A DNA stretch of 64,000 bases. Source: Vibrio sp. ED004 (GTDB taxonomy: Bacteria > Pseudomonadota > Gammaproteobacteria > Enterobacterales > Vibrionaceae). A model generated the notes under the pieces. It did not search any database, was not told the DNA's origin, and worked only from the letters and a program-made list of their open reading frames with translations. Shown here piece after piece: positions 1 through 64,000 of this stretch (position 1 is its first letter; the number at the start of each line of letters is the position of its first letter). Both the position numbers and the translations under genes were made by a program. Where the stretch lies: contig NZ_CP066149.1 of NCBI RefSeq assembly GCF_023206395.1, positions 3,224,001-3,288,000 of the forward strand. The letters are read 5' to 3'.

Positions 1-1
1 C

Positions 2-1258
2 ACCTTAGTGAGAGAGCACGGATTAGAATATCTACTCGCAGCTTCATTTCTTGCTGGTGTCATTCAAATCGCGGCTGGGTATCTCAAGCTTGGTAACTTG
101 ATGAATTTCGTTTCCAAATCGGTGATTACTGGATTTGTTAACGCGCTCGCCATCCTAATCTTCATGGCCCAGCTCCCTGAACTGATCAATGTCCCTTCAA
201 GTGTTTGCGTATTAGTCGTTTTGGGTTTGGCGATCATTTATCTGCTTCCTTATTTTCCCAAGTTTGGTCGTGCAATACCTTCTCCATTGGTCGCGATTGT
301 TACCCTGACAATCATTAGTTTGTTGTTCGGCTTAGATGTCAGAACGATTGGCGATATGGGCAAGCTTCCCGATTCACTGCCTGTGTTTTTGATTCCCAAT
401 ATTCCATTCACGTTCGATACGCTTGCAACCATCCTTCCATATTCGATTGCTCTATCTCTGGTTGGCTTATTGGAATCCTTGATGACAGCGACCATAGTCG
501 ATGATCTGACAGATACTGAAAGTAATAAAAACAATGAGTGTAAAGGGCAGGGTGTTGCGAACATCGTGGCTTCACTATTTGGTGGTATGGCGGGTTGTGC
601 GATGATTGGTCAGTCGATCATTAACATTAAATCAGGCGGCTTAACCCGATTGTCCAGCATGATAGCCGGAGTTGTTTTGTTATTAATGGTGGTGTTTGTT
701 TCGGATTGGTTAAAGCTGATACCGATGGCGGCTATAGTGTCTGTGATGATTATGGTTTCTATCGGTACATTCTCATGGCGTTCTATTGTCGAGCTTAAAG
801 ACCACACACTTCCAACTAATGTAACCATGTTAGCGACCGTGGCGGTGGTGGTGTTTACCCATAACTTAGCGATAGGTGTCGCGGTTGGCGTGGTGTTATC
901 GGCTCTGTTTTATGCACATGCCAGTAAATCCATGGTCTTTATATCCGATGAAGTCGTGACTAACGAACTGCACACTATCCACCGAGTAAAAGGGCATGTC
1001 TTTTTTGCTTCTTCAGATGCGTTTGTTGATCTATTTGATTATGACAACGCGACCTCTTTAGTGACCATCGATATATCGGATGCTTCGTTCCTAGATAACA
1101 CTTCGGTTGAGGCGCTTGATAAGGTCGTGTTTAAGTTCCGTAAAAAGGGCGCTTACGTTGAAGTCTCAGGAATGGATAGAGTGAGTGCGAATCTCATAGT
1201 CAAACACGCGATGTATCACAAGCATAAAGACTTAACCGCGGTTTCCATTACGCACTAG
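2..1258 (+). CDS. SulP-family anion transporter with STAS domain (5' partial)
   Basis: This is the C-terminal part of an inner-membrane SulP (SLC26-type) transporter, which moves sulfate, bicarbonate or related anions. The frame stays open to the first base of the window, so the true start lies to the left; the GTG at position 8 is internal. The visible part has repeated hydrophobic helices through about residue 305 (counted from that GTG), then a soluble STAS domain from about residue 320 to the end, with the DISDASFLDNTSVEALDK stretch typical of the anti-sigma-antagonist fold. The substrate cannot be read from the sequence. It converges with the chemoreceptor gene and shares a terminator with it. 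Family call is firm; substrate is open. Confidence 0.9.
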   Translation, partial: TLVREHGLEYLLAASFLAGVIQIAAGYLKLGNLMNFVSKSVITGFVNALAILIFMAQLPELINVPSSVCVLVVLGLAIIYLLPYFPKFGRAIPSPLVAIVTLTIISLLFGLDVRTIGDMGKLPDSLPVFLIPNIPFTFDTLATILPYSIALSLVGLLESLMTATIVDDLTDTESNKNNECKGQGVANIVASLFGGMAGCAMIGQSIINIKSGGLTRLSSMIAGVVLLLMVVFVSDWLKLIPMAAIVSVMIMVSIGTFSWRSIVELKDHTLPTNVTMLATVAVVVFTHNLAIGVAVGVVLSALFYAHASKSMVFISDEVVTNELHTIHRVKGHVFFASSDAFVDLFDYDNATSLVTIDISDASFLDNTSVEALDKVVFKFRKKGAYVEVSGMDRVSANLIVKHAMYHKHKDLTAVSITH

Positions 1259-1308
1259 TCATGCTCTAAGGTTACGTGAACACCTTAATTAGACATAGCT
1301 AGGAAGAT

Positions 1309-1332
1309 AAAGCGCTCATGGTTGAGCGCTTT
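1309..1332. terminator. Bidirectional intrinsic terminator
   Basis: A perfect 10-bp stem (AAAGCGCTCA / TGAGCGCTTT) with a 4-base loop lies between two convergent genes. T-runs follow it on the plus strand and A-runs precede it, so it can end transcription from both sides. Confidence 0.85.
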
Positions 1333-1346
1333 TTATTGTAGACGAT

Positions 1347-3005
1347 CTATGACTTCTTCTTTGTACTCGACAAAGTAAACTGATTAATCAGTGACTCAAG
1401 GTGATCGGACAGTTCTTCTAAGTCATTACTGATCCCACGAGTTTCACCAGCAGATTGCGACGTATTATCGGCATGAGAGGTAATGGTCTCAACTTTTTGC
1501 TGCACATCTTGGGTAGCGTGTGTGGTGGATTGCGTCTGTTGTTGAATATTCTGTGCGTGAGCTAGCACTTGTTCCATCTCTTCGACGACACCATTCATTT
1601 CAGTCGAAAGTGCATCGATATCTGTTGAGCTTTGATGTGCTTGTTCGCAAACATGGTCTGCCGAGTTTAATGACTCTTCGCTGCCTTGCTGGAACTGATG
1701 GATAATCGATTCGATACTGCCTGTTGCTTCTGCCGTTCTTGATGCTAGGTGACGAACTTCATCAGCAACCACAGCAAACCCACGACCTTGTTCTCCCGCA
1801 CGAGCTGCTTCAATCGCAGCATTTAATGCAAGAAGGCTGGTTTGGTCGGCAATGCCTCGAATCACGCTCAATATTGAAGATACCTCTCCGGTTTGCTCGT
1901 TGAGTGTCTGAATTTTGTGCTTAACTTCTTCAATGCTGGTCACTAGGTTCTTTATTTCACTGCTTGCATCATGAGCTTGGTTAGCACTTTTGCAGGCCAC
2001 ATCGGCGGTGTGATTAATGAGTTCTGACGCGGTTAACGTCGCTTGTTCTACATTAACCTGTTGAGCCTGTATCCCTTCAACATTGTTTTGTACTTCTGCC
2101 GTTTCATGTTGCTGATCGCTCGCCGCTTGTTCTGTAATTTGTGCAACGCTGGTCAGTTGGTTGGCAGATGCATTCAGTTTGTGCGAAGTATCTTGTACCT
2201 TCTCTAAACTGTCAGAAACTGTGCCCATGAAGGAGTTAATCGAATTGGCGAGTGTACCAATCTCATCCTTGCTTTGTTCGGGTAAGCGGGTTGATAGGTT
2301 TTTGTCGCTGCTAACTTGCGTCATAAAACGAGAAGTCTGTTGAAGAGGGCGAACAATGATCTTACGAATCAGCCCCATCGTCAGTACAAAACCCGCAAAG
2401 GAGATCACCGCCATAATGCCAATCGCGGCCATGGTTTGAGTGTTAATCAACGAATTAACGTGGCTAAGGTTGTACTCCAAGCGAATAGCACCTAACACTT
2501 CACCTTCTGGCGCCATGTGGCATGCCACACAATTGGTGCCACGATAGTTTTCGCTCGACTTCATTGGCAGGGCAATCACTAAGCCTTTACCCCAATCAGC
2601 TGAGAATGGCTCGATGACGGTTTCACCCGCTAGCGCACGTTTATCAATATCATCAACGGGTGTTTGGTTGTCATTTCTCGGGCCGTAGAGTTTGCTCACA
2701 GCATCAGCGCGTAATACACGAACATCTTCAATACCTTCTTGTGCCAATGCTTTCTGACGCAGGGTTTCTTTCTGTGCCATGGTACCAGTCAGCATCATCA
2801 TATTGAGACTATCGAAATAGTTACTCGCTTTATCGTGAAGCTGTTCACTCAACACTGAATTAACAAGTTGTTTTTGCTGTGAATATTGAAAATAGGTCGA
2901 TATCGCGAGCAAAAAAGTGAACACGATGGCGAGGGCCACAAGGATTTTAAAAGTGATTGTTGAGCGCATAAGGTGTTTGTTTTTATTAATTATAATGACG
3001 CGCAT
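1347..3005 (-). CDS. Methyl-accepting chemotaxis protein with periplasmic CxxCH haem c motif
   Basis: A chemoreceptor that should signal to CheA/CheW from the inner membrane. Order: TM1 about residues 21-38, periplasmic sensor 40-190, TM2 about 192-215, HAMP about 215-270, then a long coiled-coil signalling domain whose conserved tip (around [20 protein letters not shown]) sits near residue 390. The sensor holds C159-V-A-C162-H163, a c-type haem attachment motif, in a region resembling the DUF3365/Tll0287-like haem sensor fold. Haem ligation would suit a redox or gas stimulus; that is inference. No C-terminal CheR/CheB-docking pentapeptide is visible (it ends in KKKS). Met13 (2969) is an equally possible start; neither has a clear Shine-Dalgarno (SD) sequence. 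Confidence 0.9.
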
Positions 3006-3504
3006 ACTTTACGTGTAAGAGACCCTACTACCTATGGGGTATAGTGAATTGTGTGACCACACTCCGGTTGTGGTTATGTTTCTGTGATGTAGCAAGTTTG
3101 TGCTGTAATTGATTCTGTATTTGAGGTTCAAATAAGCTCGCGTTCACTTTTGGTCTATTGCTAGGGTATTGAAAGCTAAATGACAGCTAATTGTTTCGGT
3201 AAAAACGCCACTTTTGCGGCTGTCATATTTTTTGAACGTTCTTTGTACAGGCGTTGCGGTTAATGGTGTTGGTGAATTTATAATTTGGATTCTTATCAGT
3301 AATGATTATTGTTTTATGTGGTTTGGTGGTTAATTTGTATCCAAATGGCTGTTTTGTTCAATTTAATAGCAAAAAGTGTGGCTATAGCGTTGTGTTTCGA
3401 GTCCCATTCGATAAGATGAAACGACCTCTAATGCTAGAGGTAGGGCAGCAACGGATACGCTGCTTCAAATACTATGGAATGTGAATCAATTATTGGACAC
3501 ATAC
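3006..3504. other. Intergenic region upstream of the aromatic permease leader
   Basis: About 500 bases between the divergent chemoreceptor and the small leader-like ORF. It is AT-rich in the middle. Two clear inverted repeats stand side by side at 3424-3441 (7-bp stem) and 3445-3463 (5-bp stem). A 60-codon ORF at 3302-3484 has no SD and no recognisable composition and is not called. No TGTAAA-N6-TTTACA TyrR box was found. Confidence 0.5.
3424..3463 (+). promoter_or_regulatory. Tandem stem-loops ahead of the small Tyr/Phe-rich ORF
   Basis: Stem ACCTCTA/TAGAGGT with loop ATGC is followed three bases later by GCAGC/GCTGC with a 9-base loop. Neither is followed by a T-run, so they are more likely leader RNA structure than terminators. 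They lie about 40 bases before the ATG of the small ORF at 3505. Confidence 0.35.
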
Positions 3505-3702
3505 ATGAAATTCAAGATTACATCGCCGATTATTGAACCTACGGAAGGTTCACCACATCAGTTAACGCTTACTCACGCTTCTCGTTTTACCTCTTTTAAG
3601 ACAAGTTCCCCTTTGAACGCCCTGTTCGACAACGTCTCTGCACGCTTCTTTACCGCTTATCGCTCCTATTGTTATTCGTTTTATAACTTTATTTCTATTT
3701 GA
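3505..3702 (+). CDS. Possible 65-aa leader peptide rich in Tyr and Phe
   Basis: A small ORF ending 69 bases before the aromatic amino acid permease. From ATG 3505 it encodes about 65 residues. The last 20 codons hold four TAT (Tyr) and four TTC/TTT (Phe) codons in the stretch ARFFTAYRSYCYSFYNF. This placement, directly before a probable tyrosine/tryptophan permease, resembles a leader peptide sensing aromatic aminoacyl-tRNA. Upstream is TTGGAC, a weak SD. Against the idea, no terminator hairpin with a T-run is visible between its stop and the permease. An in-frame GTG at 3481 would extend it by eight residues. Function is inferred only. Confidence 0.35.
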   Translation: MKFKITSPIIEPTEGSPHQLTLTHASRFTSFKTSSPLNALFDNVSARFFTAYRSYCYSFYNFISI

Positions 3703-3771
3703 ATTCCTTTGTCATCCACTTGATGCACGAAGACTCACACCTATAAAAACTAAACAAATAAGTTAAAAATA

Positions 3772-4926
3772 ATGAATATTAAAATGATGGGTAGCTCCCT
3801 AATTATCGCTGGTACCGCTCTCGGTGCTGGTATGCTCGCGATCCCAATGGTATTAGCTCAATTCGGATTGCTTTACGGCACACTGCTGATGGTTCTGATC
3901 TGTTTCGGTACCACTTACGCCGCTCTATTACTTCTAGAAGCGACCATCAAAGCCGGTGGCGGTCTAGGGTTGAACTCTATTGCTCGAAAGACCTTGGGCA
4001 AACAAGGCCAGTTGCTTACCAACGGCCTGCTTTACGCGTTATTGATTTGCCTATTAATGGCTTACATTCTGGGTGCGGGTGACTTGCTGAGTAAGTTACT
4101 GTCTAACTTTGGTGTAGACATTACCGCAACGTCTAGCCAAGTCACATTTACCTTGCTTGCCGGTGCTGTAGTTGCAAGTGGTACAGGTGTGATTGATAAA
4201 CTGAACCGCGCATTGTTCTTTGTGATGCTAGCAAGCTTGTTTGCAACTATGGCGTTTTTAGCGCCAAGCATGACGCAAGAAAACTTGATGCAGGTAACCA
4301 GTCACAATCATGTTGACCTAATCAAAACCAGTGCAATTCTGTTCACTAGCTTCGGCTTTATGGTTGTGATTCCTACCTTGGTGTCATACAACCACGAAGC
4401 GACAGACAAACAGCTGCGCAATATGGTGATTGTTGGTTCTCTGATCCCATTGGTGTGTTACTTATGCTGGTTGTTTGCGGTAGTCGGTAACCTGAGTGAA
4501 GAGCAATTCCGCAGCTTTAAGAATGTCTCTGACTTGATGGCGGCGTTTGAGGCTCAATCTCCTTGGGTAGGTAACGTGCTTTCTACCTTCACAGGTTTGG
4601 CCTTGTTGACTTCTTTCTTTGGTGTGGCAATGGCATTGTTCAACCAGAATAAAGACATGTTCAACCAAAACACAGTGGTGACTTACTGCATTAGCTTCAT
4701 TCTGCCACTAGCGGGTTCATTGCTTGCAGCTGAAAAGTTCCTACAAGTGTTGAACTATGCAGGTATCATCTTAGTGTTCTTAGCTGTGTTCGTTCCTCTG
4801 GTTATGGTTCATAAGCAACGCTTTATGAAAGTAGCGGAAGACAGATACAGCGCGGAAGGTGGCAAGCCGATGATGCTTTTCTCATTGTTGTTTGGTTGCT
4901 TCTTGCTTATCTCGCAAGTGATTTAA
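3772..4926 (+). CDS. tyrP: Aromatic amino acid permease (Mtr/TnaB/TyrP type)
   Basis: An inner-membrane proton symporter of the HAAAP family importing tyrosine or tryptophan. It is 384 residues with about 11 hydrophobic helices. The N-terminal IIAGTALGAGMLAIPM motif and the SFGFMVVIPTLVSYNHE segment in the middle are characteristic of the Mtr/TnaB/TyrP subfamily. The choice between TyrP and Mtr cannot be settled by eye; TyrP is slightly preferred for length and the Tyr-rich ORF upstream. Start ATG 3772 has only an A-rich upstream region; Met5 (3784) is an alternative. It is transcribed alone, ending in a strong terminator. The TyrR regulator is encoded 14 kb away, but no TyrR box was recognised here. 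Confidence 0.85.
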   Translation: MNIKMMGSSLIIAGTALGAGMLAIPMVLAQFGLLYGTLLMVLICFGTTYAALLLLEATIKAGGGLGLNSIARKTLGKQGQLLTNGLLYALLICLLMAYILGAGDLLSKLLSNFGVDITATSSQVTFTLLAGAVVASGTGVIDKLNRALFFVMLASLFATMAFLAPSMTQENLMQVTSHNHVDLIKTSAILFTSFGFMVVIPTLVSYNHEATDKQLRNMVIVGSLIPLVCYLCWLFAVVGNLSEEQFRSFKNVSDLMAAFEAQSPWVGNVLSTFTGLALLTSFFGVAMALFNQNKDMFNQNTVVTYCISFILPLAGSLLAAEKFLQVLNYAGIILVFLAVFVPLVMVHKQRFMKVAEDRYSAEGGKPMMLFSLLFGCFLLISQVI

Positions 4927-4991
4927 CAAAGCAATTTGGTCGGTTGAATTAATCAGTCACCAAGCTTTAGCTCTAAAAGCTTCAGATACAA

Positions 4992-5021
4992 AAAAAAGGA
5001 ACGCATCGGCGTTCCTTTTTT
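4992..5021. terminator. Bidirectional intrinsic terminator between tyrP and sdaA
   Basis: A 13-bp stem (A-run plus GGAACGC / GCGTTCC plus T-run) with loop ATCG lies between convergent genes. Its flanking A and T runs allow termination in both directions. Confidence 0.9.
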
Positions 5022-5047
5022 ATTATCGGTTTATTCATTCAGAATGA

Positions 5048-6409
5048 TTAACAAACAACCTTAACAGCCAAACCACCTTGAGAAGTCTCACGGTATTTAG
5101 CGTTCATGTCTTTACCTGTTTCTAGCATCGTTTCGATAACTTTATCTAGAGAAACAGTAGGAGCAGAAGAACGACGAAGTGCCATACGAGCAGAGTTGAT
5201 TGCTTTCACAGCAGCAATACCGTTACGCTCGATACATGGTACTTGTACTTGGCCTGCAACTGGGTCACATGTAAGACCTAGGTTGTGTTCCATGCCAATT
5301 TCCGCAGCCATACATACTTGCTCAGGGCTACCACCCATAAGCTCAGCAAGACCAGCAGCAGCCATAGAACATGCCACACCAACTTCACCCTGACAGCCAA
5401 CTTCAGCACCAGAGATAGAAGCGTTACGCTTGTAAAGAGCACCGATCGCGCCAGAAGCTGCGAAGTAACGGATGTAGTCTTTCTCTGTCACTGTTTGAAT
5501 GAACTTATCGTAGTAAGCCAAAACAGCAGGGATGATGCCACACGCGCCATTTGTTGGAGCCGTTACTACACGACCACCCGCAGCGTTTTCTTCGTTTACA
5601 GCAAAAGCAAACATGTTCACCCAGTCAACAACAGTCATTGGATCGTTCGTTGTTTTTTCTGAAGTGATTAGCTGTTGACGAAGTGCTGCAGCACGACGAG
5701 GTACACGCAGTGGACCAGGTAGGATACCTTCAGTATTCATACCGCGATCCATACACTCACGCATTGTTTTCCAAATGTTTGCGAAGTAAGTACGAGACTC
5801 TTCGTCTGAGTGGAAAGCCGCTTGGTTTTTCATAACCAGTGTACTGATAGAAAGACCGCTTTCTTTACACTGATTAACCAGCTCTTCAGCTGTTGTAAAT
5901 TCGTAATGTGCTTTGATTGGGTTTTCTTCTTCTTTGCCGAAGTTCTCTTCGTCAACGATGAAACCGCCACCAATTGAGTAGTAAGTTTTTGAGTATGCTA
6001 CTTCGTCGTCAACCCAAGCGTGAATGCTCATGCCATTCTCGTGTAGAGAAAGGTTGCTAGTATGGAAGTTCATACCGCCATCGCGTGGGAACGATACTGT
6101 ATGACAGTGCATGCCAACAGGAAGGCGCTCAGTTTCTTCTACGCGAGCAATGAAGCCAGCAATAGAATCGATATCAACACGCTCAGGAGTATTGCCAGCA
6201 AGACCCATGATGATTGCGATATCTGTGTGGTGACCTTTCCCTGTCAGTGATAGTGATCCATATACGTCCACGGTGATTTTAGTGATGTCGCGCAATTTTC
6301 CCATTGAACGTAGGTCATCAATAAATTCTTTACCCGCTTTCATTGGTCCAACTGTGTGTGAGCTCGATGGACCAACACCGATTTTATAGATATCAAATAC
6401 ACTAATCAT
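5048..6409 (-). CDS. sdaA: L-serine deaminase, single-chain 4Fe-4S type
   Basis: Converts L-serine to pyruvate and ammonia in the cytoplasm, using a 4Fe-4S cluster. The protein is 453 residues, the usual length for SdaA/SdaB. It carries the beta-domain start [20 protein letters not shown] and the alpha-domain [14 protein letters not shown] and [12 protein letters not shown] segments, with cluster cysteines in GACG, GLTCDP and VPC. Start ATG 6409 is chosen because it matches the family N-terminus (MISVFD) and has GAGGTAA about 8 bases upstream; a longer frame to 6439 would begin inside a hairpin. It follows the serine transporter gene on the same strand, giving an uptake-and-breakdown unit. 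sdaA versus sdaB naming is not certain. Confidence 0.93.
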
Positions 6410-6428
6410 AGCGATTACCTCAAAAAGA

Positions 6429-6456
6429 GAGCCTCCCAAGGGGAGTAGGGAGGCTC
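6429..6456 (-). terminator. Hairpin with U-tract between sdaC and sdaA, touching the sdaA SD
   Basis: Read on the minus strand, a perfect 9-bp stem (GAGCCTCCC / GGGAGGCTC) is followed at once by TCTTTTTGAGGT. The T-run makes it look like an intrinsic terminator, and its tail runs directly into the GAGG ribosome site of sdaA. It could lower readthrough from the transporter gene to sdaA or act as an attenuator. Confidence 0.6.
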
Positions 6457-6493
6457 ATTTATTATCATTATATTTTGTGTCTAATCTCGCGAT

Positions 6494-6514
6494 ATAAGAT
6501 GAAAGTCATCTTAT
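6494..6514 (-). repeat. Stem-loop just after the sdaC stop
   Basis: Perfect 9-bp inverted repeat ATAAGATGA / TCATCTTAT with a 3-base loop, 16 bases beyond the sdaC stop codon. No T-run follows on the minus strand, so it may protect the sdaC mRNA 3' end rather than terminate. Confidence 0.4.
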
Positions 6515-6529
6515 AAAAAGTGCTTAAGA

Positions 6530-7783
6530 TTAAAGAGCGCCGTAGATTACAGAACTAATAGCCGCTAGACCACATAAAGCTGTAAAGATTTGTACAGGTG
6601 CTGAAGTTTTGTACTTAGCCATTGCTGGTACTTTTTGCATCGCGAATACAGGCATAAGGAACAGGATAGCTGCAATCATTGGAGCACCCATTGTTTCAAT
6701 CATACCTAGGATGCTTGGGTTAACTACCGCAACAATCCAAGTTGTAACAACGATGAACGCTAGAGATGCTTTTTCGATAGTGCTTACTGAAGAACCAGAG
6801 CGAGACTTGATTAGACCAACAAGACCTTCGTGAGCACCTAGGAAGTGACCGAAGTAGCTTGAAGTAATCGCTGCGAACGCTACTAGAGGACCCATGTAAG
6901 AGATAAGTGGAGACTCATGTACGTTTGCTAGGTAAGAAAGAACAGAGATGTTCTGTGCTTGTGCTGTTGCTAGTTGCTCTGGAGATAGAGAAAGAACTAC
7001 AGAGAATACGAAGAACATTACAAAACCCATCAGCATCATTGCTGCGCCGCCAGTGATAGCGTCAGTTTTCTTAACTGCGTTTTCACCGTATACACGACGT
7101 TGCTCTTTAGAGAACTGTGAAATGATTGGGCTGTGGTTGAAAGAGAACACGATGATAGGAATTGCAAGCCAGATAATAGAAGGCATTGTTGACCATTCTG
7201 GGCTAACTTCCATCATTGAAGTGTTCCAGTCAGGAACTAGGTAGAAAGATAGTGCTAGTAGGATGAATACTAGTGGGTAAACCATCGCTGACGTTGCTTT
7301 AAGCATCAGCTCTTTACCGAATACAACACCCGCTGTCATAGCAAGGATAAGTGCACCAGAAAGAAGAGGACGTGGAATAGATTCCATACCCATTTGGTTT
7401 ATTAGGAAAGAATCAACTGTGTTTGTGATACCAACACCGTAGATAAGAACGATTGGGTAGATAGCGAAGAAGTAAGCGAAAGTAATAATGTTTGCGCCAG
7501 TCTTACCGAAGTGTTCTTCAACTGTATCTGTAATATCTGCTTCAGGGTTTTTAGCTGACAGTACAAAACGAGCTAGAGATTTGTGTGCGAACCAAGTCAT
7601 TGGTGCCGCGATTAGAGCTAAGATAACTAATGGCCAAAAACCACCCGCACCAGCTTTGATTGGAAGAAATAGTACACCAGCACCAACTGCTGTACCGAAT
7701 AGTGATAAACACCAGGTAAAATCTTTATAGTTAAACTTGCTTGAATCTTTAACGGCATTCGCCGAAGAAGTTGTTGTGTTCAT
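6530..7783 (-). CDS. sdaC: Serine transporter (HAAAP family)
   Basis: Inner-membrane proton/serine symporter bringing L-serine in for the deaminase encoded next to it. It is 417 residues with a short polar N-terminus and about 11 hydrophobic helices. Typical SdaC segments are FGTAVGAGVLFLPIKAGAGG, the NPEADITDTVEEHFGK loop, and IVFSFNHSPIISQFSKEQR. It starts at ATG 7783 in an A/T-rich context. It shares the HAAAP fold with the permease at 3.8 kb but belongs to the separate serine/threonine branch. It precedes sdaA by about 120 bases containing two stem-loops, so the two are probably one transcription unit with partial termination between them. Confidence 0.92.
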   Translation of the reverse strand: MNTTTSSANAVKDSSKFNYKDFTWCLSLFGTAVGAGVLFLPIKAGAGGFWPLVILALIAAPMTWFAHKSLARFVLSAKNPEADITDTVEEHFGKTGANIITFAYFFAIYPIVLIYGVGITNTVDSFLINQMGMESIPRPLLSGALILAMTAGVVFGKELMLKATSAMVYPLVFILLALSFYLVPDWNTSMMEVSPEWSTMPSIIWLAIPIIVFSFNHSPIISQFSKEQRRVYGENAVKKTDAITGGAAMMLMGFVMFFVFSVVLSLSPEQLATAQAQNISVLSYLANVHESPLISYMGPLVAFAAITSSYFGHFLGAHEGLVGLIKSRSGSSVSTIEKASLAFIVVTTWIVAVVNPSILGMIETMGAPMIAAILFLMPVFAMQKVPAMAKYKTSAPVQIFTALCGLAAISSVIYGAL

Positions 7784-8091
7784 GTTAAATTACTCATTTT
7801 TTGGGAACAGGAAATAAGTCGGGGCTAATTCTGCAGAATTTTCGTCTGCAAAAAATAGATCTAAATCATGTAATGAAACGGCGTGTCACATGATATGCGA
7901 AAAACGGATTTTTGATCACGAAAATAGCGTGCCACAGGTGATTTATGTTTATGCTTGGTATTAGTTTTTTTATGCGAAAGGGCGGGTTGTATAGATCTAT
8001 AGCAGGTAAACGTTTGCGTAAAATTGCATTAATAATTCTGTTCCATACAAAGCTTGCGATTTGTTAACAGAGATTAAACAAAACGCAGTTG
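7784..8091 (-). other. Promoter region of sdaC
   Basis: About 300 bases between the sdaC start and the end of the NUDIX gene, both on the minus strand. It must hold the sdaC promoter. A CRP-like half site (TGTGACACG on the minus strand, near 7885-7893) is present without a convincing second half. An AAACGTTT palindrome lies near 8007. No ORF is supported. Confidence 0.4.
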
Positions 8092-8691
8092 CTATGTAAC
8101 TTGTTGCACTACATGCTGCTGCAATGATTGGATAATTTGAGCCGTAACGCCCCAAATTAGGTGCTCTTGGAAGGGCATGGCAAAAACGCGATGCTTGATT
8201 TGTTTAAAGTTGACCATATGGCTGTGTAATTTCGCTTGGTCTAAAACATAAGTGGCAGGAACCTCAAAAATAGAGGCCACTTCGTTCTCATCGATGATGG
8301 GTTTATAGTCAGGATCAACTAATGCGACAATCGGCGTAACAGAAAATTTACTAATGGTACTCAAGGCGGGTAATTGCCCAACAATTTTAACTTGATCCGA
8401 TCGAATCCCCACCTCTTCATGGAGCTCTCTAAGTGCAGTAAATTGCATAGAAGGGTCAGAAAGTTCGTGTTTGCCACCTGGAAAGCTAACTTGGCCGGGG
8501 TGATGTTTTAAGTGAGCGGCTCTTTTAGTAAAAATGACATGTAAACCATCTTCTCTTTCAACTAAACCGACCACTACTGCTGCTTTGCGCAATTGTTCGC
8601 CACTGATGTGCGACACACGCTCCACTGACTCAGGGTGATAACCAACAGTAGAGTTAAGTTGGAATTGTTGAAGGAAGCTTTCTTTATTCAT
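8092..8691 (-). CDS. nudL: NUDIX CoA pyrophosphatase (NudL-like)
   Basis: Predicted cytoplasmic hydrolase splitting coenzyme A or related nucleoside diphosphate derivatives. It is 199 residues. The CoA-pyrophosphatase signature region TKRAAHLKHHPGQVSFPGG (residues about 55-73) leads directly into the Nudix box, whose second half TALRELHEEVGI is intact. The first half (GGKHELSDPSMQF) lacks the canonical glutamate spacing, as in other NudL/YeaB proteins. Start ATG 8691 is the first Met of the frame. It stands alone, upstream of the serine genes with a 300-base gap, so a shared function is unlikely. Confidence 0.85.
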   Translation of the reverse strand: MNKESFLQQFQLNSTVGYHPESVERVSHISGEQLRKAAVVVGLVEREDGLHVIFTKRAAHLKHHPGQVSFPGGKHELSDPSMQFTALRELHEEVGIRSDQVKIVGQLPALSTISKFSVTPIVALVDPDYKPIIDENEVASIFEVPATYVLDQAKLHSHMVNFKQIKHRVFAMPFQEHLIWGVTAQIIQSLQQHVVQQVT

Positions 8692-8991
8692 ATCAAGCCA
8701 ATATATTGATTATTATGATTTTAAGTATAGACATAATCGTGGGTTGATTACCAATGTTGAGTTTTAGTTGATTTGCTTTCCTTTTTTCTGCGAATTAAGC
8801 GCCATGAGCGGCTGTTTACCGATGAAGCTCCTTAAAATGGTGAATTTGTCGTCGTTCAATATGTGCATATAGGCGAGTAAGCGTTACCCGTGTCATAAAA
8901 TTGGGTGACGAAACGTATATTTTTTGTTTAAAAATTTGATAACAATAACTTAGTGGACCATTCTAAAAAGAAATAGAAGAAAAGGTATGAA
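8692..8991. other. Divergent promoter region of nudL and the H-NOX gene
   Basis: 300 bases between divergent genes, AT-rich near the H-NOX start. An imperfect inverted repeat CGTTACCC ... GGGTGACG lies near 8885-8914 and could be a regulator site. No recognised NsrR, NorR or sigma-54 element was seen. Confidence 0.35.
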
Positions 8992-9534
8992 ATGAAAGGA
9001 ATCATATTCACCGAATTTTTAGAACTTGTTGAAGATAAGTTTGGTTTAGAGCTTTTGGAAGAAGTGTTGGAAATGTCTGAGGACGAGGGGATCTATACGT
9101 CTGTAGGTAGTTACGATCATAAAGACCTTGTGAAACTCATTATCAATTTAAGTAAGAAAACCGATATCGATGCAGCCAGTTTACAACGTGTATTCGGGCA
9201 ATCGGTATTTAAGAACCTGTTGGCTTCGTTACCCAACAAATCCAGCCTCGCGCATAGCAATACCACCCTCCAATTTATTCAGCACGTAGAGCGTTACATT
9301 CATGTTGAAGTGAAAAAATTGTACCCAGATGCTGAGCCACCAGAATTTAGCTTTATTACTACGACCGAAGCGCAGTTGGTCTTTGACTATAAAAGCGCGA
9401 GGTGTATGTCTCATGTTTGCTTAGGGCTCATCGAGGGATGTGCGGATTACCACGGTGAAACTATTGCCGTAGAAATGACTCCTCAAAATGATGACCAAAG
9501 TGTGGTTCGATTTAATCTCAAAGTAGAAAAGTGA
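8992..9534 (+). CDS. hnoX: H-NOX haem nitric-oxide/oxygen-binding sensor
   Basis: Soluble haem protein that binds NO and controls a partner kinase. It is 180 residues, the usual stand-alone H-NOX size. The proximal haem ligand is His104 (RYIHVEV) and the porphyrin-propionate motif YxSxR is Y133-S135-R137. Several cysteines follow (C138, C143, C150, with H154), matching the zinc/thiol site described for some Vibrio H-NOX proteins. It starts at ATG 8992 after an A/G-rich stretch (AGAAAAGG). It is followed after one base by the histidine kinase, the arrangement known for H-NOX/HqsK of Vibrio harveyi, where NO feeds into quorum sensing through LuxU. The same role here is inference. Confidence 0.93.
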   Translation: MKGIIFTEFLELVEDKFGLELLEEVLEMSEDEGIYTSVGSYDHKDLVKLIINLSKKTDIDAASLQRVFGQSVFKNLLASLPNKSSLAHSNTTLQFIQHVERYIHVEVKKLYPDAEPPEFSFITTTEAQLVFDYKSARCMSHVCLGLIEGCADYHGETIAVEMTPQNDDQSVVRFNLKVEK

Positions 9535-9535
9535 T

Positions 9536-11254
9536 ATGACGCCGGCCTCTGCCCTAGAGAAGAAGCTTAATCGCCAGATAGCAGCAAGAAAAGAAGCTGA
9601 GAAGTTGTTGGAGCAAAAAAGCCTTGAGCTCTTTGAGGCGAACCAACAGCTAGAGATTGCTTTGCGCCAATTAGAAAAGCGCTCCAATGCGAACATACGT
9701 CGTATTGAGTTTCAGCAACAAATCGACAACTTGTTGATTGATTTCGGACGCGCTTTCCTTAGAAATGACCTAAACGATGTCATGCTTTCGGAGCTGACGA
9801 CCAATGTGACAAACAGTTATCTGATTGAAGCCAGTCGGTTAATACTTCCCCCTAAGCTGCTTCCTCAACTCCAAGCTAACGATTACGGTGATGATACGGT
9901 AGAAGCTCTCGACCAAGACATACAAGAACCGCTTTGGAATGGTGAGGTACTGACTGTGCCTTTAGAAGTTGAGAAGGTGATAGTTGGAACGCTGATCGTG
10001 AGAGTGCGTCTACTCGACCAAGATTACGAATTTATTCAGAGCCAATTACTATTGGTTACAGACCTAATTTGTAGTGCATTAACCCATCAGCTTGCGATTA
10101 ACCGTAATATTGAATCGCGCCAAAGAGCAGAAGAGTCTGAAAGGGCGACTCGCGACTTTGTGGCAATGATAAACCATGAATTACGTACGCCACTCAACGG
10201 CTTGTTGGGCAGCGCCGAATTGATCAGCGACACCGAACTGAGCAGTTCTCAGCGTGAGATAGTGAATAACCTGAGCCAATCTGGTGAGTTTCTCAGAACC
10301 ATCATTAACGACCTACTCGATTACAGCAAAATTAATGCTGGGATGTTGGAGTTGATTCCCAAGAAATTTGCGCTGCGTGATCTACGAAATACGATTGAAA
10401 GTATCTTCGTCAATCGAGCAATAGAAAAGCAGCTTGAATTTAATATCAGTGTCGCATCAAACGTTCCCTCACATTTCCAAGGCGATTTAGAACGCATCAC
10501 ACAGCTGTTTGTAAACCTAATCGGAAATGCGATTAAATTTACTGATAAAGGGCACGTGAACGTAGATATCGAGTCGGACAACAACCACTTCGTTTTTTCT
10601 GTGGAAGACACCGGAGTAGGGATTGCTGAATCGGCGCATAAGACGCTGTTTGAACCTTTTACGCAGGCAGATAACTCAAGTAGCCGAAACTATGAGGGCA
10701 CCGGGCTTGGGTTAGCGATTTGTCGCAAACTGGTGGCTCTGATGAATGGCGATATTGGGGTGACCAGTGTTGTTGGTTCAGGCACGACGTTTACCATCTC
10801 GATTCCACTTCAAGTTGTCGATGTTCCGGCAGAGAGTGATAGTGTCGCCAAGGGCTTTGAGTCTGAGGCGGAATTGTCACTACTTAAAGTGCTGGTGGTT
10901 GATGATATTAAGATGAACCAGATCATCATCCAGCAAATGCTTCGTAAACATGAGATTGAACCGGCTATCGCAAGTAATGGTGTCGAAGGGTTTGAGCTCG
11001 CGTCAGACAACGAATACGACATTGTATTCATGGATTGCAGAATGCCTGTTATGGACGGGTTTGAAGCAACAGAGAAGCTAAGAGAGAAGGGTTACGTTAA
11101 ATCTATTGTGGCTCTGACCGCCGGAACGACACTTGAAGAACGCGAACGTTGTATTCAGTGTGGGATGGATGACATTTTGAGTAAACCTTACACCGCCAAC
11201 GATCTGAAAGAGATGCTTAAGAAGTGGGGTGTCTCTGCGGTGAAGGTCGCTTAA
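9536..11254 (+). CDS. hnoK: H-NOX-associated hybrid histidine kinase (HqsK/HnoK-like)
   Basis: Cytoplasmic hybrid sensor kinase, 572 residues, partner of the adjacent H-NOX. Order: N-terminal coiled coil (about 5-60), an uncharacterised sensor region to about 195, the HisKA helix with phospho-acceptor His214 (MINHELRTPLNG), an ATPase domain with N-box (NLIGNAIKF), G1 (EDTGVGIAE) and G2 (GTGLGLAI), and a receiver domain with phospho-acceptor Asp500 (FMDCRMPVMDGF). No membrane helix and no Hpt domain are present, so phosphate must pass to a separate Hpt protein such as LuxU. The start is one base after the H-NOX stop (TGATATG), so translation is coupled. A strong terminator follows. Confidence 0.92.
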   Translation: MTPASALEKKLNRQIAARKEAEKLLEQKSLELFEANQQLEIALRQLEKRSNANIRRIEFQQQIDNLLIDFGRAFLRNDLNDVMLSELTTNVTNSYLIEASRLILPPKLLPQLQANDYGDDTVEALDQDIQEPLWNGEVLTVPLEVEKVIVGTLIVRVRLLDQDYEFIQSQLLLVTDLICSALTHQLAINRNIESRQRAEESERATRDFVAMINHELRTPLNGLLGSAELISDTELSSSQREIVNNLSQSGEFLRTIINDLLDYSKINAGMLELIPKKFALRDLRNTIESIFVNRAIEKQLEFNISVASNVPSHFQGDLERITQLFVNLIGNAIKFTDKGHVNVDIESDNNHFVFSVEDTGVGIAESAHKTLFEPFTQADNSSSRNYEGTGLGLAICRKLVALMNGDIGVTSVVGSGTTFTISIPLQVVDVPAESDSVAKGFESEAELSLLKVLVVDDIKMNQIIIQQMLRKHEIEPAIASNGVEGFELASDNEYDIVFMDCRMPVMDGFEATEKLREKGYVKSIVALTAGTTLEERERCIQCGMDDILSKPYTANDLKEMLKKWGVSAVKVA

Positions 11255-11303
11255 ACACGCTAATAATGCGTTGTGAGCAATGCACTCTAGTTCAAAGACT
11301 AAA

Positions 11304-11333
11304 AAACCGAAGGATCTTACGAGCCTTCGGTTT
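11304..11333. terminator. Bidirectional intrinsic terminator between hnoK and pabB
   Basis: Perfect 10-bp stem AAACCGAAGG / CCTTCGGTTT with a 10-base loop, flanked by an A-run on the left and T-rich sequence on the right, between convergent genes. Confidence 0.88.
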
Positions 11334-11415
11334 CTTCTTATATAGAGCTTTTGCTGAGCGTTAAGCCGCAGAGCTCGTCATTAAGTAGCGGAACTCGCAG
11401 TTAATGACGCTAGGT

Positions 11416-12795
11416 TTAGCAATCTTCAAGTACCGGTAGAATTCGACTCAGCTTATCCAGAGTTTCTTGGTATTCAGAAGCACAATCACTATCAAATACC
11501 ACACCACCACCAGCCCATGCATAAAGCGTATTGTTCTCGGCGACTAAGGTACGAATGGTAATACTGGTATCCATTCTGCCATTTCGGCTGATGTAACCAA
11601 TACTGCCGCAGTACGCTGAACGTCGATGCGGTTCTAACTCTTCAATGATCTGCATCGCGCGAACTTTTGGTGCGCCAGTAATCGACCCTCCAGGGAAACA
11701 CGCTCTTAGAAGGTCAGTCGCAGAATATTGCTCATCAAGGTCTGCTCTGATCGTGCTTACTAAGTGGTGCACGGCAGGGAAGCTCTCAATATCGAACAAC
11801 TTTGGTACATGCACCGTTCCCGGTTTGGCAACTCGGCCAATGTCATTACGAAGTAGGTCGACGATCATCAGGTTCTCCGCCTGATCTTTATCGGCGCTTG
11901 CTAGGTCCCGCGCGTTAGCATCATCAATCATCGGGTCGTCAGAACGAGGGCGTGTGCCTTTGATTGGCTTGGTTTCAATGACGTTGTCTTTGAGTTCTAA
12001 GAATCGCTCTGGCGAAACACTGATGATTGCGCAGTCGGCCAAACGGATGAAACCAGAAAAGGGCGCTGAGTTGTACTGTTCTAACTTGTCATAAGCCAGC
12101 CATTCACTGCCTTGGTATTGGGCATTGAAGCGCTGAGCTAAGTTAATCTGATAGCAGTCGCCGGATAACAGGTACTCTTGAACACTATCGAACTTAGTGG
12201 CGTAGCTCGCTTCGCTCATATTGGATTTCCACGGTGTGGTTAATCCAAAGGGCGGATGTGTTAGGTGTGATTGAGCCATTTGTTGCATCAGCCAATCATG
12301 ATGTTCGTCGATATTGCTGCCGACAATACACGCCGTTTTCAGTTGGTGATCAACGATTACAGCCCATTCATACAAGCCAACTGCCATGTCAGGTGCTTCA
12401 ATATCACGCTTTGCGAGTGATGGAAGTGTTTCGACTCTGCGCCCTAAATCATAGCTAAAATAGCCTAAAGCGCCGCCAACGAATGGCAACTCAGTGTGCT
12501 CTTTAGTCGCAGGCAATAATTGCTGCTGATATTGGTCGAGTAGTTCGAAAGGATCGGAGTCTGAAACCTCGCACGTCTCATTAACATTAACGGTCGTTTT
12601 TGCACCGATTGTCTCGAAGGTGGCGATGGGTTGAGCAACTAAAATATCGTATCGACTATCAACGTGGCTTTCTGAAGCGGAGCGTAATAGCATTGCCCAC
12701 GGCAGGTTTTCAATATGGGAAAACAGCTGTTTAGCTAAAGTTGATTGATATTCAAGCGGCTTGATTTGGATAGAGCGAAATTCGTTGTTATTCAT
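11416..12795 (-). CDS. pabB: Aminodeoxychorismate synthase component I
   Basis: Converts chorismate with ammonia from PabA to 4-amino-4-deoxychorismate, toward para-aminobenzoate and folate. The C-terminal chorismate-binding domain is intact, including PIKGTRPR with the lysine that distinguishes PabB from TrpE, the NLMIVDLLRNDIGRV helix, FPGGSITGAPK, and the terminal WAGGGVVFDSD. About 459 residues, the usual length. Start ATG 12795 is preferred; the frame extends to a TTG at 12813, and neither has a clear SD. It is divergent from the fumarase gene and is not linked to other folate genes here. Confidence 0.92.
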   Translation of the reverse strand: MNNNEFRSIQIKPLEYQSTLAKQLFSHIENLPWAMLLRSASESHVDSRYDILVAQPIATFETIGAKTTVNVNETCEVSDSDPFELLDQYQQQLLPATKEHTELPFVGGALGYFSYDLGRRVETLPSLAKRDIEAPDMAVGLYEWAVIVDHQLKTACIVGSNIDEHHDWLMQQMAQSHLTHPPFGLTTPWKSNMSEASYATKFDSVQEYLLSGDCYQINLAQRFNAQYQGSEWLAYDKLEQYNSAPFSGFIRLADCAIISVSPERFLELKDNVIETKPIKGTRPRSDDPMIDDANARDLASADKDQAENLMIVDLLRNDIGRVAKPGTVHVPKLFDIESFPAVHHLVSTIRADLDEQYSATDLLRACFPGGSITGAPKVRAMQIIEELEPHRRSAYCGSIGYISRNGRMDTSITIRTLVAENNTLYAWAGGGVVFDSDCASEYQETLDKLSRILPVLEDC

Positions 12796-13049
12796 TTGTT
12801 TAATTTGTGACAAAGAGTTCGATCACTGCATGGCGTGTGAGAGGAAGCAAGAGTATCATAAATTGAAAATAAAATGGGTTCTTGATTAGAACGGTGCAAA
12901 CCACATGGTTTAGTTTAAAGCTATGCAAGCGATTGCTAAAGCAACTAAATACAGCTCAACATAATAAAAAGCTAAGCCAACTAATCCGGTTAGACAAAAA
13001 CAGTCTAACCAAGACCCCACATGGAACCAGAACAATAAAGAGGCATGCA
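12796..13049. other. Divergent promoter region pabB/fumarase
   Basis: About 250 bases between the two start codons. The open frame running through it toward fumarase (from 12882) has no family match and no SD, so it is treated as non-coding leader. Confidence 0.45.
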
Positions 13050-14567
13050 ATGACGGTTATTCGTAAGCAAGATGTGATCAGCAGTGTCGCTGACGCACTT
13101 CAGTACATTTCTTATTATCACCCTTTAGACTTTGTCCAAGCCCTAGAAAAAGCGTACGAGAAAGAAGAGAGCCAAGCAGCAAAAGATGCTATCGCTCAGA
13201 TTCTTATCAACTCGCGTATGTCTGCAGAAGGGCATCGTCCAATTTGTCAGGATACGGGTATTGTTACTTGTTTCGTGAACATCGGTATGGATGTTAGGTG
13301 GGAAACGGATCAAACAGTACAACAGATGGTTGATGAAGGCGTTCGTCAAGCTTACAACAACCCAGATAACCCATTGCGTGCATCTGTCCTAATGGACCCT
13401 GCAGGTAAGCGTATTAATACCAAAGACAACACACCAGCGGTTGTTCACATTAATATGGTTCCTGGCAACAAAGTTGAAATTCAAATCGCAGCAAAAGGCG
13501 GCGGTTCTGAGAACAAAACCAAGATGGTTATGCTAAACCCTTCTGATGATATTGCAGAATGGGTAGAGAAGACGCTACCAACAATGGGTGCGGGTTGGTG
13601 TCCACCTGGCATGCTAGGCATAGGTATTGGCGGTACGGCAGAGAAAGCCGCAGTACTAGCAAAAGAATCTCTGATGGAACACATCGATATTCAGGAGCTT
13701 ATCGACAAAGGTCCAGAGAACGCTGAAGAAGAGCTTCGTTTAGATATCTTCAACCGTGTAAACAAACTGGGTATTGGCGCACAAGGTCTTGGCGGTCTAA
13801 CAACTGTGGTTGACGTGAAAATCAAAACCGCGCCAACGCACGCAGCCTCTAAGCCTGTTTGCTTGATCCCGAACTGTGCAGCAACACGTCACGTACATTT
13901 CACGTTAGATGGCAGCGGCCCAGCAGAGCTAACACCACCTAAGTTAGAAGAGTGGCCAGATATTACTTGGGAAGCAGGCGCGAATACACGCCGTGTTAAC
14001 CTTGATGAAATTACTAAAGAAGACGTTCAAGAGTGGAAGACCGGCGAAACGGTTCTTCTATCAGGCAAGATCTTAACCGGTCGTGATGCAGCGCATAAGC
14101 GTATTCAAGGCATGCTTGAAAGTGGTGAAGGTTTACCAGAAGGTGTCGACCTGAAAGGTAAGTTCATTTACTACGTAGGCCCTGTTGATGCAGTAGGCGA
14201 TGAAGCGGTAGGTCCTGCTGGCCCAACAACGTCTACTCGTATGGATAAGTTCACCGACATGATGCTAGAAGAAACCGGCATTATGGGCATGATTGGTAAA
14301 GCAGAGCGCGGCCCTGCAACGGTTGAGTCAATCAAACAACATAAATCGGTTTACCTGATGGCGGTTGGTGGTGCAGCTTATTTAGTGGCTAAAGCCATTA
14401 AAAAAGCACGTGTGGTCGCGTTTGAAGATCTCGGTATGGAAGCGATTTACGAGTTTGAAGTTGAAGATATGCCGGTAACGGTTGCGGTTGACTCTAACGG
14501 CGTGAACGCGCACCAGATCGGCCCTGACACGTGGAAAGTGAAAATTGCTGAAGCTGAAAAAGCATAA
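13050..14567 (+). CDS. fumA: Class I fumarate hydratase (4Fe-4S)
   Basis: Interconverts fumarate and L-malate in the citric acid cycle using an oxygen-sensitive 4Fe-4S cluster. The protein is 505 residues and holds the alpha-type domain (1 to about 280) and the beta-type domain fused, as in the FumA/FumB group. Probable cluster ligands are C66 (PICQDTG), C184 (GWCPPG) and C276 (IPNCAATRH). The C-terminal domain has TSTRMDKFT and the IGKAERGP stretch. Start ATG 13050 is chosen over the longer frame from 12882 because AAAGAGG lies 6 bases upstream and MTVIRKQDV begins the conserved sequence. It ends before a 12-bp terminator. FumA versus FumB cannot be told from sequence alone. Confidence 0.93.
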   Translation: MTVIRKQDVISSVADALQYISYYHPLDFVQALEKAYEKEESQAAKDAIAQILINSRMSAEGHRPICQDTGIVTCFVNIGMDVRWETDQTVQQMVDEGVRQAYNNPDNPLRASVLMDPAGKRINTKDNTPAVVHINMVPGNKVEIQIAAKGGGSENKTKMVMLNPSDDIAEWVEKTLPTMGAGWCPPGMLGIGIGGTAEKAAVLAKESLMEHIDIQELIDKGPENAEEELRLDIFNRVNKLGIGAQGLGGLTTVVDVKIKTAPTHAASKPVCLIPNCAATRHVHFTLDGSGPAELTPPKLEEWPDITWEAGANTRRVNLDEITKEDVQEWKTGETVLLSGKILTGRDAAHKRIQGMLESGEGLPEGVDLKGKFIYYVGPVDAVGDEAVGPAGPTTSTRMDKFTDMMLEETGIMGMIGKAERGPATVESIKQHKSVYLMAVGGAAYLVAKAIKKARVVAFEDLGMEAIYEFEVEDMPVTVAVDSNGVNAHQIGPDTWKVKIAEAEKA

Positions 14568-14639
14568 TTTACCGAAGTCAAAAGTCGTAACAGGCGCTAG
14601 CTTCAGCGTTTGAATTGCAATTCTTGACAGAAAGTTGAA

Positions 14640-14671
14640 GACAAAAGTGCAGCATTATTTGCACTTTTGTC
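14640..14671 (+). terminator. Intrinsic terminator of the fumarase gene
   Basis: Perfect 12-bp stem GACAAAAGTGCA / TGCACTTTTGTC with an 8-base loop, followed by TTATTATC. Confidence 0.8.
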
Positions 14672-14730
14672 TTATTATCAATGATATAGTGATGAACACA
14701 TAGTTTGATATAAGAACATAGGAGAGAGGA

Positions 14731-14916
14731 ATGCCTCGTTTTATTCAGATCCTACAGATTATCTTGGCAGTGGTGATTGGTGCTTTTGTTGGTTACGACC
14801 TGATCTTGAAAGGGATCAGTATCTTTGATAATAAATACGTGACGATTACTTGTGCGCTTTGGCTAATTGCAGAGATTGCACTGTTTGTTATCTACAAGTT
14901 GATTGAAGACGATTAA
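14731..14916 (+). CDS. Small two-helix inner-membrane protein
   Basis: A 61-residue protein of unknown function. Two hydrophobic segments fill most of it, about residues 6-26 and 36-57, joined by a short polar turn (ILKGISIFDNKY). It ends in the acidic tail EDD. The start ATG 14731 has a very strong ribosome site (AGGAGAGAGGA) and the gene is bracketed by its own terminators, which argue for a real gene. No family is recognised. It could be a small membrane regulator or assembly factor, but nothing in the sequence shows which. Confidence 0.7.
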   Translation: MPRFIQILQIILAVVIGAFVGYDLILKGISIFDNKYVTITCALWLIAEIALFVIYKLIEDD

Positions 14917-14941
14917 GAGTCGAATATCGCAGAAAAATTCT

Positions 14942-14975
14942 AAAGCCCCTGATTATGAATGTAGTCAGGGGCTTT
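14942..14975 (+). terminator. Intrinsic terminator
   Basis: 11-bp stem AAAGCCCCTGA / TCAGGGGCTTT with a 12-base loop and trailing TTATTC, after the small membrane protein gene. Confidence 0.87.
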
Positions 14976-15127
14976 TATTCATCTAGCATTAAGAATGGGT
15001 ATTGCATACTCACCACTATTAGTAAAAGAACAAGCAAAAGCATACAAACTATCCCAACTGGGAAAGAACATAGGCTTGCCTCTCTATTATAATAATCAGC
15101 TAGCCTAACTATCACGGAGTCGTTCAA

Positions 15128-16501
15128 ATGAAACACCTAACTCAAGAAATGAGTGACTTTATAAGCAGAGGAACGGATTCTCACATTCGAGTAGCGGTCA
15201 CGGGGCTTTCTCGTGCGGGTAAGACAGCCTTCATTACTTCGCTGGTTAATCAGCTTCTTCATACGTCTACCCACAAAAATCTGCCTCTACTTGCATCGGC
15301 GAGAGACGGAAGAATTATTGGCGCTAAGCGCATCCCGCAACACAACATGATGATCCCACGCTTCTCTTATGATGAAGCGATGGAATCTTTGAATGCGCAG
15401 CCACCAGAATGGCCAGTACCGACACGCGATGTTAGTGAGATTCGTCTAGCCATCAAATATAAGCCAGCTAAAGGCGCAAAGAAGCTGTTGAGTAAAAACA
15501 GCACCCTTTACCTCGATATTGTCGATTATCCGGGTGAGTGGCTACTTGATTTACCTTTGCTAGATATGGACTTTGATACTTGGAGCCAATCCCAATTCGC
15601 CGCGTTGAAAGGCGACAGAGAAACCTACTCGCAACAGTGGAACGCAATGCGTGGTGACATTGACTTGCTAGCCGAAGCCGACGAAAAGAAACTGGTCGCG
15701 ATTGCCGATAGCTATACTCAGTACCTTCATACTTGTAAGGATAACGGATTGCACTGGGTACAGCCGGGTCGATTCGTATTGCCGGGTGAGCTTGAAGGTG
15801 CGCCTGTGCTGCAATTCTTCCCGTGTACTGCGCCCGAGGGTAAATTCTCGAAAACCAGCAACTATGCAGTGCTAAAAGCTCGTTATGAAGAGTACCAACA
15901 GAAGGTCGTAAAGGCGTTCTATAAGAATCACTTCGCGACATTCGATAGACAAATCGTGCTGGTGGATTGCTTACAACCACTTAACGCAGGCTATGACTCT
16001 TTCATGGACATGCGTGGTGCGTTAGAACAGTTATTGAAGAGCTTTAAGTACGGGCGAAGCAATATGCTAAGACGCTTGTTTGCACCGAAGATCGACAAGA
16101 TTTTGTTTGCAGCCACCAAAGCTGACCATGTGACACCGGATCAACATCCGAACTTGGTATCACTGTTACAGCAGATGGTACACCCTGCTTGGCAACAGGC
16201 GGCGTTTGAACATATCGACATGAGTTGTATGAGCATCGCGTCTATTCAAGCGACCAGTGCGGGATATATCTCGTCGGGTTCAGACAATGTTCCAGCACTG
16301 CAAGGTGTCACTTTAAACAACGAGCCTCAAACCATGTATCCGGGTGAGGTGCCGCGCAAACTGCCGAACAAACAGTATTGGGAAACCAACCAGTTTGATT
16401 TCACTAGCTTTAGGCCAATGGAACAACACTCCGATGAGCCTTGTCAGCATCTGAGAGTCGACAAGGTTTTAGAGTATCTCATTGGCGATAAGTTGAAGTA
16501 A
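15128..16501 (+). CDS. ycjX: YcjX-family GTPase-like stress protein
   Basis: A P-loop NTPase of the YcjX/DUF463 family, encoded in Escherichia coli next to the phage-shock genes and ycjF-tyrR. It is 457 residues. The Walker A motif is GLSRAGKT at residues 26-33, and [16 protein letters not shown] near residue 135 resembles the switch II/G3 region. [13 protein letters not shown] near residue 330 resembles a TKxD-type guanine specificity motif. Start ATG 15128 follows CACGGAGTCGTTCAA, with GGAG as SD. ycjF follows after 14 bases and tyrR after that, the order known from enterics, but no psp genes lie upstream here. Its cellular role remains poorly defined. Confidence 0.9.
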
Positions 16502-16515
16502 TTGAGGTAATCAAA

Positions 16516-17568
16516 ATGAGTGAATTGAAAACAAAACAGGTCTTTGATGAACCGTTGAAGACCTCGTTCGATGAGCCGGATAAAAATGAAGTTACCCCAG
16601 ACTTGGGTGCCCAACAGCTATTCACGGAACAAGAGAAGTTTGTGCCCGTCGCGCCACAAGTGGAAGTAGACCTAGATGGTGACGCTGAGCTGCAATTGGA
16701 ACAAGTGATTCGACCGAGCAAAAAGAAGAAGTGGTTTGGAACGGGTTTATTGGTCGCTTTCTCTGGCTTAGTTGGCTGGCAGGCAATTGATTCGGTTATT
16801 ACCGCGATTCAAACGGCCGATTGGCTGGCGTTAGGTTGGGCAGGCTTTATTGCTGCAATTGCTTCATTGGGTTTAGGCGCAATAGGCAAAGAGCTGTGGA
16901 AACTCCGCTCACTTAAAGATCACTTTAGTGTACAAGAGCAGAGTGAAGAGCTACTCCAAAGCCAAAGTGTCGGCAAGGGTAAAGCATTCTGTGAAAATAT
17001 CGCGAAGCAGGGCGGGATTATTGCCGAGTCCCCTTCGTATGATAAGTGGCGAAACAGCATTAACCCAGCACACAGCGATGCTGAAGTGTTGGACATGTAT
17101 GATGCTCTGGTTGTCGCTCGACAAGACAAAGTGGCGACTCAAATTGTCACTAAGTTCTCGACTGAATCGGCGGCTTTGGTCGCGGTGAGTCCGTTGGCTG
17201 CTGCTGATATGTTGCTGGTGGCATGGCGTAATTTCACTATGATAGATAAGCTTGCCGACGTCTATGGTATTGAGCTTGGTTACTGGTCTCGCATTAAGTT
17301 GTTCAAGTTGGTGTTAATCAACATGGCTGCGGCAGGGGCGAGTGAGCTGGCGATTGATGCGAGTATGGACTTAGTCTCGATGGATCTTGCGGGTAAAGTC
17401 TCAGCTCGAGCAGGGCAGGGTCTTGGTGTTGGTATTCTTACTGCACGACTTGGTCTGAAAGCCATGTCATTGCTTCGACCTATGCCTTGGCACAATGACC
17501 GAAAAGTAAAACTATCAGACCTCCGCAAAGCCGTCCTTTCTGAAATAAAGCGTATCACTCTCAAATAA
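16516..17568 (+). CDS. ycjF: YcjF-family inner-membrane protein
   Basis: A membrane protein of the YcjF/TIGR01620 family with unknown activity, co-transcribed with ycjX. It is 350 residues: an acidic soluble N-terminus (1-70), a basic patch SKKKKWF, two membrane helices about residues 74-120, then a largely alpha-helical soluble domain with further hydrophobic segments near 215-240 and 255-305. GAGGTAATCAAA precedes the ATG. The tight spacing after ycjX supports a joint function in envelope stress, which is inference from E. coli context. A long palindromic hairpin separates it from tyrR. Confidence 0.88.
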
Positions 17569-17591
17569 AGCATTGAAAGCTCAATAGTTTG

Positions 17592-17625
17592 AGAAGAAGA
17601 GTAAACATATGTTTACTCTTCTTCT
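17592..17625. terminator. Long hairpin between ycjF and tyrR
   Basis: Perfect 15-bp stem AGAAGAAGAGTAAAC / GTTTACTCTTCTTCT with loop ATAT. The descending arm is T-rich, so it probably acts as the ycjF terminator although no pure T-run follows. Confidence 0.7.
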
Positions 17626-17691
17626 TGACTGAACTCAGAGCTTAATCCACACTACTGTCAACTTATCCTGACACCTATAATAGGACTATTT

Positions 17692-19236
17692 GTGCGTCTT
17701 GAAGTATTGTGTGAAGACAGACTCGGCTTAACGCGTGAGTTGCTCGATATCTTGGCCTCAAAAAGCATTGATTTAAGAGGAATCGAAATTGATGTTAAAG
17801 GCATTATTTACCTAAATTGCCCTGATATTAATTTTGATGCTTTTAGTGAACTTATGGCTGAAATTCGCCGAATTTCAGGTGTGAAGGATGTACGTAAAAT
17901 CCAATTTATGCCGAGCGAAAGGCATAATACCGAGCTGATTGCTCTGCTGGCTAACCTGCCAGACCCCGTGATTGCGATTGACCTTAAAGGCTCAGTCGAC
18001 ATGGCGAACCACGCTGCATTGAACCTATTCGGCAAGCAAGAAGACGAAGTCATCGGTGAGCCGCTAGCGACGTTTGTGCCTAGCTTTAATTTTGCTCGTT
18101 GGATCGAAGGCGATGTAACGCGCCATCGTGAAGTCGTGGTGCTGGAAGGCTTGGACTTCTCTATCGAGATACTGCCGATTTATCTTGGCGGTGACGTTAA
18201 CGAAGCGGTACTGGCGAGCGCAGTAATGACGATTCGTTCTTGTAATCAAGAGATGAACTCACCAGATTCAATCCCTGAACAGAACAACCTAGGTTTTGAA
18301 CACTTTGTTGGTGTCTCTAATCGCCATAAAGCCTTGATCAGCCAAGCTAAGAAATTGGCTATGCTGGATCAGCCTCTACTTATTGAAGGGGACACAGGTA
18401 CGGGCAAAGAGATGTTGGCTAAAGCGTGTCATAACCGTTCGAACCGAGCGTCTTTTCCATTCTTGATTTTAAGCTGTGCATCAATGCCTGATGATGTGGC
18501 TGAAACTGAGCTGTTTGGTCATGCACCGGGTTCATTTAACCATGAACAAGGTCATAAAGGCATTTTCGAACAAGCGAATGGCGGTACGGTATTTTTAGAT
18601 GAGATCGGCGAGATGAGCCCGCATCTACAAATCAAACTGTTGCGTTTCCTACAAGATGGTTCATTCCGACGCGTGGGCGAAGAAGAAGAGATGCACGCCG
18701 ATGTGCGTATTATCGCGTCAACACGTCATCGTCTTTCTGAATTAGCTGACTCTGGTTCATTCCGTGAAGATCTGTTCTACCGTTTAAACGTTTTGACTCT
18801 GTCTATTCCGGCACTGCGTGAACGCTCAAACGACGTAGCGCCTTTGTTGGAACTGTTTGTTGCTAAATACGCACAGCAATTGGGCATGTTAAAACCAAAA
18901 CTGACGGTAGAACTTATCGATCAGTTAGGGAACTACCAATGGCCGGGCAACATCCGTCAACTTGATAACATGGTGCTGCGTGCATTGACTGAGCTGGATT
19001 CAGACACGTTAACCGTTGAGCAATTCCACTTGCCTCAACTAGAAACTATGACAGCTGGTATGGCGAACTTAAGTCTAGACGGTTCACTCGATGAAATCAT
19101 GAAAGACTACGAGTCGCAGATTCTAGAGAAGCTGTATCAGTCGTTCCCATCGAGCCGTAAGTTAGCAAAACGTCTGAATGTTTCTCACACCTCAATTGCG
19201 AACAAACTTCGCGATTACGGTATCAGAAAGAACTGA
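17692..19236 (+). CDS. tyrR: Transcriptional regulator TyrR
   Basis: Regulator of aromatic amino acid biosynthesis and transport, repressing or activating in response to tyrosine, phenylalanine and tryptophan. It is 514 residues. Domains: ACT (1 to about 75), PAS (about 78-190), AAA+ ATPase (about 205-430) with Walker A GDTGTGKE at 233-240 and FLDEIGEM as Walker B, and a FIS-type helix-turn-helix near 485-512. The sigma-54 contact loop GAFTGA is replaced by PGSFNHE, as expected for TyrR, which works with sigma-70. The start is GTG 17692 (MRLEVLCEDRLGLTRELLD), which matches the family N-terminus. The permease at 3.8 kb is a natural target by function. Confidence 0.95.
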   Translation: MRLEVLCEDRLGLTRELLDILASKSIDLRGIEIDVKGIIYLNCPDINFDAFSELMAEIRRISGVKDVRKIQFMPSERHNTELIALLANLPDPVIAIDLKGSVDMANHAALNLFGKQEDEVIGEPLATFVPSFNFARWIEGDVTRHREVVVLEGLDFSIEILPIYLGGDVNEAVLASAVMTIRSCNQEMNSPDSIPEQNNLGFEHFVGVSNRHKALISQAKKLAMLDQPLLIEGDTGTGKEMLAKACHNRSNRASFPFLILSCASMPDDVAETELFGHAPGSFNHEQGHKGIFEQANGGTVFLDEIGEMSPHLQIKLLRFLQDGSFRRVGEEEEMHADVRIIASTRHRLSELADSGSFREDLFYRLNVLTLSIPALRERSNDVAPLLELFVAKYAQQLGMLKPKLTVELIDQLGNYQWPGNIRQLDNMVLRALTELDSDTLTVEQFHLPQLETMTAGMANLSLDGSLDEIMKDYESQILEKLYQSFPSSRKLAKRLNVSHTSIANKLRDYGIRKN

Positions 19237-19248
19237 TCGAATAAGAAC

Positions 19249-19842
19249 ATGATTATGGAAGATTTGAGCACACCAGAACGCATTTATAAGCGCGATGGAA
19301 ACCTGATTCTACGCACCGCAGAGATAGACGATGCGAATATGATCAGTGATTACTTTCAAACTAACCGAGAGTACCTTAAGCCTTGGGAACCAATTCGTGA
19401 AGATGTGTTTTTTGATAGAACGGGTTGGGCGCAGCGCCTGATTAAGCTAAATGAGCTTCATAAAATGGGGCTAGGTTATTACTGTTTGCTTGTTAATGAT
19501 GACACTAACGAAATGTTGGGCACCATTTCATTCAGCAATCTGTCTCGATTCCCTTTCTATGCGTGTAACGTGGGCTATTCGCTTGCTGAAAGTGCACAAG
19601 GCCACGGTTACATGCGCAGAGGCTTAAGCATGGCAAAGGACTATATGTTTGATGTTCAGAACATGCATCGTTTGATGGCGGGTTATATGCCTCATAATGA
19701 GCGTAGCGCTGGTGTATTGGAACATTTAGGTTTTGTTCGTGAAGGCTTTGCCAAAGATTATTTGCAGATCAACGGTAAATGGGAAGACCATATACTGACT
19801 GCGCTAGTTAACCCGAACTGGGAAGATAGACGCGCTGTTTAG
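19249..19842 (+). CDS. RimJ/RimL-type GNAT N-acetyltransferase
   Basis: A GNAT acetyltransferase, possibly acting on a ribosomal protein N-terminus or a small substrate. It is 197 residues. The acetyl-CoA binding motif is AQGHGYMRRGLSMAKDYMF, preceded by the beta-strand region CNVGYSLAE, and followed by the RimJ/L-type MPHNERSAGVLEHLGFVREG. It resembles RimJ by overall layout, but the E. coli RimJ target assignment should not be assumed. Start ATG 19249 or Met3 at 19255, with only a weak purine-rich site upstream. It lies 12 bases after tyrR and may be read through from it. Confidence 0.82.
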   Translation: MIMEDLSTPERIYKRDGNLILRTAEIDDANMISDYFQTNREYLKPWEPIREDVFFDRTGWAQRLIKLNELHKMGLGYYCLLVNDDTNEMLGTISFSNLSRFPFYACNVGYSLAESAQGHGYMRRGLSMAKDYMFDVQNMHRLMAGYMPHNERSAGVLEHLGFVREGFAKDYLQINGKWEDHILTALVNPNWEDRRAV

Positions 19843-19994
19843 ATACTAATAGTCATTAGGCGTAAGTATCAATTAAACGTAAATACAGATTTAGAGGCAG
19901 TGACGAACATAGATAAAATGAAACCGTCACTGTATCAAAAAGAGCATATAGGCATGGTAATCCATAAGCCTAAGAAGAAATTTGAGGAATTTTG

Positions 19995-20468
19995 ATGTCA
20001 TATACAACTTTGGACGAATACCAAAGAAAATGGATTTTTACTCACCAGTCGATGCCATTACCGGCAGAGGACTTGGAAAAGATTAAGCCAATGACACAGG
20101 CAAGGGCGTCTCAGTTTTGGAAAGAGAACGTAAGCCCTCAAAGCCCGGACGCAGAAAGACTAAGTTCACAAGACTGGCCAAGCAAGGCATCCAACTGGAA
20201 CGAAGAGATCAGCTGGATGGCAAATTGGGAAGCCGATGAGCCTGAAATGCCAGAAGAGATCCTTAACTTCATTGATTGGCAAGATGACGTAACTGTTTAT
20301 TTTTGTTATGAAAAATATAACATTCTCGAAACTAAATGGTCAGTTTTTAAGAAACACTGGAAGAACTTTTTGTTCTACGATGATGGCCCAATTTTACTAG
20401 GTCGCCGTCGTTCAGAAGCTCTTTGGTTTGCAACAAACGGCACCGTTAAAATTGGTAGCCGAGCTTAA
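19995..20468 (+). CDS. Conserved hypothetical protein (possibly DUF2947)
   Basis: A 157-residue soluble protein with many tryptophans and acidic residues. The C-terminal part (FKKHWKNFLFYDDGPILLGRRRSEALWF) looks compact and conserved, and I tentatively recall it as the DUF2947 family found in vibrios. No catalytic motif, signal peptide or membrane helix is visible. The start is ATG 19995, with GAGGA 6 bases upstream; the frame also contains a TTG just before. It is followed by its own terminator. No function can be assigned. Confidence 0.7.
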   Translation: MSYTTLDEYQRKWIFTHQSMPLPAEDLEKIKPMTQARASQFWKENVSPQSPDAERLSSQDWPSKASNWNEEISWMANWEADEPEMPEEILNFIDWQDDVTVYFCYEKYNILETKWSVFKKHWKNFLFYDDGPILLGRRRSEALWFATNGTVKIGSRA

Positions 20469-20512
20469 GTAATACATTATTTATTTAAGTCGATGTTGTA
20501 CGAACGATCGAT

Positions 20513-20540
20513 AAAAAGCGAGCTCTGAGCTCGCTTTTTT
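20513..20540 (+). terminator. Intrinsic terminator
   Basis: 12-bp stem AAAAAGCGAGCT / AGCTCGCTTTTT with a CTG loop, after the preceding hypothetical gene. Confidence 0.85.
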
Positions 20541-20723
20541 GTACCTAAAGATCGTCGAAGATCATTGGTAAATACATGTTATTTGAAGTCGATTTCTGAT
20601 GAGGGTTTTCGTTAGCTCAGAGTGGGTAATTTTCGAAATTGAGATCGCTATCTCATTGGCTTAGTTGAAGTTTTGTGGGTTTGGTTTATCTTTATAGTAC
20701 TGCCTTAGTGGAGGTGAAGTATT

Positions 20724-20939
20724 ATGATTTGGGATACTCTCGAACGTGTAAATAAACTTCGCAAGGAAGCAATGGAGGATCCGGATTTTCTGGATTCGGC
20801 AAAAATGCATGAGCAATGGCTTTTAAGCGAAACTCATAATCAATCTAAGAATGGAGAGAAAGAGAAGAAACCGAAAAAGTTATCAGACATCTATGAAAAC
20901 ACTGAATTTCCTATTAACCCAACCGGAACGAAACATTAA
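20724..20939 (+). CDS. Small hydrophilic hypothetical protein
   Basis: A 71-residue charged protein with no recognised family. The N-terminal half looks helical (MIWDTLERVNKLRKEAMED) and the middle is lysine-rich (GEKEKKPKKLSD). Support for a real gene is the strong ribosome site GGAGGTG 8 bases before ATG 20724 and a dedicated terminator after it. No membrane helix, signal or cysteine is present. It could be a small regulatory or nucleic-acid-associated protein, but this is not shown. Confidence 0.55.
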   Translation: MIWDTLERVNKLRKEAMEDPDFLDSAKMHEQWLLSETHNQSKNGEKEKKPKKLSDIYENTEFPINPTGTKH

Positions 20940-21021
20940 TAATGATTAACTGCAACACGGCTAAGGCTCTTAACCCAAAAGCTATAAGTCGATTAAACAT
21001 ACCAGCCTTAAGCCAGCAATA

Positions 21022-21057
21022 AAAAAGCCACTTTCAACGAACCGAAAGTGGCTTTTT
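21022..21057. terminator. Bidirectional intrinsic terminator
   Basis: 14-bp stem AAAAAGCCACTTTC / GAAAGTGGCTTTTT with an 8-base loop, between the small plus-strand gene and the minus-strand Hsp70 operon. Confidence 0.9.
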
Positions 21058-21111
21058 CTTTTCTCGTTAGCTTCTTTACTCGTTAACAACTAAAGCTAAT
21101 CGTTTTAAATG

Positions 21112-23952
21112 CTAACTATTGATCAGGCTTAAGCCGCTTGGTAATGCATCACCAAACACGCGCTTAGACTCGCTCTCAGAAAGCTCAGTAACTTCACTTA
21201 CTAGCGTTAGCCAAGACTCTGGCACCTTGCTTTGCTTTAACTTTTCAAGAACTTGAGCACGGTAGTCATCAGAGATATCGAACTGACGGTCACCCGTCTT
21301 ACGACAAATCATTACAGCCGCGAAGGCAATCATCTGCTCTTTCTGCCAATTCTGGTCAAGCAGCTTTGGTAACCACTGTTCTGCTTGCTCTCTTGGAATG
21401 ACGCTGTGTTGGCTTCCGTACAAAGGTGTGCGAGACGCTAAGCGACCGAGAGTCCACCAGTGAGCTTGTTCGAACTGATTATGGTTAATTGCTTTGCTTA
21501 AGAACCAAGTCGCTAATAGAAGCTTGTCTTCCACTTCAAGTTGCTCAAGTGATGCTGCCAATCGCACCATGGCTTCATAACCATTGTCTTGTGCATCTTT
21601 AGCCGTTTTAGGGTTCTTCATTGCACCTGGGTGAAGGTACTTCGCGATATCAGCCAAGATGGTCTCTTGCTGCTCTTGATTCAGGCCACCCGCAACACGG
21701 CGCCAGAATACCCACCAATCTGTCCAACCTTGATGGTTCTGGAATTGGATGTTTTGTTGGTATAGCCCCCAAATTTGTTCAATACGCCATGAGTCGGTTG
21801 GATCACCAAAGCCAGGTCGCATAGAGTAACCCGCTAAACGCAGCCAGTTTTTCTCGTGTGCTTCAGAGCGACGACGGCGTTTACGCCCTAGTGAGAACGA
21901 ATCAAACAGGTGACGGAGAGTAGTAAAGTCCCACTCTTCGCGCTTACCAAGTCGTATCTCAAGATCTTTGGCAAGCGTTTTGATCTCTTTAGATTCCGCA
22001 CTTTTCTTGTTGCCGCTGTACAGGCGAGAAATCAACTCCTTACATTCGTCCAGTCTTGGATGAAGTTTAGAGTTATCGGATTCATCGCTTTGCTTGTTTC
22101 TGACTTCGAACTCAAGCAACCAACGCTTAGTGTCATCTTCCGTACTCACACATTCCATTTTCAATGTGCCGACTTCGGTTAACTGACAAGCAAGCAACAC
22201 TTCAACGCGCTCTTTTTGGTTGGCCTGAAGCTCTGCAGTGCCTGATCCTTCCAGCGTAGAAATATAAGGTGGAAGAGGGGAGAACAAGTCAGCATCGACA
22301 TTGACCATTACACCGTTTTGAATGGCAGTGTCATGAGCAATTTGATCGTGCGTTGAAGTCAGTAGATTGAAACGTACCGGCTCACCCAAAGTCAGTGAGA
22401 AACGACGGCTGTTCAAACGTATTTCTTGGCCTTCTTCAGTCCCTTTGGCAAGCAGACAAAGCGCTTTACCCATTTTGTTCTTTTCTTGTAGATGTAAGAA
22501 GTAAGAACGAGCCGCACCGCCACCGATTTTCAGTTGTGCACCACGACGTGCTTTACCAAAAGCTACTGCACCAAGGGCTACAGACCAGTCAGGGTGAGGG
22601 TTATCTAAGACGGTGATTGGTGCACCGTTCCAATTGCCCAGTAACTGAGTAATACGTTCAGTGACAAGCTCACTGTTGAATACACCGCCGTTGAGTAGCA
22701 CACCGACAGGTATCGCTGGTTTTGTCTCATCAAATTCGACTGCGCCAGATTTCTCTAGTGCCGCTTTTGATACTTGCTGGTGTGTCGCTAGGAATTCGGC
22801 AACGTGCTTACTTACCGCAGGATCTGCTGCGTAGGGTAGGCCGAACTCAACCACCGCGCTGCGGCGTTTGTCTGGCACTTCAGTGAACTCAGAAAGTGGG
22901 AAGAAACCTTCCAGAGCAATCTGATGAACTTCTTGCTTGGTTAAACCAATACTCTTCGTACCGCCAAGCAGTTTTGAACCGCTGCCCAGCATGGTGATTT
23001 TCACATCGTCTGGCGCATTAGCAGAAAGCAGGCTCTCTTTTGCGGCGCGAGTTTGTTGAATCAGTTTGGTTAGGCTAGACGCATTCAACTTTTTGTTTTG
23101 ATTAAAGCGTTGCTCTGCAAGGTGGGCAAGAGCCAAATCGAGGTTATCACCCCCGAGCATCAAGTGTTCGCCAACGCCGATACGGTCGAGTGCGAGTTCT
23201 TGGTCATCGCTATTGCTTGAGTTGAAGCTAGCTTCGATCAAACTTAAATCGGTAGTACCGCCACCAACATCACACACTAGAATCAGCGGGATCTGTTGAA
23301 GTTCATCTGCAGCGGTTTTTTGGTGACGTGCATACCAGTCATAACAAACGGCTTGAGGTTCTTCGAGCAACAGAATCTTACCTAAGCCCGCCAGTTCTGC
23401 CGCTTCGAGTGTCAGCTTACGTGCTGTCTCATCGAATGAAGCGGGAACAGTTACTACAACGTCTTGGTCTTCAAGCTTGTTGCTTGGGTTACGGTAGTTC
23501 CATGCTTGACGGATGTGGTTCAGGTAGCTTGCGCTTGCGACAACAGGAGACACCTTATCGACGTCAGTTGCGCCTGCCCAAGGCAGAATGTCGGAGTTAC
23601 GATCAACCGCTTGGTGAGATAACCAGCTCTTAGCACTGGATACTTGGCGGCCTTCGACTTTTGCACCCAGTTCGCGAGCCCACTCACCAACGATGACGTT
23701 TTGAATATCGCCTTCAACCAAGCTCGGTTCCCAAGGCATGGTGAGATCGGAAGGAGAAATCTGACCTTGTGCCGGATGGTAACGAAATGATGGAAGTAGC
23801 GGCTTGCGAACCACTTCACCGGGGCCGATGAGTTGGTCAATATCGAAAAGAGAAACGGGAGCATGTTGTAGGTCGTCGTTGATTTCACAGTAGGCAACCA
23901 CAGTGTTGGTTGTGCCTAAGTCAATGCCGACTAAAAAACGAGGAGATGCCAT
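21112..23952 (-). CDS. Long Hsp70-family protein with extended C-terminal domain
   Basis: A divergent Hsp70 of 946 residues, about 300 longer than DnaK. The N-terminal actin-like ATPase region is clear: phosphate 1 motif GIDLGTTNTVVAY (residues 9-21), VTVPASFDETARK, LLEEPQAVCYDW, and phosphate 2 motif CDVGGGTTDLS. An adenosine-type LLNGGVFNS follows. From about residue 560 the sequence no longer resembles a normal substrate-binding domain; it is a large, mostly helical region with WGLYQQN and WRRVAGGLNQEQ segments. It is the last gene of a three-gene unit with another Hsp70 and a DUF2760-like protein. Start ATG 23952 has AAGG upstream. Chaperone activity is plausible but unproven; no EEVD tail. 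Confidence 0.88.
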   Translation of the reverse strand: MASPRFLVGIDLGTTNTVVAYCEINDDLQHAPVSLFDIDQLIGPGEVVRKPLLPSFRYHPAQGQISPSDLTMPWEPSLVEGDIQNVIVGEWARELGAKVEGRQVSSAKSWLSHQAVDRNSDILPWAGATDVDKVSPVVASASYLNHIRQAWNYRNPSNKLEDQDVVVTVPASFDETARKLTLEAAELAGLGKILLLEEPQAVCYDWYARHQKTAADELQQIPLILVCDVGGGTTDLSLIEASFNSSNSDDQELALDRIGVGEHLMLGGDNLDLALAHLAEQRFNQNKKLNASSLTKLIQQTRAAKESLLSANAPDDVKITMLGSGSKLLGGTKSIGLTKQEVHQIALEGFFPLSEFTEVPDKRRSAVVEFGLPYAADPAVSKHVAEFLATHQQVSKAALEKSGAVEFDETKPAIPVGVLLNGGVFNSELVTERITQLLGNWNGAPITVLDNPHPDWSVALGAVAFGKARRGAQLKIGGGAARSYFLHLQEKNKMGKALCLLAKGTEEGQEIRLNSRRFSLTLGEPVRFNLLTSTHDQIAHDTAIQNGVMVNVDADLFSPLPPYISTLEGSGTAELQANQKERVEVLLACQLTEVGTLKMECVSTEDDTKRWLLEFEVRNKQSDESDNSKLHPRLDECKELISRLYSGNKKSAESKEIKTLAKDLEIRLGKREEWDFTTLRHLFDSFSLGRKRRRRSEAHEKNWLRLAGYSMRPGFGDPTDSWRIEQIWGLYQQNIQFQNHQGWTDWWVFWRRVAGGLNQEQQETILADIAKYLHPGAMKNPKTAKDAQDNGYEAMVRLAASLEQLEVEDKLLLATWFLSKAINHNQFEQAHWWTLGRLASRTPLYGSQHSVIPREQAEQWLPKLLDQNWQKEQMIAFAAVMICRKTGDRQFDISDDYRAQVLEKLKQSKVPESWLTLVSEVTELSESESKRVFGDALPSGLSLINS

Positions 23953-24060
23953 ACAAAACCTTATTTTGCCAAAGTGATGACCAGTTAATGGATAGTCTTG
24001 GTCTTATTATTGTCTTTGGAATGTTTTTAATACAGGGCTAGGGAATCGCATTGATAAAGT

Positions 24061-24084
24061 AACGGCACCCGTTAAGGTGCCGTT
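24061..24084 (-). terminator. Stem-loop between the two Hsp70 genes
   Basis: 9-bp stem AACGGCACC / GGTGCCGTT with a 6-base loop, 7 bases after the upstream hsp70 stop. Read on the minus strand it is followed by ACTTTATC, a weak T-tract, so it may partly terminate or stabilise the upstream message. Confidence 0.45.
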
Positions 24085-24090
24085 GATTCA

Positions 24091-26019
24091 TTATGCTTGT
24101 TCGTTTGAGTCGCTATTCGTATCTTCACGAACGTCGAACTCAACGTGCCATTTCTGACCATTGTCAGTGGCAATCGCTTCTAGGTATAACGTGCCTAATT
24201 CAGTAACACGAGACGCTAAAGTCACCGGAACCACTTCACCTTCGCGACGGCCTTCAGAAACAGGCAGTGTCACTTGGATTTCAGGAAGCTCATCAAGATC
24301 TTCTGGAGCCCAGTGATCAAGGTGCGTACCCGCTTGGTCTTCACGACGTGTGGTTGAACCGAAGAATTGGAAGTGAACTGGCTGACCAATCACTAGACCG
24401 AACTCTTGGCTAGGTACTTGAACGCTTGAACCTTCTTCCATACCAAATGGTGCAACACACAGTGCTTCCATTGGAGGAGCCATACCCGGGATTGCTGGCA
24501 TCGCGCTTTCAATTCCTACGTAGTAAGAAGAAGCGATACCGCCACGGATACGAACGCCTTGGCCACGACGAACTGCGCCGTAGTATGAAGCGCCGCTTGC
24601 TACTGCTAGGTCTAAATCTAGACCTGAAAGCTGTTTAGCGAACTCTTCGTCAGCATTGATCAGCCATTCGTTGATCGTATCTGAAAGACGATCGGCAAGT
24701 AGGTTCGATTTTAGAACACCACCATTGAACAGGATTGCTGTTGGCTTGATGAAGTCTGCCGCTGGCGCTTCTGACCCTTGCGCTTCTGTACCGGGCATAC
24801 CGGGCATGTTTGCAAACGGGTTGAAATCTTGTTGAGCCGTTTCGCTGTTTCCAGAAAGCGCGTTCGCTTGCTTAGAAAGGAATGCGGCAATGTGACGAGT
24901 AATACCTGCGTCTTGAGCGTAAGGCAGACCCATTTGAGTCAGTGCGCCACGCGTCTTTTGCACTGGATGTTCAGTCACGGCTACTTTCGGGAAGAAGCCA
25001 TCAACCAATGTTTGTTGTACTTCTTGCTGAGTCAGTTCTGTTTTCAGTGTTGCGCCAAGTAGTTTAGAACCACGGCTTGGAACAACGATCGGCACAGATT
25101 GCAGTTCAGCATCGTTAAGCAGTGCTTCTTTCGCATCACGACATGCGTGAGTCATAGCTTGAACCTGCCAAGGAGCCAGTTCTTTGCCTTCTTGAGCCAG
25201 TTTCATTTTCAGACGGTAAGCTAACGCTAAGTCCATGTTGTCGCCGCCAAGTAGGATGTGTTCACCTACTGCGATACGGTTCAGACTTAGGTTGCCTTCA
25301 TCTTGTGTTACTTCAACCAACGAAAGGTCAGTCGTACCACCACCGATATCAACAACAAGAACGATGTCGCCAACGTTCACTTCATCACGCCATGTGTCGT
25401 TGCTGTTATCAATCCAGCTGTAAAGAGCCGCTTGTGGCTCCTCAAGAAGTGTCAGATGAGTGAAACCAACATTACGCGCAGCTTCAGCTGTTAGGTCACG
25501 AGCTGCAGGATCAAACGAAGCTGGAACGGTGATCGTTACATCTTGGTCTGCCAGTTTGTGTTCTGGGTTAGCGTGGTTCCAAGCATCTTTAAGATGCTCT
25601 AGGTACAACTCAGTTGTCTTAAGCGGAGATACTTTTTCAACTTCTTCAGGGCTACCTGCAGGAAGGAACGCATCACGACGGTTCACACCACCGTGGCATA
25701 GCCAAGATTTAGCACTTGCGACCAAGCGGATAGGGGTTTTAGAACCAAGGTTACGCGCAATAGCACCAACCAGTGATTTAGGCTCAGAAGACCAAGGCAG
25801 AACGCGAGAACCCGCATTCATTTCATGTTCGTGCGGCTGGTATAGGAACGAGCCAAGTTGGCTGCGAGTTTCTACTGTACCAGGTGCCGTTAGCTGAGGG
25901 ATTTGCATCACCTCTACACGAGCATCTTCATTGGTTGTGTCGATGTAAGACAAAACGCAGTGTGTGGTACCTAAATCGATACCAACACTGAACTTAGGCG
26001 CCTGATTTTGGTGTTCCAT
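24091..26019 (-). CDS. Hsp70-family protein (second copy, DnaK-length)
   Basis: A 642-residue Hsp70 relative. ATPase motifs: GIDLGTTHCVLSY (residues 13-25), VTVPASFDPAARD, LLEEPQAALYSW, VVDIGGGTTDLSLVE and AILFNGGVLKS. An insert rich in Pro/Met/Ala (NPFANMPGMPGTEAQG, about residues 390-410) interrupts the ATPase part. The C-terminal region contains FGLVIGQPVHFQFFGS and short beta-like strands, but is not a typical DnaK substrate domain. It is clearly homologous to the 946-residue neighbour, so the two look like a duplication. The start overlaps the upstream stop (TAATG), giving translational coupling with the DUF2760-like gene. No J-protein or GrpE gene is in the window. Confidence 0.88.
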   Translation of the reverse strand: MEHQNQAPKFSVGIDLGTTHCVLSYIDTTNEDARVEVMQIPQLTAPGTVETRSQLGSFLYQPHEHEMNAGSRVLPWSSEPKSLVGAIARNLGSKTPIRLVASAKSWLCHGGVNRRDAFLPAGSPEEVEKVSPLKTTELYLEHLKDAWNHANPEHKLADQDVTITVPASFDPAARDLTAEAARNVGFTHLTLLEEPQAALYSWIDNSNDTWRDEVNVGDIVLVVDIGGGTTDLSLVEVTQDEGNLSLNRIAVGEHILLGGDNMDLALAYRLKMKLAQEGKELAPWQVQAMTHACRDAKEALLNDAELQSVPIVVPSRGSKLLGATLKTELTQQEVQQTLVDGFFPKVAVTEHPVQKTRGALTQMGLPYAQDAGITRHIAAFLSKQANALSGNSETAQQDFNPFANMPGMPGTEAQGSEAPAADFIKPTAILFNGGVLKSNLLADRLSDTINEWLINADEEFAKQLSGLDLDLAVASGASYYGAVRRGQGVRIRGGIASSYYVGIESAMPAIPGMAPPMEALCVAPFGMEEGSSVQVPSQEFGLVIGQPVHFQFFGSTTRREDQAGTHLDHWAPEDLDELPEIQVTLPVSEGRREGEVVPVTLASRVTELGTLYLEAIATDNGQKWHVEFDVREDTNSDSNEQA

Positions 26020-26651
26020 TATAGCTCCACCTCTGCCGGTGCAATCACAGATGCATCGTAGTTCTCAGCAAGCTTAGGCAGGTTCATGTCAGTTGCTTTC
26101 CAACCTTTGTGAACCAATGTGCCATTGAACGGTGCATTGCCCATTACGTTGCCTGTTAGGCGAATTTCTTGTGGGTTGAAGCCTTCAACAACCGTGATGC
26201 GCGTTTCTTCATCTTCTGTGCGGATGTGAGAAAGCGTTACGTAGTCTGCTAGTACTTTTTTACCGCCAGTGTGAATAACACGTGCTGCTGCACCAACTTC
26301 TTCATCAGAGAACGAAGTCAGGTCTTCTTTTAGGAAATCGATTAAACGCGCTTCTTGTTGCATGATAGACAGAAGTTGCATTGCAGAATCTGTCGGTGCT
26401 GTTGCTAGCTTAGATTCAACTTCAACGACTTTCTCGATCACTTTTTCTACTTCAACAACTTTCTCTACTTCGACAATTTTTTCAACTTGCTTTTCAACTT
26501 CAACGATTTTCTCTACTGGTTTTTCTACGACTTTCTCAACCACTTTGGTTTTACGAGAAACGGCAATTAACAGTAGTAAAACGCTTGATGCAGTTAAGCC
26601 TGCGTGGAGCATATCAAACGTCTGTGGGATTAGGTTCAAATCAACGATCAT
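26019..26651 (-). CDS. DUF2760-like membrane-anchored protein with VEK repeats
   Basis: First gene of the Hsp70 unit, 210 residues. It has one hydrophobic segment near residues 10-28, then a heptad-like run of VVEKVVEKPVEKIVEVEK type repeats (about 36-80), and a compact C-terminal domain (about 90-210) with IRTEDEETRITVVEGFNP and GTLVHKGWKATD. The C-terminal domain fits DUF2760. The charged repeats would form a long single helix or coiled coil holding the domain away from the membrane. Start ATG 26651 with AAAGAGA upstream. Coupling to two Hsp70 genes suggests it is their client, anchor or co-factor; this is inference. Confidence 0.8.
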   Translation of the reverse strand: MIVDLNLIPQTFDMLHAGLTASSVLLLLIAVSRKTKVVEKVVEKPVEKIVEVEKQVEKIVEVEKVVEVEKVIEKVVEVESKLATAPTDSAMQLLSIMQQEARLIDFLKEDLTSFSDEEVGAAARVIHTGGKKVLADYVTLSHIRTEDEETRITVVEGFNPQEIRLTGNVMGNAPFNGTLVHKGWKATDMNLPKLAENYDASVIAPAEVEL

Positions 26652-26999
26652 AGTGATTTCTCTTTAAAATTGATTTAACGGTATATTCGTCGGTTTAAAG
26701 GAATATACAGGTTGGAAAGAAACACGATGGCACAAGTCCAAAACGGTCACTTTCAAGCTATAAATATGGGTGGATACTAGCATATTCAAGGCTTAAGAGT
26801 GGTATTTAATGTTTTCGATTAAGTGGGTTTTTGGCGTGTTAGCTTGAAATTTAGCCGAGATTTGTCTGAATATTGGTCTCTGATGTAAGCGAGAGGTAAA
26901 CTATGCCCGTTTTATGTCAGTTTTAAGACTAAACAGAAATGGAGCACGATTCTCTTCCGTTATATACTTTCAACTCATTAGAGCCTATTTGGAACCTAT
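26652..26999. other. Divergent promoter region, Hsp70 operon/diguanylate cyclase
   Basis: 348 bases between the divergent genes. It must hold promoters for both. No sigma-32 promoter, palindrome or supported ORF was recognised; a 17-codon reading frame at 26725 is too short to call. Confidence 0.4.
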
Positions 27000-28538
27000 A
27001 TGCCTCACACCACCGACCCATTAACAGGGTTGAAGAGACGAACTCTCCCATTGGTCGTATTTGCGGTCAGTTTTTTGATTACTGTGTTGTGTTTTATCTT
27101 AGTCGCGCTTAACCAAAATCGCGCACTGAATATGAATTTGAATAGTTTTGCTAATCATCAGACCCTGAGCTTGGAAGCATTTATCGGTAATGATGTGGCT
27201 TACATAGGTTCCGGCGCTAATTTTTTCTATTCCAATGATCCCGAGAACTGGGATAAATTCGACCGCTTTGCTCAACAAACCATTAACGATTCAAAGAGTC
27301 TAATCGGTTTGCAGTGGATGCAAAAAGTGTCAGTAGATGAGATTGCTGAACACACGGCTAAAATGGAAGAAAAGTCCCCATTCTATAAGCTATTCACCAT
27401 CCCGAAGCATGAAGCAAAAACCTATGGCTACATCTTAGATGGCGAGCCAGCTTTTATCGCCAGCGATATCTATCCCAATACCCCAGCGAACGATAGAGTT
27501 CTCGGTTTTTACTCTTCTCGTGAGCGCTTCAAACTGGTTTTAGATAATATTAAACAGACGCGTAAAGCGAATATTTCAGACAAAGTTCGCTTGCTTCAAG
27601 ACGGCTTAGATCAAGACACACCAAAGACAGGTATGCTGGTTTATCACCCAGTTTTTGAAGGTGAAAGTGACAATTTACTCGGTGTTGTTATTGGCGTAGT
27701 TCGCACCACGTATTACTTTGAAAATCTGCTGGCGTCAGCGGTGGGCGATATGGATGTTTATGTTCGTGTTACCGATACTGGATTCGAAGCGGAAGATTCA
27801 CCAATCTTGTTCGAAACTGATGGCTATGACGCGGTATCCGGGCACCACATCACCAAGACAATCGCACTGACCAACCGTGACTGGAAGGTTGAGTACAAGA
27901 TAGACTCTTGCATCTCTTTTTATGGTTATTTGGTGTTAACAGGCATCGCATTGGTCGGTACAACCATCTCACTGTTGTTGGCGTATATCGTTAACATGCA
28001 AATCAGAGAGAAAGAGCGTTTGTATCGAATGCTGAATAAGCGGACTGAAGAGCTTCGCTTCTTAGCTGATCACGACAGCCTGACGGAAATTTATAACCGA
28101 CGCGCGTTCAATAAGAAGCTAGACAAAGCCATTGAGCGAAACCAGCCCTTTTGTCTCGTTGGGTTTGATATCGACAAGTTTAAAGGTATTAACGACCAGT
28201 TCGGTCACCCAGCGGGTGATGCTTTGCTTATTCATGTCATCAAGCTGATCTCGGTGAACCTGAAAGAAGGGGACGACCTGTTCCGCTTAGGTGGTGATGA
28301 GTTCTGTATTATTTCTAACATCTCAAACCATGAAGCCCTGAATCGTTACTTAGAGTGCATTATCAACACCGTAAGTCGCTCTCATTGTGAACACAAAGGT
28401 CGACAGTTAAGTTGTACCTTGAGTATCGGTGCAGCCATTCGTGACAGTGAGGACTCTGAAGAGATCATGCAAAAAGCGGACAGCATGCTCTACCAAAGTA
28501 AGTCAAATGGCCGAAATAGAGCCACAATTGCAGGCTAA
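27000..28538 (+). CDS. CHASE-domain diguanylate cyclase
   Basis: Inner-membrane enzyme making cyclic di-GMP from GTP. It is 512 residues. TM1 is about 16-37, a periplasmic CHASE-type sensor runs about 45-295 (with SLIGLQWMQKV and YPNTPANDRVLGFYSSRERF), TM2 is about 302-325, and a GGDEF domain fills 350-508. The active-site motif is intact (FRLGGDEFCII), as are the metal-binding FDIDKFKGINDQFGH residues. No RxxD product-inhibition site is seen at the usual place upstream of GGDEF (KEGD instead). Start ATG 27000. The sensed ligand is unknown. Confidence 0.92.
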   Translation: MPHTTDPLTGLKRRTLPLVVFAVSFLITVLCFILVALNQNRALNMNLNSFANHQTLSLEAFIGNDVAYIGSGANFFYSNDPENWDKFDRFAQQTINDSKSLIGLQWMQKVSVDEIAEHTAKMEEKSPFYKLFTIPKHEAKTYGYILDGEPAFIASDIYPNTPANDRVLGFYSSRERFKLVLDNIKQTRKANISDKVRLLQDGLDQDTPKTGMLVYHPVFEGESDNLLGVVIGVVRTTYYFENLLASAVGDMDVYVRVTDTGFEAEDSPILFETDGYDAVSGHHITKTIALTNRDWKVEYKIDSCISFYGYLVLTGIALVGTTISLLLAYIVNMQIREKERLYRMLNKRTEELRFLADHDSLTEIYNRRAFNKKLDKAIERNQPFCLVGFDIDKFKGINDQFGHPAGDALLIHVIKLISVNLKEGDDLFRLGGDEFCIISNISNHEALNRYLECIINTVSRSHCEHKGRQLSCTLSIGAAIRDSEDSEEIMQKADSMLYQSKSNGRNRATIAG

Positions 28539-28625
28539 ATGAGCACTTGATGCAACTGGGGTCGAGTTCTTTATTGGGCTCATGTACAATTTCAAAAAAC
28601 TTTTGATGAAAGAATTGGGCGACGT

Positions 28626-29156
28626 ATGAATCACAATCGAGTGGTATGTTTCGATTTAGAAATGTGCTGTTGGAGCAAAGATGGTGTAGGAACAACAGGA
28701 GAGATCATTGAAGTGGGTCTTGCTGAGATCGATCTTGTATCTGGAACCATCGTGAAGCGCGCGCAATATTACGTTAAGCCCGAAAAAGACGAAGTCTCTC
28801 TGTTTTGTGCAGAGCTAACAGGCATTACACCTCGCAAGATAGAAAAGCAGGGTCGCCCTTTAGAGTCGGTGATTAAATCGATGATTAAGAATTTCGGTGG
28901 CCCAAAGAAAATCTATGCTGCTTGGGGACGTGATGACCTTATCTTACATAAAGAATGTATAGAGAAAGGCATCGAACCACCGTTTAGCGAGTTCTTGAAT
29001 ATCGCCACACTTTATCGTGTTCAAAACCGCCTTAAAGAGAAACGCATCGGACATCGCGCCGCTCAAGAAGCTAAGAACATTGAGTGGGAAGGTCGTCAGC
29101 ACTCGGGTTATGTCGATGCTTACAACCTCGCGAAACTGACATTGACGATGCTTTAG
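28626..29156 (+). CDS. DEDDh-type 3'-5' exonuclease
   Basis: A 176-residue exonuclease of the DnaQ/RNase T-like fold. The five catalytic residues fit DEDDh: D10 and E12 (CFDLEM), D104 (WGRDD), H160 and D165 (HSGYVDAYN). It resembles the KapD/ERI-1-like short exonucleases, but substrate (RNA or DNA) cannot be told. Start ATG 28626 follows GGGCGACGT. It ends before a terminator with an unusually long loop. Neighbours give no clear functional link. Confidence 0.85.
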   Translation: MNHNRVVCFDLEMCCWSKDGVGTTGEIIEVGLAEIDLVSGTIVKRAQYYVKPEKDEVSLFCAELTGITPRKIEKQGRPLESVIKSMIKNFGGPKKIYAAWGRDDLILHKECIEKGIEPPFSEFLNIATLYRVQNRLKEKRIGHRAAQEAKNIEWEGRQHSGYVDAYNLAKLTLTML

Positions 29157-29197
29157 CCTTTAAAAGCGTTAGGTCTCTGAAAAGAACAACAGACAAC

Positions 29198-29261
29198 AAA
29201 AAGCCACCTTCTAAGTCTCTATATGATCTGAGTATCTATATGAAAAACTAGGTGGCTTTTT
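29198..29261 (+). terminator. Intrinsic terminator with long loop
   Basis: 12-bp stem AAAAAGCCACCT / AGGTGGCTTTTT flanks a 40-base loop and is followed by TTGTTATTT. It ends the exonuclease gene. The long loop is unusual. Confidence 0.75.
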
Positions 29262-29280
29262 TGTTATTTAAGGAAAGATG

Positions 29281-29309
29281 GACCCTGTAAATAATTCTGT
29301 GTAACTGTC
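29281..29309 (+). repeat. Left terminal inverted repeat of the IS256-type element
   Basis: Inner 17 bases are identical to the inverted right end; the outer part (GACCCTGTAAAT) is only similar. Confidence 0.7.
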
Positions 29310-29313
29310 GGGG

Positions 29314-30529
29314 TTACATATATTCAGTTAATCGGTCTTCGAACATAATCATAAAGCGGTTCAGGGCTTGTCGCCAGTTTCTAATTGGCATCGTCCATCT
29401 TTTGGAGGCATCCTGGATCGCTAAGAAGATCACCTTCCTTGCCGATTCATCTGTCGGGAACAGCTTACGCTTTTTAATCGCTTTTCTAATAACACTATTA
29501 AGTGATTCTATGGCATTAGTCGTATAAATTGCTCGCCTAATATCTTCTGGGTAGTTGAAGAGCGTGTTCAGGTTATTCCAATGTGCTGTCCAAGAGCGGC
29601 TGATCTGAGGGTATTTGCCATCCCATTTATCTGAGAACTGCTCTAGCGCTAGCAAGGCTTCATCTTCTGTCTTCGACTGATAGATCTTCTTAAGATCGGC
29701 AGCCACAGCTTTATAATCTTTCCAAGGTACATACCTAACTGAGTTTCTCACCATATGGACGATACAGAGCTGGATCTGAGTATTTGGGAATGCGGCATTA
29801 ATGGCATCAGGAAAGCCCTTCAGACCATCGACACAAGCAATGAGAATGTCTTTTACTCCGCGGTTTTGTAGCTCTGTTAGCACAGCAAGCCAGAACTTAG
29901 CACCTTCCGTCTCTGACAACCACATGCCAAGCAGCTCTTTTTGACCCTCCATGTTCACGCCTAGCGCAAGATAAACAGCTTTGTTGATGACTTGTTTATC
30001 TTGCCTGATTTTAACGACAATGCAGTCGAGATAAACGATTGGGTAGACTTCATCTAATGGGCGAGATTGCCATTCAACAACCTGCTCTAGAACAGAGTCC
30101 GTCACCTTAGATATAAGGGTTGGTGAGACATCCGCATCGTACATTTCCTTGAATGTGGCTACGATTTCTCGGGTCGTCATGCCTTTAGCATAGAGGCTTA
30201 AGATTTTGTCATCCATCGACTGGAAACGAGTTTGGTGCTTGCGAACCAGCTTTGGTTCAAAGCTTGACTCACGGTCACGAGGAACGTCTATCGGCACTTC
30301 ACCATCATCAGTGATAATAGACTTGCTGGTATACCCATTACGTGAGTTGGAGCTGGGTTTTGGGAGTGTTTTCGTAGCCAAGGTGCTCATCAAGCTCAAC
30401 ATTCAATGCTGTCTCAACAGTCACCTTGGTTAACATTTTTCGGAAGTCATCAAGATCAGATTCTGTCTTAATTGATTTAGCTGCTTCACGAGCAAAAGCT
30501 TCAAGTGCTTTCTTATCCATACTATCCAT
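29314..30529 (-). pseudogene. IS256-type DDE transposase, broken by a +1 frameshift
   Basis: The transposase is split over two frames. The first 60 or so codons (from ATG 30529, MDSMDKKALEAFAREAAKS to ELDEHLGYENTPK) lead into a stop, and the rest (SSNSRNGYTSKS onward, to 29314) continues in another frame. The join is at an AAAA run (30358-30361, TTTT on the plus strand): removing one base restores PKPSSNSRNGY. The DDE parts are intact: YLDCIVVKIR, ACVDGLKGFPDAI and TTNAIESLNSVIRKA. An intact enzyme would be about 405 residues. This is a recent inactivation or a sequencing error; this family is not known for programmed shifting. Confidence 0.85.
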
Positions 30530-30554
30530 CCTTAGCCTTTAAGGCTTAAGTCTA

Positions 30555-30584
30555 GACAGTTACACAGAATTTAGGACAGTCATC
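30555..30584 (-). repeat. Right terminal inverted repeat of the IS256-type element
   Basis: Read on the minus strand it begins GATGACTGTCCTAAATTCTG and ends with the shared 17-bp block. The boundary is set by the probable 8-bp target duplication and is uncertain by a few bases. Confidence 0.65.
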
Positions 30585-30683
30585 AAAAGATGACAAGTAA
30601 ATCAAACTTTCGATTCTAGTTATCCAATCTAGCTTGTTATTCAGCCTGTTTCCTTATTTAACCTAGTGCCTAATTCGATCTAA

Positions 30684-31214
30684 CTACTTGCCAAGCATGT
30701 TTTTTAACTTATCACCCTTATCGAAAAAGTGATGCTTCATCGCGCCTAACACATGTAATGTGACCAACGACATGAACACCTTAATTGCAGTTGCATGAAT
30801 AAAAAACAATAGGCTAACCATCTCTCTTTTTGTTGCCCCTTCACTAAATACCCATGAGTAAACACTGAATATCGGTGTATCAATCAATGCGATACTTAAA
30901 CCCGATACCGTAATAAAGGTCAGTGTTACCGCCTGAATAAGTTGAACTACTCTAGGGATGGTAAATCGACGTTCACCTCTTTTCGGTTTAGCGAGCATTC
31001 TTGCAATCAGTATGTTGATCAACACCAAAACAACAGAACCAAAAATCTGATGTATTAATATTGTTGGGTATTTATCTGGGAAGGGGAGCAATCGGCTTGA
31101 TATAAACCCAAGCGTTAAGGTCATCATAACAGCACACAACATTGCCCAATGTAATGAATCGACTTTGTTATTTTCGTGTTTGTTTATTCTATTTTGTATT
31201 ATTTCTCGGTTCAT
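30684..31214 (-). CDS. Cytochrome b561 (CybB-like)
   Basis: Inner-membrane b-type dihaem cytochrome probably linked to quinone redox. About 176 residues with four hydrophobic helices. Candidate haem ligands are the His in DSLHWAM (helix 1), ILIHQIFG (helix 2), and FFIHATAIK plus VTLHVLGAM (helices 3-4). It ends in a basic tail. Met at 31214 is preferred over 31226 because GGAA lies 6 bases upstream. It is divergent from the ABM-domain gene. Physiological partner is unknown. Confidence 0.82.
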   Translation of the reverse strand: MNREIIQNRINKHENNKVDSLHWAMLCAVMMTLTLGFISSRLLPFPDKYPTILIHQIFGSVVLVLINILIARMLAKPKRGERRFTIPRVVQLIQAVTLTFITVSGLSIALIDTPIFSVYSWVFSEGATKREMVSLLFFIHATAIKVFMSLVTLHVLGAMKHHFFDKGDKLKNMLGK

Positions 31215-31399
31215 ACGATATTCCATTATTAGTGTTGTTCGATTTATTATATTTATCTGACGTGTGTTATGAATATGTTCACCGAATGTTTAATATTAAT
31301 AATAACGTATCGATTTAATTAATATTAAATCGTTCGTATTGCTCTTGATGGCGGTTTTATCTCTGTTAGCGTGGTCGAATCTAACCCACGGAGAACGAC

Positions 31400-31765
31400 A
31401 TGAAGAACATCAAGAGTTTGATTAAACGAGCCATTGCGTTGAGTTTGTTGAGTGTGAGCCCCTTAGTTTTAGCCCAGCCCGTTGTACTTATTAACACCTT
31501 CTCAGTTGAAACTAGTAAAGAAGCTGAAACGTTAGCGTATTGGGAAAGCGCTAGGGACGTACTCATTGAACAACCGGGATACATCTCTACCACGCTGCAC
31601 CGCTCACTAAGCGCTGATGCCACCTACCTGTATGTGAACGTCGCTAATTGGGAGAGCCAGAAGCATTTTATCGACGCTATCTCTGTGATGAGGAAACAAC
31701 TGCCTGCACTCGATATTAAGGGTGTGACTGCCGATCCCAATCTTTACGAAGTTATTCGCCACTAA
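31400..31765 (+). CDS. Secreted antibiotic-biosynthesis-monooxygenase-fold protein
   Basis: 121 residues with a signal peptide (MKNIKSLIKRAIALSLLSVS..LAQ, cleavage near 25). The mature part has the ABM ferredoxin-like layout: VVLINTFSVE strand, ETLAYWESARDVLIEQPGYISTTLHRSL, and YVNVANWESQKHFIDAI. Such folds include monooxygenases and haem-degrading enzymes, but also non-catalytic proteins, so no reaction is assigned. Start ATG 31400 with GGAGAACGAC upstream. First of a likely four-gene unit leading to the ToxR-like regulator. Confidence 0.75.
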   Translation: MKNIKSLIKRAIALSLLSVSPLVLAQPVVLINTFSVETSKEAETLAYWESARDVLIEQPGYISTTLHRSLSADATYLYVNVANWESQKHFIDAISVMRKQLPALDIKGVTADPNLYEVIRH

Positions 31766-31781
31766 TTGAGAGTTTGTTTAA

Positions 31782-32462
31782 ATGAAATATGTACCACGAT
31801 TGTTTTTAGTTCTTTTTAGCTTTTTGTTCTCTGTCAGCAGTTATTCTGCGGCTTATGGCGTTTCCGTTGCATGGAAGACACAAGACGCCCAAGCGGTATT
31901 CGATGCCATGCCTACTCAGAAAAAGGCGTTTGCGAATTTGATTGATGCAGGGCTAATTCACGACATGTTTATCTCTGAAAGCTTTATTGGCGATCAAGCA
32001 TTTCCAATCATTAAATTTGTAATGGAGGCAGGCAGTGAAGAAGAAGTTCGACGTGTTATTGGTAATCTTCCTCTTCAATTTAAAGAGTTAGCAGAAATAA
32101 CAGAGGTGAGAGATATCGGAAGCAAGTGGTTAGATACTGAAGTTGCGTTTAAAAATTATGCGATTGAGTTATCTTGGAAAGAGCCTGAAGATCAATTAAT
32201 TGCAGACAAAGTAATCAGCGTCGATTTGCAAAAAGTGGTGGACTGGAGTGCTCAAGGCGTTATTACTTCGGCCTATTTAAAAAACCAAGCGATTGCAGAA
32301 GCTCAAGCTAATCAAATGGCGATGATCAGACCTATCTATTCGATTGCTGTATTAGCACGAGATGAACAACATGCACTTGAAATTGCTAATGAACTTAATG
32401 CCGTTAAATTAGGGTTTGCTAGTGTCAATATCAGTGAACTTGGTTTTAAACTCGCGTTATGA
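31782..32462 (+). CDS. Secreted protein with two tandem ferredoxin-like domains
   Basis: 226 residues with a signal peptide (cleavage near residue 23). The rest is two similar units of about 95 residues: YGVSVAWKTQDAQ...FPIIKFVMEAGSEEEVRRVI and YAIELSWKEPEDQ...RPIYSIAVLARDEQHALEIA. Each has the beta-alpha-beta pattern of YCII/muconolactone-isomerase-like folds, so it appears to be an internal duplication. No catalytic residues stand out. It lies 16 bases after the ABM-fold gene and 48 bases before the ToxR-like gene. Periplasmic ligand binding is a reasonable guess only. Confidence 0.65.
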   Translation: MKYVPRLFLVLFSFLFSVSSYSAAYGVSVAWKTQDAQAVFDAMPTQKKAFANLIDAGLIHDMFISESFIGDQAFPIIKFVMEAGSEEEVRRVIGNLPLQFKELAEITEVRDIGSKWLDTEVAFKNYAIELSWKEPEDQLIADKVISVDLQKVVDWSAQGVITSAYLKNQAIAEAQANQMAMIRPIYSIAVLARDEQHALEIANELNAVKLGFASVNISELGFKLAL

Positions 32463-32510
32463 TTTTGAAATAAAATAAATTTCCATGTTATTCTAGGGTG
32501 AGTTTATTCA

Positions 32511-33398
32511 ATGCATTTAACTCACCTTATGAATAATAATAAAATACAAGAATATAGCTTGGTTATTGAACTTGAAAATCGACAGCTGCTTAACCTTTCT
32601 TTAAATAAGCATGTGACCTTATCCCCATCAGAATGTTTAATTTTAAAGCACTTGATGGATAATTGTTCACAAACCATAGGGCGAGAGTTCCTCCTAAAGC
32701 ATTGTTGGCCGGGTAGGGTGGTAACAAGCAGTTCTCTTAACGTCGCAATTAAAAACGTTCGTACCGCGCTTAAAGCAGTCGGTTCGGAATGCAAAGTTGT
32801 CACGGTCCAAAAAGAAGGATATTGCTTTATTTCACCAGATAAAGGTGAGGCTCAAGTGACTGAGCTTATCAACAACCCTAGCGAGAGAGCCCCAGAGCGA
32901 CTAGAAATTAACAGTGCTCCGCAAGTAGTAAAAGATCCTATCGAAGTTTCTGATGTTATAGAGATGCCTTCTTCTAAGCGTCACTCATTACTTAATCAAG
33001 CTAATGGCAAAAACAAACTCTATTTTGTACCGTTAGCGGCTGGTATTGCGGCGAGCGCGTTGTTGGTCGTGGTGTTGTCTTGTCTTGGCTTTTTTATGGA
33101 GAAAACGTCTATTAATGGGATTGCGGTGTACCACGACAGCGTCAACTTGGATTCAATGCTGGTGGAAGACTTAACATCGATTGCTGAACCTGGAGTCGAA
33201 GCAATATACCTGCATCGTATGGGTGTTGATTGCGGCGCTATACAGGTGGTGATATTGAACCAAAGTGGCTGGAAAGACATCAGCTCAAGCTTTAAATTGA
33301 CACACTGCAATGATGCGCACGTTGGGCTTTATGAGATCGAACCAATTAATAGGCTGGGAATAAACCAAGCAACAGAAGGAACGGTTGATGAAGCGTAA
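32511..33398 (+). CDS. ToxR-like membrane-bound winged-helix regulator
   Basis: 295 residues in the ToxR topology: cytoplasmic OmpR-type winged helix (about 10-110, with LSPSECLILKHLMDNCSQTIGREFL split here as LSPSECLIL and GREFLLKHCW, and NVRTALKAV as recognition region), a polar linker, one membrane helix about 171-194, and a periplasmic domain of about 100 residues. The periplasmic part has two cysteines, C241 and C266, as in ToxR. There is no receiver domain, so it acts without phosphorylation. Start ATG 32511 with AGGGTGAG upstream. The next gene overlaps its last codons. It is not ToxR itself by sequence; the VtrA/TcpP type is closer in design. Targets are unknown. Confidence 0.82.
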   Translation: MHLTHLMNNNKIQEYSLVIELENRQLLNLSLNKHVTLSPSECLILKHLMDNCSQTIGREFLLKHCWPGRVVTSSSLNVAIKNVRTALKAVGSECKVVTVQKEGYCFISPDKGEAQVTELINNPSERAPERLEINSAPQVVKDPIEVSDVIEMPSSKRHSLLNQANGKNKLYFVPLAAGIAASALLVVVLSCLGFFMEKTSINGIAVYHDSVNLDSMLVEDLTSIAEPGVEAIYLHRMGVDCGAIQVVILNQSGWKDISSSFKLTHCNDAHVGLYEIEPINRLGINQATEGTVDEA

Positions 33399-33825
33399 GT
33401 TTTGGTTACCTATCGTGGTTACCTTGTCCGCTATTTTTCTGTTTGGTGTCATTTCCGGTGTGATGACCCGAGGGGCTTATCAGTTTGAGGGAATCTATGA
33501 AAACGTCGGTTATGAAGTGCTGACGCTGGATCTGAAGAATGGCCGTTCAAAGATGCGTTATGTTGGTTATAATATCGACGGCCAAGTCGTGCAAACCAAG
33601 CAGTTTTTTGGTGTCTTCTTGCGCTGGGGCAATCACTACTATTTCTATCAGATTGAACAGGACCAAGCGCACGGGCAGCAGACCTTCAATGTGAAGAATC
33701 TTTTTATTCAGCACCACAGTAATAAGCGTAGCGTGATGGTTTCAGATCAGCGTGGTGCTTACGTGACCAAAGATGGGAAAATACTGGAATTGAAAGGCAT
33801 TCTCTACGGGCGATCTCTTCGCTAA
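33388..33825 (+). CDS. Small membrane partner of the ToxR-like regulator (ToxS/VtrC-like position)
   Basis: 145 residues: an N-terminal membrane helix (about 5-25) and a periplasmic domain rich in beta-strand-like and aromatic residues (YQFEGIYENVGYEVL, WGNHYYFYQIEQ). Its ATG 33388 lies inside the regulator gene, overlapping by 11 bases, with AAGGA upstream; a TTG three bases earlier is less likely. Topology, size and coupling match ToxS, TcpH and VtrC, which stabilise or share a ligand-binding barrel with their regulator. Sequence similarity to any of them is not evident by eye. A terminator follows. Confidence 0.68.
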   Translation: MKRKFWLPIVVTLSAIFLFGVISGVMTRGAYQFEGIYENVGYEVLTLDLKNGRSKMRYVGYNIDGQVVQTKQFFGVFLRWGNHYYFYQIEQDQAHGQQTFNVKNLFIQHHSNKRSVMVSDQRGAYVTKDGKILELKGILYGRSLR

Positions 33826-33905
33826 TTCATGTCCCGTTCTTTAAGCAAGCTTGTAGATAACAGTTCACCTTAAATCATTTGATTCTGGCTCATCAAATCC
33901 AATAA

Positions 33906-33932
33906 CGACGGCTTTTAAGCCGTCGCTTTTGA
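33906..33932. terminator. Intrinsic terminator after the ToxR-like unit
   Basis: 9-bp stem CGACGGCTT / AAGCCGTCG with a 2-base loop, followed by CTTTTGATT, between the plus-strand unit and the convergent TerB-like gene. Confidence 0.8.
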
Positions 33933-33945
33933 TTCCGTTCAGAGT

Positions 33946-34395
33946 CTAATCTTCGCCCAGAACGCTTAATTTACTTTTGATGAAGTCTTTGTGGTCAACG
34001 TAAAGTAGTTCTGCTGTTTTGCGAATCACTGAATCTTCAAGTGGGTCAATCTCTCCATCGGCATGCGCGACTTCCCACATAGCTTTGATCAAGTCTATGC
34101 GAACTGGCTGCGAAAGTTCTCGCAGTTGAGAAGTGAAATCGTACAGAGAAACAGATTGTTCAACTTGAGGCTCAGCTTGCGCCAATAAGGCTTTGGATTC
34201 TTCTTCTGTTATGTTCAACAAACGCTGTAGTAAGTGAAGCTTGGCTTCTTGTTCTGATTCGTTGATCGCGTGGTCTGCACCGGCCACTTCACATAACAAG
34301 CTGGCGATAGCTAAGTTAGGTGAGGCGGTGGGTGTTTTACCCAAATCAGAGCCTTCAACTAATTGTTTAAATAACGAGGTAAGTGAGTTAAACAT
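33946..34395 (-). CDS. TerB-like protein
   Basis: 149 residues, all helical in appearance, with a TerB/DjlA-type acidic metal-binding pattern: CEVAGADHAINESEQEAK and MWEVAHADGEIDPLEDSVIRK. The two A-D-x-x-I-x-x-x-E repeats are characteristic. Tellurite resistance should not be inferred; the fold appears in many stress proteins. No other ter genes are nearby. Start ATG 34395 with GGAA upstream. It follows the PhoD-like gene by 113 bases on the same strand. Confidence 0.82.
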   Translation of the reverse strand: MFNSLTSLFKQLVEGSDLGKTPTASPNLAIASLLCEVAGADHAINESEQEAKLHLLQRLLNITEEESKALLAQAEPQVEQSVSLYDFTSQLRELSQPVRIDLIKAMWEVAHADGEIDPLEDSVIRKTAELLYVDHKDFIKSKLSVLGED

Positions 34396-34508
34396 AAGAG
34401 CATTCCAGTTATGGTGAATATTATTACTATTGGGCCTACAGAGTGTGATCGCAAGCGTCTTTACTTAAAACTGACATTACGAAGAGGTCAGCAATAAGGA
34501 ACACTTGT

Positions 34509-36506
34509 TTAGTCCGGTTCTGGAAAACGCGTGACTTTTCCATCGCCACTTAACGTCGTAATCGCCTGTGGCTTCCCGTCGCTATCCAACCTTAACTCAC
34601 CAATTGCACTGCGGTTTGAAAGGCGATAAAAGGTCTGATTGTCAGGGCTACGTTTCTCTATTTTTAGGCGCTTTCGCTTGGTGAAATAGTTAAGAACTGA
34701 GCGCGGGCTATACAATAATCGGTCACACACATCGCAAAATTTAAGCAATGGTGCAGGGAACTGATTCTTGATACCACTACAAGTAATCTGGTAGATGTTC
34801 GGACTGTTTCGGCGATACCTAAGCTTAATGTCGTAGGCAAACGAGTAGTGAACATCACCAGAAAGCACCACAAAGTTGGTGGGCGTTTTGGTGTGGGTAA
34901 AGATACTGATGAGCGTGTTAGCACTGCCTGGGTGTGCCATCCAGTTTTCAGCATCAATCATCAATGGCTTACCTATTGTTGTCGCCATCTTTTGTAGTGT
35001 TTCAATGAACTTAACGCCGAACATTGGTGCAGCAGAAACAATCACCACCTTTTCTTGATTAATCAATTGATGCTGAAATTCCGTCAGCGCTTCCCAGTCC
35101 ATCAGACCCGATGGCTTGTTCATTCGTGATTCAGATCGCCAACGACGTGTCCGAGTATCTAATACAATCACTTTGGGTGACGTGTTGATGGTGTAATGCC
35201 ACTCTTCAAAGCGATCGATCATCTCTAAATATTGTTGGTGCTGTTGGGGATCGATGTTCTTACTGAGATCGCCGTTGCTTTCGACACGACTTTCGCTTTC
35301 GTTACTGCTAATCACCGGAGAGAAAAGCTGTTTGGTCTGCTCAATGAATTCGCTGCTGAACTTCTCTGGCGCGTTACCCCAACCTTGGCACATCAAATAA
35401 GCTGCAAGGCCGTTACCAATCACTTGAGTCGCAAAGCGATTTTGATCGACGGCATGTTCCCAACCTACGGTTAAGTTCCAGTCATCAGTGACATCGTGGT
35501 CATCGAAGATCATGTAAGTCGGAATATGAGCGAATAATCGCTGCACTTGTGGCAAGCCTGCGACGAAGTCATCAATGATAACGCTTTCGTCACGCCACTG
35601 TTGTTGCTCGGCAGGTGTTAATTGACGATCAGCCTGCTTGAAATCATTGTCGATTAATCGCTCACGGTTGATGCATTGCCACAAGGTCGGGGACCAAACC
35701 AGCAGGTACATCGCGATGAATTCAGATAAGGTGACTAAGTGATTCTCACAATCGGTCGAGCTAAAGATAGGAATCCCGCGTTTAGGGAATAACTTATCGA
35801 GCAGCGAATCCGAAGTGTTGTGGTGTGGCAGTAGGTGATGGCGTTGGTAGAGGTGATATTCGCTCTCATACAAGGCATCGCTGCTATTGATTTGGCTGAC
35901 TTGTGAGTCGGTTGGTAATGCTTCACCAACCAGACCAAGCAATTGAATCACTTGCTGAATGGCATCCAGCGTTGGGCCTGCCACATGGTCAGCGTAGATT
36001 TGGTCGCCGCTCATCATCAACATATCCGGTCGTTCAAGTACCGTTTGATTGGCGATTTTGTTGTCTGCTGCTACTAGGCTGTCCTTGCTCGGGTGATGAG
36101 GGTTACGACAAGAGCCATGCAAAATGTAGTCGGCAGCTGTAGATATCTTAAATTCGATTCGAGAACTGTCGTTGTTGGTTCGCGTGTCCTTGTAAATCAA
36201 ATGCGGTGCCAGCTCAGTGATTGAACCTTGCTCGGTTTCTATTTGATATTCCAACGGAACGTTGGTGGGGAACTCACCCTGTAAATGAATCAAGGTGACC
36301 CAAGCGTGTGTGCCGACCTGAATCGACTCTTGCTCATCGAGTGATGACGAATAAAAAGGCGTTTCTTGCTCTGCATTGAATAGTTGAGTTGTGCCCGAAA
36401 GTGGGGCGCTGGTGACTATCCAGAGTACCACCTCAGTTGCGGTGGTTTTTCTTAAAATTGGGCCAGCAAGCAATAAGGGAAGAGGTGATGTCGTCGAGCG
36501 TTTCAA
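34509..36506 (-). CDS. PhoD-type metallophosphatase
   Basis: A 665-residue PhoD-like phosphodiesterase/alkaline phosphatase. An N-terminal beta-sandwich (1-115) precedes the metal site: HGSCRNP near 131, GDQIYAD at 167-173, YMIFDDHDVTDDWN and LSGDVHYSF. No signal peptide or Tat motif is visible, so it may be cytoplasmic, unlike classical PhoD. Start is TTG 36506, with AGGA 6 bases upstream overlapping the preceding stop; no ATG exists nearby. It forms a pair with the acidic protein gene upstream. Substrate is unknown. Confidence 0.82.
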   Translation of the reverse strand: MKRSTTSPLPLLLAGPILRKTTATEVVLWIVTSAPLSGTTQLFNAEQETPFYSSSLDEQESIQVGTHAWVTLIHLQGEFPTNVPLEYQIETEQGSITELAPHLIYKDTRTNNDSSRIEFKISTAADYILHGSCRNPHHPSKDSLVAADNKIANQTVLERPDMLMMSGDQIYADHVAGPTLDAIQQVIQLLGLVGEALPTDSQVSQINSSDALYESEYHLYQRHHLLPHHNTSDSLLDKLFPKRGIPIFSSTDCENHLVTLSEFIAMYLLVWSPTLWQCINRERLIDNDFKQADRQLTPAEQQQWRDESVIIDDFVAGLPQVQRLFAHIPTYMIFDDHDVTDDWNLTVGWEHAVDQNRFATQVIGNGLAAYLMCQGWGNAPEKFSSEFIEQTKQLFSPVISSNESESRVESNGDLSKNIDPQQHQQYLEMIDRFEEWHYTINTSPKVIVLDTRTRRWRSESRMNKPSGLMDWEALTEFQHQLINQEKVVIVSAAPMFGVKFIETLQKMATTIGKPLMIDAENWMAHPGSANTLISIFTHTKTPTNFVVLSGDVHYSFAYDIKLRYRRNSPNIYQITCSGIKNQFPAPLLKFCDVCDRLLYSPRSVLNYFTKRKRLKIEKRSPDNQTFYRLSNRSAIGELRLDSDGKPQAITTLSGDGKVTRFPEPD

Positions 36507-36514
36507 TGCGGTTC

Positions 36515-37072
36515 CTAAATCGTTGGAGGTGAGTCGTTGAGATGTTTCGTTTCAAGAGCAGAGGTTTCGAGTTCTGGTGTTTGAGGCTCGTTAATTTCGA
36601 GCGCAGATGTTGCCGGTGGCGCCATATCAGCCTCATTTTCCTCGAGCTCCATAACCTCAGACTCAGCCATCTCAGCTTCTGTTGTTTCAAGAACTTCGAT
36701 AACTTCTGAGCTAGAAAGTTCATGACCCATTAGAAATATTGCCAATAGGGCATCGGCTTTAGTCTTGGTATCGGAAGGTTCGTCTAACAACTGTTCAAGC
36801 TTTTCTCGAATCATAGCAATCTCGTGCTCCACAAAGCCACGGCCTTCGTCGTCCCCTTGGTTTTCTTCAGGGGCGTTATCGAACTTCATAAACAGCAGCT
36901 CACCGTCTAACTTTGTATTGACCAATCGCTCTGGCAGCCATTCCTCGCCCATAACGATATCTGGGTCGGAATCATTGGGTAAGTGGTCTATAATGTTTTG
37001 TAATTCTGAGACTTTCACAATACTTTCATTTAACCGAGAATATTCGACATTGTAACGGTCAATGTCGATCAA
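36515..37072 (-). CDS. Acidic hypothetical protein upstream of the PhoD-like gene
   Basis: Up to 185 residues, very acidic, with no recognised family. The N-terminal two-thirds looks helical (IAMIREKLEQLLDEPSD), and the tail is a repetitive Glu/Thr/Ala-rich segment (EVLETTEAEMAESEVMELEENE and ELETSALETKHL split here). The start is uncertain: TTG 37072, GTG 37015 or a later ATG. The stop overlaps the SD of the phosphatase gene, so the two are coupled. Function unknown. Confidence 0.55.
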   Translation of the reverse strand: MIDIDRYNVEYSRLNESIVKVSELQNIIDHLPNDSDPDIVMGEEWLPERLVNTKLDGELLFMKFDNAPEENQGDDEGRGFVEHEIAMIREKLEQLLDEPSDTKTKADALLAIFLMGHELSSSEVIEVLETTEAEMAESEVMELEENEADMAPPATSALEINEPQTPELETSALETKHLNDSPPTI

Positions 37073-37153
37073 ACCTAAAATTAGTTGGCTGGCATGGCCA
37101 ATAAATGTCTATTCAGTAACACAATATTTATTACAAAGAGCAATGACACAAGA

Positions 37154-38470
37154 ATGAAGCACAAATTTTCACCGAAGCTCATTTCGTATGGGGCGGTTTT
37201 ATTAGGTAACGCTTTTCTAGGTAATAGCGTGGCGTCGGCTGCGGAAGAGCAGGAGTGGGGCGTTGCAGCAATGTTCCGAACCGCGAGCATTCCTTACGAC
37301 ACCTCTGGTGGTGACCAGTCGGTTAACACATTTGTCCCGATGTTATTCTTTAAGAACGATTACGTGTTTATCGACGGTACAGAAATGGGTGCTTACCTGT
37401 ATCAAACCGAAGATGAAAAGTGGTCATTTAACGCTATTTCTCGTATGCGTTTTATTGATATTCCAGCTTCAGAGCAAAACGCCATTGAGGGCGATACCGC
37501 CGATTTCGGTGCTCAACTGACTTACCAACTTGATGACCAATGGGCTGTCGAGACGGAAATTATGAGTGACAGTGAGTACAACTTCCACGGTAACCTGCGT
37601 GCCAAAGCCAAGTATGAAACTGGCGATTGGGAATTCTCTCCAAGCGCGACGCTGCGTTATAAGAGTGCCGATTTCAACAGTGAATACTATTCAGCATCCA
37701 ATGAAACCATTGGTGCAGGCGTTGATCTAAATGTCGGCGTAGAAGCGCGTTATCACGTGTTTTCGAACCTTTATCTATTGGGTTCGACTAGTGTCACTCG
37801 ATTGGATGACAATGCTTACGACTCTTCGATTGTGGAAGATCGTTATCAAGGTGAACTCTACCTTGGCTTTGGTTTCTTCAATGATAAAGAGAAAGCGCCT
37901 AAACCTAAGCTAAGTAACGCCCCTTACCTGCGTGTTGCACACGGTTGGGCAACGCCATCGAACATTGGCGACATCATGAAGTTCAACGCGGAGAAAGACG
38001 AATACAACAACCAACTCACATCGTTCTTTTATGGTCACCCTTTAACTGATGAGATCTTTGGTTTCCCGTTGGATATCTACCTAACGCCGGGTATTGCGCA
38101 TCACTGGAGTTCAGATGTTCAATCGAGCAGCACGGAATACATCATTGCGATTAAGGCTTACTACACATTCAACTGGCCAACACAGTGGCGATTTGGTGTC
38201 GCAGAAGGTATGTCATACATAGATTCGATTACCTACATCGAAGGTTCTGAAATGGACCGTAAAGGCTACACTGCAAGCCACTTGTTGAACTACCTAGACT
38301 TCTCATTTGATGTGAATGTGGGTGACTTGATTGGTAAGAATGACCTGAACAACTTGTGGTTCGGTTACTCTCTACACCACCGTTCGGCAATCTTTGAAAA
38401 CGCCTCTCAGTTTGGTCGTATCAAAGGCGGCAGTAACTACAACACCGTTTATTTCCAATATGAGTTTTAA
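37154..38470 (+). CDS. Outer-membrane protein, MipA/OmpV-like with a second barrel-like domain
   Basis: 438 residues. A signal peptide (MKHKFSPKLISYGAVLLGNA..SASA) precedes a MipA/OmpV-like region, about 25-265, with alternating strands and FVPMLFFKNDYVFIDGTEMG. The second half (about 275-438) is another strand-rich region ending in YFQYEF, with HHRSAIF and NTVYFQYEF resembling the PagL/acyloxyacyl-hydrolase barrel type. A single OmpV protein is about 250 residues, so this looks like a fusion. Start ATG 37154 is chosen as the first residue of a good signal peptide; the frame runs back to a TTG at 37085. It ends in its own terminator and may be unrelated to the glucan locus. Confidence 0.68.
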   Translation: MKHKFSPKLISYGAVLLGNAFLGNSVASAAEEQEWGVAAMFRTASIPYDTSGGDQSVNTFVPMLFFKNDYVFIDGTEMGAYLYQTEDEKWSFNAISRMRFIDIPASEQNAIEGDTADFGAQLTYQLDDQWAVETEIMSDSEYNFHGNLRAKAKYETGDWEFSPSATLRYKSADFNSEYYSASNETIGAGVDLNVGVEARYHVFSNLYLLGSTSVTRLDDNAYDSSIVEDRYQGELYLGFGFFNDKEKAPKPKLSNAPYLRVAHGWATPSNIGDIMKFNAEKDEYNNQLTSFFYGHPLTDEIFGFPLDIYLTPGIAHHWSSDVQSSSTEYIIAIKAYYTFNWPTQWRFGVAEGMSYIDSITYIEGSEMDRKGYTASHLLNYLDFSFDVNVGDLIGKNDLNNLWFGYSLHHRSAIFENASQFGRIKGGSNYNTVYFQYEF

Positions 38471-38505
38471 CCACAACCTGCAATTTAAAGTTCAGGTTAC
38501 GTTAT

Positions 38506-38542
38506 ACAAGCCAACTTCCGTTTACGGGGTTGGCTTGTTTTG
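38506..38542 (+). terminator. Intrinsic terminator
   Basis: 10-bp stem ACAAGCCAAC / GTTGGCTTGT with a 13-base loop and trailing TTTTG, after the outer-membrane protein gene. Confidence 0.8.
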
Positions 38543-38707
38543 TATAGGTTTTACTAAATTTGCGTGATCAATGTTATTACTGCTTTTTACTTGAACGAGT
38601 TATGTGTTCTTTTTATTCGTAACCTTTCCATAACGCCGATATTGCCTTACTGGCTCTCTCTTTACCCATAGAAAACATGATAACCCTCTCACACGTTTAG
38701 CTTAAAT

Positions 38708-38723
38708 GCTTAAAGGTTTAAGC
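38708..38723. promoter_or_regulatory. Inverted repeat, possible operator
   Basis: GCTTAAA-GG-TTTAAGC, 7-bp arms. It lies about 120 bases before the glucanase gene, in a position suited to a regulator. Confidence 0.3.
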
Positions 38724-38808
38724 AATAAGGTTCGTTCGGATAACCCCATAATCACAAAAGGTAAGTGACCACATTGCTGACAATGTTACTGAGATGGGAA
38801 TATCCGTT

Positions 38809-38824
38809 GTGAAACGTTTATACA
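38809..38824. promoter_or_regulatory. Possible LacI-family operator
   Basis: GTGAAACGTTTATACA contains the CG-centred palindrome AAACGTTT typical of LacI/PurR-family operators; outer arms match only partly. It ends 19 bases before the glucanase start. The LacI-type gene at 45.9 kb is the natural candidate to bind it. Based on one site, so uncertain. Confidence 0.35.
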
Positions 38825-38842
38825 CAAAGGTCGATACGAGAA

Positions 38843-40180
38843 ATGATAAAAAAAAGCCTTTTAGCTACCTGTACCCTCATGGCTAGCATGTCTGCGTTCG
38901 CTGATGTCACGATCACCGAACTTACCGTTAACCCACAACTCTACCCAGTAGGATTTGAACAGCATTTACAAAGAAACTTGGACTTCTTTGTTGATGGCGT
39001 AGGTGTGGATCAAAAAGCCAAAGTTCCATACGACACGATTTTCGTCGATAAAAATGGCCAAATTGAACACGACTATTATGTCAATACAACAGAGATTGGC
39101 CTGTACCTAAATGTGCTTGTTGAAGCACATAAAAACGGCAATGCCAATGCTCTCATTCGTATCCATGAAACACTGGATGCGCTAGCAGGAGCTCCTACTT
39201 GGAAAGGTCTGTTTTTCTGGCCTTATGACATTGAAGGAAAGCAACTAAAACCAAACAAAGATGGCATTGTTCCCGCCGTAGATAACGCAAACTTAGCATT
39301 TGCTCTTGCTGGTGTAGCAGGTGCTTACCTTGACTCAAAGCAATCCGATGAAAAAGAAGTCGTTGCTAAGGTCGAATCTATTCTTAAGAGCCAAACAGAT
39401 GGTTGGTCAGCACTCTATGATGAGAGCCGAGGTCTGCTTTATTCTGGGTGGTCAACGAAAAAAGAAGCACCACTCTCTTACCATATTGATCGTAAAGCAA
39501 ATGAGAGTCGATTGGCTCCAATCTGGGCGCATTTAATTACTCAAAACTCAGAAAATACGGTCCCGAAAACTGCGTTCAATGATATGGAGTTATACACCCA
39601 AGACTATTACCTAGATGGCAAGAAGTACTCTCCGATGCTGACTTGGGATGGTGCTTATTTCCAAGGCATGCTTTCGATGATTTGGTTGGAAGAACGCTCA
39701 TTGATCCCAGATTTCTCGATGATCGAAGATATGACAGAGATCCAAAAGTACCACGCTATCAAGCATCAAATTCCTTTTGTTTCGTCAGCCGCAACTGTTG
39801 ACGATGGTTACGCTGCGTTCGGTGTCCCACAGTTATCAGAGTCTAAAGTCCGCTTTAATAACACAGATCTTGCTGGTGGTGATACGGGTACACCTCATGC
39901 GCTTGCGCTTTCTTATATGGTGAACCCGTTTGAAGCTGTCAGTCTGTTAAACACAGTGATCGACTACTACCCACAACTTGAAACGCCATATGGCTGGTAT
40001 GACGCGATAAACGGTAAAGGTGAAACATCAACGAAAATTCTGTCTCTAGACCAAGGTATGTTTGTCGGTGCCTTCCTTTCACCGGCTATCAACCAAGATG
40101 TGCGTAAGTACCTAGAAAGCAAAAATTACTACGCCGCCATTGTTGATATGTATGAAACCTTTGAACCAAATAATAAATAG
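38843..40180 (+). CDS. Secreted glycoamylase-fold glucanase, probable endo-beta-1,2-glucanase
   Basis: 445 residues with a signal peptide (MIKKSLLATCTLMASMSAFA, cleavage after residue 20). The body fits the (alpha/alpha)6 glycoamylase-type fold (PF10091/GH144-like): NANLAFALAGVAGAYL, NESRLAPIWAHLI, LTWDGAYFQGMLSMIW, VDDGYAAFGVPQL, GTPHALALSYMVNPFEAV, and YGWYDAINGKGETSTKIL with LDQGM. Known members of this fold include endo-beta-1,2-glucanases and the matching domain of cyclic beta-1,2-glucan synthase. It would cut glucan in the periplasm or outside. The following porin gene and the GH94/GH3 genes agree. Exact GH family and linkage are inference. Confidence 0.7.
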   Translation: MIKKSLLATCTLMASMSAFADVTITELTVNPQLYPVGFEQHLQRNLDFFVDGVGVDQKAKVPYDTIFVDKNGQIEHDYYVNTTEIGLYLNVLVEAHKNGNANALIRIHETLDALAGAPTWKGLFFWPYDIEGKQLKPNKDGIVPAVDNANLAFALAGVAGAYLDSKQSDEKEVVAKVESILKSQTDGWSALYDESRGLLYSGWSTKKEAPLSYHIDRKANESRLAPIWAHLITQNSENTVPKTAFNDMELYTQDYYLDGKKYSPMLTWDGAYFQGMLSMIWLEERSLIPDFSMIEDMTEIQKYHAIKHQIPFVSSAATVDDGYAAFGVPQLSESKVRFNNTDLAGGDTGTPHALALSYMVNPFEAVSLLNTVIDYYPQLETPYGWYDAINGKGETSTKILSLDQGMFVGAFLSPAINQDVRKYLESKNYYAAIVDMYETFEPNNK

Positions 40181-40195
40181 ACAGAGGAATGAACC

Positions 40196-41176
40196 GTGAA
40201 CTTTGAAAAAGCAGTGAACGCAATAAAACTAACAAGCTTCGTTCCGTTGTTAGCGCTAGCTATTCCTCTGACAGCCAATGCTGATGAGCCTGTAACAGAA
40301 GAACAAGCTGAAATTGAAACAGAAGTTGGATTATGGAGTGATCATGAGTATAGGGACCTTATTTTAAGTACCGAATCAGCACAAAGCAGTAATGCAGCCC
40401 CAAGAACTCGTGCACTAACGGGTATCGAGTACGAGCATATTGACAACGAAAACCAACCCAATGAAGAGCTTCTTCACTATATCTACGCTGATGGTTTTAC
40501 GCGAGTCACAGACACTTTCAGCATGGGGTATGTATTCAAAGAGATACACCACAGTCGTGGAGGCGAGAGCACGGGGCAAAGTAACTACTCTGAAATCATT
40601 CCGAGTTTTTACTGGCGTCAAAACGACAACGTTGCTTACAACCTGATGCTGTCGTATGAAAAAACCATCGGTGAATGGCATTACGATAAATACATGGCAA
40701 AACCGGGTATTGACCTTAGCTTTGGCCGTCACTTCTTACACTTGAGTGCAGAGCTAGGCTACAAAGATGAAAGGCAAGGTCCGGGCGGTCGAGGCGCGTT
40801 CATTGAATCTGAACCTTTATACCTTTACCGCTTAGATAACGGCATCAATATCGGTGCGAAGGTCATCTATGTCGAAGAGCATAACGACTTCAACTATGTT
40901 GAATTTGCCGTTAAGCCCTTGGTGCAATTCAACTTTGATAATGGTAACTACTTAGAGCTGCGTTATGAAAGAGGTACGTTAGATATGGGTTCAGATCCAA
41001 GTAATCGCGACCATTATGACTATGATGTTTATGCGCTATACACGGATCTTCCAATCAATGAACATTTCTCCTTCTTGGCTGATATTCAGGTTAAAGATCG
41101 CCACGCAGATACGGCACCTTGGACTGGGGACCAACTGGTGTGGTTCTCCAAAGTCGGGATTGTTTGGAAGTTTTAA
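40196..41176 (+). CDS. Outer-membrane porin of the glucan locus
   Basis: 326 residues with a signal peptide (cleavage near ANA, residue 29). The mature protein is a run of amphipathic beta-strands with aromatic girdles (IIPSFYWRQNDN, YNLMLSYEKT, FLHLSAELGYK, VYALYTDLP) and ends in KVGIVWKF, a terminal aromatic barrel signal. Size and style fit monomeric oligosaccharide porins such as OmpG or KdgM, though no close match is claimed. The start is GTG 40196 with AGAGGA upstream, 15 bases after the glucanase stop, so both are co-transcribed. It probably admits glucan oligosaccharides. Confidence 0.7.
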   Translation: MNFEKAVNAIKLTSFVPLLALAIPLTANADEPVTEEQAEIETEVGLWSDHEYRDLILSTESAQSSNAAPRTRALTGIEYEHIDNENQPNEELLHYIYADGFTRVTDTFSMGYVFKEIHHSRGGESTGQSNYSEIIPSFYWRQNDNVAYNLMLSYEKTIGEWHYDKYMAKPGIDLSFGRHFLHLSAELGYKDERQGPGGRGAFIESEPLYLYRLDNGINIGAKVIYVEEHNDFNYVEFAVKPLVQFNFDNGNYLELRYERGTLDMGSDPSNRDHYDYDVYALYTDLPINEHFSFLADIQVKDRHADTAPWTGDQLVWFSKVGIVWKF

Positions 41177-41194
41177 CAAGCAACTTTAGTTACC

Positions 41195-41241
41195 GTGGGA
41201 TTACTGATTAGCTACAAAAGGCGCAAATTTGGTAATCCCAC
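41195..41241 (+). promoter_or_regulatory. Intercistronic stem-loop
   Basis: 10-bp perfect stem GTGGGATTAC / GTAATCCCAC with a 27-base loop, between the porin and the ABC ATPase gene. No T-run follows, so it is more likely an mRNA processing or stability element than a terminator. Confidence 0.45.
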
Positions 41242-41330
41242 ACTTAACCACTTGCACTATTGTTTGGATATACCGCGAAGGAAGGTGTGACCTAAATAGT
41301 GAACGCATTTATAAATAGGAATGCAGAATC

Positions 41331-42455
41331 ATGGCGAAAGTAACGCTACAAAATGTAAACAAAGTCTATGACAACGGCTTCCACGCTATTCACGATGTGA
41401 GTTTAGACATCAAAGATGGTGAATTCATGGTGCTTGTTGGTCCATCAGGCTGTGCTAAATCCACGATGTTGAGAATGGTCGCGGGCTTGGAGAGCATTAC
41501 CGATGGGCAGCTTGTAATTGGTGACCGAGAGTGTAATGACCTGCCGCCAAAAGACCGTGGCATCGCGATGGTATTCCAGAATTACGCTCTGTACCCGCAT
41601 ATGACCGCTTACGAAAACCTAGCATTTGGTTTGGAAACGGCAAAGAAATCGAAAGCCGAAATCAAAGAGCGTGTCGCCAAAGCCGCTGAGCTTCTTGAAA
41701 TCACCGACCTGCTCGATAGAAAGCCAAAGCAGATGTCAGGTGGTCAGCGCCAACGTGTTGCCTTAGGGCGCGCAATGGTACGTAACCCGGATGTGTTCTT
41801 ATTCGATGAACCGCTATCTAACCTAGATGCAAAATTGCGTGTGTCGATGCGTCGCCGAATCATTCGTCTGCACAGCCAACTTCAAGAATCAGGCAAGCCT
41901 GCAACCATGATCTATGTAACCCACGATCAGGTTGAAGCGATGACTATGGGAGATCGCGTCTGCATTCTTAACCAGGGTCGCATCATGCAAGTCGATACGC
42001 CGATGAATGTGTACCACAACCCTAAAAACAAGTTTGTTGCTGAGTTTATTGGCTCCCCAGCCATGAATATGCTTGAAGGCACTCTATTGGATCAAAGCGG
42101 TAAAGCGTGCGTTCAACTCAATGAGCACACCATCGAATTGTCGAAAGCACATCAAGAAAAAGCGAAAGAGTGGGTAGGGCACCGTGTTCACCTTGGTATT
42201 CGTCCAGAGCACTTGTCGGTATCTAATCAAGCGAATCAAAACACGCTACCAGCAAAAGTTGAGGCGAAAGAAGAGTTAGGGTCAGAAGTCTACTTACATG
42301 TGACCATCTTCGATAAACCGGTGGTTTGTAAGCTACTCGATACCGAGCAAACACCAGATGTCGGCACCCATTGCCACATTCAACTTCAAGTCGAGAAATG
42401 CCACGTCTTTGATGACGCTTCTCAAGAAAATATCCACTACACAGAATCAAAATAA
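41331..42455 (+). CDS. Sugar ABC importer ATPase (MalK/UgpC/MsmX type)
   Basis: Cytoplasmic ATPase driving the adjacent oligosaccharide importer, 374 residues. Motifs: Walker A GPSGCAKST (residues about 37-45), Q-loop FQNYALYPHM, signature MSGGQRQRVALGRAM, Walker B VFLFDEPLSNLDAKLR, H-loop VTHDQVEAMTMGDR, and a C-terminal regulatory OB-type domain from about 235. The Walker A motif has Ala where Gly normally precedes the lysine. ATG 41331 has AGGAA about 10 bases upstream. The matching permeases and binding protein lie at 46.9-49.9 kb, with the GH94 and LacI genes between. Confidence 0.9.
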   Translation: MAKVTLQNVNKVYDNGFHAIHDVSLDIKDGEFMVLVGPSGCAKSTMLRMVAGLESITDGQLVIGDRECNDLPPKDRGIAMVFQNYALYPHMTAYENLAFGLETAKKSKAEIKERVAKAAELLEITDLLDRKPKQMSGGQRQRVALGRAMVRNPDVFLFDEPLSNLDAKLRVSMRRRIIRLHSQLQESGKPATMIYVTHDQVEAMTMGDRVCILNQGRIMQVDTPMNVYHNPKNKFVAEFIGSPAMNMLEGTLLDQSGKACVQLNEHTIELSKAHQEKAKEWVGHRVHLGIRPEHLSVSNQANQNTLPAKVEAKEELGSEVYLHVTIFDKPVVCKLLDTEQTPDVGTHCHIQLQVEKCHVFDDASQENIHYTESK

Positions 42456-42472
42456 GTTTGGAGTAAAGCTTT

Positions 42473-45400
42473 ATGCACCACATTCAACCTGGATCACAAA
42501 TGAACGTTGGCAACGAAAGCCTAAACCTCACATTCAACGCAGATGGCGTACTAGGCGCAATTCGCAGTGATCGTTTAATGGTGTCTTTGTTCGATACGCC
42601 TGACTCAGAAATGGCTATCTCGAATGTATTTCTTCGTGTTAAAAGCGAAGGTAAATTAAATGTCACACCACTGCTTTTTTTTAATAACAAGATTGAAACG
42701 TTTAAGCAGAGCGATGGTTCATTACAGTGGGTAACAACAACGGAAGACTTTGAAGCTGTTGTGTCGATTAAAACGGCTGGCCATGCGTTTTTCTGCGATG
42801 TGAGCATTACCAACCTCTCTTCACTGCCACTGACGTATGACCTGATTTACGGTCAAGACATAGGTCTTGCGGATGAAGGCGCAGTTAAAACCAATGAACT
42901 GTACTGCTCTCAGTACCTTGACCATCAAATCTTTGAAAACCAAATGGGTTACGTGGTTTGTAGCCGTCAGAACTTGCCTCAATCTTCAGGCAACCCGCGC
43001 ATTCAATTGGGTTCTCTTTCTCCTGTCGTTGGCTACAGCACCGATGGTTTCCAGTTCTTTGGCAAAGAGTTCAAGTTAACAGGTGAGGCCGTAGCATTGA
43101 ACGCGCCGCAACTTGAAAACCAAAAATATCAATATGAGATGGGTTACATCGCGCTTCAAACTGAAGAGATCACGCTTGCAACAGAATCGTCTAAGGAAGT
43201 GGTTTTCTATGGTGTTGTCACTGCGGACTTCCCGAAATCAAATTCGGGCGAGCCTATTGAACTGGAAGAGATTACAGCTAAGCACGCTCAACTGACGTTA
43301 TCTGAAGAAATGGAACGTGAGCCTTTATCTTGTGTGCACCAACCTAAAGGCGAGTACCTGCAGGGCGAGAAGCTGAGCAAGAAAGAGATCGCAGAGTTCT
43401 TCGGTGATGATCAAACGTTCGCAGACGTTAAAGACGGTGAACTGCTTTCATTCTTCTACGGCGAAAGCAAATACGTGACGCTGCCAGAAAAAGAGAAGCA
43501 TCTAGAGCGTATGACAGGTCATGTGATTGCGTCGGGTAATAATCAAGATTACCAGCAATCTATCATGAGCTCGACTCACTACATCGGCGGTGTTTTCAAC
43601 TCACAGCTGACGCTGGGTAATACCTCATTCAATAAGCTGTTGGGCGTGTGCCGAAACCCGTTAAACCAATTCACTCATGCAGGGCAAAGAGTATGGGTTG
43701 TAGTGGATGGAACCTTCCGCGTATTGGGCATGCCTTCGGCTTACGAAACTGGCCAAAACTATTCACGTTGGATTTATAAACTATTTGGCGGCTACCTAGA
43801 GATCGTTTCGTTCTCAAATGCACAAAACCCAATGATCCAGCTAGATATCACTAAGCACGGTATTGAGGCTCCGCTTTCAATCAAAGTGTCACACCAACTT
43901 GTTTTTGGTAACAACGAAGGTGAAGGCAGTGTTGAGATTGCAAGAGATGGCGAACTGTTCACAGTGACAGGCAAAAATGAACTGATTGATCAATTCATGC
44001 CGAAGCTGAGCTATGGTCTTGCAGTGCAAGGCATGGACGTAACGGCGGAAACGATCGGACGTGCGGAGTCTGATTCAGTGGAGTACTTGGTACTTAACGG
44101 TTCTCTTGAGAGCCACTGTTCCATCGCGATTGGCAGTAAGACGGACGCGCTAGATACTACCGCACAATTTATGGCGTTTGAGGCGGAACGCGAGCAATAC
44201 CAAAAAGGTATTCAGTCACTGACCAAAGGCTTCAATGTTGATTTCAGTGAAGACAATGGAAACAGCCAGCGCATCAATACGTGTCTGAACTGGTTCACTC
44301 ACAATGCTTTAGTTCACTACTCGACACCACACGGCTTAGAGCAATACTCAGGTGCGGCATGGGGTACGCGTGATGTTTCTCAAGGCCCATTCGAATTGTT
44401 TATGTCGATGCAGGAATACGCAAAGGCAAAAGCGGTGCTAGAAGAGATCTACAGCCACCAATACCAAGAAACGGGTACTTGGCCTCAGTGGTTCATGTTT
44501 GACCAATACGCAACTATTCAACAAGAAGAAGCGCACGGTGACATCGTAGTGTGGCCGCTCAAAGCTCTAGCTGATTACCTAAATACGACGGGTGACATCA
44601 GCATTCTGGATGTTGAACTGCCATACACGCTAGCAGAAGAGGGTTTTGTAAAGAGCGAAAGCAGCTTCACGTTAATGCATCACGTACAAACTCAAATCCA
44701 GCATATGCTGGATAACCTTGTACCTGGCACATCACTCTCTTGTTACGGTGATGGCGACTGGGACGATACGCTACAGCCAGCGAATCAATCACTGCGTGAG
44801 AACATGGTGAGTGGTTGGACAATTCCATTAACGCTACAAGCGCTTAAAGGAATGTACCAAGCCCTTCAAGGTAGTGAACATCAAAACTACGCCGCTTCTT
44901 TGATGGAATTGGCCGACAAGATGGAAAGCGATTACCACCACTACTTGATTAAAGATGGCGTGATTGCAGGCTTTATCCACTTCGATCGCGATGAAGAGGG
45001 AAGCGTTAAGCAAATCGAACACTTGCTGCATCCATCAGATCAAAAAACGGGTATCAACTACCGACTATTGCCAGCAAGCCGCTCAATCATTTCAGAAGTG
45101 TTTGATCCAGAAATGGCAAGCTCTCACATGGAGATCATTAAGCAAAACCTTGTGCACCCTGACGGAGTTCGCTTGATGGATAAAATGGCTGAGTACAAAG
45201 CAGGTAAACAGAGCTACTTTAAGCGCGCAGAACTGGCAGCCAACCTTGGACGTGAAGTGGGCCTTCAGTATTGTCACGCTCATATTCGATTCATCGAAGC
45301 GCTGTGTAAGTTGGGCGACGCGGAAGCAGTATTCGACAACCTGTACAAAATTATCCCTGTGGGTATTCAAGACCACGTGCCAAATGCTGAGCTTCGTCAG

Positions 45401-45844
45401 TCGAATGCATACTTCTCAAGTTCAGATGCGAAGTTCAATGACAGACCAACGGCTTACGATAACTTTGACCAAGTGAAAAACGGTGAGGTTGCGGTGAAAG
45501 GTGGCTGGAGAATCTACTCAAGTGGTCCGGGTATCTATGTGAATCAACTTATCTCTAACGTATTTGGCGTTCGATTCTCGAACAACGATCTCATTCTTGA
45601 CCCAGTAATCTCTTCGCGAGTTGGTCAAACGAAGATTCACTTCGAGCTTGATGAGAAGCCAATGACCTTAGTTATCGATTTGGTTGAAGGTTCACACACG
45701 CCAAAAGCAATCTCGATAAACGGTGAAACGGTGCCATTCGAGCTTACTGAGAACCGCTACCGCTCTGGTGGCGCGAAGATCTCGCGCGAATGGTTGCTTC
45801 AGAGATTGAGTAGTGAAGAAAACACCCTTCATATCTCCCTTTAA
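42473..45844 (+). CDS. GH94 phosphorylase, probable 1,2-beta-oligoglucan phosphorylase
   Basis: A 1123-residue cytoplasmic GH94 enzyme (no signal peptide). GH94 members split beta-glucosides with phosphate to glucose 1-phosphate. Cellobiose and chitobiose phosphorylases are about 800 residues and cellodextrin phosphorylases near 980; this length fits 1,2-beta-oligoglucan phosphorylase such as Listeria Lin1839. The motif YGDGDWDDTLQP (Asp762-Asp765) matches the general-acid region. YSGAAWGTRDVSQGP replaces the usual G(F/Y)RD motif of other GH94 enzymes. Other features: a beta-sandwich N-terminal half and a C-terminal (alpha/alpha)6 barrel. Start ATG 42473 with GGAG about 11 bases before. The linkage specificity is an inference. 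Confidence 0.78.
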   Translation: MHHIQPGSQMNVGNESLNLTFNADGVLGAIRSDRLMVSLFDTPDSEMAISNVFLRVKSEGKLNVTPLLFFNNKIETFKQSDGSLQWVTTTEDFEAVVSIKTAGHAFFCDVSITNLSSLPLTYDLIYGQDIGLADEGAVKTNELYCSQYLDHQIFENQMGYVVCSRQNLPQSSGNPRIQLGSLSPVVGYSTDGFQFFGKEFKLTGEAVALNAPQLENQKYQYEMGYIALQTEEITLATESSKEVVFYGVVTADFPKSNSGEPIELEEITAKHAQLTLSEEMEREPLSCVHQPKGEYLQGEKLSKKEIAEFFGDDQTFADVKDGELLSFFYGESKYVTLPEKEKHLERMTGHVIASGNNQDYQQSIMSSTHYIGGVFNSQLTLGNTSFNKLLGVCRNPLNQFTHAGQRVWVVVDGTFRVLGMPSAYETGQNYSRWIYKLFGGYLEIVSFSNAQNPMIQLDITKHGIEAPLSIKVSHQLVFGNNEGEGSVEIARDGELFTVTGKNELIDQFMPKLSYGLAVQGMDVTAETIGRAESDSVEYLVLNGSLESHCSIAIGSKTDALDTTAQFMAFEAEREQYQKGIQSLTKGFNVDFSEDNGNSQRINTCLNWFTHNALVHYSTPHGLEQYSGAAWGTRDVSQGPFELFMSMQEYAKAKAVLEEIYSHQYQETGTWPQWFMFDQYATIQQEEAHGDIVVWPLKALADYLNTTGDISILDVELPYTLAEEGFVKSESSFTLMHHVQTQIQHMLDNLVPGTSLSCYGDGDWDDTLQPANQSLRENMVSGWTIPLTLQALKGMYQALQGSEHQNYAASLMELADKMESDYHHYLIKDGVIAGFIHFDRDEEGSVKQIEHLLHPSDQKTGINYRLLPASRSIISEVFDPEMASSHMEIIKQNLVHPDGVRLMDKMAEYKAGKQSYFKRAELAANLGREVGLQYCHAHIRFIEALCKLGDAEAVFDNLYKIIPVGIQDHVPNAELRQSNAYFSSSDAKFNDRPTAYDNFDQVKNGEVAVKGGWRIYSSGPGIYVNQLISNVFGVRFSNNDLILDPVISSRVGQTKIHFELDEKPMTLVIDLVEGSHTPKAISINGETVPFELTENRYRSGGAKISREWLLQRLSSEENTLHISL

Positions 45845-45850
45845 TAATCT

Positions 45851-45874
45851 GTTGGGCTCAGCGATGGGCCCAAC
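45851..45874 (+). promoter_or_regulatory. Intercistronic stem-loop before the LacI gene
   Basis: 7-bp stem GTTGGGC / GCCCAAC with a 10-base loop, 7 bases after the GH94 stop, with no T-run. A second small palindrome AAGAGC-TGG-GCTCTT lies at 45909-45923. These may be mRNA stability elements. Confidence 0.4.
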
Positions 45875-45939
45875 TCAAAGGCTGAGTATGAGAAAAATGC
45901 AAGGTGTGAAGAGCTGGGCTCTTAAAGGAAATAAGTGAA

Positions 45940-46929
45940 ATGAAAGTGACCATTAAAGACGTAGCTAAAAAAGCGAATGTCTCCATCGCAACCGTTTCGT
46001 ACGCAATGAATGACTGCAATCGCGTCAGTGAAAAGACGCGTCAGCACGTTCTCAATATTGCTAACGAAATGAACTACGTCGCTAACACTAATGCCAAGCA
46101 GTTGAAACAGCGTCGTAGCTATGCAATCGGCCTATTTCTAAACAACTGGTTTGGCCCGATATACAGCGAACTTGTAAAAGGTATCGAGAAGGTATGTCAC
46201 CAGCGTGGCTATGATGTCGTCGCTTGTAGCATGTATGGAAATGAAGACTCTACTGCTCACAAGTATATTCGAGATCGAGTTGTTGATGGCGCGGTGGTTT
46301 TAACCAATTCATTTGATACCGAGTTTCTAAAGTCGGTCGCAGGCCCAGACTTCCCTATGGTGGTTCTAGACCGAGAAATAAGTGCTCCCGGTATCTATAA
46401 CATCCTTATCGACAACTTTGGTGGCGCATTCAGTGCAACCAAAGAGTTGGTGCTTAAGGGCTGCAAAGACATCTACTTCTTCACTGGGCCTGAAGACTCA
46501 TACGATAGCAAGAAGCGACTGGATGGCTACATCTCAGCTTTGGGCTATTTCAATATACCAGTTAAAAACCATCATTTGATTAAAAGCGATTTCACAGAAA
46601 AGACCGCTTACAAGCAGATGAATGAGTTATTGGAACAGGGGCGCAGGCCCGACGCGGTATTTGCGGCCAATGATGAAATGGCGATCGGCATAATTCGCGC
46701 AGCGAAGCGTTTTGAAATAGACATCCCGAGCGAAATGAAGCTCGTCGGTTTCGACAATATAAGAATGGCAGAGTTAATGATTCCGAGTTTAACGACCGTT
46801 ACCCATGAGAAAGAGGGGATGGGGGAGCTTGCAGCATCAACGCTTATCAATGCGCTTGATGAAAAAGCTAAAGACTCACAAGCATTAACGATTTTGCCAA
46901 CGTCATTAATTTTACGTGAAACTCTGTAG
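45940..46929 (+). CDS. LacI-family transcriptional regulator
   Basis: 329 residues, the usual LacI length. The N-terminal helix-turn-helix is clear (TIKDVAKKANVSIATVSYAM, with the hinge helix around ANTNAKQLKQ), followed by a periplasmic-binding-protein-like effector domain with FFTGPEDSYDSKKRLDGY and VFAANDEMAIGII. Start ATG 45940 with AAAGGAAATAAG upstream. It lies inside the glucan locus, between GH94 and binding-protein genes, so it most likely senses a glucan oligosaccharide or glucose phosphate and controls the locus. Repressor or activator is not known. Confidence 0.9.
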   Translation: MKVTIKDVAKKANVSIATVSYAMNDCNRVSEKTRQHVLNIANEMNYVANTNAKQLKQRRSYAIGLFLNNWFGPIYSELVKGIEKVCHQRGYDVVACSMYGNEDSTAHKYIRDRVVDGAVVLTNSFDTEFLKSVAGPDFPMVVLDREISAPGIYNILIDNFGGAFSATKELVLKGCKDIYFFTGPEDSYDSKKRLDGYISALGYFNIPVKNHHLIKSDFTEKTAYKQMNELLEQGRRPDAVFAANDEMAIGIIRAAKRFEIDIPSEMKLVGFDNIRMAELMIPSLTTVTHEKEGMGELAASTLINALDEKAKDSQALTILPTSLILRETL

Positions 46930-46936
46930 GATAGTT

Positions 46937-48184
46937 ATGAAAAAGTGGTTGATTGGATGTGTGCTTGCGCTGAGTTCGCAAGTGTCACTCGCAGATAATA
47001 CCCGTATCGAAGTCATGACCCCAGTGGGTAACTACATGGACTTTGTCCGTTCTGAGTTAGTTCCTGAGTTCAAAAAAAGATATCCAAACGTAGATGTAGT
47101 CGTATCAAACGATGAAAACCTGGAAACCCGCATGGCAGCAGGCGATGTGCCAAACCTATATGCAGGTGTGTTTGGTTACCAACCCGCGAAATACGCCAAG
47201 ATGGGTAAGCTCGCTTACTTAGAGCAGTTCGAAGGGTTCAATGCGATGGAGGACAGGATCGATCCTGTATTCATGCAGAAAAATTACGGTCGAAACTACT
47301 ACATCCCTTGGAATGCAACAACGACGCTGATGCTCTACAACAAAGAGCTGTTCATTGAAGCGGGTTTAGATCCAGAGGACCCACCTCAAACCTGGGACGA
47401 ATTTTTACACGCGGCAGAAAAGATCAGCCAACTGCCTCCAAGAGCAGATGGCAGCCCAGTGTACGGCACCGTATTCTGGAACGAAGCACTGTCTTGGGGT
47501 AGCTGGTACTGGAGCATGCTGGCTCAGATGTACTACAACTTCAACGACGGCCAATACGGCTTGCTTAATCGTTTCGGTACCAACCCTAACTTCGATAGAG
47601 AAGAAGCGAACCTAGCGCTGTTCTTTGAAACCATGGCGAAGGCGCAGCAGTATTCTCCACTGACCATGGAGAAGAACTTCTTCTCACGCACCATTGGTAT
47701 GTGGCCACAGTTTGGCTTTGGCTGGAAAGCAAACTTAACTGAAGCGGCTGGTAAGCCGATGGTGGTGGGAGAAGATGTTGGATTAGCACCGATTCCGACG
47801 CTGAACAAAGGCGACACCTCATATTCTACACTGGATGGTCGCGCGCTAATGATCTTCAAAAATAGCGTCGAGAAAGAGCAGCTGTCGTGGGCGTTCTTAG
47901 AGCTGATGATGGAAGACGAGTTTAACCACAAAGCCAATGTGGCGCTGGGACAACTGCCAACCCTGATCTCGCTAAAAGATCGACCTTACTACAACACATC
48001 AGAAGCCAAGCCATTTGTTGAGCAACTACCAAACGCAAAACTGAATGAACCTTTTGCACTTTCATCAGATATGGCTGGCGTCATTCTTGAGCAGTATTCC
48101 AAAGCTGTGGTTAAGCAAGATGTTTCTGCTGAGGAAGCGGTAGAAGCAGCGGCGAAGCAAGCTGAAAAACTCATTAACGAATAG
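46937..48184 (+). CDS. ABC transporter sugar-binding protein
   Basis: Periplasmic solute-binding protein, 415 residues. Signal peptide MKKWLIGCVLALSSQVSLAD cleaved near residue 20. The body has the carbohydrate-binding (cluster B/MalE-like) layout: VEFKKRYPNV-type N-lobe, YYIPWNATTTLMLYNKELFIEAGL, and PPQTWDEFLHAAEKI. ATG 46937 has AGGA upstream overlapping the LacI stop; the longer frame from 46916 is unlikely. It supplies oligosaccharides to the two permeases that follow. Confidence 0.9.
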   Translation: MKKWLIGCVLALSSQVSLADNTRIEVMTPVGNYMDFVRSELVPEFKKRYPNVDVVVSNDENLETRMAAGDVPNLYAGVFGYQPAKYAKMGKLAYLEQFEGFNAMEDRIDPVFMQKNYGRNYYIPWNATTTLMLYNKELFIEAGLDPEDPPQTWDEFLHAAEKISQLPPRADGSPVYGTVFWNEALSWGSWYWSMLAQMYYNFNDGQYGLLNRFGTNPNFDREEANLALFFETMAKAQQYSPLTMEKNFFSRTIGMWPQFGFGWKANLTEAAGKPMVVGEDVGLAPIPTLNKGDTSYSTLDGRALMIFKNSVEKEQLSWAFLELMMEDEFNHKANVALGQLPTLISLKDRPYYNTSEAKPFVEQLPNAKLNEPFALSSDMAGVILEQYSKAVVKQDVSAEEAVEAAAKQAEKLINE

Positions 48185-48206
48185 TGTGATAGGTCTAAGT
48201 GAAACT

Positions 48207-49082
48207 ATGAAAAAAGATAACCTCATAACCGGCTACCTGTTCCTTGCTCCATGGATTGTGTACTTCGCGGTCTTTTTGATTTACCCGTTCTTCTTGTCGT
48301 TTGAGAGCAGCTTTCTCAGCGTAAACATCTTGATGCCAGAGAACACCAAGTTTATTGGATTAACCAACTGGATCACAGTCGTTACTGACTTTACGTTCTG
48401 GAAATCGTTGTTCAACGTGGTGTTCAACCAAGTCATCTTCGTGTCGTTGAGCTTTGTGATTGGACTGGGTTTGGCCTTATTACTCAACGAGATCAAATTC
48501 TTGTCGAGCATGTTCCGCACCATCATGTTCATTCCGGTGGTGACCTCCATTACCGTGGCGATGATCATTTTTGACTTCGTATCAGGCCCTTCAGGTCCAA
48601 TTCAAAGCACTATGGTGGGGGCGAATCTTCTTTCAGAGCCGGTGTTCTGGAAGTTTGAAGAGTGGTTACCAATGCCTGTGATTGCGGTGTTCAGTGCTTG
48701 GAAGTGGTTCGGTGTGCAGATGATCATCTTTCTAGGTGGTATCGCGAGTATCGATAAATCGCTGTTCGAAGCGGCTGATATTGATGGTGCATCGTGGTGG
48801 CGTAAGACAAAGAAAATTACTTTGCCGATGATCATGCCGCAGATCGTTTTCGTGATGACAATGAACATCATCAACGGCTTGCAGATGTTTATCGAAGTGT
48901 TCATGAACTTCGACTTAAACGGCGGTCCTTACCAATCGGCACTTACACCTGTGCTCTACCTCTACCAAACCGGCTTTGAGCAAATGAAGATGGGTGAAGC
49001 TTCAACCATTGGCTTAATGCTCGCTTGCGTAATTTACCTGCTGACGATGATGCAGTTAAAAATCACCAGTAAGGAAGACTAA
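48207..49082 (+). CDS. Sugar ABC transporter permease (MalF-like)
   Basis: Inner-membrane permease of the importer, about 291 residues with six hydrophobic helices. The EAA loop is EAADIDGASWWRKTKKITLP, which contacts the ATPase. MKKDNLITGYLFLAPWIVYF is a typical N-terminus, so ATG 48207 is preferred; a GTG at 48186 would add seven residues. It starts just after the binding-protein gene and is 2 bases from the next permease. Confidence 0.88.
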   Translation: MKKDNLITGYLFLAPWIVYFAVFLIYPFFLSFESSFLSVNILMPENTKFIGLTNWITVVTDFTFWKSLFNVVFNQVIFVSLSFVIGLGLALLLNEIKFLSSMFRTIMFIPVVTSITVAMIIFDFVSGPSGPIQSTMVGANLLSEPVFWKFEEWLPMPVIAVFSAWKWFGVQMIIFLGGIASIDKSLFEAADIDGASWWRKTKKITLPMIMPQIVFVMTMNIINGLQMFIEVFMNFDLNGGPYQSALTPVLYLYQTGFEQMKMGEASTIGLMLACVIYLLTMMQLKITSKED

Positions 49083-49084
49083 TC

Positions 49085-49906
49085 ATGAATGCTGATAAGA
49101 AAAAAAACCTACTGATTTACGGCACACTTCTGGTTGCCACGCTTATTGTGTTGTATCCGTTTTTCTACATGGTGATCAACTCATTTAAGACGGGCCCTGA
49201 GATCATGCACAGCCCGAATAGTTTACCAAAAGAGTGGTCGTTTGCTGGTTACATCAAGGTGTTTGATTCAGTGAATTTGGGGAGGGTGTTCTTTAACACC
49301 ATTTTCATCTCGGTCACTGTCACGGTACTGAACACATTGTTCTCATCGATGGTCGCGTATTCGATTGTCAAAACCAACTTACCTGGCCGAGAGTTTTGGC
49401 TAAAAGTGATTCTTGGTTCGATGATGATTCCGGCGATTCTGTTCACCATCCCAACTTACATGATGATGTATGAGTGGAACTGGATTAACACCTATCGCGT
49501 GCTGATCATTCCGGGTGCCATCAGTGCATACAACATCTTCTTGATGGTGCAGTTTATGAAGCAGATAGACAACGCCTACTTGGAAGCGGCTCGAATTGAT
49601 GGCGCGAGTGAGATGCGTATCTTCTTCAAAATCATTCTGCCTATGATGCGACCAGCTCTAGCAACGGTCGGTATCCTGACTTTTATGGGGGCATGGAACG
49701 ACTTTATGGGACCACTACTTTACGTACGAGACGACTCTCTGATGACACTGCAGCTTGCTCTGTACAACTTTAAAACAGAAGTACCGGGAACCAACTTAGA
49801 GCAACTGTGGGCGATGACCACCATGATTGCGGTTCCTGTTGTGATTGTCTTTTTCTGCCTACAGAAGAACTTCATCAAGGCATTTACTGGCGTAGGGGTT
49901 AAGTAA
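49085..49906 (+). CDS. Sugar ABC transporter permease (MalG-like)
   Basis: Second inner-membrane permease, 273 residues, six helices. EAA loop EAARIDGASEMRIFFKIILP. Start ATG 49085 with AAGGA upstream. Its stop overlaps the start of the next small gene (TAATG), so the small membrane protein is translationally coupled to the importer. Confidence 0.9.
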   Translation: MNADKKKNLLIYGTLLVATLIVLYPFFYMVINSFKTGPEIMHSPNSLPKEWSFAGYIKVFDSVNLGRVFFNTIFISVTVTVLNTLFSSMVAYSIVKTNLPGREFWLKVILGSMMIPAILFTIPTYMMMYEWNWINTYRVLIIPGAISAYNIFLMVQFMKQIDNAYLEAARIDGASEMRIFFKIILPMMRPALATVGILTFMGAWNDFMGPLLYVRDDSLMTLQLALYNFKTEVPGTNLEQLWAMTTMIAVPVVIVFFCLQKNFIKAFTGVGVK

Positions 49907-50391
49907 TGAAAGTATCGACAGGATATAAATTATTAGCGCTGGCCTCGGTTATTTTAATCGCCTACGGTTCGGCTTGGTTGAAAGCCTATTCACTATCGGA
50001 AAACTACTTTGCATACGCAGAGCAGCAATACGAGCAAGGTGAACTGGTGACTGCGCTGAAAGGGATGAACAAACTCGAACTCAGAATTGAAGACGAGTAC
50101 TTGGGCGGCTATCAGCAGGTGATTGAAACTTGGCGAAACGCAACGCTTGGTCCTAAGCCAGACGCTTACTATCAGTCATTAGAAAAACCTACATTGATCA
50201 TTGAGCAACTTAACGAACAGCAGTTAATGGCGTTCATCGAGATCTATGTTCAGCTTGATTCTCGATATGTTCCAACGGCTGCTGACCAACTGCGACGCTT
50301 AGCGAAGCAGTCTGGTAATGATGCGTTATACCAAGAGATGACCGAGTTTCTAGCCGAAGCTTTCCCACGTTACAAATTGAAAGAGATCTAA
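49906..50391 (+). CDS. Small membrane-anchored protein of the glucan importer operon
   Basis: 161 residues with one N-terminal membrane helix (about 7-27) and a helical soluble part beginning ENYFAYAEQQYEQGELVTALKG, which resembles a short TPR-like helical pair. The C-terminal half (residues 90-155) is also helical. No catalytic motif. The start overlaps the permease stop by one base and the stop is 3 bases before the GH3 gene, so it is tightly placed between transporter and hydrolase. A role in the importer or in tethering is plausible but not shown. I do not recognise the family. Confidence 0.65.
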   Translation: MKVSTGYKLLALASVILIAYGSAWLKAYSLSENYFAYAEQQYEQGELVTALKGMNKLELRIEDEYLGGYQQVIETWRNATLGPKPDAYYQSLEKPTLIIEQLNEQQLMAFIEIYVQLDSRYVPTAADQLRRLAKQSGNDALYQEMTEFLAEAFPRYKLKEI

Positions 50392-50394
50392 TCG

Positions 50395-52551
50395 ATGACT
50401 CTATACAAAGACAACTCTGTGAGTTACCAAACCAGAACACAAGATTTACTGTCTCAGATGACGCTTGCCGAGAAAGTGGGTCAGCTTTGTCAATCGCCAA
50501 TGCTAGATTATGACGACAACAAGCAAGAGTATTTGATGAAAGTAGAGCAGGGTGCGTATGGTTCGCGCATCCTTGCTGACACGGCGTGGGCGGGTAATGC
50601 ACCGGGTGAGTCGGTTAATCCGCATCAACTCAATGAGATCCAAAAGGTGGCGATGGAAAAAAGCCGCCTTGGGATTCCCATCATATTCGCTCGTGATGTG
50701 ATTTATGGTCAAAAGACAGTGCTACCCATTCCTCTGGCTCAGGCATGTTCTTGGAATCCACAATTGGTTGAAGAATCATATGAATGCATCGCTGCTGAAG
50801 CGGCTTCTTTAGGTATCAACTGGACCTTTGCGCCCATGCTCGACATTGTTCGAGACCCTCGCTGGGGGCGAGTGATTGAGAGCTCTGGCGAAGACCCTTA
50901 TTTAACCAGTCAGTTTGCAAAATCCGTGGTGAAAGGTTTCCAAGGTGACGACCCTTCACAACCGAATAAGCTGGTGGCGTGTGCCAAACACTTTGTTGGC
51001 TACGGTGCATCAGAAGGTGGTCGAGACTACGACACTACTGAGTTGAGTGAGAACACCTTACACAATGTGCACTTGCCTCCGTTTGCCGCAGCAGTGAAGG
51101 CCGGGGTTGCAACCATGATGTCTGGATTTAACGACCTTGGTGGTACACCGGTAACCGGCTCTCATCCATTGATTCGAGACTGGCTCAAAGGCGAGCATAA
51201 GTTTGATGGCATGGTCGTCAGTGATTGGGGCTCTATTTCCGATCTGGAATACTTCCAAGTTGCGAAAGACCCATCGGCAGCGGCGTTAAAGGCGTTGGAT
51301 GCGGGTGTTGATATGGCGATGACCCACGAAGCATACGAAGATACCCTTGAAGAACTGGTGACGAGCAATCCAAGCTTGCAAGAGTCGCTAGATGAGGCTG
51401 TTTACCGAGTGTTGCTCACCAAGTTCCGCGCTGGTCTGTTTGAACGACCATACATCGACCCTGAGCTGCATAAGAGTGTGTTGGGCTTAGAAGAACATAA
51501 ACAAAAAGCGCTGGAGCTAACACAAGAAAGCATGGTGCTGCTTAAAAATGATGGTGACTTGCTACCGCTGAACTTGAAAGGCTTAACCATTGCTGTGATT
51601 GGCCCTCATGCGCACTCACAAAGGCAGCACCTTGGCTCTTGGTGTTTAGATGGCAATGCGGACGACGTTGCAACGATTACTGACGGTATCCAAGCCGCTG
51701 CGCCAGAGAATACAGTGATTACCGATTCAAGCGCATTTAGTGATGACATGATGGAGTGTGCGCATCGCGGTGATGTAGTTGTACTCTGTGTCGGTGAAAG
51801 TCATCGCCGAACCGGAGAAGCGCGTAATATCGCCGAGCTTGTACTGCCACCTGGCCAAGAAGAGCTGATTGAGGCTATCGGCAAAACGGGCAAACCTCTA
51901 GTTGTGGTTCAGTGTACTGGCAGACCCGTACCGTCAGCTAAGATTGAACAATATGCTCAGTCATTGATTTACGCATGGCAAAGCGGAACAGAGACAGGTA
52001 ACGCAGTCGGTAACTTGTTGTTTGGTCATAGCAACCCAAGTGGCAAGTTAACCATGACAGTGCCAAGAAGCACAGGGCAAATCCCTATGTATTACGGCCG
52101 CAAGCCGATTGGTAAAATGCGAGCGTATCAAGAGTACATGCCGTACAAAAATGAGCAAGATACACCGCTTTACCCATTCGGTTTCGGTTTAAGTTACTCG
52201 CAGTTTGAATACGGCAAGTTGACCGTTGTGACGCCTGAAATTACAGAGAATGAGAACCTAATTGTCGAGGTTGAAGTTGAAAACACCTCTGCGATTGCTG
52301 GGCAGGAAGTCGTTCAGTGCTATATCTCTCGCCAAGTCTCTTCGACGACTCGTCCACAGAGAGAACTGAAAGCCTTTACGAAGTGCTGTTTAGAAGGGCA
52401 TGAGCGCAAAACCGTTCGGCTTGAGATTGATGCAGATGACCTAAAATTCTACGGCAGCCAAGCGTGCTTTATGTATGAAAAGGGCGAAGTGGATGTGTAT
52501 GTCGGTGGAAGCAGTTTAGCAATGGATTCAGTGACGGTTCACTTACTATAA
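50395..52551 (+). CDS. Cytoplasmic GH3 beta-glucosidase
   Basis: 718 residues, no signal peptide, so it works on imported sugars. Catalytic nucleophile is Asp277 (GMVVSDWGSI) and a likely acid/base Glu475 (RRTGEARNIAEL). Other GH3 features: APMLDIVRDPRWGRVIESSGEDP, KHFVGYGASEGGRDYD, LLKNDGDLLPL start of the second domain, and a C-terminal fibronectin-like domain (EVVQCYISRQVSS). In the beta-1,2-glucan pathway of Listeria the corresponding enzyme hydrolyses sophorose; the same role here would finish off disaccharides left by GH94. Start ATG 50395. Last gene of the locus. Confidence 0.9.
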   Translation: MTLYKDNSVSYQTRTQDLLSQMTLAEKVGQLCQSPMLDYDDNKQEYLMKVEQGAYGSRILADTAWAGNAPGESVNPHQLNEIQKVAMEKSRLGIPIIFARDVIYGQKTVLPIPLAQACSWNPQLVEESYECIAAEAASLGINWTFAPMLDIVRDPRWGRVIESSGEDPYLTSQFAKSVVKGFQGDDPSQPNKLVACAKHFVGYGASEGGRDYDTTELSENTLHNVHLPPFAAAVKAGVATMMSGFNDLGGTPVTGSHPLIRDWLKGEHKFDGMVVSDWGSISDLEYFQVAKDPSAAALKALDAGVDMAMTHEAYEDTLEELVTSNPSLQESLDEAVYRVLLTKFRAGLFERPYIDPELHKSVLGLEEHKQKALELTQESMVLLKNDGDLLPLNLKGLTIAVIGPHAHSQRQHLGSWCLDGNADDVATITDGIQAAAPENTVITDSSAFSDDMMECAHRGDVVVLCVGESHRRTGEARNIAELVLPPGQEELIEAIGKTGKPLVVVQCTGRPVPSAKIEQYAQSLIYAWQSGTETGNAVGNLLFGHSNPSGKLTMTVPRSTGQIPMYYGRKPIGKMRAYQEYMPYKNEQDTPLYPFGFGLSYSQFEYGKLTVVTPEITENENLIVEVEVENTSAIAGQEVVQCYISRQVSSTTRPQRELKAFTKCCLEGHERKTVRLEIDADDLKFYGSQACFMYEKGEVDVYVGGSSLAMDSVTVHLL

Positions 52552-52625
52552 GGTGTTTGGGCAAGATACAGTATTTATCTAAATTAAACGGCTCGCTTGA
52601 TGTAAGTTGTTAAAATATAGAAAAA

Positions 52626-52655
52626 AGATTGGGTCGCACCAATCTCTTTTTGTTT
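52626..52655 (+). terminator. Intrinsic terminator of the glucan locus
   Basis: 7-bp stem AGATTGG / CCAATCT with a 6-base loop, followed by CTTTTTGTTTTT. Confidence 0.7.
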
Positions 52656-52766
52656 TTAAGAGGTTGTGACACTAATTGAGTTTCTCATATCAATGAGAGC
52701 GCTTAGGCTTCGATAATTTAAACAACACGTGTAAGTGGCTTCCCATTCTATAGTCTGGCTCACTTG

Positions 52767-52775
52767 TGGTACAAT
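52767..52775 (+). promoter_or_regulatory. Extended -10 promoter for hrpA
   Basis: TGGTACAAT matches an extended -10 (TGn plus TACAAT). A transcript starting near 52782 would leave room for the ribosome site TAGGA at 52801 and a TTG start at 52812. The -35 region is weak. Confidence 0.4.
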
Positions 52776-52811
52776 CGCGCGAGTTTAATAAGTACAAGAA
52801 TAGGACACGCT

Positions 52812-55800
52812 TTGACTTCGTCTCCGGAAAAAGCAGACAACAACAAGAATGCAGCCCAATCGAGTTCCTCAAAGAACAACGCTGCATCGAAAAAATCTGC
52901 TGAGCAATCAAATGCCACAAAAGCTGAGCAATCAGCGACAAACAACAAATCATCTCAAAATAGCCCAGCCTCTCTTCGTAAGGCCTTAAATGAGTGCATG
53001 ATGCGCGACCGCTTCCGTTTAAGTAAGCGAATCTCTGGTGCAAGCCGTATTAAGAACGAACAATCTAAGCATGCTGTTTTCGATGAAATCGCATTAGACA
53101 TTGCCAAGTCGATGATGACGGCAACCCAGCGTGCTGCGCAAAAACCAACGATTGAATACCCAGAAATTCTCCCTGTTAGCCAAAAGCGCGACGACATCGC
53201 GAAAGCCATTGCTGAAAACCAAGTGGTTATCTTGGCGGGTGAAACAGGCTCGGGTAAAACTACTCAGTTACCAAAAATCTGTTCTGAGCTTGGCCGCGGC
53301 CGCTTTGGCCTAATTGGTCACACTCAGCCTCGTCGTCTTGCTGCGCGTTCGGTTGCGAACCGTATTGCTGAAGAGATGGAAACACAGCTGGGTGAGTTTG
53401 TTGGTTATAAGGTTCGATTCAACGACCAGATTTCTGACAACACACAAATCAAATTGATGACCGACGGTATTCTACTGGCGGAGATTCAGCACGACCGTTT
53501 CTTAAACCAGTACGACACCATCATTATCGATGAAGCGCACGAACGCAGCCTGAACATCGATTTCATTATGGGTTACTTGAAAGAGTTGCTACCAAAGCGT
53601 CCTGATCTGAAAGTGATCATCACGTCTGCAACCATCGACCCAGAGCGTTTCTCTAAGCACTTCAATAATGCACCAATCATCGAAGTGTCTGGCCGTACTT
53701 ATCCAGTAGATACGCGTTACCGCCCATTAGGTGGTGATGAAAGTGATTCAGACCGTGACCAAATCGAAGGCATCTTTGAAGCGGTTGATGAGCTGTGTGA
53801 TGAAGGTCTTGGCGATATCTTGATCTTCATGAACGGTGAACGAGAGATTCGTGATACTGCGGATGCACTGAGCAAACGTAACCTGCGTGATACTGAGATC
53901 GTTCCGCTATATGCTCGTCTTTCGGCGGGTGAGCAGAACCGTATCTTCCAGTCTCACACTGGTCGACGCATCGTTCTGGCGACCAACGTGGCAGAGACCT
54001 CGTTAACCGTTCCGGGCATTAAGTATGTCATCGACCCGGGTACGGCGCGTATTAGCCGTTACAGCTACCGTACTAAAGTACAGCGCCTACCGATTGAGCC
54101 AGTGTCTCAAGCGAGCGCAAACCAGCGTAAAGGTCGTTGTGGTCGTGTTGCGGAAGGTATCTGTATTCGTCTGTACTCTGAGGAAGACTTCGAGTCACGC
54201 CCAGAGTTTACTGATCCAGAGATTCTTCGTACTAACCTAGCATCGGTTATCCTTCAGATGACAGCGCTTGGCCTAGGCGACATTCAAGCATTCCCATTTG
54301 TTGAAGCGCCAGATAAGCGCAACATTCAAGATGGCGTAAGGCTTCTTGAAGAGCTTGGTGCAATTGCGACAACTGAGCCTGCTGCTAATAAAAACAAGAA
54401 TCAAGGCGACGATAAGAAGAAGCTCACGGCGATTGGTCGTAAGCTAGCGAAGCTGCCTATCGATCCACGTTTAGCTCGTATGGTGATTGAAGCGCCACGA
54501 AACCGTTGTTTGCATGAAGTGATGGTTATTGCGTCTGCGTTGTCGATTCAAGACCCGCGTGAACGCCCGTCAGATAAGCAACAATCGTCAGATGACAAGC
54601 ACAAGCGCTTCTTCGATAAAGAGTCTGATTTCATCACGTTTGTGAACCTATGGGATTACATCAAGCAGCAGCAAAAAGCGCTGTCGAGTAACCAATTCCG
54701 CAAACAGTGTAAGCAGGATTACCTCAACTATTTACGTATTCGTGAATGGCAAGATGTGTACTTCCAAATTCACCAAGCAATGCGTGAATTGGATACCAAA
54801 CTGAACACTGAACCAGGTAGCTACGATGGCATTCATATGTCTTTGCTATCAGGTCTGCTTTCGCACATCGGTATGAAAGACCAAGAGAAGAATGAATATC
54901 AAGGTGCACGTAATGCGCGCTTCCATATCTTCCCTGCGTCTGGCCTATTTAAGAAACAGCCTAAGTGGATCATGTCTGCTGAGCTGGTGGAAACCTCAAA
55001 GCTTTGGGGACGCGTCATCGCCAAGATTCAACCTGAATGGATTGAACCGCTCGCGAAACACCTGATTAAACGCAGCTACAGCGAACCACATTGGTCGAAG
55101 AAGCAAGCGGCGGTAATGGCACACGAAAAAGTGATGCTTTACGGAATTCCAATTGTTCCTAAACGCCTTGTGAACTACGGAGCAATTGATGCAACTGTCA
55201 GTCGTGAGTTGTTTGTGCGCAGCGCGTTGGTAGAAGGTGAGTGGGAAACCAAGCACACCTTCTTTATGCAAAACCGCAAGCTACTGCAAGAAGTGGAAGA
55301 GCTAGAGCACAAGTCTCGTCGTCGTGACATCTTGATCGATGATGATGAGCTGTTCGATTTCTATGACCAGCGTGTGGGTGAAGAAGCGGTTTCAGGCCGT
55401 CACTTCGATACATGGTGGAAGAAGACCAGCCAGAAAACACCAGAGCTACTCAACTTTGAAAAGTCGATGCTGTTCAGAGGCGATGCTAGCCACGTTACTG
55501 ATTTGGACTACCCGAACTTCTGGCATCAAAACGGTATTAAGCTGAAGCTGAGCTATCAATTTGAGCCGGGCGACGACAACGATGGTGTAACGGTACACAT
55601 TCCGCTGCCTATCTTGAACCAAATCGACCAGAACGGTTTCGATTGGCAAATCCCAGGCCTACGTCAGGAGTTGGTGATTAGCTTAATCAAGTCGTTACCT
55701 AAAACGCTACGCCGTAACTTTGTACCTGCGCCAAACTACGCAGATGCTTTCTTGGCACGCGTGACGCCGCTTGAAGCACCGTTACTGGGTTCTCTTGAGA

Positions 55801-56864
55801 AAGAGCTACGCCGCATGACGGGTGTGGAAGTGGTGCGTGATGACTGGAAGTTAGACCAGATTCCAGAGCACTTAAAGGTAACATTCCGCGCTGTAGATCA
55901 TCGCAAGCGTAAGCTGAAAGAACAGAAAGACCTGCATGAACTTAAAGAGAGCCTGAAAGACAAGGTTCAAGAAACGCTTTCTAAAGTGGCAGACGATGAC
56001 ATTGAGCAGCAGAACTTGCACACGTGGAGCTTTGGTGAGCTACCAAAAGTCTACCAACAGAAACGCGGCGGCTACGATGTTAAAGCCTTCCCTGCGCTGG
56101 TGGATACGAAAGACAGCGTAGAGATCAAACTGTTCGAAACCGAGCAAGAGCAGATCTCGGCAATGAAATCAGGTCAGCGCCGTTTAATCTTGTTGAACGT
56201 ACCATCGCCGATCAAATATTTGCACTCGAACCTACCGAACAAATCGAAACTTGGCTTGTACTTCAACCCATACGGACAGGTACTCGATCTTATCGATGAC
56301 TGTATTGCTTGTGGTATTGATAAGCTGATCGAAGAGAAGGGCGGTTTGGTTTGGGAGCCAGAGCAGTTCGAAGCACTGAAAGAGCACGTACGTGCAGAGC
56401 TGGGTGATACGGTTATTGAAATTGCTCAACAGGTTGAAACCATCTTAACAACGGCATTCAGCATCAGTAAGAAGCTGAAAGGGCGCGTGGATCTTTCTAT
56501 GGCATTCGCACTTTCTGACATAAAAGCTCAGGTAGAAGGTTTGATTTTTAAGGGGTTTGCCACAGAATGTGGGTGGAAACGCCTGCCGGATATTCTACGC
56601 TATATGAGAGCGATTGAACGCCGCATGGAAAAACTGCCAATTGACCCGAACAAAGATCGTCTTCATATGATCAAAGTCGAGTCAGTAATGAATGATTACA
56701 AAGAACTGCTGAATAAAATTCCAAAAGGGATCGCGGTTCCAGAAAACGTAAAAGAGGTGCGTTGGATGATTGAAGAACTTCGTGTAAGCTTCTTCGCACA
56801 GCAGCTCGGTACGCCTTACCCAGTATCAGATAAGCGTGTTAAAAACGCGATTGATGCTTGCTAA
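52812..56864 (+). CDS. hrpA: ATP-dependent DEAH-box RNA helicase HrpA
   Basis: RNA helicase acting on mRNA and stalled ribosomes. About 1350 residues from TTG 52812, which has TAGGA 6 bases upstream; the longer frame reaches into the promoter. After a 60-residue low-complexity Ser/Asn/Lys/Gln-rich N-terminus the helicase core follows: Walker A GETGSGKTTQLPK, DEAHERSLNIDF, SATIDPERFSKHF, and the helicase C domain with QRKGRCGRV. The long C-terminal part matches HrpA (LIGHTQPRRLAARSVANRI, YKVRFNDQISDNT). Nearest length is the 1300-residue E. coli HrpA. The gene stands alone. Confidence 0.95.
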   Translation: MTSSPEKADNNKNAAQSSSSKNNAASKKSAEQSNATKAEQSATNNKSSQNSPASLRKALNECMMRDRFRLSKRISGASRIKNEQSKHAVFDEIALDIAKSMMTATQRAAQKPTIEYPEILPVSQKRDDIAKAIAENQVVILAGETGSGKTTQLPKICSELGRGRFGLIGHTQPRRLAARSVANRIAEEMETQLGEFVGYKVRFNDQISDNTQIKLMTDGILLAEIQHDRFLNQYDTIIIDEAHERSLNIDFIMGYLKELLPKRPDLKVIITSATIDPERFSKHFNNAPIIEVSGRTYPVDTRYRPLGGDESDSDRDQIEGIFEAVDELCDEGLGDILIFMNGEREIRDTADALSKRNLRDTEIVPLYARLSAGEQNRIFQSHTGRRIVLATNVAETSLTVPGIKYVIDPGTARISRYSYRTKVQRLPIEPVSQASANQRKGRCGRVAEGICIRLYSEEDFESRPEFTDPEILRTNLASVILQMTALGLGDIQAFPFVEAPDKRNIQDGVRLLEELGAIATTEPAANKNKNQGDDKKKLTAIGRKLAKLPIDPRLARMVIEAPRNRCLHEVMVIASALSIQDPRERPSDKQQSSDDKHKRFFDKESDFITFVNLWDYIKQQQKALSSNQFRKQCKQDYLNYLRIREWQDVYFQIHQAMRELDTKLNTEPGSYDGIHMSLLSGLLSHIGMKDQEKNEYQGARNARFHIFPASGLFKKQPKWIMSAELVETSKLWGRVIAKIQPEWIEPLAKHLIKRSYSEPHWSKKQAAVMAHEKVMLYGIPIVPKRLVNYGAIDATVSRELFVRSALVEGEWETKHTFFMQNRKLLQEVEELEHKSRRRDILIDDDELFDFYDQRVGEEAVSGRHFDTWWKKTSQKTPELLNFEKSMLFRGDASHVTDLDYPNFWHQNGIKLKLSYQFEPGDDNDGVTVHIPLPILNQIDQNGFDWQIPGLRQELVISLIKSLPKTLRRNFVPAPNYADAFLARVTPLEAPLLGSLEKELRRMTGVEVVRDDWKLDQIPEHLKVTFRAVDHRKRKLKEQKDLHELKESLKDKVQETLSKVADDDIEQQNLHTWSFGELPKVYQQKRGGYDVKAFPALVDTKDSVEIKLFETEQEQISAMKSGQRRLILLNVPSPIKYLHSNLPNKSKLGLYFNPYGQVLDLIDDCIACGIDKLIEEKGGLVWEPEQFEALKEHVRAELGDTVIEIAQQVETILTTAFSISKKLKGRVDLSMAFALSDIKAQVEGLIFKGFATECGWKRLPDILRYMRAIERRMEKLPIDPNKDRLHMIKVESVMNDYKELLNKIPKGIAVPENVKEVRWMIEELRVSFFAQQLGTPYPVSDKRVKNAIDAC

Positions 56865-57007
56865 AGGAATAAAGCTAGACGCAATGGCAAGGTTTGGGTA
56901 TAAATCTTGCTTGTTGCATTACTAATTGAATAGTTATTACATACAGGGCGACTTGGTGGCAATTTATTACCACTCAAGGCCTGCCACTAGGACGAAAAAG
57001 GTCGAAT

Positions 57008-57502
57008 ATGAAAAAAACGTTATTGGCACTAGCACTACTAGGTGCATCTTCAACCGCAATGGCTGACTCTTGGTTGTACGGCGGTGTAATGGGTGGTCAA
57101 AACTCATTCGCTGGTGAAGATGAAAATGCGGTGGGCATCCACGTAGGTACAGGTATTTTGCCACTAATCGGTGTTGAAGCGGGTTACTGGGATCTAGGTT
57201 CTTTCGACAACGTTAGCTACGGTAACCGTGCTAAGCAAGGTGTTGACGTAAGCACTGCTTATCTAGCGATCAAACCAAGTATCGACTTCGGTCCTCTTCA
57301 CGTATACGCGAAGGGTGGCCTTCACTCTTACGAAGTAAAAGGCGATAACTTCAAGCAAGACGACGTTGATATCATGTACGCTGTAGGCGCTGAATACTTC
57401 ATCTTTGGTCCACTATCTGTAGGCGCTAGCTACCAAAACTTCAAAATGAAAGATGACGACGCAGGCGTTTTCTCTCTAAACGCAACTATCCACCTACTGT
57501 AA
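57008..57502 (+). CDS. Small outer-membrane beta-barrel protein
   Basis: 164 residues with a clean signal peptide (MKKTLLALALLGASSTAMA, cleaved after residue 19). Alternating hydrophobic strands (WLYGGVMGGQN, VGIHVGTGILPLIGVEAGYW, LHVYAKGGLHSY) suggest an eight-stranded barrel of the OmpA/OmpX-like type; no C-terminal peptidoglycan domain. It ends in SLNATIHLL. Start ATG 57008. Function unknown; followed by a terminator and the IS200 element. Confidence 0.75.
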   Translation: MKKTLLALALLGASSTAMADSWLYGGVMGGQNSFAGEDENAVGIHVGTGILPLIGVEAGYWDLGSFDNVSYGNRAKQGVDVSTAYLAIKPSIDFGPLHVYAKGGLHSYEVKGDNFKQDDVDIMYAVGAEYFIFGPLSVGASYQNFKMKDDDAGVFSLNATIHLL

Positions 57503-57566
57503 TTAATCAGTAAAGCGATCGTAAATAGCGGTCGGATAGTCGTTAAAGAGTTCGCAAGAATTCATA

Positions 57567-57596
57567 AAAAATGCCAGCTTGTTAGCTGGCGTTTTT
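57567..57596 (+). terminator. Intrinsic terminator
   Basis: Stem GCCAGCT / AGCTGGC with loop TGTT, extended by A-T pairs, and a trailing T-run, between the barrel gene and the IS200 element. Confidence 0.85.
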
Positions 57597-57609
57597 GTTT
57601 TCAGCCCTA

Positions 57610-57633
57610 AACCACCTACTTCAGTAGGTGGTT
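57610..57633 (+). repeat. Left-end hairpin of the IS200 element
   Basis: 10-bp perfect stem with loop TTCA. It should be recognised as single-stranded DNA by TnpA. Confidence 0.7.
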
Positions 57634-57716
57634 ATCATTCAGTTTGGCTTTGCCTGTAGTTCTACCCATGTTAAATGCTCCCTTGATTTTTAGCGAAGTC
57701 AAAGAGGACAAATAAC

Positions 57717-58151
57717 ATGAGCAGATATAATCAAGCTTCCCACGTATTTTGGAGATGTCAATATCACATAGTGTGGACACCAAAGTATCGATTTAGGATT
57801 TTGAAAAACAATGTAGGTAAAGAAGTTTATCGATGTATAAACGTTTACTGTAATCAACTTGGATGTGAAGTCGTTGAATTAAACGTTCAAGTTGACCACG
57901 TGCACTTGGTAGTAAAAGTTCCGCCTAAGTTATCGATATCCAAGTTGATGGGCGTATTGAAAGGCAAAATAGCTTTAAAACTCTTTAGTAAATTTCCATA
58001 TTTAAGGAGAAACAAACTCTGGGGTAACCACTTTTGGCAAAGGGGCTATTTTGTCGATAGCGTAGGGGTTAATGAAGAAATCATTCGACGCTATGTAAGA
58101 CATCAAGAGAAAAAAGAGCGCGTGGAGCAGCAGCAATTGGCGTTGGACTAA
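57717..58151 (+). CDS. tnpA: IS200-type Y1 transposase TnpA
   Basis: 144 residues, a Y1 HUH endonuclease. The HUH motif is H61-V-H63 (VDHVHLVV) and the likely nucleophile is Tyr126 (RRYVRHQ). Length and lack of extra domains fit TnpA of the IS200 type. Start ATG 57717, with AGAGGACAAATAAC upstream. Intact frame, so the element may be active. Confidence 0.88.
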   Translation: MSRYNQASHVFWRCQYHIVWTPKYRFRILKNNVGKEVYRCINVYCNQLGCEVVELNVQVDHVHLVVKVPPKLSISKLMGVLKGKIALKLFSKFPYLRRNKLWGNHFWQRGYFVDSVGVNEEIIRRYVRHQEKKERVEQQQLALD

Positions 58152-58157
58152 ACAAAG

Positions 58158-58174
58158 GCCCCCTTTTAGGGGGC
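58158..58174 (+). terminator. Hairpin after tnpA
   Basis: 7-bp stem GCCCCCT / AGGGGGC with loop TTT, just after the transposase stop. No T-run follows. Confidence 0.55.
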
Positions 58175-58184
58175 TCACATAAAG

Positions 58185-58204
58185 CCACCTTCTTTAGAAG
58201 GTGG
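58185..58204 (+). repeat. Right-end hairpin of the IS200 element
   Basis: 9-bp perfect stem CCACCTTCT / AGAAGGTGG with loop TT. Confidence 0.7.
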
Positions 58205-58265
58205 TAATTTACATCTGTTAACCGTGTAATCGCTACTCTGCTTTCTTGTTACAGGTAGCGGGCAA

Positions 58266-59117
58266 TTACTTTTTACTGTTTAGGATCTGTTGAATTCGCG
58301 GGTTCAGTGCTTTGCCGTGTTGGCTTTCGTATTCTTCGCGTTTCAAGTCATTCAGGTTCTTGACTGAGTTAGCAGCAAGCAGGAATTGCGGTAATTCCGT
58401 TTCTAGCATGCCTTTCTCGTCTAAACGTTTTGCCTCTAGATAGTACTTCTTAAACAGGCCATCGAGCTTGTTTTCCGCAGTGCGCTTCAAGTCATACAGC
58501 TTGTTTTGAATCAGCCATTTCTCAATCTTATTCGCAGCGGAGCGAGACAACACACGAATGCGGCTATCCAACAGCTCTTCTTCTGTCAGAGAATCTTTTA
58601 AGATCCACAGCTCACCCATTTGTGGCGGCCAGCTGTTGCCAAGTTGAATGCGTTCGTGACAGTGCATTAGAACGCGGTTTAGGCCGTCTGAATCAACAGA
58701 ATTAGCAAACTCAATGAATTTACCGCTTGGCTCACTACCGTATTGGTATTCCCACTGTGTTTCGTACACGCTCAAGAAAGAGCCAAACACATGGATACAC
58801 CAATCGGTCAGCTCTAATTCAGCTGGATCTTGATCAACAACAGGCACTTGCTGAGACGCACCAGAGCCAGCAGCGTTTGGTGTCGCTATTTTTACTTCGG
58901 TACTTTGCGCTTCAATAACGTCAGGTACTACGGCATCTTTAGGCAGTACATCAGGAACAACAGGTGAAGCTGACTCAGAAGGTTGGCTTTTTGCCTTTCT
59001 GAATGAGCTGCTGCCTGAAGCGTTCAGATGGGCTAAGCTTTTGTCGATACCCATTTCCTTGAGCTTGTCCTGCATTTCCTGAATATTGAGAGGTCTTCTG
59101 CTGTTGTTGTCTTTCAT
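58266..59117 (-). CDS. Phage-P/helicase-loader-like protein
   Basis: 283 residues. The N-terminus (1-100) is polar and of low complexity with a Ser/Pro/Val-rich linker. The C-terminal half (about 105-220) resembles lambda P-type replication proteins: WCIHVFGSFLSVYETQWEYQ, FIEFANSVDSDGLNRVLMHCHERI, and WPPQMGELWILK. Lambda P proteins load the DnaB helicase; the same role is inference. The first 47 codons overlap the 3' end of the DnaT-like gene in another frame (143 bases). Start ATG 59117 with GAGAAG upstream. Confidence covers the coding call; the loader role is less sure. Confidence 0.62.
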   Translation of the reverse strand: MKDNNSRRPLNIQEMQDKLKEMGIDKSLAHLNASGSSSFRKAKSQPSESASPVVPDVLPKDAVVPDVIEAQSTEVKIATPNAAGSGASQQVPVVDQDPAELELTDWCIHVFGSFLSVYETQWEYQYGSEPSGKFIEFANSVDSDGLNRVLMHCHERIQLGNSWPPQMGELWILKDSLTEEELLDSRIRVLSRSAANKIEKWLIQNKLYDLKRTAENKLDGLFKKYYLEAKRLDEKGMLETELPQFLLAANSVKNLNDLKREEYESQHGKALNPRIQQILNSKK

Positions 59118-59760
59118 TTTGCTTCTCGTTAACTAACCAGTACTGCAACTTAGATTCGATGCGTGATATTGGCATTAGTTCATTGGCTTTGGCTTTATAC
59201 CAGAGGACAAATTTCTTCCATATTAAACTATGATCACCAGCTAGGCCGGAGAATTTAAACGCACGTTCCGCCCATGTTGGAATGATCTCTTCATCCAAAT
59301 CATGCGTTGAAACGGTGTTGCTGTTCATTGAGCCTCGGCCTTGTGGGCGAGGGGCCTGTTGCATGTGTTGCATTGGCGCCGGAGCAGGCTGAAACTTAGG
59401 TGCAGGTGCAGGTGCAGGTGCAGGTGCAGGTGCAGTAGAGTAGACCGGAATACTATTGGTCGGTTGAACCTCAACGTGCGGCGCAGCTTGCTCTTGCTCA
59501 ATGAGCATTTTGAAAACGTGGATCTCTTTCTTATCTCGATAGTCTACTTTCACCTTATCGAGAAAACCTTGGTCGACTAAACACTTAAGGCAGTCGGATA
59601 AACCAAACGTAGAGAGAGCACAAAGCTGACCTGCCGTTTGCAGGCATACATTGGTGTAACCGAATTCATCAGCACCATCTGCAAGCATCAATAAAACCAG
59701 CTTTTCTGCTGGGCTAGAAGTATTCACTTGCCAAGCTAAATAAGAATATTTGGCGCTCAA
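58975..59760 (-). CDS. DnaT-like primosomal protein with winged-helix N-terminus
   Basis: 261 residues. The N-terminal part (1-75) looks like a winged helix (LQTAGQLCALSTFGLSDCLKCL), as used in replication or plasmid proteins. A linker holds an Ala/Pro repeat (TAPAPAPAPAPAPKFQPAP) encoded by six exact hexamer copies. The C-terminal domain (about 155-205) has WAERAFKFSGLAGDHSLIW and FVLWYKAKANELMPISRIE, resembling the DnaT DNA-binding domain. In E. coli dnaT precedes dnaC; here the DnaT-like gene precedes the phage-P-like gene the same way. Start ATG 59760. This assignment is by fold-like pattern and needs structural support. Confidence 0.62.
   Translation of the reverse strand: MSAKYSYLAWQVNTSSPAEKLVLLMLADGADEFGYTNVCLQTAGQLCALSTFGLSDCLKCLVDQGFLDKVKVDYRDKKEIHVFKMLIEQEQAAPHVEVQPTNSIPVYSTAPAPAPAPAPAPKFQPAPAPMQHMQQAPRPQGRGSMNSNTVSTHDLDEEIIPTWAERAFKFSGLAGDHSLIWKKFVLWYKAKANELMPISRIESKLQYWLVNEKQNERQQQQKTSQYSGNAGQAQGNGYRQKLSPSERFRQQLIQKGKKPTF
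59399..59434 (-). repeat. Six exact hexanucleotide repeats (GGTGCA on the plus strand)
   Basis: Six perfect tandem copies in the DnaT-like gene, encoding an Ala-Pro run. Six-base units keep the frame, so copy-number change would lengthen or shorten the linker without breaking the gene. Confidence 0.9.
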
Positions 59761-60293
59761 TATCGTGTTCTCAAAAAAGGTAAGTCGTTGTCACTATTGT
59801 AAGTCACCCCTTACCGAATTTATAGCAACTTAACAAAAAACGGCATTAGTAAGCCAAATATTGACCATAAGGAGAGGTCTGCTCCAGAAAGTAAGCCTAC
59901 AGTCATTCATTCTTGTGGTTTACGCTAGGAATCATTGGGCATGAATACGCATAGCCGCTTAAAGTGACGACATTCTTTGTAAGGTTAAGAGTGACCAATT
60001 CGCTTTCACATTCTGTTGGTCAAAATACAGGTCTTCTCTTAAGGTCGACTATTGATGATTGTCTAATCGACTCCCCATCCACTTATCTATCTATACATAA
60101 ACTGTATTTAATTTATAAAACACCTTGATATGATCAATATTTGCGCTATTATGACGATAAGTCAGAAATGACGAAGCGTCACAAAATGGTTAACTACATG
60201 AATTTACTATTCGTGTTAATATATTGGATAGGAGTGTTTTAAATACTGGCGAAGCTTAGATGATAGCTAAGCTAAAATACGGACTGAGAAATT
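59761..60293 (+). other. Long regulatory region upstream of tetR
   Basis: 533 bases, AT-rich. It holds the promoter region for tetR and a TGACGA-type operator at 60169-60181, with an overlapping half site at 60152-60157. The divergent DnaT-like gene must also start transcription here. No ORF is supported. Confidence 0.6.
60169..60181. promoter_or_regulatory. TetR operator 1
   Basis: TGACGAAGCGTCA, 113 bases before the tetR start. It matches the two sites upstream of the exporter with one arm mismatch. A further half site TGACGA is at 60152. Confidence 0.7.
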
Positions 60294-61079
60294 ATGTTTG
60301 GCTTTGGTTGTAAAGGCGATAAACAAGGTATCTTTGGTTGCAAAGGCGTGTTGTCTAAAAAGCAGCAGTCTATCGCAGACCGAGAAGTAGAGTTGATGTT
60401 GTTAGCAAAAGATCTGGTTCGAGAACAAGGGTTCGGAAACCTTACGATGGATAAGCTAACGGCCGCGAGCTCTTATTCGAAAGGTACAATATACAATCAC
60501 TTTTGCAGCAAAGAAGACGTAGTTTTAGCCTTGTGTATTCACTCTTTAAAGGCCGAAGCATTAATGTTTGCTCGTTCTGGAGAGTTTGAAGGCAACTCAC
60601 GCGAAAAGGTCGTTGCATTACACGTTGCTTACCGAATCTATGTTCGCATGGAGCCGGTACTATCAACCTGTGCGATCATGGCGAAAAGCCCGTGGGTACT
60701 AGAGAAAGCGTCTAGTGCACGCGTAGCCGAGATGAATGAACTGGAAGAATTGGTGATTGAACAAGCCGATTTAATGGTTAACCAAGCAGTTGATGCTGGT
60801 GACTTAAAGTTCCCTTCCGGTATGGGTTCAGACGCCATCGTGTTTGCAAACTGGTCAATCGCATTTGGTTCAAATGCCTTGTCACAGAACGCATCCAACA
60901 GTCATTGTATTAAGCGGTTACAAGACCCGTATTCAGTATTATACAACGCGAACATGCTACTAGACGGCCTCAACTGGCAGCCTCTTTCTACTGATTGGGA
61001 CTACCGCAAAACTTGGCGTCGAGTAGAACAAGAACTGTTCAGCGAAGAGATTGCCTACTTAGAATCTGTAGGTCGATAG
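60294..61079 (+). CDS. TetR-family transcriptional regulator of the adjacent exporter
   Basis: 261 residues, long for TetR. The DNA-binding domain is typical (AKDLVREQGFGNLTMDKL, then SYSKGTIYNHFCSKEDVV). The N-terminal extension repeats FGCKG twice (MFGFGCKGDKQGIFGCKGV), encoded by a near-exact DNA repeat, and holds two cysteines. Start ATG 60294. The same palindrome is found upstream of tetR and twice before the exporter gene, indicating autoregulation and control of the exporter. The inducer is unknown. Confidence 0.9.
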   Translation: MFGFGCKGDKQGIFGCKGVLSKKQQSIADREVELMLLAKDLVREQGFGNLTMDKLTAASSYSKGTIYNHFCSKEDVVLALCIHSLKAEALMFARSGEFEGNSREKVVALHVAYRIYVRMEPVLSTCAIMAKSPWVLEKASSARVAEMNELEELVIEQADLMVNQAVDAGDLKFPSGMGSDAIVFANWSIAFGSNALSQNASNSHCIKRLQDPYSVLYNANMLLDGLNWQPLSTDWDYRKTWRRVEQELFSEEIAYLESVGR

Positions 61080-61087
61080 CTTCCATT

Positions 61088-61107
61088 AAGCCCACTCATG
61101 TGGGTTT
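61088..61107 (+). terminator. Weak hairpin after tetR
   Basis: 8-bp stem with one G-T pair, around CCCAC-TCAT-GTGGG, with trailing TTATT. Partial termination between tetR and the exporter. Confidence 0.5.
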
Positions 61108-61122
61108 ATTAATAACCATTTA

Positions 61123-61135
61123 TGACGATTCGTCA
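61123..61135. promoter_or_regulatory. TetR operator 2
   Basis: TGACGA-T-TCGTCA, perfect 6-bp arms, in the gap between tetR and the exporter gene. Confidence 0.78.
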
Positions 61136-61233
61136 CAAACTTAAGTTTAGCCGAATGTGGTTTAGGCTTTCTTGAGTATATGACTAAGAATTGTGTTTTT
61201 GTCAGCTTCGGCTGGCTTTTTAAGACACAACTA

Positions 61234-61246
61234 TGACGAATCGTCA
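61234..61246. promoter_or_regulatory. TetR operator 3
   Basis: TGACGA-A-TCGTCA, perfect 6-bp arms, ending 15 bases before the exporter start and immediately before its SD, so binding would block transcription entry or initiation. It is 111 bases from operator 2. Confidence 0.8.
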
Positions 61247-61261
61247 CAAATGGAGACTGTG

Positions 61262-63724
61262 ATGGAACATGACAGCCAGAAGCTCGCTTTCGATCACCAA
61301 AATCGAGATAACCGTAACGTCGATAGCGGGGATCTAAATAACAGTTGGCACTCAATACCGACCAAGCGTTCGTTTATCGTTCTGCTGGTGGTTTTTTCAA
61401 TCATCATTCTCTCTGCATTAGGGGCAAAGAACCTCTACTTTAGAGGGGACTACAACATCTTCTTCGAAGGCACCAACAAACAGTTGATGGCGTTCGACGA
61501 AATTCAAACTACCTTTGCAAAAACCGATAACCTCGCGATTGTTGTCGCGCCTGAAGATGGCAATGTCTTCACCCCAGAAACCCTCACCCTAATTCAAAAC
61601 CTCACGGTCGATGCGTGGCAGATTCCGTACTCAAGCCGTGTCGATTCCCTTGCCAATTATCAGCATACCGAAGCGGTTGAAGACGACCTCTTGGTCGAAG
61701 ACTTGCTGTATGAAGAATACGAGCACACACCAGAGCGAATCGCCAAAGTAAAACAGATCGCTCTCAACGAACCACTGCTTAAAAACGCTTTAGTGTCAGC
61801 CTCTGGTGATGTGACCATTGTGAACGTCACCGTGCAATTGCCTGAAGTGGATAAAACCGCCGAAGTGCAAGAAGTCATTGCAGCAATCAACACCATGATC
61901 GCTAAGTATCAAGCCGATTATCCGAATGTCGAATTCCATAAAGCGGGCATCATTGCCATGAACAACGCGTTTATGATGTCGGCTCAAGAAGACAGTTCAA
62001 CGCTGGTTCCGTTAATGCTGTTGGTGGTGTTGGTGTTCCTGACCTTTATGTTGCGCTCATTCTTTAGTGTGGTGGCTACCTTAGTTGTGATTATCTCGTC
62101 GATTGTCGCGACCATGGGTTTGTCTGGCTGGGCTGGGATGTTCCTCAGCACCGCGACGGTTAACGTTCCAACCTTAGTATTAACCCTTGCTGTTGCCGAT
62201 TGTGTTCACGTGATTGTGACCATGAGACAAGCAATGCAACGCGGGATGGAGAAAGCACAAGCCATTCAATACAGCATCAAGCTTAATGCGATGCCGATCT
62301 TAATTACTTCTGTCACCACCGCGATTGGTTTCTTGATGATGAACATGTCGGATTCTCCCGTATTGCGAGACTTCGGTAACTTGTCGGCATTGGGCGTGAT
62401 CATCGCGTGTTTTCTCTCTGTGACTATGCTTCCTGCGCTGTTAAAACTCTTGCCAGTTAAGAGCTTGCCAGCAAATCCATTAGCGGCATATAAAGTGACC
62501 TTCATGGATAAGCTCGGTGACTTTGTCGTGACCAATCGTAAAGCATTGCTGCCTATTTCTACTCTTGTGATTGTGGGTGCTGCCGCGTTAATTCCACTCA
62601 ACAAAGTGAATGATGAATCGGTGAAGTATTTCGATACATCAAGTGAGTTCAGACAAGCAGCCGATTTCATGGAAGAGACCGTAAGCGGCATGACCACCAT
62701 CAGCATCGCAGTCAAAACCAACGAATCTCAAGCGATTGCTGATCCTGTGTTCTTACAAGCGATTGGCGACTTTACTGAGTGGCTACGCGTTCAACCAGAA
62801 ACCGACCATGTGGCCACGCTTTCCGATGTTTACATGCGTTTGAATAAGAACATGCATGGCGATGATGACAGTTACTACCAACTGCCACTTAACCGTGAAC
62901 TTGCCGCGCAATACCTACTGCTATATGAGATGTCTCTGCCTTATGGGTTGGACCTAAACAACCAGATCAACGTCGATAAGTCATCGATCAAAATGGTACT
63001 TACGGTAGACAACCTAGGCAGTATGGAATTGGTGGAACTCGAAGAGCGCATCTACTCATGGTTTGCCGCTAATGCACCTCAGTATGAAGTGGTCGCGTCG
63101 AGCCCATCACTGATGTTTGCTCACATCGGCGAAACCAACATGGCGAGCATGCTCTCGACTCTACCTATCACCTTAGTGCTTATCTCTGGCTTGATGATCT
63201 TTGCATTGCGCTCGGTTCGCTTAGGGGTGATCAGCCTAGTGCCAAACATTGCTCCGGCAATTATCGGCTTCGGCTTGTGGGCGCTTATCTCGGGTGAAAT
63301 CAACTTGGGTTTGTCGGTCGTTGTCACCCTTACATTGGGTATCGTGGTCGATGATGCAGTGCATTTCTTGAGTAAATACCAACGCGCCAGAATGGAAGGA
63401 AAATCAGCAGAAGAAGCGGTTCGTTACGCCTTCCACACCGTTGGTCGCGCATTGTGGATCACCACCGTTGTACTTGTGGCGGGTTTCTCGGTATTGGCGA
63501 TGTCGAGCTTCAGACTCAACTCCGACATGGGCTTACTCAGTGCGATTGTGATTTTCATTGCGTTGGTGGTCGACTTCATCTTGCTACCGAGCTTACTGAT
63601 GATCTTCGACAAACAGACTCACTACTCAGATAAACCTCAGCACGAATCAAAGCCACTTAAAGCCGAGTTAACTACAGCAGAGCAATCTAGCCCAGCTGGC
63701 GAACTGTCTACTTCGACTAAATAA
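61262..63724 (+). CDS. RND-superfamily (MMPL-type) exporter
   Basis: An 820-residue inner-membrane exporter of the MMPL/HpnN-like group. A first helix (about 34-52), a large periplasmic loop, and two blocks of helices with the conserved VADCVHVIVTMRQAM and VVDDAVHFLSKYQRAR motifs. Duplicated halves with a second periplasmic loop (about 420-605). It lacks a membrane-fusion partner, as usual for this type. Start ATG 62 bases downstream of the ORF start at 61193; it has GGAG upstream. The frame's N-terminal extension overlaps the operator. Probable lipid or hydrophobic substrate. Confidence 0.88.
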   Translation: MEHDSQKLAFDHQNRDNRNVDSGDLNNSWHSIPTKRSFIVLLVVFSIIILSALGAKNLYFRGDYNIFFEGTNKQLMAFDEIQTTFAKTDNLAIVVAPEDGNVFTPETLTLIQNLTVDAWQIPYSSRVDSLANYQHTEAVEDDLLVEDLLYEEYEHTPERIAKVKQIALNEPLLKNALVSASGDVTIVNVTVQLPEVDKTAEVQEVIAAINTMIAKYQADYPNVEFHKAGIIAMNNAFMMSAQEDSSTLVPLMLLVVLVFLTFMLRSFFSVVATLVVIISSIVATMGLSGWAGMFLSTATVNVPTLVLTLAVADCVHVIVTMRQAMQRGMEKAQAIQYSIKLNAMPILITSVTTAIGFLMMNMSDSPVLRDFGNLSALGVIIACFLSVTMLPALLKLLPVKSLPANPLAAYKVTFMDKLGDFVVTNRKALLPISTLVIVGAAALIPLNKVNDESVKYFDTSSEFRQAADFMEETVSGMTTISIAVKTNESQAIADPVFLQAIGDFTEWLRVQPETDHVATLSDVYMRLNKNMHGDDDSYYQLPLNRELAAQYLLLYEMSLPYGLDLNNQINVDKSSIKMVLTVDNLGSMELVELEERIYSWFAANAPQYEVVASSPSLMFAHIGETNMASMLSTLPITLVLISGLMIFALRSVRLGVISLVPNIAPAIIGFGLWALISGEINLGLSVVVTLTLGIVVDDAVHFLSKYQRARMEGKSAEEAVRYAFHTVGRALWITTVVLVAGFSVLAMSSFRLNSDMGLLSAIVIFIALVVDFILLPSLLMIFDKQTHYSDKPQHESKPLKAELTTAEQSSPAGELSTSTK

Positions 63725-63768
63725 GGAATCGTCAGCCTGCTGCGGTGGGCTGGCTCAAGGAGAAATTT

Positions 63769-64000
63769 ATGAAAATCGTTAAACAAACTCTCGTTAAGAC
63801 ACTATTTGCTTTCAGTTCATTAACCGTGGGTGCTGTATTAGCTTTCCCTGCGTTAGCCGACCCTGCGAAAGGCTTAGAAATTGCCGAACAACGTAAAGCC
63901 GTTGATATGGGGTGGGGCGATTCTGTCGCGACCATGGAAATGCTGCTTCGTAATAAACAAGGTGAAAGCAGCACACGCCTAATGCGATTGAAGTCGTTAG
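63769..64000 (+). CDS. Outer-membrane lipoprotein-sorting-like protein (3' partial)
   Basis: The first 77 codons of a secreted protein cut by the window end. It starts MKIVKQTLVKTLFAFSSLTV with a signal peptide, cleavage near LADP (about residue 31). The following region (GLEIAEQRKAVDMGWGDSVA, then MEMLLRNKQGESSTR) matches LolA-like/lipoprotein-sorting proteins that are often encoded beside MMPL exporters. ATG 63769 has AAGGAGAAAT upstream. It is 44 bases after the exporter and likely in one operon. Confidence 0.75.
   Translation, partial: MKIVKQTLVKTLFAFSSLTVGAVLAFPALADPAKGLEIAEQRKAVDMGWGDSVATMEMLLRNKQGESSTRLMRLKSL

Follow-up and report, generated by a model that had tools for sequence, protein, structure and literature searches.

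A ten-gene cluster on one strand of a Vibrio genome

Which polymer is served by ten co-directed genes on the + strand at positions 38843-52551 of a 64-kb stretch of Vibrio DNA (the window, meaning the whole stretch that we analysed)? The candidate, beta-1,2-glucan, is a polysaccharide that is rare and comes from other bacteria; glucans of this type have known roles in symbiosis, virulence and osmotic responses, and little is known about which marine organisms consume them. We conclude that the cluster is very probably a complete, Gram-negative beta-1,2-glucan utilisation locus, offering a defined gene set and operator-like site in Vibrio. Judged by sequence, the enzymes of the window are members of already known families; what is worth testing is the Gram-negative version as a whole, the sulfatase-loaded sister loci described below and a core gene for a 161-aa protein. 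The sequence-only reading of this DNA had named a secreted glucanase, a porin, an ABC importer, a GH94 enzyme, a GH3 enzyme and a LacI regulator, all of which are present on the + strand where it placed them; it had overlooked the 161-aa gene of the conserved core (49906-50391).

Phosphorylase and glucanase of probable beta-1,2 type

The 1123-aa GH94 protein (42473..45844, + strand) carries a GAAWGTRD motif and had been proposed to be a 1,2-beta-oligoglucan phosphorylase (SOGP), not a cellobiose phosphorylase. Comparison with known chains bore this out, as LpSOGP matched with 741 bits and the next chain with just 27.3 bits. Pfam returned SOGP_N (240.8 bits), SOGP_2nd (182.1 bits) and SOGP_4th (41.8 bits), the first at residues 20-247, corresponding to the extra N-terminal domain (~250 residues in a total of ~1100) that is characteristic of SOGP. 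Active-site positions were the same as in LpSOGP (reference residues from PMC5309861) in 15 of the 16 compared, including the catalytic acid D760 and the subsite -1, phosphate and +1/+2 positions; the sole departure was LpSOGP G623, which is Ser626 in the window protein, with Ser in 30 and Ala in 1 of 31 rows. The protein groups with SOGP rather than with the cellobiose type, and clustering with cellodextrin or laminaribiose phosphorylases, which would have spoken against the proposal, is therefore absent at the sequence level. It would phosphorolyse chains of at least three units to glucose 1-phosphate and sophorose.

The first gene of the cluster (38843..40180, + strand) encodes a protein with an N-terminal signal peptide, as judged by eye. 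It had been pointed to GH144 and related families; the endo-beta-1,2-glucanase type held, and the actual family is GH192, a member of clan GH-S. phmmer aligned residues 21-442, spanning the whole barrel, with EeSGL1 (8XUJ) at E=2.9e-155. The general acid E221 (E221 of EeSGL1) and the candidate base D147 (D149 of EeSGL1) were each kept in 25 of 25 aligned rows, rows with stops or below 80% of the length having been excluded. The same family and catalytic residues are found in EeSGL1 from Endozoicomonas elysicola, which also carries the SOGP core, and in PgSGL1 and PgSGL2 from Photobacterium gaetbulicola. In the portions available of PMC12102758, the three assayed GH192 members all act on beta-1,2-glucan, GH192 gene neighbourhoods are not described and sulfate is named for reagents alone. 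Exported to the periplasm or outside, the window enzyme would cut the glucan endolytically into sophoro-oligosaccharides of ~3-7 units.

GH3 enzyme and the question of linkage

At the other end of the cluster lies a GH3 beta-glucosidase gene (50395..52551, + strand). As no signal peptide is visible by eye, its earlier assignment to the cytoplasm is a fair reading. It matches Lin1840 with 481 bits over residues 12-712, and its nearest GH3 clade is Lin1840/JMB19063. The Lin1840-type set of D91, R149, K191, H192, D270, W271 and E473 was invariant in all 33 rows of an alignment limited to rows above 58% identity, those at or below this value being for the most part other paralogues of GH3. At subsite +1, Tyr581 aligns with Lin1840 Tyr583 and Lys574 with Arg572, in a loop that is four residues shorter. 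In Lin1840, R572K lowers kcat/Km for sophorose more than 25-fold, so Lys574 counts against our reading; the nearby Arg576, invariant in 33/33 rows, may take over the role of Arg572. The predicted reaction is hydrolysis of sophorose to glucose.

Lin1840 splits laminaribiose too, according to the part available of PMC4757417, and GH3 alone therefore leaves the linkage undecided. This would suit a locus that serves another beta-glucan, laminarin or cellodextrin, under beta-1,2 labels that are inherited annotation. Such a locus is exceedingly improbable here, given that GH192 enzymes are inactive on laminarin, CM-curdlan, CM-cellulose, lichenan and pustulan (PMC12102758, Table 1, within the portions available) and that the +1/+2 residues of SOGP are kept, except for the Gly623 to Ser change.

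Predicted uptake route

Between the glucanase and the importer genes, a structure model identified a CymA/OmpG-like outer-membrane channel (40196..41176, + strand). The model adopts the CymA/OmpG-type barrel fold, with residues 1-66, where a CymA-type plug would sit at the N terminus, modelled at pLDDT below 50. CymA lets cyclic glucans through. Identity to Klebsiella oxytoca CymA is 14% over the aligned part; that channel serves cyclodextrin, whereas in the window a beta-1,2-glucanase gene accompanies the channel gene. The polymer or pieces of it may enter through this channel, whose pore would admit cyclic or bulky chains.

An ABC importer is encoded by genes for a MalK/UgpC-type ATPase (41331..42455; sequence families), a sugar-binding protein (46916..48184; SBP_bac_1) and two permeases (48186..49082 and 49085..49906; domain matches), all on the + strand. 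With its own ATPase, it would carry sophoro-oligosaccharides into the cytoplasm, possibly aided by a membrane-anchored 161-aa protein (49906..50391, + strand). This protein, with one N-terminal hydrophobic helix followed by a helical domain, is probably periplasmic. A protein search found 55 homologues, no Pfam family matched, and the structure model (pLDDT 87) gave no confident fold match. It is a candidate for a previously unrecognised importer partner.

The same SOGP/GH3/ABC/LacI grouping is known from lin1838-lin1843 of Listeria innocua (LiSOGP, Lin1840 GH3, an ABC importer and LacI), where the failure to find a cyclic glucan synthase prompted the proposal that external beta-1,2-glucan is used (PMC3960220, in the part available). 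The likeness drawn earlier to this cluster holds for SOGP, GH3 and the ABC importer but not for a binding protein close to Lin1841: the window protein shows weak similarity (E=1.2e-4, residues 124-185 only) and is not closely related, a second point against our reading. Relative to Listeria, the window adds an outer-membrane channel, a secreted GH192, its own ATPase gene and the 161-aa protein; the view of porin and secreted glucanase as a Gram-negative addition was correct.

Conservation and predicted regulation of the core

The core order ATPase-SOGP-LacI-binding protein-permease-permease-161 aa-GH3 was also found in Vibrio, Photobacterium, Endozoicomonas, Yersinia similis and Proteus vulgaris loci, a few copies lacking GH3 or ending at a contig edge. 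Because this order recurs across genera, the locus is no chance grouping. Among 329 genomes of the family, SOGP occurs in 27, GH192 in 23, all of them SOGP carriers, and the 161-aa protein in 26, again all SOGP carriers; in the one carrier without it (G080), SOGP lies on a 9.7-kb contig. Four of the 27 carriers (G131, G137, G177 and G178) have neither a GH192 nor a PF10091 match, which also counts against our reading. G177 holds GH194 in place of GH192. In the other three, neither GH192 nor GH194 was found, and there is therefore no known endo-glucanase in them.

A LacI-family regulator (45940..46929, + strand; domain match) probably represses the locus from a putative operator upstream of the GH192 gene. 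The operator-like motif, GAAACGTTT(C), lies upstream of the core operon in the majority of other clades; in the window it starts 32 bp before the GH192 start codon as GAAACGTTTA (38811..38820, + strand), with one mismatch to GAAACGTTTC. Its four matches in the window, against 3.0 expected, are not above chance taken alone; its position is conserved in orthologous loci.

A probably foreign glucan

Osmoregulated periplasmic glucans (OPGs) of other bacteria had been suggested as substrates, and a foreign origin is compatible with our searches. Neither the Vibrio genome itself nor any SOGP carrier among the 27 gave an OpgG/OpgD (PF04349) match, and PF10091 matched nothing in this genome but the window glucanase; the glucan used is therefore probably foreign. 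On these grounds we consider it very unlikely that the locus instead turns over osmoregulated periplasmic or cyclic glucans of the cell itself. In favour of such recycling, a periplasmic location of the GH192 enzyme is conceivable, and the core is shared by Yersinia and Proteus, genera expected to produce OPGs of their own. OpgG occurs in 7 of the 329 family genomes, none an SOGP carrier, a non-overlap that is not significant by itself (p=1).

A sister clade with sulfatases

In a sister clade (Photobacterium, Endozoicomonas and some Vibrio), the same core sits amid sulfatases, in islands with up to 13 of them; in six genomes GH194 is present too, sharing the same operator-like site. This sulfatase clade includes the E. 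elysicola locus and that of a genome that we infer to be P. gaetbulicola (G049), whereas the window locus falls in the plain clade. Within the plain clade, locus L152 contains a short piece of a sulfatase, which would fit a past loss of such genes. Three Paenibacillus SOGP operons likewise include a sulfatase.

A 2019 Bacteroidetes study (PMC6499787, in the part available) described marine PULs that likewise combine a beta-1,2-glucanase, GH144, with a sulfatase, and proposed that the terrestrial polymer has a hitherto undescribed sulfated equivalent in the sea. The sulfatase-linked loci support this proposal with other enzyme families: the phylum differs, and the gammaproteobacterial loci combine SOGP and GH192/GH194 with an ABC importer and carry a common operator-like site. 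They make the proposal testable with gammaproteobacteria and suggest what the orphan Group 4 glucanase-like protein (PgSGL4-type), inactive in print on plain beta-1,2-glucan, might act on. Tentatively, a joint picture is possible, if doubtful: the window would represent the plain branch; the sister branch would be adapted to a beta-1,2-glucan that carries sulfate, perhaps at 6-O, and is plentiful enough in the sea to sustain the sulfatase islands, in which the Group 4 protein would act as the glucanase on this sulfated polymer; and the 161-aa protein would be required as a partner by a novel type of sophoro-oligosaccharide importer that receives its substrate through a CymA-like channel for cyclic beta-1,2-glucans.

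The window Vibrio itself might use fragments bared by sulfatase-bearing neighbours, in which case the natural substrate would be the main chain of a marine beta-1,2-glucan bearing sulfate or other decorations. The sister operons amid sulfatases, with the same operator-like sites, and the L152 fragment lean this way, but we regard it as unlikely: no sulfatase match was found anywhere in the 64-kb window, and plain beta-1,2-glucan accounts for the window locus without extra assumptions.

Gene content and enzyme assignments of the window locus

Ten co-directed genes occupy positions 38843-52551 of the window (G000:C1:3224001-3288000; genome of 5.83 Mb in two contigs). They encode a secreted glucanase (38843-40180), a beta-barrel protein (40196-41176), an ABC ATPase (41331-42455), a GH94 protein of 1123 aa (42473-45844), a LacI regulator (45940-46929), a sugar-binding protein (46916-48184), two permeases (48186-49082 and 49085-49906), a membrane-anchored 161-aa protein (49906-50391) and a GH3 enzyme (50395-52551). 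The sequence-only reading had listed a secreted glucanase, a porin, an ABC importer, a GH94 enzyme of about 1120 residues, a LacI regulator and a GH3 enzyme on one strand, and all of these are present and co-directed; the 161-aa protein was absent from its list. Its proposed beta-1,2-glucan function is also borne out, as far as sequence can tell, by the GH192 and phosphorylase matches described here. Beside the locus lie genes for a MipA-family outer-membrane protein and a PhoD-like phosphatase (37085-38470 and 34509-36506), and the distance of the MipA gene from the locus varies among relatives.

The GH94 protein had been assigned to the 1,2-beta-oligoglucan phosphorylase (SOGP) type. It carries the Pfam domains SOGP_N, SOGP_2nd and SOGP_4th and matches the reference enzyme LpSOGP at 741 bits, against at most 27.3 bits for other matched chains. 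Of 16 active-site positions named in the accessible text of PMC5309861, 15 are identical in the window protein when placed by reading the alignment, the exception being Gly623 (Ser626 in the window), and 15 are invariant over 31 SOGP rows. Among the best 80 of 521 relatives, the closest named ones are from Vibrio fortis and Vibrionales bacterium SWAT-3 (96% each). The same genome has two more GH94 genes of the shorter phosphorylase type, with frames of 810 and 825 aa (G000:C1:1115871-1117160 and G000:C2:86903-88168).

Residues 21-442 of the secreted glucanase match EeSGL1 from Endozoicomonas elysicola (8XUJ; E=2.9e-155). In the accessible part of PMC12102758, EeSGL1 belongs to Group 1 (now GH192), acts endolytically, releases products of 3-7 units and shows <0.2% activity on the other polysaccharides tested. 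Its residues E221 and D149, mutated in that study, correspond to E221 and D147 of the window protein, and both are conserved in all 25 aligned rows (rows with stops or below 80% length excluded).

The GH3 enzyme aligns continuously with Lin1840 of Listeria innocua (481 bits), and the seven catalytic and -1/+1 residues given in the accessible text of PMC4757417 are conserved throughout the 33 rows with more than 58% identity. At the position of Lin1840 Arg572 the window enzyme has Lys574, and the loop around it is four residues shorter; the nearby Arg576 is invariant in the aligned rows. R572K in Lin1840 lowered kcat/Km for sophorose more than 25-fold (PMC4757417, same text), and this replacement is the enzyme result that weighs most against simple transfer of function. 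By its predicted gene products, the locus is the counterpart of the Listeria cluster in a Gram-negative cell, with a channel added. More surprising are its sulfatase-bearing relatives and the 161-aa protein. The literature searched, with most subscription journals outside its reach, yielded no description of a Vibrio SOGP locus.

Distribution of the core genes

SOGP_N was present in 27 of 329 family genomes (hereafter carriers). Every GH192 match (23/329; p=1e-31) and every 161-aa match (26/329; p=1e-37) fell among these 27, by Fisher tests that treat genomes as independent and ignore shared ancestry. The carrier lacking a 161-aa match, G080, has its SOGP on a 9.7-kb contig, and another, G290, carries an additional 161-aa gene within a broken operon copy without SOGP. 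Across 369 class genomes, the 161-aa protein was found in the Vibrio sp. ED004 genome, with one weak match besides (E=7e-4). Four carriers (G131, G137, G177 and G178) had neither a GH192 nor a PF10091 match; GH194 was found in only one of these, G177. OpgG/OpgD (PF04349) had no match in the Vibrio sp. ED004 genome and is rare in the family (7/329, no carriers); its non-overlap with carriers is not itself significant (p=1).

Vibrio, Photobacterium, Endozoicomonas, Yersinia similis and Proteus vulgaris loci share the core gene order, whereas arrangements differ in Bacillota SOGP loci. Some vibrios have decayed copies with stop codons or broken frames (G310:C2 near 1157000, G187:C6 near 150000 and locus L204).

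Sister loci place the same core among sulfatases

In eight carriers (G130, G131, G177, G191, G049, G061, G071 and G099), at least 46 of 117 PF00884 sulfatase genes lay within 50 kb of SOGP against about 2.3 expected, counts being lower bounds among the matches listed (257 in all) and the uniform expectation overstating the clustering because sulfatases also cluster among themselves. G131 contributed at least one such gene among the matches listed; in E. elysicola, 8 of 18 lay near SOGP (0.3 expected). With G080 left aside, the 18 other carriers had no PF00884 gene near SOGP among the matches listed.

The two main sulfatase clusters comprise 37 frames in the five islands read end to end; 36 have the C-x-P-S-R motif, and the other is half of a split gene. 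All five islands encode a radical-SAM activase-like protein, assigned by similarity to the PF04055 protein of locus L146. The commonest sulfatase type is nearest to N-acetylglucosamine-6-sulfatase 5G2V (E=2e-122), a similarity that suggests action on a 6-O-sulfate. GH194 lies close to this type and is represented in G130 by a 479-aa protein matching PgSGL3 (8XUK; E=1.4e-232). GH194 was found in six of 27 carriers (G049, G061, G071, G099, G130 and G177) and in none of 53 non-carriers picked by handle number; the G049 match spans stop codons, with an open frame of 450 aa. For a further island protein, Photobacterium gaetbulicola has a homologue of 1142 aa, which we infer to be PgSGL4, a Group 4 protein of 1142 residues described in the accessible part of PMC12102758 as inactive on beta-1,2-glucan and Sop2-5. 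Profile comparison of this island protein with GH194 had no clear outcome.

The SOGP core lies close to sulfatases in loci L145, L146, L166, L170 and L011 and in the islands of the six GH194 carriers; most of these loci add the activase-like gene, GH194, the PgSGL4-like protein and a common operator-like site. An RND-type efflux gene set (c15, c19 and c20) in the G061, G071 and G099 islands and MoxR/Bat-like genes (c24-c29) in those of G061, G071 and G130 were named by eye. Near GH192 in plain-clade loci are putative, possibly glucan-binding, lipoproteins (L008:2015-4393, L009:2172-4529, L156:2183-3418 and L163:2171-3391) that resemble the C-terminal region of a sulfatase from E. elysicola; sulfatase islands also contain lipoprotein-like c12 genes.

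A shared operator-like site

Allowing one mismatch (background 0.05 per 300 bp), GAAACGTTTC was found upstream of the ATPase gene in 23 of 33 distinct regions, of LacI in 17/32, of GH192 in 13/26, of GH3 in 1/35 and of the binding-protein gene in 0/30. The window and its closest relatives have no such site upstream of the ATPase gene; theirs starts 32 bp 5′ of GH192 (window 38811-38820), as if the cluster were read as one from there, and the window site, judged by itself, is not above chance. The Cra operator is very similar to GAAACGTTTC, so this candidate operator might be bound by Cra as well as by the LacI protein.

In the five islands (375 kb), exact GAAACGTTTC occurs 16 times, versus 0.4 expected under a Markov model and a mean of 0.37 for the 19 remaining palindromes with this composition. 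With one mismatch allowed, 55 of 67 sites are intergenic (intergenic DNA, 14%). Sites precede the ATPase gene (6/6), GH194 (5/6), LacI (4/6), the activase-like gene (3/6), GH192 (3/5), porin-like genes (2/2), GH3-like genes (2/13) and the PgSGL4-like gene (0/5), and stand upstream of 13 of 38 sulfatase genes versus 10 of 120 other genes (p=3e-4). From these positions, island sulfatases, glucanases and SOGP look co-regulated, at least in part.

Phylogeny and sulfatases in Bacillota loci

In an SOGP tree of 47 rows (SH-aLRT support; sulfatase or plain labels set by hand from ~10 kb each side), the gammaproteobacterial sulfatase loci and two short-contig rows form one clade of 11 rows (support 97). 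G131 falls outside it, on a long branch next to Yersinia and Proteus (support 91), and the window groups with plain rows in a clade of 17 (support 96). Across the full tree there are at least five switches of label. Among 27 plain loci, a set that includes the window and counts some places twice, one had a sulfatase-domain match, a short fragment beside the porin gene (L152:6184-6360) that may be a remnant.

A sulfated marine beta-1,2-glucan is an idea already in print: in its accessible text, PMC6499787 infers one from marine Bacteroidetes PULs with GH144 and a sulfatase, and the accessible parts of PMC10405439 and PMC8072126 held nothing on point. The evidence from the loci described here comes from other phyla and other enzyme families, and is an independent line.

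Sulfatase-like matches were also found, within the ~10 kb fetched each side, in eight of 63 Bacillota SOGP loci drawn from the best 80 of 521 relatives. Three Paenibacillus operons place a sulfatase between the permease and GH3 genes (L021:5970-7382, L042:6296-7702 and L056:6366-7772), with PF00884 and SGSH_C domains, a CAPSR motif and no visible signal peptide. Three halophilic Bacillaceae loci have a different PF00884 protein downstream of SOGP, and two further matches came from tblastn alone. In the halophilic Bacillaceae loci L045, L065 and L072, SOGP and GH35 (Pfam check in L045) lie close to a PF00884 protein and to a gene distantly related to GH194.
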